Shown here: positions 1 through 19,846 of the stretch, one piece after another
Layout of the letters: each line of letters opens with the position of its first letter
Position numbering within the stretch: position 1 is the stretch's first letter
From: an uncultured Sphingomonadales bacterium
GTDB taxonomy: Bacteria > Pseudomonadota > Alphaproteobacteria > Sphingomonadales > Sphingomonadaceae
Direction of reading: 5' to 3'
DNA length: 19,846 nucleotides
Assembly: GCA_903958285.1 (NCBI GenBank)
Contig: CAJBSR010000235.1
Span: forward strand, 1-19,846
The notes under the pieces: model-generated
The model's database searches: none
Seen by the model: only the letters and a program-made list of their open reading frames with translations
What the model was told of the DNA's origin: nothing
Made by a program: the position numbers and the translations under genes

Positions 1-1239
1 CGGGCCGCTCCCCGTTTCATCAATTGTTGCGCCGCGTTCAAACCGGTCGAGCGAGAAGGGGGCGTTGAGCGGGTGTGGCTTGCCCGTCGCCAGTGTGTGG
101 GCATAGGTCCAGCCGGAGGCGGGCGTCGCCTTAAAGCCACCATAGCACCAGCCGCCATTGATATAGAGGTTGGGCACCGGCGTTTCACCGATGATCGGCG
201 CGCCATCAAAGCTCATATCGGTCACCCCGCTCCAAGTGCGCACCATCCGCAGGCGGGAGAGGGCGGGCACAAGGGCAAGACCCTGTGCGACAGCGCCTTC
301 CATCACCATGGGGTGGCCGCGCTGGGCATAGCTGGGCCAATTGTCCGGGTCGCCGCCAAAGACGATGCCGCCCTTGTCTGACTGGCTGATATAGCAGTGC
401 AGCGATTGCGACATGATCACGCTGTTGATCATCGGCTTCACGCCTTCGGTCACCATCGCCTGCAGGGTCTGGGATTCGACGGGCAGTTTCAGCCCAGCCA
501 TGGCCGCGACATGGCCGCTATGGCCCGCCACACAAATGCCAACGCGTCCAGCGCCGATCCGGCCACGCGTCGTTTCCACGCCGACCACAGCATTGCCATC
601 ACGCACAAAGCCTGTGACTTCGCATTTCTGAATGATGTCGACGCCAAGGCTATCTGCCCCGCGTGCATAGCCCCAGGCTACGGCATCATGCCGCGCAGAG
701 CCGCCCCGCCGCTGGATCAGGCCGCCCTGAATGGGGAAGCGAGCATCGCGCGACATATCGAGCAGCGGCTCCAGCTTGGCGACTTCATCGCGGGTCATCA
801 GATCAGCATCAATGCCGTCGCAGCGCATAGCGTCGCCGCGTTCCGCCAGCTTGACCATGTCGGCATCGCTATGGCCGAGGAACATGGCCCCACGCGGGCT
901 GAACATGACGTTGTAGTTCAGATCATCGCTCAACCCGTGCCACAGCTTCAGGCCGAATTCGTAGAAGTTATGCAAAGGCTCCAGCCGATAATTGGACCGG
1001 ACAATCGTTGTGTTGCGCCCGGTATTGCCGCCGCCGATCCAGCCTTTCTCCAGCACTGCAATGTTGCGCAGCCCATGGACCTTGGCCAGATAATAAGCGG
1101 TCGCCAAACCATGCCCGCCACCACCAATGATGATGATGTCGTAATGGGACTTGGGTTCCGGATCGCGCCATGCCGGTTGCCAATGCTTTTGCCCGTTCAG
1201 GGCACCGCGCAGCAATCCAAGGGCCGAATATCGGCTCAT
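1..1239 (-). CDS. Sarcosine oxidase beta subunit-like FAD/FMN amine oxidase (3' end outside window)
   Basis: Flavin-dependent oxidation of a secondary N-methyl amine, by homology to the beta subunit of heterotetrameric sarcosine oxidase (SoxB). Seen: the N-terminus MSRYSALGLLRGAL and the WRDPEP segment typical of SoxB; an FAD-binding GGGGHG at residues 39-44; GNTGRNTTIVRSNY at about 71-84; and a GGSARHDAVAWGYAR segment whose His184 aligns, from memory of the family, with the covalent FMN histidine. The 413 codons visible are almost the full family length (about 415 residues), so only a few residues are cut at base 1. The ATG overlaps the upstream gene's TGA by four bases (ATGA), implying translational coupling. 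The usual SoxD, SoxA and SoxG partners are not seen; its visible partners are HcnB/HcnC-like subunits. The family is secure; sarcosine as substrate is not, because the operon context suggests another N-methyl amino acid. Confidence 0.88.
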   Translation of the reverse strand, partial: MSRYSALGLLRGALNGQKHWQPAWRDPEPKSHYDIIIIGGGGHGLATAYYLAKVHGLRNIAVLEKGWIGGGNTGRNTTIVRSNYRLEPLHNFYEFGLKLWHGLSDDLNYNVMFSPRGAMFLGHSDADMVKLAERGDAMRCDGIDADLMTRDEVAKLEPLLDMSRDARFPIQGGLIQRRGGSARHDAVAWGYARGADSLGVDIIQKCEVTGFVRDGNAVVGVETTRGRIGAGRVGICVAGHSGHVAAMAGLKLPVESQTLQAMVTEGVKPMINSVIMSQSLHCYISQSDKGGIVFGGDPDNWPSYAQRGHPMVMEGAVAQGLALVPALSRLRMVRTWSGVTDMSFDGAPIIGETPVPNLYINGGWCYGGFKATPASGWTYAHTLATGKPHPLNAPFSLDRFERGATIDETGSGP

Positions 1240-2372
1240 GAAATGGGCATCCACCCGCGCTTTTCGCGCCAGTCCTTTTCCAGCCCGTCAAAGCGCGACA
1301 GCTTCAGGAGATCAATGTCCGCAAAGGAGCATTTGCCGTCGATCACAAGGTCGCGGATCGCATGGCCCGATGCAGGCGACAGGCCGAAGCCCACGCTCGA
1401 CATAGAGGCGACGACGACATTGTCCGGGCTGGTCAGCCGGTCGATGATCGGACGGCCATCAGGCGAGTTTTCAATCACGCCTGCCCAGCTGCGAATGACG
1501 TTGAGGTGTGCGGCCTTTGGCAGCATCTCGGCAAGACGCTTTGCGAGGTTGCGGGCCAGCGGTGTGGAGGGACGCGCGGCAGGGCCGGTTGCATCCACAT
1601 CCAGCCATTCATGCGGGCCACCACCATAAGCAAGGTTGCCGCGCAGCGTCTGCCGACCATAGATTTTATGGCCATCGACACCGCCCAACGGCATCATCGG
1701 CGCAGGCTCTGTGATGATCATTTCCGCGCGCGCAGCCGCCAACGGCACATCCACGCCCAGCTGCGCCATCAGCTGCGGTATTTGCGGCCCTGCGGCGACG
1801 ACCACAGAGTCACAGCCATAGGTTGCATTGGCGGTCTTCACCGCCGTCACCTTGCCGCCTGCCGTTTCAAAGCCAGTCACAGGGCTGTGCTGGATGATCT
1901 TGCCGCCCAGATCCTGCAACGCCCAGGCATAGGCCTGCACACTGCGCTGCGGGTTGGCATGGCCACCAAACTTATAGTGGATGCCGCCAAAGGAATTGTC
2001 CCCGGCCAGCGGCACCGCTTCCTGAATCTGTTTGACGTCGAGCAGTTCAACCGGGTGGTCGAGCCGCTTGTGGCGTTCGGCGATGAAACGATATTGCTCC
2101 CACTGCCGCTCCGTCATGGCAATCAGGATGCGGCCCTTGCGGTGCTCGGTTGGATAGCCGAGCAGCTCATCCATTTGGGGCCAAAGGCGCTGTTCTTCGT
2201 CGAAGAGCGGGCTCGCATAATGCGATGCGCCGCCGCCATTGCGGCCCGAGGCTTCCCAGCCGACAATGAACTTGTCGAGCACCGTGACCTTCACGCCCGA
2301 CCGCGCGAGCCACCAACCGGCGCTCAGGCCAGTGACGCCACCGCCAACGATGACAACTTCTGACCCGCTCAT
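1236..2372 (-). CDS. FAD-dependent amine oxidase of the DAO fold (HcnC / opine oxidase B / D-hydroxyproline dehydrogenase-like)
   Basis: A 378-residue flavoprotein of the D-amino acid oxidase (DAO) fold. Seen: dinucleotide-binding GGGVTG at residues 10-15; the acidic strand end VTVLDK; the ASGRNGGGASH segment typical of the HcnC/opine oxidase/glycine oxidase branch; and a C-terminal flavin-contact region around SMSSVGFGLSPASGHA. Such proteins oxidise the C-N bond of an amino acid or N-substituted amino acid and pass electrons to an HcnB-like subunit. Its start overlaps the stop of the HcnB-like gene by four bases (ATGA), and its own stop overlaps the SoxB-like start in the same way, so the three are probably co-translated. 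Inference: HcnC- and HcnB-like proteins form one complex removing a methyl or amino group. The substrate is unknown. Confidence 0.85.
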   Translation of the reverse strand: MSGSEVVIVGGGVTGLSAGWWLARSGVKVTVLDKFIVGWEASGRNGGGASHYASPLFDEEQRLWPQMDELLGYPTEHRKGRILIAMTERQWEQYRFIAERHKRLDHPVELLDVKQIQEAVPLAGDNSFGGIHYKFGGHANPQRSVQAYAWALQDLGGKIIQHSPVTGFETAGGKVTAVKTANATYGCDSVVVAAGPQIPQLMAQLGVDVPLAAARAEMIITEPAPMMPLGGVDGHKIYGRQTLRGNLAYGGGPHEWLDVDATGPAARPSTPLARNLAKRLAEMLPKAAHLNVIRSWAGVIENSPDGRPIIDRLTSPDNVVVASMSSVGFGLSPASGHAIRDLVIDGKCSFADIDLLKLSRFDGLEKDWREKRGWMPIS

Positions 2373-3832
2373 TTGTACATCCCCGTGTAGAGCATCTCGC
2401 GGTGCTCATCCTGATAAGGCGTGCCGATATCTTCGACAGGCACCCATTGTGTTGGAATACCGAACCACACATCCCATGCGGCTTCCATTTCCGCAGGTTC
2501 ATCCCATTCGGCCAAAATCTTGAGCGGAAGCGGACGGACTGGCGCGCGGTGGCTGGCGAGCGGAATGGTGCCGTAGGGCGTACCGGTTTCCAGCGCCAGC
2601 AGCATTGCCACCTGATCGCGGCAGCGGCGGCCTTGGCAAACGCCCATGCCTGAACGGGTGAGGCGCTTGATCTGGTCCGGGTTGGCGGGGCCATCCTTCA
2701 GCAGTGTTTCCAAGGACCGAGCGCACATGGCAGCGGGGCGGGGCAGATAATTTGGCGGCTGAATGCCGATCAGATCCGCCCGCGTCACTTCCTCGCACTG
2801 GCAAATGATGGTGTCATTGGTCGTGACGGCGGTTAGCGCGCGCATCCAATCCATCCGGTAGCCGATATGGTCAAAGCCGCTATCGGTGAGCCCCGCACAA
2901 TCGCCGACAGCGATCACGCTGGCTTCTCCTGCGGGAATATAACCGCCGCGTGTTGGGTTAAGCGCGCGCGGGCCGTGCATGGCGTCGACCAGTTCAATCG
3001 ACGGCACAAGGCCGATGGCGGCGCAGATTGTGTCGCAGGCGATGGTCTCACCCGATGTCAGCGTCGCGGATTCAACGCCGTCGATCCCGCCCTTGGCCGA
3101 CGCGATGGTCTGGCCACACGAGATGGAGATTCCAGCGGCTTTGACTTGCGCGACCAGATCAGCGCTCCCCTGCGGCGCATCGCGCACTTCGATAAGGCCA
3201 GCGACCTCAATTCCACGGGCATGCGCGACCAAGGCCGTCTCCAGCGCCAGATCATGTGACCCGAGCACCAGAACGCGGCGTCCGGCAAAGGCGTCATAGC
3301 GTGTCAGCAGCATCTGAAGGGCGGCAGCGCCCATGACGCCGGGCTGGTTCCAGCCGGGGAAGGCCATCGCCAAATCACGGGCGCCGGTCGCCAGCACGAT
3401 CGTGCCAAAGCCAACCATCCAAGAGCGCTCGGCATCGGCCAGACCCACCACCTGATCGGGCAAGCTCGCAACGCCGGGGCCATTGCGGTAAACGCCCCAT
3501 GCTGTGGTGCCCAGCAACAGTTCCGCGCCCGCGTCCATCGCCTTTTCAAGGTCCGGCATGCTCATGAAGATCGCTTCGAGCATCCGTTCGCTATTCTGGG
3601 TGGCCGCTGTCATCCGTCCGCCGAAATAGAGCGGTGTGTCATTGCCCATCAAAGCGCCGGACACGGGGTTCTCATCGACCAGCAGGACAGACTTGCCAGC
3701 CGTCGCATGTTCAACGGCAGCGGCAATGCCGCTCGGCCCTGCACCAACCACGACGACATCGTAGCGGGCTTCGGGAGCGCTTCTGGTGCCGTTGACGGCA
3801 CAGATATCGGTACCTGTAAAGTTCAGTTCCAT
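2369..3832 (-). CDS. FAD/NAD(P)-binding oxidoreductase with C-terminal BFD-type [2Fe-2S] domain (HcnB / opine oxidase A-like)
   Basis: A 487-residue electron-transfer flavoprotein of the HcnB/OoxA/D-hydroxyproline dehydrogenase type. Seen: first Rossmann motif GAGPSG at residues 30-35; a pyridine-nucleotide-disulfide oxidoreductase core including VLATGARD and a second Rossmann region VLVLGSHDLALE; the FAD-contact motif VIAVGDCAG; and a C-terminal cysteine set C344-x-C346 and C399-x4-C404 (CQC and CQGRRC), which should ligate a [2Fe-2S] cluster as in bacterioferritin-associated-ferredoxin-like domains. The spacing between the two cysteine pairs (52 residues) is longer than I expect for HcnB. 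It has the N-terminal half of SoxA but no C-terminal aminomethyltransferase domain. The ATG shares its A with the TAA of the upstream PLP gene. Probable role: partner of the HcnC-like and possibly the SoxB-like subunit. Confidence 0.85.
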   Translation of the reverse strand: MELNFTGTDICAVNGTRSAPEARYDVVVVGAGPSGIAAAVEHATAGKSVLLVDENPVSGALMGNDTPLYFGGRMTAATQNSERMLEAIFMSMPDLEKAMDAGAELLLGTTAWGVYRNGPGVASLPDQVVGLADAERSWMVGFGTIVLATGARDLAMAFPGWNQPGVMGAAALQMLLTRYDAFAGRRVLVLGSHDLALETALVAHARGIEVAGLIEVRDAPQGSADLVAQVKAAGISISCGQTIASAKGGIDGVESATLTSGETIACDTICAAIGLVPSIELVDAMHGPRALNPTRGGYIPAGEASVIAVGDCAGLTDSGFDHIGYRMDWMRALTAVTTNDTIICQCEEVTRADLIGIQPPNYLPRPAAMCARSLETLLKDGPANPDQIKRLTRSGMGVCQGRRCRDQVAMLLALETGTPYGTIPLASHRAPVRPLPLKILAEWDEPAEMEAAWDVWFGIPTQWVPVEDIGTPYQDEHREMLYTGMYK

Positions 3833-5091
3833 TACACTGCCTCTAATGCCTGCGCCAAATCGGCGATCAGGTCGTCAATATGTTCCAGCCCAACCGAAAG
3901 ACGGATGGTGCCATCTGTAATTCCGCCTGCCAGCCGCTGCTCGCGCGGCACGGCATAGTGCGTGGTGCTGGCGGAATGGCAAATCAGCGTTTCCGATCCC
4001 CCAAGGCTGACAGCCACCTTCATCAGTTGAAGCTGGTCGAGCATGCGGAAGGCTTCGGCCTCACCGCCATGCAAGTGGAAGGAGAAGGTCGAGCCCGCCG
4101 CCTTGCACTGCCTGTCGTAAACAGCGCGGCCCCGCGTGCCTTCTTCCAGAAAGCCAAGATAGGTGACACCGGCCACCTTGGGGTGATCCCGCAGAAACTC
4201 TGCCACGCCGCGCGCATTGCTCATCGCGCGTTCGGTGCGCACAGCAACAGACTCCAGCGACCGCAGGACAAGCCATGACGTATAGGGATCAAGATGATTG
4301 CCCCATGTCGTGCGCTGCAATTTCAGCTGATCGATTAACTCCTTGCGGCCGGAAATCCCGCCCGCCAGAAGGTCACTATGCCCGCCGCAATATTTGGTGA
4401 GTGATGTCATGCACAGATCAACCCCGTGCGAAATCGGCCGCTGGGAAAAGGGGCCGAGCAGCGTGTTGTCGACCACAACGAGCGGGCGGTGCCCCTGTTT
4501 TGCGCCGACTTCATCAGCGATGCGGACCATGAGGTCGAGATCGACAATAGCGGCTGTCGGGTTGGCAGGCGTTTCGGCGATGATGAGCTTGAGCAGGCCT
4601 TTGGCCATTGCGGCTTCAGCGGCTGCGCGCACGCCATCTTCGTCCGTGCCGTCCAGATACGCGGTGGGGTGTGTGCCGAATTGCGGCATCATGGTGTTGT
4701 AGAGAAAATCGACCCCGCCATAGATCGGGCGACCATGCAACACGCTATCGCCGCTGCGCAGATAAGCGAGCGCGATGCTGGAATGTGCCGCCATGCCGCT
4801 GCAATAGGCAACAGCATCTTCTGCGCCATCAATCGCCGCCAGCCGTGCCTCTAGAAAATCAAGGCCGGGGTGCCCCAGCCGCGAATAGATGTGGTTGGTT
4901 TCTCCAACCAGCGGCCCGGTGCCGTCAAAATAGGCCTCATGCACAAACTTGGCATGCTGCGCGGACGGATACACAAAGGTCGACGTCATGAAGATGGGCG
5001 GCTTGGCCGCACCCATCCCCAATTGCGGGTCATATCCGTAGGCGACTGCCAGTGTTTCGGGGCGGAAATCCGCAGGTCGTTTATTTGCCAT
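3832..5091 (-). CDS. Cys/Met-metabolism PLP-dependent enzyme (cystathionine gamma-synthase/gamma-lyase family)
   Basis: A 419-residue fold-type I PLP enzyme acting on the gamma or beta carbon of sulfur or hydroxy amino acids. Seen: the active-site YSR motif (Tyr69, Arg71) supplied to the neighbouring subunit; SGMA at 98-101 for phosphate binding; Tyr123 for ring stacking; Asp207 (VVVDNT) pairing with the pyridine nitrogen; and Lys232 in SLTKYCGGHSD as the Schiff-base lysine. Position 125 is Gly, where methionine gamma-lyase has its reactive Cys, so a synthase- or cystathionine-lyase-like activity is as likely as methionine gamma-lyase. I chose the ATG at 5091 because MANKRPADFRPETLA fits the family start; it overlaps the Rieske gene by 11 bases. 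In-frame GTG/ATG at 5121/5118 lie inside the Rieske gene without a Shine-Dalgarno. Its place in an N-demethylation operon is unusual. Confidence 0.88.
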   Translation of the reverse strand: MANKRPADFRPETLAVAYGYDPQLGMGAAKPPIFMTSTFVYPSAQHAKFVHEAYFDGTGPLVGETNHIYSRLGHPGLDFLEARLAAIDGAEDAVAYCSGMAAHSSIALAYLRSGDSVLHGRPIYGGVDFLYNTMMPQFGTHPTAYLDGTDEDGVRAAAEAAMAKGLLKLIIAETPANPTAAIVDLDLMVRIADEVGAKQGHRPLVVVDNTLLGPFSQRPISHGVDLCMTSLTKYCGGHSDLLAGGISGRKELIDQLKLQRTTWGNHLDPYTSWLVLRSLESVAVRTERAMSNARGVAEFLRDHPKVAGVTYLGFLEEGTRGRAVYDRQCKAAGSTFSFHLHGGEAEAFRMLDQLQLMKVAVSLGGSETLICHSASTTHYAVPREQRLAGGITDGTIRLSVGLEHIDDLIADLAQALEAV

Positions 5092-6289
5092 GGCTGTCGA
5101 TATAGGCGCGCGCGACATCACAATACCAGTCGGTAAACCGGCGCGCGAGCATCTCTGCGTCGTTGGAATAGGGGCCCGGCGTGTAACCGGGGCTGTTGAT
5201 CCCGGCGTGGTTGTTTTCAGCCAGAGCTTTGTCCTGGCCGTTTGTGACCGTCCAAAGCTGCGTCAGGCTTTCAATATCATAATCAACGCCTTCCACGGCA
5301 TCCTTATGCACGAACCACTTGCTGTAGACATGCGTTTCGGTGGGGCTGACCGGCATGCAGCTGAACATGAACACATGATCGGACGTTGCATGGCAGAAGA
5401 GGTGCGGATCAATCGCCCAACGCATCGAGCCGACATCGCCGCCATTGGCCGTAAGCAGCGGCTTTTTCACGACGGGCTGACCATCCATTGAAATGGAGGT
5501 GCACCCTTCGTTGAGGGCAAAGCGCGCGACCTGCCACCAATGGCCTTCTACGGGCTCGTGCGGAAGGCCGGCGGCATCCATGGCAGCGGCAAAGGCTTCG
5601 GCCCGCGTGTCTTCATGCGCGTCGAAATGTTTGGACATGCCGACAGGGAAGGTCTTGGCCAGTTCCGGGTGGCCCGTCGCACAATGATAGCATTCGCGCG
5701 CATTTTCCATCACCAACTTCCAGTTGGCATCTTCCACCAGCACGCTCTCATGGGCCAGCTTCAAATCCTTGAAGTTGATCGGACCTGCGTAGGTCGAGAA
5801 CTTGTCGCGGAAATCGTCGATCGGCAGCGGATTGTCTGCGAGGCAGATATAGACAGCGCCGGCAATGCACTCGATGGCAATCGGCTTCAGGCCGTGGGTG
5901 GTCTTGTCAAAGTCATCATCCATCCGCCCGGCGGCAAACAGAGATCCATCCAGATCATAGGTCCAGCGGTGATAGGGGCAGACCAGCTTTGGCGCTGTGC
6001 CGTGGCCGACCGGGCAGATGACGGAACCGCGGTGGCGGCAGCTGTTATGAAACGCGCGGATGTCGCCCTGCTTGTCACGGACGATGAGCACCGGCCATTT
6101 GCCAACCATCATGGAGATGTAGCTGCCCGTTTTGGGCAATTCACATTCCATGCCGGCCATCAGCCAGCTTTGCCCGTAAATGGCCGTCAGATCGAAATCA
6201 AAGGCGTCCTGGCTGATGTACAGATCGCGGGGCAGAGTGTGGCCGGTTTTGCGCTCGCGAAACAGCGCATCAATATGCTTCATATCCAC
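5081..6289 (-). CDS. Rieske non-heme iron oxygenase of the glycine betaine / stachydrine demethylase type (GbcA-like)
   Basis: The oxygenase component that hydroxylates an N-methyl of a quaternary amine, releasing formaldehyde. Seen: Rieske ligands C84-x-H86 and C104-x2-H107; the catalytic ECYHC segment with Fe ligands His202 and His207; and Asp353 as probable third ligand. Glu199 stands where most Rieske oxygenases have the bridging Asp; Glu here is characteristic of quaternary-ammonium Rieske enzymes such as carnitine oxygenase CntA and stachydrine demethylase. Whole-length resemblance to GbcA includes WLMAGMECELP, KWFVHKDAVEGVDYD and GINSPGYTPGPYS. The start is GTG 6289, nine bases after GGGGAG; ATG 6283 is the alternative, and the in-frame TTG 6334 would add an unmatched tail. 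No ferredoxin reductase (GbcB role) is in the window. First gene of the operon, divergent from the LysR gene. Confidence 0.9.
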   Translation of the reverse strand: MDMKHIDALFRERKTGHTLPRDLYISQDAFDFDLTAIYGQSWLMAGMECELPKTGSYISMMVGKWPVLIVRDKQGDIRAFHNSCRHRGSVICPVGHGTAPKLVCPYHRWTYDLDGSLFAAGRMDDDFDKTTHGLKPIAIECIAGAVYICLADNPLPIDDFRDKFSTYAGPINFKDLKLAHESVLVEDANWKLVMENARECYHCATGHPELAKTFPVGMSKHFDAHEDTRAEAFAAAMDAAGLPHEPVEGHWWQVARFALNEGCTSISMDGQPVVKKPLLTANGGDVGSMRWAIDPHLFCHATSDHVFMFSCMPVSPTETHVYSKWFVHKDAVEGVDYDIESLTQLWTVTNGQDKALAENNHAGINSPGYTPGPYSNDAEMLARRFTDWYCDVARAYIDSHGK

Positions 6290-6341
6290 GGCCGAGCGCT
6301 CCCCCCAAATTGATTGAGCTTCGGCTTGAACCAACAGGGCA

Positions 6342-6366
6342 ATGCGATAAAATGTTATTTTCGCAT
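6342..6366. promoter_or_regulatory. 25-bp imperfect palindrome, candidate LysR-type operator
   Basis: The arms ATGCGA (6342-6347) and TCGCAT (6361-6366) are perfect inverted repeats, and 9 of 12 base pairs match about the centre at 6354. It contains a T-N11-A spacing (T6353, A6365), the LysR-type box, and lies between the Rieske gene (start 6289) and the LysR gene (start about 6453). A related AT-rich stretch, ATAACAAAATG, follows at about 6373-6383. The site is seen; binding by the adjacent regulator is inferred. Confidence 0.5.
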
Positions 6367-6452
6367 GGCCTCATAACAAAATGTCGGTCTATTGATCGTG
6401 TCCAGAAACCTCTAATCCCCCGAAGGGCCATCCCATCCAAAATAAGGGCACA

Positions 6453-7361
6453 ATTAACCGCCGGTGGCTCCCGCTCAACGCCCTGCGGGCGTTTGAAGCC
6501 GTGGGGCAGAATAACAGCTTTACCGTGGGGGCGGCCGCGCTTTCGGTGTCGCAAAGCGCGATGAGCCGACATGTCAGCGGGCTTGAGGAGTTGCTGGGCA
6601 AACAGTTGTTTGAACGCGAAGCCTCCGGCCTCGTTTTAACAGCGGCGGGTGCTGAGCTTCTGCCCGTCGTGACGAAGAGCCTGGACCGTATCGAACAGAC
6701 GATCAACGCTATCCGCGATGATCGCATGGCGCAGCGGACCGTCCGCATTCACATTCCGCCGTCGTTGCTCCAGCAGCAGTTTTTGCCGATTTTGCGGGAT
6801 TTTCGCCTCGAATATCCGGATATCCGCGTGGATGTGTCCAGCTCCAACGTGACCGGCCTGCCGACAACGGCGCTGGATATGGCGATTGTGTATGACCGGC
6901 CCAATGTCGACGATCAGGTCACAGACTTGTTGCGGATGGTCCGCGTCGCGCCGCTTTGCTCTCCCGAGACGGCGAAAGCGGTGGACGGCCAATCGCAGGC
7001 AGACTTTCTCGATAAGCATGAGCTTTTGCACATCAAGCTGGACGGTCAGCCGCGCGACCTGCTCTGGTCCTCTTATGCGCACCAGATTGGCGCGCAGATC
7101 AACACTTCAAATGGCATTGCCTTTGATACAGCGATTGCTGCGGCTCAATATGCGATGGCCGCCAGCGGTATCCTGCTGGGGGACGTCGACATGTTCGCGG
7201 AGGAAATCGCGCAAGGCCGTTTGATCATGCCGTTCGATACCGTCATGGAGGACGGCTACGGCTATTATCTCAAGCTCCACGCGGATGATCTGTCCGACCC
7301 TGTCATCTCCGTGTTCAGAAGCTGGCTGATCCAGAGGTTTGGTTCAGGCCGAAACGCCTGA
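6453..7361 (+). CDS. LysR-type transcriptional regulator (GcvA-like), probable ATT start
   Basis: A DNA-binding regulator, probably of the divergent demethylation operon. Seen: an N-terminal winged helix-turn-helix beginning LPLNALRAFEAV, continuing through SVSQSAMSRHVSGLEELLGK and LFERE; then a periplasmic-binding-like effector domain starting near PSLLQQQFLPILRDF. With the start at ATT 6453 the protein is MNRRWLPLN... and 302 residues, the normal length for GcvA-like LysR proteins. AAGGG at 6444-6448 lies four bases upstream. No ATG, GTG or TTG occurs in this frame between the stop at 6393 and GTG 6501; GTG 6501 would delete the first 16 residues including most of helix 1. The effector is unknown, perhaps the betaine or a demethylation product. 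Alternative: a sequencing frameshift near the start. Confidence 0.8.
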   Translation: MNRRWLPLNALRAFEAVGQNNSFTVGAAALSVSQSAMSRHVSGLEELLGKQLFEREASGLVLTAAGAELLPVVTKSLDRIEQTINAIRDDRMAQRTVRIHIPPSLLQQQFLPILRDFRLEYPDIRVDVSSSNVTGLPTTALDMAIVYDRPNVDDQVTDLLRMVRVAPLCSPETAKAVDGQSQADFLDKHELLHIKLDGQPRDLLWSSYAHQIGAQINTSNGIAFDTAIAAAQYAMAASGILLGDVDMFAEEIAQGRLIMPFDTVMEDGYGYYLKLHADDLSDPVISVFRSWLIQRFGSGRNA

Positions 7362-7368
7362 CAACATA

Positions 7369-7401
7369 CTGGAGCAGCGACGTCGATCCGCCCTGCTCCA
7401 G
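7369..7401. terminator. Stem-loop between convergent genes, possible terminator
   Basis: The perfect 9-bp arms CTGGAGCAG (7369-7377) and CTGCTCCAG (7393-7401) are separated by 15 bases and lie exactly between the LysR stop (7361) and the stop of the convergent SnoaL-like gene (7406). There is no T-run on either side, so this is at best a weak intrinsic terminator. Confidence 0.4.
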
Positions 7402-7405
7402 CGTC

Positions 7406-7936
7406 CTACTCAAACCATTCAAGCCACTGCGTTGTATCAACTCGGGCTTCAGGCTTGCGGCCCGTCTTGGCCAGCATATGGGCGCGAATGTCTTCCTTGG
7501 GGTCGATGGGCCGGACAATTTCATAGACCCGGTCATATTCGCTATACTGCACTTTCCAGCCGGACTCTGTCCGCACATAGCGGTCATGATAGAGAGCAGA
7601 CCCGACAGTATCATCCATCCGTTCAAGGCTGATGAAACGGTCTTCCAGATACCAGGTACCTTCGGCTGTATCCGGGCCGGTGAAGCGGATTTCCGGCGTG
7701 TGGCCATGGTGCATGGCAATCACGTCTGAATTGAAGCTGGAGGCGATGAAGTTGATCATGTTCGCCTTGCCGGACACCTGCAGCCGGTACCCGCCGCCGC
7801 GCAAATCGATGGAGACATCATCGGCGAACACCTCGGCCAATTCCGTTTCATTGCCGGTGTCGATGCATCGGAAATATTTGTGTTTCAGCTGACGGATCTC
7901 TTCCAGATCAGACAGCTGCTGAAGTGTGAAGGTCAT
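7406..7936 (-). CDS. SnoaL-like / NTF2-fold protein
   Basis: A 176-residue protein of the SnoaL-like (ketosteroid isomerase/NTF2) fold. Seen: the N-terminal helix LEEIRQLKHKYFRCIDTGNETELAEVFADDVSID, typical of the SnoaL_4 family, the MHHGHTPEIRF strand, and YHDRYVRTESGWKVQYSEYDR near the C-terminal sheet. Members act as isomerases, cyclases, dehydratases or hydroxylation helpers on hydrophobic rings. The ATG at 7936 has GAGAGGA eight bases upstream. It follows the Old Yellow Enzyme gene by 47 bases on the same strand, so both are likely one operon. No catalytic function can be assigned; the neighbours suggest a hydrophobic ketone intermediate. Confidence 0.8.
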   Translation of the reverse strand: MTFTLQQLSDLEEIRQLKHKYFRCIDTGNETELAEVFADDVSIDLRGGGYRLQVSGKANMINFIASSFNSDVIAMHHGHTPEIRFTGPDTAEGTWYLEDRFISLERMDDTVGSALYHDRYVRTESGWKVQYSEYDRVYEIVRPIDPKEDIRAHMLAKTGRKPEARVDTTQWLEWFE

Positions 7937-7983
7937 GGCAGCATTCCTCTCTTTTGTTGTTTTGGTGGCCGACGTTGGTCCTG

Positions 7984-9060
7984 TTATCCAGCCGTGGCAT
8001 CCAGCGCGGGGTAATCGGTGTAGCCTTGCGCTTCGCCGGTATAGAGTTTGGTATAGTCCGGTTTCGCCAGCGGCGCGCCCGCCTGGAGGCGTGTGACAAG
8101 ATCGGGGTTGGCGATAAAGGCCCGACCGAAGCTAACCGCGTCGGCCCGTCCCGCGTAGATCAGCGCACGGCCTTTCTCCGCCGTCAGCATGTTGTTGACG
8201 ATGATGGGTGTGGTGCTGTGGTCCCGCACCATGGCCAGCGTGTCGAGATCGGCCAGACCCATGTCGAGCACGTGGAGATAGGCGAGACCAAGCGGCGCTA
8301 TGGCTTTCAGCAGCGGGATGAAGGTGGCCGCCGGGTCAGTGACATCCATGCCATTATAGGGATTTCCCGGCGAAAAGCGCAGGCCGACGCGGTCCGACCC
8401 AATGGCATCGGCCATCGCCTTTAGGACCATCACCGGGAAGCGGATGCGACTTTCAGGCGACCCGCCAAAGTCATCAGTCCGTTGGTTGCTGGCGGGGTTG
8501 AGGAACTGATTGATGAGATAGCCGCTGGAGGCATGAAGTTCGATGCCGTCGATCCCCGCCGCGCGTGCGTTGCGGGCGGCCGTGGCGAACTCGGCGACAA
8601 GGGCGGGCAACTCGTCGGCGTCGAGCGCGCGCGGCATCGCCGTTTCGGCAGGGACACCATCTGGCCCCGGAACCTTGTCCGGGCAGGGCAGGGCGGAAGG
8701 TGCGATGACGTCCGCCTCATAGCCGCGATTGGCAGCGACCACGACACGACCGCAATGCATGATCTGCATCACGATTTGCCCGCCTTCGGCATGAACCGCA
8801 TCGGCGACGCGCGCCCATCCGTCGATCTGGGCTTGCGAATAAATGCCCGGCGTGCGCCAATAGCCCTTGCCGACCGCGCTCGGCTGAACGCCTTCGGTGA
8901 CGATGAGGCCAGCGGAGGCCCGCTGCCGGTAATACTCCACCATCATGTCGTTGGGCACGTCTTCGGGGCCTGCCCGGTCGCGCGTCATGGGGGACATGGC
9001 GATGCGGTTGGACAGCTTGAGCGCACCAAGGGTAATAGGGGTAAAAAGGGGGTCGCTCAT
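7984..9060 (-). CDS. Old Yellow Enzyme-family FMN ene-reductase (NemA-like) with altered active-site motif
   Basis: A 358-residue FMN enzyme of the Old Yellow Enzyme family, normally reducing the C=C bond of an alpha,beta-unsaturated carbonyl with NAD(P)H. Seen: the N-terminal LFTPITLGALKLSNRIAMSPMTR with the flavin-tuning Thr26; QIMHCGRV at 99-106; the substrate loop ELHASSGYLINQFL with His176 and Tyr181; the sugar-ring DDFGGS; and the phosphate-binding segment SFGRAFIANPDLV. The second substrate-anchoring position of the H-x-x-N/H motif is Ser179, not Asn or His. GAGAGGA precedes the ATG at 9060. The promoter region is shared with the divergent SDR. It likely saturates an enone during catabolism of the compound handled by region B; the substrate is unknown. 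Confidence 0.92.
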   Translation of the reverse strand: MSDPLFTPITLGALKLSNRIAMSPMTRDRAGPEDVPNDMMVEYYRQRASAGLIVTEGVQPSAVGKGYWRTPGIYSQAQIDGWARVADAVHAEGGQIVMQIMHCGRVVVAANRGYEADVIAPSALPCPDKVPGPDGVPAETAMPRALDADELPALVAEFATAARNARAAGIDGIELHASSGYLINQFLNPASNQRTDDFGGSPESRIRFPVMVLKAMADAIGSDRVGLRFSPGNPYNGMDVTDPAATFIPLLKAIAPLGLAYLHVLDMGLADLDTLAMVRDHSTTPIIVNNMLTAEKGRALIYAGRADAVSFGRAFIANPDLVTRLQAGAPLAKPDYTKLYTGEAQGYTDYPALDATAG

Positions 9061-9096
9061 TCGAATCCTCTCGCGCCAATCAGTGATTGACCATGA

Positions 9097-9130
9097 TTTG
9101 CGTTACATCTTATGCGTCAGATTACGCAAA
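9097..9130. promoter_or_regulatory. Inverted TTTGCGT/ACGCAAA element in divergent promoter
   Basis: TTTGCGTTA (9097-9105) and TTACGCAAA (9122-9130) form an inverted pair, with TATGCGTCA (9111-9119) between them. A possible promoter for the plus-strand SDR (TTGACC at 9087-9092, weak TATGCG at 9111-9116) would be overlapped by these sites. A separate perfect palindrome, CAATCA-G-TGATTG, lies at 9077-9089. The pair is a candidate operator shared by the Old Yellow Enzyme and SDR genes. Confidence 0.5.
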
Positions 9131-9147
9131 GCAAGGAAGGATGTCTG

Positions 9148-9900
9148 ATGAATTACGGATTTGAGGGGAAAGTTGCGCTTGTGACTGGCGCAAGCGGAGG
9201 CATCGGACGGGCCAGCGCAGTGGCCTTTGCGGCATCTGGGGCTTCCGTGGTTGTTTCAGACGTCAATGAAGCGGGCGGGGAAGAAACTGTCGCTCTCATC
9301 GCTGCGGCAGGTGGCAAGGCCGTATTCCAGCGCTGTGACGTGTCCAACGGTGCTGACGTGAAATCCCTCGTTGCGCGCGCTGTTTCTGAATATGGCCACC
9401 TCGACTTTGCGCTCAACAATGCAGGCATCAACAATCTCGGCTCGAACGAGTACGACGATGACGTCTGGGCGCGCAGCATGGGCATCAACCTGACCGGCGT
9501 GATGATGTGCATGCGCGAAGAAGCCGAAGTCATGATGGCGCAGGGCAAGGGAGCGATCGTCAACACAGCGTCGATCAACGGCCTTGTCGGCAATGGTGCG
9601 CAGCCGGGCTATACCGCGTCCAAGCATGGCGTGGTCGGTCTGACCCGCCATGGCGCGCTCCGCTGGGCACAGGCGGGCATTCGCGTCAACTGCGTTTGCC
9701 CCGGCGTCATCGAAACACCGATGACGGCACCGCTGACCGCCAATCCTGAGATGAAGAAGATACTCGACGGCATGACGCCGATGGGTCGGATGGGGAAGGC
9801 AGAAGAGATTGCCTCTGCCGTTATGTGGCTCTGTTCAGATCAGGCGAGCTTCGTGACCGGCCACCCGCTGGTGGTTGATGGCGGCGCGACAGCGGACTGA
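9148..9900 (+). CDS. Short-chain dehydrogenase/reductase (SDR), classical
   Basis: A 250-residue classical SDR, oxidising a hydroxyl or reducing a ketone. Seen: cofactor motif TGASGGIG at residues 13-20; Asp38 at the end of beta-2, favouring NAD(H); NNAG at 90-93; and a complete catalytic set Asn114, Ser142, Tyr155, Lys159 (YTASK). The C-terminal LVVDGG is typical. The start is ATG 9148, seven bases after AAGGAAGG (9133-9140); the in-frame ATG at 9112 lies inside the operator region and is less likely. Single gene, divergent from the Old Yellow Enzyme gene and followed by a strong terminator. The substrate is not determinable; an alicyclic or steroid alcohol would suit the neighbours. Confidence 0.92.
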   Translation: MNYGFEGKVALVTGASGGIGRASAVAFAASGASVVVSDVNEAGGEETVALIAAAGGKAVFQRCDVSNGADVKSLVARAVSEYGHLDFALNNAGINNLGSNEYDDDVWARSMGINLTGVMMCMREEAEVMMAQGKGAIVNTASINGLVGNGAQPGYTASKHGVVGLTRHGALRWAQAGIRVNCVCPGVIETPMTAPLTANPEMKKILDGMTPMGRMGKAEEIASAVMWLCSDQASFVTGHPLVVDGGATAD

Positions 9901-9924
9901 CCTCCGCCGGTTCACCGCACAATG

Positions 9925-9960
9925 AAAAAGGGGCCGGGAGTTTCCTCCCGGCCCCTTTTT
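9925..9960. terminator. Bidirectional intrinsic terminator
   Basis: Perfect 16-bp arms (9925-9940 and 9945-9960) enclose a TTTC loop. The stem is GC-rich with an A5 tract on the left and a T5 tract on the right, so it can terminate both the SDR (ending 9900, plus) and the receptor gene (ending 9980, minus). Confidence 0.93.
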
Positions 9961-9979
9961 TGTGATGTCGCTGAAGTGT

Positions 9980-12550
9980 TTAGAACTTCATGTCGAGCGT
10001 CAGGCCATAGGTGCGCGGATCACCGTAGATGGTGGTTGCGTAACCCAAGGCGCCGAAGTCAACCGAACGGACGACATATTCCTTGTTGGTCAGGTTCTTA
10101 CCCCACAATGTCAGGTTCAGGCCTTCAGCGGCGCTGCCCAGAACGTTGTCGACACGGATCTGGCCATCAACCAGACCGCGGGCATCACCCTTGGTCTGTT
10201 CTGAGAAAGGCGACGTGATCGGGTTGCCGAACATGTAGAACTCAGACGTGTAGTTATACCCGACGCGCGCCGTCAGCTTTGATTCGCCGATTTCCTGAAC
10301 GTAGGTGGCACCGACATTGGCCGTATAGCGCGGAGCATAGCCTGCCTTGAACACATCAGCTGCGTTTCCATTGACGCCCGGTGTCGTTGTTGCCTGTGGG
10401 AAATCAACCGGATCGACCTTTACGTAACCGAATGCACCATCCAGCGAGAAATTGTCGGTGACTGCAAAGCGACCTTCCAATTCCAAGCCATAATAGTTGG
10501 TCTTACCAGCGTTGAACACCGCGTTACCGAAGCTGCCGCCACCGGTGATCGGGATTGGCAGGGTGACCAGCTGGTCCTTGTAGATGTTGTAGAACAGCGC
10601 ACCATTCAGGCGGATGCGGTTGTTGAACTCGGTCTTGAAGCCAACTTCATAGGCGTCGATCTTTTCTTCATTGAACGGCGTCAGCGGGATGTTGTTGGCT
10701 GCGTTTGCCGCATCGAAACGAACTGTCTGACGGGCGTTGAAACCGCCTGAGCGATAGCCACGTGCGACGCGGGCGTAGAGGTTGATGTCCTCATTGGCGC
10801 GATAGTCAAACGTCAGGTTGCCCGTTGGCGCGTTGAACTTCTTAGCGCCGCCGTTGATCGCGATCTGAGTTGCGTTCGTGAAGGGCGCAGCACCGTTCTG
10901 ATTGATTTGGAACGTCTTGCTGTCCCAGCTGTAACGCATGCCAAAGGTCACGCCGAACTGCTCTTCTTCGCCAAAGCGATAGGTGCCCTGACCGTAAACG
11001 GCGTAAGATTCACCGGACGCGTTGTAATCAAGAACGGTTGCCTGTGCCAAACCGCGATAGCGGGCCGGGTTTGCGGCCTGGAGTGTCGGTGCAAGCGGTC
11101 CGAATGACGTTGGCGTGAACACGGCCTGATTGGTGTCGAGCACGAACAGGAAGTTCTGGTTGTTCCGCTCGTGGCCGCTTTCCTTAAAGTAGAAGCCGCC
11201 GACAACCCACTGGAACGGGCCGTCATTGTTCGACAGGATTTCAACTTCCTGGCTGAACTGCTTCTGCCTGCGGTCATTGGCCGAGTTGAACAAGTCCTGC
11301 GACGTGCGCGGCACGGACTGCGACGCGAGGAATGCAGCGGTCCCTGGGGGTTGGAAGAGGCCCAATACGCCAACTGGAAAACCATTCAACACCGTCGTGT
11401 TCGAGAAGGCGGGGCCGCTGATCGTGCCCAGACCGTCAATGTCATTGCCACGGATCAGGTTGGTCCAGTGACGGATTGCCGTCGTAGAACGAACCGTCAC
11501 GCCATCAAACTCTGCGGTCAGACGCGTCATGTTGCCCCACAGCTTATCGGTCGAAAGGCCCGATGTGTTGCTGCAAACCGTGTCACGGCGAGTCGTAGAA
11601 ATCTGCGACACAGGCGTGCCACAACCCGCTTCGAGCGAGGTCGCCGAGTTCAGATATCCAAGGACATTCGCTGGCTGAACTGCCGCAAAGGTTTTGCCAC
11701 CAATGGTGTAGTTCGGAAGAAACGCACCGGTGCCGACGGCGGCAAGCTGGTTGTAGCCTGCCAGACCGTTGATCTTCGACCAATCGAAGATGTTGGTGAG
11801 CGTGATGTTGTCGGACAGATCGGCGGTCGCTGCAAAACGGACCGCTGTTGTGCTCTGCGCACCCGGGTCCCGGCTCTTACGTGGCTCAAGGATGTTGTCC
11901 ACAAAGCCGTTACGCTTCTTATAGAGGCCGCCCAGCGACATCTTGATGCCACCGAGGTCACCTGAATTCAGGATCGCGCGACCGACAAGCTGGCCATAAT
12001 TGCCGCCGCCGAAGCGGATCGCCATGCTGCCTTCATCATCGGGAAGTCGGGTGACGAAGTTGACAGCGCCGCCGGTCGTGTTGCGACCGAATAGTGTGCC
12101 CTGCGGACCGCGCAGTACTTCAACGCGCTCCACGTCAGACACTTCGAAGGTCGAAGCGGACGAACGGGCCATGTAGACACCGTCGACATAGATGCCGATC
12201 GGCGAGTCATAGCCCTGCGTTTCGTCGGCTGCCGTCGGGATGCCGCGGATGGTGAGAACCATTGCCGTTGCGTTGGTTGTTGCGCCGACGACCGAGACGT
12301 TCGGAGCGAGTGCCCCAAGATCCTTGGCTTCAGCGATCTGCTGGAGATCAAGCTGTGCCGACGAAATGGCGGAAATCGCCAAAGGCGTCTTCTGCAGGTT
12401 TTCGCCGCGCTTCTGCGCCGTCACGATGATTTCGTCGAGACCATTTGAGCTGGCATCTTCTGCGGCCTGCGCAAGAGCCTGCGTTGACATGCTGAGCGCG
12501 CTAACGCCCGCAAACAAAGTTGCACCAAATACACGATTGAAAGTCTTCAC
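9980..12550 (-). CDS. TonB-dependent outer-membrane receptor
   Basis: An outer-membrane beta-barrel importing a substrate with TonB energy. Seen: signal peptide MKTFNRVFGATLFAGVSALS... with likely cleavage near residues 27-29 (ALAQA); TonB-box-like DEIIVTAQ at 39-46; a plug domain with TIRGIP, VDGVYMAR and VERVEVLRGPQGTLFGRN; a long barrel; and a terminal Phe (LTLDMKF) for barrel insertion. I chose GTG 12550 because AGGGGAGG lies seven bases upstream (12558-12565) and it begins the signal peptide cleanly; the TTG 17 codons upstream gives a Pro-rich tail that spoils it. 856 residues. In sphingomonads such receptors often sit beside the catabolic genes for the compound they take up, here the KshA-like oxygenase and SDRs. 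The ligand is unknown. Confidence 0.95.
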   Translation of the reverse strand: MKTFNRVFGATLFAGVSALSMSTQALAQAAEDASSNGLDEIIVTAQKRGENLQKTPLAISAISSAQLDLQQIAEAKDLGALAPNVSVVGATTNATAMVLTIRGIPTAADETQGYDSPIGIYVDGVYMARSSASTFEVSDVERVEVLRGPQGTLFGRNTTGGAVNFVTRLPDDEGSMAIRFGGGNYGQLVGRAILNSGDLGGIKMSLGGLYKKRNGFVDNILEPRKSRDPGAQSTTAVRFAATADLSDNITLTNIFDWSKINGLAGYNQLAAVGTGAFLPNYTIGGKTFAAVQPANVLGYLNSATSLEAGCGTPVSQISTTRRDTVCSNTSGLSTDKLWGNMTRLTAEFDGVTVRSTTAIRHWTNLIRGNDIDGLGTISGPAFSNTTVLNGFPVGVLGLFQPPGTAAFLASQSVPRTSQDLFNSANDRRQKQFSQEVEILSNNDGPFQWVVGGFYFKESGHERNNQNFLFVLDTNQAVFTPTSFGPLAPTLQAANPARYRGLAQATVLDYNASGESYAVYGQGTYRFGEEEQFGVTFGMRYSWDSKTFQINQNGAAPFTNATQIAINGGAKKFNAPTGNLTFDYRANEDINLYARVARGYRSGGFNARQTVRFDAANAANNIPLTPFNEEKIDAYEVGFKTEFNNRIRLNGALFYNIYKDQLVTLPIPITGGGSFGNAVFNAGKTNYYGLELEGRFAVTDNFSLDGAFGYVKVDPVDFPQATTTPGVNGNAADVFKAGYAPRYTANVGATYVQEIGESKLTARVGYNYTSEFYMFGNPITSPFSEQTKGDARGLVDGQIRVDNVLGSAAEGLNLTLWGKNLTNKEYVVRSVDFGALGYATTIYGDPRTYGLTLDMKF

Positions 12551-12644
12551 CTTCGGTCCTCCCCTCGTTGGCGATGGCGGGTGTTCCGCCCATCTGGCCA
12601 AGATTCTCTATACGGAGGGGTGAATCCCAAATGGCGTAGAAAAT

Positions 12645-12650
12645 GTCAAT
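12645..12650 (-). promoter_or_regulatory. Candidate -35 hexamer (TTGACA) of the receptor gene
   Basis: On the minus strand TTGACA lies 95 bases before the GTG, with a weak -10 (GATTCA) 17 bases downstream. A TTACGCAT site (12657-12664) lies just upstream of it. Only the -35 is a good match. Confidence 0.35.
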
Positions 12651-12691
12651 TCAAATTACGCATCAATTGAGCGTCGTGAGCACTCGTGCAA

Positions 12692-12720
12692 CATTTGCGC
12701 ATTTGTGATGCGCAAATGTC
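12692..12720. promoter_or_regulatory. Perfect palindrome with 12-bp arms, candidate operator
   Basis: The arms ACATTTGCGCAT (12692-12703) and ATGCGCAAATGT (12709-12720) are perfect inverted repeats around TTGTG. The palindrome lies 7 bases past the stop of the KshA-like gene and about 140 bases before the receptor start. The TTTGCG core matches the other sites of region B. It lacks a T-run, so an operator is more likely than an intrinsic terminator, but a stem-loop processing site is possible. Confidence 0.6.
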
Positions 12721-12727
12721 ACGGATA

Positions 12728-13807
12728 TCAGGCGACCTGATCCCAAGGTGCATCCAGCGTACCACGCGTCACATAATGACCGTTTGCGCGAGCCTGGAAT
12801 TCACCCGCACGGGTGCGGGCATTGTAGAACTGCTTGTACCAGATGCGCAGTTTATCGAACGGCCCGTCGCCCTTGACCATCATCGGGTTGAGGCAGGGGC
12901 GCTTATTTGCCCAGATCTCAAAGTCTTGCGCAAAGGCGGCGACGCCTGCCTTTTCATAGCCCTTGGCCAGTTCAATATCAGCGGCCGTCGGAACGTCGTT
13001 CTTGACCTTCACGAACAGGCCATACCAAACCTTGATCACGCCATCGTCCACCGGGGTGTGGGTGATCAGCATGTGCGATGGGTACTCGCCGATCATGACG
13101 GACTGCAGGATGCCGGGGCCTGTATACCAAGTGTCGTTGGTCATCGGCTCTACGCCTTCGCCCGCCAGCGTTTTGTGTCCGGCAGTCAGGATCTGGCGGC
13201 AGACATGGCCGTCAAACTCGTTCTCGAACTTTACCATATCGATGGAGCCGTGGACCGGCTGCAGGTGGCCCTTGTCCGTCATGTTGTCGAGAACCTCCTG
13301 CGGGTGGCAGGCAAGTTCGCCGAGCGGTTCGACAGACCAGTTCACCCAGCTTGGCTGATCCCATTGTTCGAACGGCGGGACGTCATAGTCCGGCTCGCCG
13401 CCCTCTGCGTCGTGCCAAGCCCAGATGCAGCCAGCACGTTCCAATACCTTCCAGCTTTTGAGGCAGGCGGCCTTAGGAATGGGCGCAGGCGAATAAGGGA
13501 TGTCGTTGCAGCGGCCGTCTGGGCCGAAACGCCAGCCGTGATAGGGGCAGCGGATGTTGTCACCCTCGACATGTTCCTTATCGACAACGACGTAAGAGGA
13601 CGTGTTCTTGGCAAGATGCGTGCCCATATGCGGGCAGAAGGCTTCCACGAGAAATACCCGGCCTGAGCCGCCGCGATAGAGCACCATCTCTTCGCCAAAA
13701 TAGCGGACGGCCGCAGGAGTCGTCGTCACTTCCTCTGAAGTTGCCACCATGAACCAGCCACGGGGAAAGGTATGTTCGCCCAGGCCGTAATCGGCTGTCT
13801 TTGCCAT
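12728..13807 (-). CDS. KshA-like Rieske non-heme iron monooxygenase (oxygenase component)
   Basis: A 359-residue oxygenase component of the 3-ketosteroid-9-alpha-hydroxylase-like Rieske group. Seen: Rieske ligands C58-x-H60 and C87-x2-H90; Fe site His181 and His186 (DKGHLQPVH) with Asp295 in AFAQDFEIWANK, a segment that closely parallels the KshA C-terminal part ending in the WYKQFY-type motif. The gap between the two Rieske ligand pairs is 26 residues, about ten more than in KshA. The ATG at 13807 follows GAGGAG by seven bases. The required reductase and ferredoxin are not in the window. It lies downstream of the two Lrp/AsnC genes, with its own upstream gap of motif sites. Likely hydroxylates a hydrophobic ring substrate; steroid specificity is an inference. 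Confidence 0.88.
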   Translation of the reverse strand: MAKTADYGLGEHTFPRGWFMVATSEEVTTTPAAVRYFGEEMVLYRGGSGRVFLVEAFCPHMGTHLAKNTSSYVVVDKEHVEGDNIRCPYHGWRFGPDGRCNDIPYSPAPIPKAACLKSWKVLERAGCIWAWHDAEGGEPDYDVPPFEQWDQPSWVNWSVEPLGELACHPQEVLDNMTDKGHLQPVHGSIDMVKFENEFDGHVCRQILTAGHKTLAGEGVEPMTNDTWYTGPGILQSVMIGEYPSHMLITHTPVDDGVIKVWYGLFVKVKNDVPTAADIELAKGYEKAGVAAFAQDFEIWANKRPCLNPMMVKGDGPFDKLRIWYKQFYNARTRAGEFQARANGHYVTRGTLDAPWDQVA

Positions 13808-13860
13808 GATGGTTCTCCTCAAACTCTCTTCAGAGGAGGAGATAACTCAAAACGTAGCCT

Positions 13861-13946
13861 TAGCGCAACACCGCTTTTGCGTTTGTCACAAAAATGAACG
13901 GACTGATCTTGTTTTGCGTAAAATTGGATGACTTGAATTACGCGAT
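13861..13946. promoter_or_regulatory. Cluster of TTTGCG-type sites upstream of the KshA-like gene
   Basis: Four sites lie in the 144-base gap between the Lrp/AsnC gene and the oxygenase gene: TAGCGCAA (13861-13868), TTTGCGTTT (13876-13884), TTTGCGTAA (13913-13921) and TTACGCGAT (13938-13946, reverse). TTTGCGTAA is the exact reverse complement of the site at 9122-9130. A multi-site array of this kind suits Lrp/AsnC octamers, which wrap DNA. Function is inferred. Confidence 0.5.
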
Positions 13947-13951
13947 TAATC

Positions 13952-14443
13952 TCAATCCCCGTTTTCGATCACGCGGTCCTTCTCGGTAATCCGCACCACG
14001 CGCGGATTATATTTGAGCGTCTTGACCGCAATTGACGTTTCGACGTGGTGGACCCCGGAGATCGACAAAATAGGGTCGGAGGCCTGCTCAACCAGATTCT
14101 CAAGCTCATCAAAGACGCAGATGGCGAGGATGTTGAATTGGCCCATGGTGATCATGACGCCTGTGACCAGCGGCATTTCTGCGATCTGACGCGCGACATC
14201 GCGCACGCGACCTACTTCCGCCTGCACGCCGATGAAGGCGAGCTTTGCATGGTTGCTGAGGCTGAAGCCGGTGATGGCGGTAAAGGCGATCAAGCCATCC
14301 TGCTGCAGGCGCTTGATACGCCCGCGCACTGTGCCTTCGGTCACGCCAAGGTCTGCCGCGATCTTCCGGTTGGAGACGCGGGCATCCTTGGACAGGATAT
14401 CGATCAGCTGGCGGTCCAGATCGTCAAGCTGTGGCGCTGTCAT
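13952..14443 (-). CDS. Lrp/AsnC-family transcriptional regulator (second of tandem pair)
   Basis: A 163-residue Lrp/AsnC regulator. Seen: an N-terminal winged HTH (LDDLDRQLIDILSKDARVSN, then KIAADLGVTEGTVRGRIKRL) over residues 6-50, and a C-terminal RAM effector domain (MITMGQFNILAICVFDELENL). These proteins form dimers to octamers and respond to small molecules, classically amino acids. The ATG overlaps the stop of the upstream Lrp/AsnC gene (ATGA), so the two are translationally coupled. It is followed by the motif-rich gap before the KshA-like gene, its most likely target. The ligand is unknown; control of a catabolic oxygenase would be less usual for this family. Confidence 0.92.
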   Translation of the reverse strand: MTAPQLDDLDRQLIDILSKDARVSNRKIAADLGVTEGTVRGRIKRLQQDGLIAFTAITGFSLSNHAKLAFIGVQAEVGRVRDVARQIAEMPLVTGVMITMGQFNILAICVFDELENLVEQASDPILSISGVHHVETSIAVKTLKYNPRVVRITEKDRVIENGD

Positions 14444-14919
14444 GCGGGCACCTGTTCTTCAATCGGGGCGACGTCGAATTTATACTTGATCACGTCCACG
14501 GCAATCGTCGGCATCATCGACCGGATACCGGCGACCTGCGAGAATTTGTCGAGGAGAAGCCCCGGCAGTTCATCAAAATCGCGCAGCACGACGAGCATGT
14601 CGATGTCGTAGCGCCCAGTGACGACGTGGGCTGCAAAGACTTCAGGGAATTTCGCAAGATCGGCGGCCACGTCAGATGCAGCGCGCCCGTCCACTTCGAT
14701 GGCCACTTCCATCAACACATTATAGCCATGCGCCGAAAAGTCTGAGACGGCGACCACGCGAAGCTGGTTCGCGTCTTCCATCCGCCGGATGCGCGACGAG
14801 ACAGTTGTTGCCGTCAGGCCAAGGTGATCGGCAATCTGCTGGTTGGTTGCCCGCCCGTTGATGCGCAGCTGGTCAACAATACTGCGGTCAATATCGTCGA
14901 CGACGAAATCTGATGTCAT
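14440..14919 (-). CDS. Lrp/AsnC-family transcriptional regulator (first of tandem pair)
   Basis: A 159-residue Lrp/AsnC regulator. Seen: HTH region VDDIDRSIVDQLRINGRATN followed by QQIADHLGLTATTVSSRIRRM, and RAM domain VVTGRYDIDMLVVLRDFDEL. I chose ATG 14919 because MTSDFVVDDIDR matches the family start; an in-frame TTG at 14952 overlapping the SDR stop would add an 11-residue tail and sits near no clear Shine-Dalgarno. ATG 14919 also has only a weak one, so expression may depend on coupling to the SDR. Its sequence differs clearly from its partner, so this is not a recent duplicate; a hetero-oligomer or antagonistic pair is possible. Confidence 0.9.
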   Translation of the reverse strand: MTSDFVVDDIDRSIVDQLRINGRATNQQIADHLGLTATTVSSRIRRMEDANQLRVVAVSDFSAHGYNVLMEVAIEVDGRAASDVAADLAKFPEVFAAHVVTGRYDIDMLVVLRDFDELPGLLLDKFSQVAGIRSMMPTIAVDVIKYKFDVAPIEEQVPA

Positions 14920-14948
14920 GTTCTTTGACGGGGCTCCCTGTGCACCAC

Positions 14949-15692
14949 TCAAGGCAAGATGACCTGCGCGGCAGAAAAGCCTCCGTCAACAGGAATGTTT
15001 GCACCCGTAACAAACGACGCCTCATCTGACAGCAAAAATGCGGCGACTTTTGCGACTTCTTCCGGGCGTCCAGGGCGCTTCAGAAGATGCATATTGACGA
15101 AAGCGGTGCGCACCGGACTTTCGTGCTGGAGCATTTCGGTCATCGGCGTTTCTATAAAGCCGGGGCTCACGGCGTTTACGCGCACGCCTGCGGCACCATA
15201 ATCGGCAGCGAGGCTGCGCGTGAGTTGAAGGATAGCGCCCTTGGTCACGTTATAAGGCGTGTTTCCTTGGCAGCCGGTGATGCCGTAGATGCTCGATACC
15301 GTCACGATTGACCCCCGCCCTGCGGCGACCATGTGGGGCATGACCGCACGAACGGAGAGCATGGTGCCTGTCAGGTTGACAGCCAGAGCACGGTCCCAAT
15401 CCGCGAGGTCGAAATGGGTGACGGTTCCGGAAATGGAGATGCCCGCGCACGTCATCAGGCCGTCGATGCGGCCATAATGTTTCAAGGCGGCAGCGACCGC
15501 CTGCTTCGTCGCGGATTCGTCGGTTACGTCCAGACTGTAGCTGGTGTCCCTGTTGCCGAGCCCTTCGATCGGGCCAATATCGGCGGCCGCCACAACCCCA
15601 CCTTCGGCGCGGACGGCGTCTGCAGTTGCCTTGCCGATGCCGGAGGCGGCGCCGGTGATGAAGATGACTTTGTCGGTTAGCTTGCCCGTCAC
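14949..15692 (-). CDS. Short-chain dehydrogenase/reductase (SDR), classical
   Basis: A 247-residue classical SDR. Seen: TGAASGIG at 13-20; Asp38 (NAD preference); TCAG in place of NNAG at 81-84; and catalytic Asn106, Ser134, Tyr147 and Lys151 (YNVTK). The start is GTG 15692, overlapping the SnoaL-like gene's TGA by four bases (GTGTGA) with GGGAG upstream; longer in-frame starts would lie inside the SnoaL-like gene. Part of the minus-strand operon SDR, hydrolase, SnoaL-like, SDR, and possibly the two Lrp/AsnC genes 29 bases further on. Probably oxidises an alcohol released by the hydrolase or made by the oxygenase; that order is inferred. Confidence 0.9.
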   Translation of the reverse strand: MTGKLTDKVIFITGAASGIGKATADAVRAEGGVVAAADIGPIEGLGNRDTSYSLDVTDESATKQAVAAALKHYGRIDGLMTCAGISISGTVTHFDLADWDRALAVNLTGTMLSVRAVMPHMVAAGRGSIVTVSSIYGITGCQGNTPYNVTKGAILQLTRSLAADYGAAGVRVNAVSPGFIETPMTEMLQHESPVRTAFVNMHLLKRPGRPEEVAKVAAFLLSDEASFVTGANIPVDGGFSAAQVILP

Positions 15693-16156
15693 ACGAAATC
15701 TCCCAGATCTTCTTTCATCATGCTGGCAACGAACGGAGAAACGGCGCGCGTTTCCACCCATAGCACTTCCAGCCTGCGTTCATGAAACCGCCAGCCTTGG
15801 GCCGTGTCGCGGTAGCTGTTGTGATAGCGGATCGCCATGTCCATCACCCGCCAGTCGTCGCCGGGCAGGATATGGCTGGCGACGCAATATGTTTCGCCAG
15901 TGATGTTGCCCGACGCGTCTGCCTCGAACGTTTGATTATACACATTGTGCATGGTCATGCGGAAGGCGGCGAGCTTATCGGTCATGTCCCTCAAACCCGC
16001 TTCCGCGCGAAAGCTGATCGGGTTTTCACCAAAGCCCATCACGGCGCCGTCATCTGTGAAGACCGAGAGCAGCTTGTCTGCATCGCGCCGGTCCACCGCC
16101 TGCGCATAGCGAAAGGCCAGATCATGCAATTCTTGTGGCGCGCAAAAGGCCGCCAT
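15689..16156 (-). CDS. SnoaL-like / NTF2-fold protein
   Basis: A 155-residue SnoaL-like protein. Seen: an N-terminal helix with LHDLAFRYAQAVDRRDADKL followed by FTDDGAVMGFG; the MTMHNVYNQTFE strand; and a basic C-terminal part (GWRFHERRLEVLWVE). The ATG at 16156 shares its A with the TGA of the hydrolase gene (TGATG), and its own stop overlaps the SDR start, so the order is fixed translationally. It is distinct from the SnoaL-like protein at 7406-7936. Possible roles are isomerase, dehydratase or lactone hydrolase on a ring intermediate; none can be chosen from sequence. Confidence 0.8.
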   Translation of the reverse strand: MAAFCAPQELHDLAFRYAQAVDRRDADKLLSVFTDDGAVMGFGENPISFRAEAGLRDMTDKLAAFRMTMHNVYNQTFEADASGNITGETYCVASHILPGDDWRVMDMAIRYHNSYRDTAQGWRFHERRLEVLWVETRAVSPFVASMMKEDLGDFV

Positions 16157-17088
16157 CACGCAAGCGCCTTGCGCAGATTGGCTCCGGCAAGATTGACCCA
16201 TTTCATCGCATCGGGGACAGCCGGTGTCATACCGAAGAAGCCATGGATCATGCCGTCGGCCACCTGGTGATCGGTCGCAATGCCCGCATCGGTCAGGCGC
16301 TTGGCATAGGCATCGCCTTCATCCTTGAGCGGATCATATTGGGCGGTGATCACGGTGGCTGACGGCAGGCCAGTCAAATCTTCCACGTGCAGGACCCGTG
16401 CAAGGCTGGCATCGACTGGGTTCGTTTCACCGAGGTAATGACCCCAGAACCACTGCATCGACCCGGTGGAGAGAAAATACTCTCCGCCGCCATTGCTGAC
16501 ATAGGACGTTGTTTCAAAATTGGTGTCGGTCACCGGATAGATCAGCATTTGGTGTCTCAGCGCGGGGCCACCCCGATCGCGCGCCATGAGCGAGACAGCA
16601 GCGGCCAGATTGCCCCCCGCGCTGTCACCGGCAACGGCCATGCGGCTCGCATCGATGCCAAGCTGGTCAGCATTGGCTTCTGCCCAGATGCACGCATCGT
16701 AACAGTCCTCGGCCGCGGCCGGGTAGCGAGCTTCCGGGGCGAGACGATAGTCGACCGACAGGACAGCCGCGCCGCTGGCGCGGGCCAGCTCGCGGCAGGT
16801 GCCGTCATGCGTATCAAGGCTGCCCAAGACCCAGCCACCCCCGTGGAAGAACATCACGACCGGCGGCGTCTCGCTGGCATCTTCCGGAACATAGAAGCGG
16901 GCGCCAATATTGCGGCCGGGCAGATCAAGGGTCAGGTTTTCGACCTTGGCCATGGCAAGGGGTTCACCTTCAGCCAGCGGCGCGTCCATCATGGTCCGTG
17001 CGACATCCACGGGCATTTGTGACCAATCGGTATTTGCGAAGGCGGCAAATGCCTCAAGAACGGGAACCAGTGCGGGGTTGACGGTCAT
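16156..17088 (-). CDS. Alpha/beta hydrolase of the hormone-sensitive lipase (HSL/Aes) family
   Basis: A 310-residue cytoplasmic esterase-type enzyme hydrolysing an ester or lactone. Seen: oxyanion-hole HGGGW at 82-86; nucleophile Ser156 in GDSAGG; Asp252 (AQYDPLKDEG) and His282 (MIHGFF) completing the triad; and YRLAPEARYPAA at 114-125, typical of HSL-type enzymes. No signal peptide. CAGGAGAG precedes the ATG at 17088 by nine or so bases, and the upstream SDR ends 17 bases before, so they share a transcript. Suits release of an alcohol or ring opening of a lactone in the region B pathway; the substrate is unknown. Confidence 0.93.
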   Translation of the reverse strand: MTVNPALVPVLEAFAAFANTDWSQMPVDVARTMMDAPLAEGEPLAMAKVENLTLDLPGRNIGARFYVPEDASETPPVVMFFHGGGWVLGSLDTHDGTCRELARASGAAVLSVDYRLAPEARYPAAAEDCYDACIWAEANADQLGIDASRMAVAGDSAGGNLAAAVSLMARDRGGPALRHQMLIYPVTDTNFETTSYVSNGGGEYFLSTGSMQWFWGHYLGETNPVDASLARVLHVEDLTGLPSATVITAQYDPLKDEGDAYAKRLTDAGIATDHQVADGMIHGFFGMTPAVPDAMKWVNLAGANLRKALA

Positions 17089-17105
17089 AATCTATCTCTC
17101 CTGAT

Positions 17106-17873
17106 TTAAAGTCCGAAACCACCGGATACGTTGATCTGTTGGCCAGTCACATAAGCGGCGCGCGCGGAGGCGAGCCAACTGACGGCATAGCCAATTTCTT
17201 CCGGCTGTCCCCAGCGTTTGACGGAGAGCATCTTCTGCGTCTCTTCAACCCATGTCGACGGGAAGGCGCCCTTGGCCATCAGCTCATGGAACATGCCCGC
17301 ATCGATGACGCCGACCAGAACGGAGTTGGCGCGGATGCCGTGGCGGCCTTCCTCTCGGGCGATGCCTTTCAGCCAGCTTTCATTGGCGGCCTTTGGGGCT
17401 ACGGAAAGCCCGTCACGGTCTGGCCAGCGCAGATGTCCGGCGGACCCAAGGTGAACAATCGAGCCGCCGCCATGCGCCCGCATATGGGGCAGCAGCGCGG
17501 AGACGAGGCCGAACAGACCGTGGACTTCGACCTCAAACGCCTTGCGCCAGGCCTCTATCGGGGTTTCGGAAAGAAGGTGCTGCTCAACCAGAGGTCCCGC
17601 GGCCCAAACGAGCGTGTGGATGCGCCCATGTTCGCTGACGACTGTGTCGATCAAGTCCTTGATGCTCGCCGCATCGGTGACATCGCATTTGTGGATGGTG
17701 GTGCGCGTCGGGCAGGCAGTGGCAACGGCTTGGGCTGCGTCCGGCTTTCGATTATAGACAAGCGCCAAATCCGCGCCATCCCGCGCGAGGACTTCAGCGA
17801 CCTTGCCGCCGATCCCGCCGCTGGCTCCTAAGACGAGGGCAGTCCCTTTCGGGAATAATGCGTTGTCGGACAT
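17106..17873 (-). CDS. Divergent SDR lacking the catalytic tyrosine
   Basis: A 255-residue SDR-fold protein. Seen: GASGGIG at 16-22; WAAG instead of NNAG at 90-93; Ser144 and Lys161 in the active-site positions. However, the Tyr position (13 after the Ser, 4 before the Lys) is Ser157 (SVAPK), and the usual catalytic Asn position is Glu116 (VEVHG). No Tyr lies anywhere near, so the FabI-type Y-x6-K arrangement is also absent. The C-terminal YVTGQQINVSGGFGL is normal. The ATG at 17873 follows AAGGAG by five bases. First gene of the minus-strand operon. It either uses another mechanism (for example a hydro-lyase or isomerase step on bound cofactor) or is non-catalytic. Fold sure, activity unsure. 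Confidence 0.85.
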   Translation of the reverse strand: MSDNALFPKGTALVLGASGGIGGKVAEVLARDGADLALVYNRKPDAAQAVATACPTRTTIHKCDVTDAASIKDLIDTVVSEHGRIHTLVWAAGPLVEQHLLSETPIEAWRKAFEVEVHGLFGLVSALLPHMRAHGGGSIVHLGSAGHLRWPDRDGLSVAPKAANESWLKGIAREEGRHGIRANSVLVGVIDAGMFHELMAKGAFPSTWVEETQKMLSVKRWGQPEEIGYAVSWLASARAAYVTGQQINVSGGFGL

Positions 17874-17919
17874 CCTCACTCCTTCGCGTTTTGCGGCGTA
17901 TCCCCGCATCCACTTCATG

Positions 17920-17950
17920 ATTGCGCATTGTGAAGGCTGAATCCAGCGCT
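17920..17950. promoter_or_regulatory. Divergent promoter region with TTGCGCA site
   Basis: ATTGCGCATT (17920-17929) is a weaker match to the region B element. A possible plus-strand promoter has TTGTGA (17928-17933) and TATTCA (17951-17956) spaced 17 bases. TTGTGA and TCACAA (17961-17966) are also inverted. Suggestive only. Confidence 0.3.
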
Positions 17951-17982
17951 TATTCAACAATCACAAACAGGAGAGAGATTCG

Positions 17983-18771
17983 ATGCAAAGGCTTACAGGC
18001 AAGGTCGCACTGGTCACAGGTGGTGCACGCGGGATTGGCGAAGGCATAGTCCGTCGCTTCGTTGAAGAAGGCGCGCAGGTTTTGATCACCGACGTGCTGT
18101 CCGAAGAAGGGGAGGCGCTCGCCGCTGAACTAGGGGAGGCAACCGCCTTCGTCCGTCACGATGTGACGTCGACGTCCTCTTGGCAGGAGGCCATTGCGGC
18201 TGCGGAAAACAAGTTCGGCCGTCTCGATTGCCTTGTGAACAATGCCGGCGTCATCGCCTTCAAGCGGCTCGACGACCTGACCGAGGCGGATATCCGCCGC
18301 ATCATCGACGTGAACTTGCTTGGCACGATGTTCGGCTGTCAGGCAGCAATCCCGGCGCTGGAGCGCGCAGGCGGTGGCAGCATCGTCAACATGAGCTCGG
18401 CCGACGGCATTTCCGGCGCGAATTCCTTGACGGCTTATTGCGCGTCCAAATTCGGCGTGCGCGGGTTCACCAAGGCGCTGGCGCTGGAACTTGGGCCGCG
18501 CAAGATCCGCGTGAACTCCATCCACCCGGGCGGCATTCTGACGCCCTTGTCCAACCCGACCAACATCCCGCGTGAGCAATATGATCGCGGATTTTGGATC
18601 TATCCGGCCCAGAAGTCGGGCACCCCTTCGGATATTGGCGCGGCGGCTGCCTATCTCGCATCGGATGATGCGCTCTATTGCATGGGTACCGAATTGTCGG
18701 TCGATGGCGGCCTGAACGCAGGGCACTATTACATGGCCATGCCGGGCGCCCCCAAAGACCCTAACAAGTAA
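17983..18771 (+). CDS. Short-chain dehydrogenase/reductase (SDR), hydroxysteroid-dehydrogenase-like
   Basis: A 262-residue classical SDR. Seen: TGGARGIG at 12-19; Asp37 for NAD; NNAG at 86-89; and catalytic Asn111, Ser139, Tyr152 and Lys156 (YCASK). The segments SSADGISGANSLTAYCASK and VNSIHPGGILTPLSN recall 3-alpha/20-beta-hydroxysteroid dehydrogenase and cyclohexanol dehydrogenase branches, a resemblance from memory only. ATG 17983 has AGGAGAGAG upstream. Divergent from the Tyr-less SDR, across a 109-base gap, and convergent with the MFS gene, only six bases away. Likely oxidises a ring hydroxyl. Confidence 0.92.
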   Translation: MQRLTGKVALVTGGARGIGEGIVRRFVEEGAQVLITDVLSEEGEALAAELGEATAFVRHDVTSTSSWQEAIAAAENKFGRLDCLVNNAGVIAFKRLDDLTEADIRRIIDVNLLGTMFGCQAAIPALERAGGGSIVNMSSADGISGANSLTAYCASKFGVRGFTKALALELGPRKIRVNSIHPGGILTPLSNPTNIPREQYDRGFWIYPAQKSGTPSDIGAAAAYLASDDALYCMGTELSVDGGLNAGHYYMAMPGAPKDPNK

Positions 18772-18777
18772 GGTGTG

Positions 18778-19846
18778 TCAGACCGTGACTGTCGCCAGAC
18801 GGTCACGGTCAGCGGCCAAAGACGCAGCACCCCGCCACATCAGCCAAGCGCCCACAAAACCGACCGGAATAAGGACGCTGAGCCCGACCCGCAGGCTATA
18901 GGCGGGGTCGCCGGAGATAAGGTCGCTGACGTTCCCGGCAATCAACGGCCCGAGCACATAGCCGATCAGGTTGATCAAGAGCAGCGCCAGGGCTGTGCCC
19001 GTTGCGCGGAAGCGGTCCGGCATCAGATATTGCAGGGCAGACATAATCCCTACGGACCATCCGCCGCCCAACAGGCCTGATGGAATGGCCAGCATCTGCG
19101 CGGTGGCGACGGTGGGTGCCCATGTCACCGTCAAAATGAGGAGCGTCGCTGCGGTGGTTGCCCCCGCTGCCAAATAGAGCAGCCAATGCGGCCCCCGCTT
19201 GGTGAGACGGTCTGCCAGAACGCCGAAAATCAGCGTCCCGATGAGTCCGGGTAGGCCAAAAGCGAGGCCGAAGATGGCGTTCGCTTCTGTCGTGGGCAGA
19301 TCATAAGCGCGGGCGAACAAGGCCGGTCCCCACATGCCAAAGGACAGGCCGGACAAGGTCGCAAAGGCCATACCGAGCGCCATGCAGCGAAAGCTGGGCG
19401 TTTTCCAAAGGATGGAGAAAAGCGGAAGCAGTTTCGGGTGGTCACTGGCAAGTGTCGGCGCGCGCGGCGGTTCCCGCACGACGATGAATGTCACAATTGC
19501 AATCGCAATGCCGACAAGCCCCATCACTTCAAAGGCCGTGCGCCAATCATAAGCTGCAGCAATTTCAGGCCCTGCGCGATAGCCCAGATATTGGCCGAAA
19601 TAGACAGCGAGCGTCATGACAGCAAAAGCGCGCCCGCGCTGTTCAGCGGCAAAATAGGCCGCGAGAAGGGAGTAAGCGGGGGCTTGGAATGACGCTTCAC
19701 CAACACCAACGCCAACACGGGCCAGCGCCAGCATCCAAGGATCGTTGGCAAAGCCTGAGAGGATGGTAAAACCGCTCCACACAACGCATCCCGTGCATAA
19801 AATGGCGACGCGTGAGACACGGTCGGCATAGCGTGCGATCGGGATC
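18778..19846 (-). CDS. MFS transporter (5' part outside window)
   Basis: An inner-membrane major facilitator superfamily protein. The frame is open to the window end, and the extra residues IPIARYADRVSRVAI match the MFS motif A loop between helices 2 and 3, so the gene starts beyond 19846. Seen: about ten hydrophobic helices; RVGVGVGEASFQAPAYSL, typical of helix 4 in the spinster/ACS-like MFS branch; YFGQYLGYRAGPEIAAAYDWR; and a second-half motif A, FGVLADRLTKRGPH. Stop TGA at 18778-18780. About 355 residues are visible of an expected 400-450. The cargo may be the same compound as the TonB receptor, or an acidic degradation product; this is inferred from position only. Confidence 0.92.
   Translation of the reverse strand, partial: IPIARYADRVSRVAILCTGCVVWSGFTILSGFANDPWMLALARVGVGVGEASFQAPAYSLLAAYFAAEQRGRAFAVMTLAVYFGQYLGYRAGPEIAAAYDWRTAFEVMGLVGIAIAIVTFIVVREPPRAPTLASDHPKLLPLFSILWKTPSFRCMALGMAFATLSGLSFGMWGPALFARAYDLPTTEANAIFGLAFGLPGLIGTLIFGVLADRLTKRGPHWLLYLAAGATTAATLLILTVTWAPTVATAQMLAIPSGLLGGGWSVGIMSALQYLMPDRFRATGTALALLLINLIGYVLGPLIAGNVSDLISGDPAYSLRVGLSVLIPVGFVGAWLMWRGAASLAADRDRLATVTV
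18781..18810. repeat. Inverted repeat in the MFS 3' end between convergent genes
   Basis: The arms GACCGTGAC (18781-18789) and GTCACGGTC (18802-18810) are perfect, with a 12-base loop. It lies in the last codons of the MFS gene and ten bases after the stop of the convergent SDR. There is no T-run. It could end SDR transcription or simply encode the RLATVTV tail. Confidence 0.4.

Follow-up and report, generated by a model that had tools for sequence, protein, structure and literature searches.

In the glycine betaine route formed by GbcAB, a dimethylglycine enzyme and SoxBDAG, a Group-V Rieske oxygenase acts first, a flavin demethylase second and the folate-linked SoxBDAG third, and one-carbon genes lie nearby. 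An operon with the same succession of parts is present in the DNA of an uncultured Sphingomonadales bacterium, but it carries an HcnB/HcnC-like pair in place of DgcAB or DMGDH, and a PLP enzyme is embedded in it. The DNA analysed (the window) is the entire contig CAJBSR010000235.1 of assembly GCA_903958285.1 (C235; positions 1-19,846, 19,846 nucleotides). No described operon with this gene set was found in the literature among the matches listed.

The five genes lie on the minus strand and are transcribed in the order Rieske-type quaternary-ammonium oxygenase (5081-6283), cystathionine-gamma-synthase (CGS)-fold PLP enzyme (3832-5091), HcnB-like FAD/NAD-fold subunit (2369-3832), HcnC-like DAO flavoprotein, its presumed partner (1236-2372), and SoxB, a sarcosine-oxidase-type beta subunit (1-1239). 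SoxB is cut by the contig end and the operon is thus incomplete in the window. Pfam and NCBIfam profile matches agree with these assignments, which had been made in an earlier note on this DNA. The overlaps of 1 to 11 bases described there were also recovered when computed from ATG starts: 11 bases between the Rieske and PLP genes (the Rieske stop ends at 5081, the PLP ATG is at 5091), 1 base between PLP and HcnB (3832), and 4 bases each between HcnB and HcnC (2369-2372) and between HcnC and SoxB (1236-1239). A GcvA-like LysR-family regulator (6501-7361, plus strand; HTH_1, LysR_substrate) is divergent; its start is uncertain, the HTH match beginning at profile position 12.

The Rieske frame is open to a TTG at 6334, and the ATG at 6283 was taken as its start. 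The protein matches Rieske (PF00355) and Ring_hydroxyl_A (PF00848), and has the ligands CxH-x17-CPYH plus an ECYHC motif. The latter provides the Group V signature (E197, C198, Y, H, C201); the bridging Glu is the residue numbered 199 in the earlier note, which counted from 6289. An ECxxC-type signature of a bridging Glu followed by a Cys pair is described for CntA and Stc2 (PMC10952381). The nearest NCBIfam model is GbcA, at 424.8 bits against a cut-off of 670, and the PDB relatives are 3n0q and the stachydrine demethylase Stc2 (3vca, 352.5 bits). By sequence grouping, the operon Rieskes form a group apart from Stc2, a Paracoccus Rieske and the Rieskes of glycine-betaine-type sets. The window contains no reductase for the Rieske enzyme, GbcB included; a GbcB-like gene under its cut-off (a fragment in L181) lies between Rieske and PLP at 4 of 94 loci, all from the order of genome G392. 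We infer that the Rieske enzyme performs the first N-demethylation.

The HcnB-like protein matches Pyr_redox_2 and SO_alpha_A3, with Fer2_BFD just under its cut-off, and its end has a CxC...CxxxxC arrangement of the [2Fe-2S] kind, the cysteines being read by eye. HcnB and HcnC are presumptive names, and no HcnA-like gene was seen among the operon frames in the window. The best NCBIfam match of the HcnB-like protein is SoxA (130.9 against a cut-off of 1164) and that of the HcnC-like protein is SoxB (114.9 against 529.45); in the PDB the latter best matches sarcosine oxidase beta subunits and amine oxidases related to them. The pair is proposed to carry out the second N-demethylation. SoxB itself exceeds the cut-off of TIGR01373 (661.3 against 529.45 bits) and, judged from where the gene ends in locus L008, lacks its last five codons and the stop. 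Relatives carry SoxD, SoxA and SoxG after SoxB (SoxB-D-A-G at 13868-18678 of L008); their SoxA has a GcvT-type folate-binding domain, and their SoxD, SoxA and SoxG are each under their own NCBIfam cut-offs. SoxB together with SoxD, SoxA and SoxG, which lie outside the window, is proposed to remove the third methyl. Three demethylation systems are thus present, one Rieske and two flavin-dependent, as had been suggested for three methyls, the Sox set being completed in relatives. Contig C403 of the same assembly encodes the SoxB end (93% protein identity), SoxD (97%), SoxA (97%), SoxG (95%), an esterase (95%) and a BCCT transporter. It was rejected as the exact continuation of the window, since where it overlaps the start of the window the two share no more than 81% DNA identity; it may belong to another strain in the bin.

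Conservation of the operon was assessed at 94 loci: 71 of a 73-locus search, 22 genome loci and one plasmid locus, with genes in related loci predicted by a codon-usage caller. L076 (47% identity) and L080 (31%) were left out of the count. The 94 loci hold 93 distinct PLP sequences, L070 and L188 being one place counted twice. The genome loci came from 14 genomes out of 24 matches and from 8 (at least 56% identity) of the 19 matches in a second search; of the 11 matches at 48-51% identity, three (G071, G167, G217) served as controls. In all, 23 sister-clade PLP loci of about 20 kb, covering part of a set of 57 genomes, were used as controls at a 35% identity threshold; they come from mixed families and are weak controls for genes as widespread as those of TonB receptors.

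The Rieske gene is directly upstream of the PLP gene at 88 of 90 loci with room for it; at 81 of 83 with room on the other side, HcnB follows the PLP gene immediately and HcnC shares its strand. SoxB or SoxA is found at 63 of 94 loci, and a monomeric DAO at seven of the eight loci from the G392 order. Demethylation genes at 35% identity or more surround none of the 23 sister-clade PLP genes, and the sister clade was rejected as a carrier of the same operon within these stretches of about 20 kb. The association of the genes is far beyond chance. The synteny extends well past this genome, the core being found in Sphingomonadales, Caulobacteraceae and the order of G392. Among the exceptions, L194 has the PLP gene without the other core genes, L045 is without the Rieske and L186 without HcnB/C, and a third demethylase was not seen at L070. 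A LysR regulator of the window's type accompanies the operon at 72 of the 94 loci and is seen at none of the 23 controls (at least 35% identity); one-carbon genes occur at 33 of 94 and 0 of 23.

The resemblance of the Rieske enzyme, the flavin step and SoxBDAG to the glycine betaine route could be attributed to a second such pathway, in which the PLP enzyme would do something unrelated, for instance supply homocysteine. OpuAC-type betaine importers flank four copies of the G392 order, and in Chakrabartia godavariana a glycine-betaine-type set that includes a BCCT transporter begins some 2.4 kb past SoxG. The membership of the operon in the known route is partial: SoxBDAG with its folate domain is there (SoxB over cut-off in the window, the rest in relatives), but the HcnB/HcnC-like pair occupies the dimethylglycine step in place of DgcAB or DMGDH. 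No match over the GbcA equivalog cut-off was obtained in any of 12 genomes, their own glycine-betaine-type sets included, so this cut-off is a strict one. Such sets coexist with the operon in the same genomes; the window's own genome has them, and G392 holds GbcB-like/OYE/Sox sets elsewhere. Together with the separate grouping of the operon Rieskes, the PLP gene directly following the Rieske and the other homocysteine-forming genes of the genome, this makes a second glycine betaine pathway distinctly unlikely, and glycine betaine as sole substrate is disfavoured. The separate sets and the three demethylation systems argue that a non-glycine betaine, as proposed earlier, is the likely substrate.

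The PLP frame is open from a GTG at 5121; the ATG at 5091 was chosen, homologues among the matches listed being mostly 419 aa long. The fold is clear from sequence (Cys_Met_Meta_PP, PF01053, 319.5 bits). The protein scores just over the cut-off of PRK07049/NF005455, 'cystathionine gamma-synthase family protein' (510.1 against 504 bits; PDB 5ijg, 7swh), but differs from that family in that the operon proteins form a separate clade (85/100) with ten clade-specific positions, and the 23 main-clade (sister) genes, 43-52% identical to the window protein, lie at loci lacking demethylation genes. His61, Thr239 and Cys381 are specific to the operon enzymes. A role in housekeeping methionine synthesis (MetB/MetZ) was rejected. 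The genome has other homocysteine-forming genes, an O-acetylhomoserine/OAS sulfhydrylase-type gene over cut-off on contig C435 and an O-succinylhomoserine sulfhydrylase-type piece on C531; with a cystathionine beta-lyase-type gene over cut-off on C224, the operon gene is not the only one of its kind. The idea in the earlier note thus came through both this check and the one on synteny, which it had named as possible refutations.

After the PRK07049 family itself, the best-scoring named enzymes are methionine gamma-lyases (MGLs). The operon enzymes share with them the fold and the catalytic residues: in 40 alignment rows of the operon clade the PLP lysine (Lys243) is invariant, Lys210, Tyr58, Tyr113 and Arg60 of MGL are kept in 40/40 and Arg374 in 39/40 (one gap). 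Methionine betaine (N,N,N-trimethylmethionine) might therefore be stripped of three methyls and then cleaved by an MGL to methanethiol and 2-oxobutyrate. However, the window protein scores 335.3 bits against the MGL equivalog cut-off of 549.7, and the operon enzymes differ from MGL at Cys115, Lys239 and Asp240 (C. freundii numbering), residues with a role in methionine specificity. These positions hold Gly (39) or Ala (1), Arg (40/40), and Thr (34), Met (4) or Leu (2), Asp being kept in none; the window protein has Gly, Arg and Thr. In passing inspection of the operon's surroundings, no methanethiol genes were noticed. Methionine betaine, weakened by these replacements, is very unlikely and fits less well than the head group of the betaine lipid DGTS. 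As the Lys-to-Arg change at 239 is common to the sister clade, the residues are no proof of gamma-elimination. The PLP enzyme is proposed to be a gamma-lyase acting on the demethylated amino acid.

An AceE-like 2-oxoacid dehydrogenase E1 adjoins the operon at 13 of 94 loci and none of the 23 controls, its arrangement varying between loci. A 2-oxo acid product, which the earlier idea of a betaine with a gamma carbon predicts, agrees with this linkage; that idea is partly supported. In a set of 196 Sphingomonadales genomes, 7 of the 8 that have the operon also have the E1, against 58 of the 188 that lack the operon (p = 0.002, kinship ignored). Four of the operon genomes sampled (G823, G871, G920, G921) have it far from the operon or on another contig, operon genome G885 lacks it, and the window's genome itself has it next to a different demethylase set. 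The E1 linkage resembles the mdeA-mdeB pair of Pseudomonas putida, which would also suit methionine betaine; no paper among the literature matches listed named mdeB in this connection. CGS-fold PLP enzymes catalyse both gamma- and beta-elimination, and the linked E1 is closest to pyruvate dehydrogenase E1 AceE, so a demethylated serine- or cysteine-type betaine could undergo beta-elimination to pyruvate, or a replacement reaction. This appears unlikely: the hosts should already have pyruvate dehydrogenase, a dedicated E1 would better fit 2-oxobutyrate, and cysteine- or serine-type betaines are not known to be abundant.

From the gene content, order, conservation, linkage and active-site residues we infer the following reactions and substrate. 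It is somewhat probable that the compound degraded is an alpha-amino-acid betaine, any gamma-substituted one rather than glycine betaine, and that it undergoes triple N-demethylation followed by gamma-elimination. The Rieske enzyme would oxidise one N-methyl of the quaternary ammonium with release of formaldehyde, the HcnB/HcnC-like flavoprotein would take off the second methyl, and SoxBDAG (a monomeric DAO in the G392 order) would remove the third, SoxBDAG onto tetrahydrofolate. Only the free amino acid would have the primary amine needed by PLP, which places the CGS-fold enzyme last of the four; it would eliminate the gamma substituent to give ammonia, 2-oxobutyrate and the leaving group. 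In some hosts the linked E1 would then oxidise the 2-oxo acid.

Many algae, fungi and bacteria that run short of phosphate substitute betaine lipids for phospholipids. The best-fitting natural candidate for the substrate, put forward tentatively, is glyceryl-N,N,N-trimethylhomoserine from DGTS. Uptake by a TonB receptor, removal of acyl chains by an esterase and transport would precede demethylation and the loss of glycerol. The operon may, though we would not count on it, represent the first catabolic pathway for a betaine-lipid head group, with triple demethylation, glycerol release by a gamma-lyase and passage of 2-oxobutyrate to the linked E1; among the open-licence literature matches listed, no bacterial degradation route for the DGTS head group was found. 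PF11899, the betaine-lipid synthase family, is absent at E 1e-10 from 11 of 14 operon genomes, so the lipid source would be external. Should the DGTS assignment be correct, a defined set of genes in freshwater and soil Alphaproteobacteria would return the nitrogen and carbon of the head group, and this set could be used as a marker to track betaine-lipid head-group breakdown. Even with another betaine, a four-gene core conserved in three lineages makes the substrate a directly testable question.

The esterase is found at 30 of 94 operon loci. Of the 196 Sphingomonadales genomes, kinship ignored, 6 of the 8 with the operon and none of the 188 others encode it at a threshold of 60% identity; with E 1e-50 as the limit, 7 of the 8 and 29 of the 188 do. 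It matches PETase-like enzymes weakly (40.8 bits). Transporters travel with the operon but vary between lineages. A sugar-type ABC transporter next to the operon in G392 was matched at that locus only and was dropped as evidence.

A Paracoccus cluster (L199) joins Rieske, reductase and HcnB/C-like genes, with no PLP match in its 19 kb stretch and a Rieske outside the operon group. The occurrence of these genes together without a PLP gene is an observation that speaks against the main model. Its Rieske is 45% identical to that of the operon, the HcnB-like protein 39% and the HcnC-like protein 59%, and the cluster also holds SoxA/G, FolD and PurU.

The window takes up the whole of contig C235, in an assembly of 3.0 Mb and 593 contigs, and carries five consecutive minus-strand frames with successive overlaps of 11, 1, 4 and 4 bases. 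Pfam and NCBIfam assigned these to a GbcA/Stc2-type Rieske oxygenase (5081..6283), a Cys/Met-metabolism PLP enzyme (3832..5091), two SoxA/SoxB-superfamily flavoproteins (2369..3832 and 1236..2372), which are the HcnB and HcnC of the earlier note, and SoxB (1..1239, cut by the contig end). The five overlapping genes claimed in the earlier note were thus borne out, as was the bridging Glu of the Rieske protein, which contains ECYHC, the Group V signature of a bridging Glu and a Cys pair; this signature is given for CntA and Stc2 in PMC10952381. A LysR regulator gene is divergent from the operon. Its frame in the window begins late (6501) when set against relatives, whose proteins have about 304 aa; the true start may be a different one, or the assembly may be faulty upstream.

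A scan of genome contigs yielded 73 loci, 71 of them operon-type, and the comparison set comprised 94 loci with 93 distinct PLP sequences, a Novosphingobium capsulatum plasmid included. The Rieske gene was immediately upstream of the PLP gene in 88 of the 90 loci with room (exceptions L045 and L194), and in 81 of the 83 with room on the other side HcnB came immediately after the PLP gene, with HcnC in the same orientation (exceptions L186 and L194). Around the sister PLP clade (23 control loci, about 20 kb each), Rieske, HcnB, HcnC, Sox, E1 dehydrogenase and esterase genes were absent from all 23 at an identity of at least 35%. Synteny is therefore not limited to the window's genome. The operon is real and conserved, and no description of this gene set was found among the titles listed from the literature searched, mostly open-access. 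Only 8 of the 196 sampled Sphingomonadales genomes have it, which makes it a scattered accessory pathway. In searches of whole genomes this PLP subfamily turned up in 24/149 genomes of one family and, at an identity of at least 56%, in 8/249 genomes of the order of G392, possibly Rhizobiales. The family is Caulobacteraceae, as the PLP sequence of its member G623 matches that of the Caulobacteraceae record L070.

In loci that extend further, SoxD, SoxA and SoxG usually come after SoxB, and SoxA of the relatives carries a GcvT-like folate domain. This continuation indicates three demethylation systems: Rieske, HcnBC-like and SoxBDAG. In the G392 order a monomeric DAO replaces SoxBDAG in 7/8 loci, and four loci also have a GbcB-like reductase, in one case as a fragment. 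A Paracoccus denitrificans plasmid (L199 8992-14133) has Rieske (45%), reductase, HcnB-like (39%) and HcnC-like (59%) genes together, beside SoxA/G, FolD, PurU, acyl-CoA ligase and dehydrogenase genes. This cluster supports HcnBC as a probable demethylase partnering Rieske enzymes. It also limits the operon claim: it contains no PLP gene, so the HcnBC pair is not bound to the PLP enzyme everywhere.

The missing downstream genes of the window's genome occur on another of its contigs (L139, C403), whose end overlaps window 1-300 at only 81% DNA identity; a strain mixture in the bin is possible. Novosphingobium sp. B 225 (L045 10004-18417) has PLP-HcnB-HcnC-SoxBDA without the Rieske gene, and its genome gave no GbcA-family match at E 1e-40; its pathway may start from a dimethyl compound.

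Glycine betaine as the operon substrate is disfavoured by separate demethylase sets in the same genomes and by the placement of the operon Rieskes. Just past the operon, Chakrabartia godavariana carries a BCCT transporter, a further SoxG-SoxA-SoxD-SoxB run, a second Rieske of the GbcA family and a dimethylglycine-oxidase-like gene (DAO plus GcvT parts), followed by a third Rieske set. The window's genome has the same glycine betaine-type genes on separate contigs, and separate Rieske/GbcB-like/Sox sets are also present in G392 and G147, where the GbcB-like genes, at 358 and 365 bits, stay below the cut-off of 500. In a midpoint-rooted tree of 44 rows, the operon Rieskes and one Mesorhizobium plasmid Rieske formed one group, at a support of 93/89 that falls short of the 95 the program asks for. 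Separate from it was a six-row group (98/91) made up of Stc2, the glycine betaine-set Rieskes, of which that of L137 is a long branch, and two further Rieskes from plasmids. The Mesorhizobium mediterraneum gene (L198 8995-17734) has as neighbours an oligopeptide ABC transporter, a reductase, an NADH:flavin oxidoreductase and an IS110 gene; no PLP match was found in 19 kb of this locus.

The operon PLP enzymes fall into a single clade (40 rows; 85/100, below the mark of 95) in which the aligned catalytic residues are kept, with Ser339 in 38/40 and Arg374 in 39/40. Three positions that matter for methionine in methionine gamma-lyase are occupied by Gly or Ala (Cys115), Arg, common to the sister clade too (Lys239), and Thr, Met or Leu (Asp240). 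Ten positions tell the operon clade from its sister, among them His61, Cys381 and Thr239, the last located four residues before the PLP Lys243. A role in methionine synthesis is ruled against by other CGS-family PLP genes in the genome (OAH/OAS sulfhydrylase-type, cystathionine beta-lyase-type and an O-succinylhomoserine sulfhydrylase-type piece); the operon enzyme is thus not the only housekeeping MetB/MetZ. Since PLP chemistry requires a primary amine, N-demethylation would have to come first, with the PLP step on the resulting primary amine.

An AceE-like 2-oxoacid dehydrogenase E1 of about 780 aa, annotated in the source records as transketolase or pyruvate dehydrogenase E1, is found beside the operon in 13/94 loci in several arrangements (Sphingomonadales, one Caulobacteraceae record and one genome of the G392 order). 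Its position would suit a 2-oxo acid product, and the linkage recalls the methionine lyase operon mdeAB. E1 is present in 7/8 Sphingomonadales genomes with the operon. The tie is weaker because 58/188 genomes without the operon also have it and because in the window's genome it is away from the operon, adjoining an Lrp-like regulator (named by eye) and a second demethylase set. The three demethylation systems and the linked E1 strengthen the proposed demethylation and gamma-carbon logic.

A PETase-like esterase, with a signal peptide read by eye, occurs in 30/94 loci. Its relatives are present in 6/8 operon genomes against 0/188 others at an identity of at least 60%, and in 7/8 against 29/188 at E 1e-50. 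CocE/NonD hydrolases (6/94 loci), TonB receptors (18/94), MFS transporters (19/94) and, in the G392 order only, OpuAC-type betaine and oligopeptide-type importers (four loci each) are also linked. These genes point to an externally acquired betaine, esterified or bulky. One-carbon genes (formate dehydrogenase, PurU, AdhC/FghA, FTHFS) occur in 33/94 loci. The DGTS head group, a homoserine ether with three N-methyls, is a candidate that would meet each demand of the linked genes and the demethylation set. PF11899, the betaine-lipid synthase family, is absent from 11/14 operon genomes, including the window's, so that recycling of own lipid is unlikely in those 11. Within the green lineage, nonflowering plants and green algae contain DGTS (PMC8752610). 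Among the titles listed from the literature searched, mostly open-access, none dealt with breakdown of the trimethylhomoserine head group.

Window 7406-19846 looks like another catabolic cluster, judged from genes named by eye on their translations: an OYE, several SDRs, NTF2-like proteins, an alpha/beta hydrolase, an MFS transporter and, on the minus strand, a TonB receptor (9980-12601), an unrelated second Rieske gene (12728-13822) and two AsnC/Lrp regulators (13952-14952). Twelve operon loci (e.g. L111 15398-16762, L056 18770-20134) also have a neighbouring PF12831 flavoprotein, about 454 aa long; solved relatives align mainly to its nucleotide-binding start. In L112, L177, L178 and L180, of the G392 order, fatty-acid-desaturase-family and phosphonate-binding-like proteins lie beside the operon. 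After LysR, L111 (5214-6985) has an HD-domain gene and a 2-trimethylaminoethylphosphonate dioxygenase-like gene (358 bits against a cut-off of 400), and L184 (5783-6931) has a gene 93% identical to the latter. In L054 (2867-7766), a formate-tetrahydrofolate ligase and two MTTB-family methyltransferases adjoin the operon's LysR, and a corrinoid demethylation route may work there alongside the Rieske enzyme.
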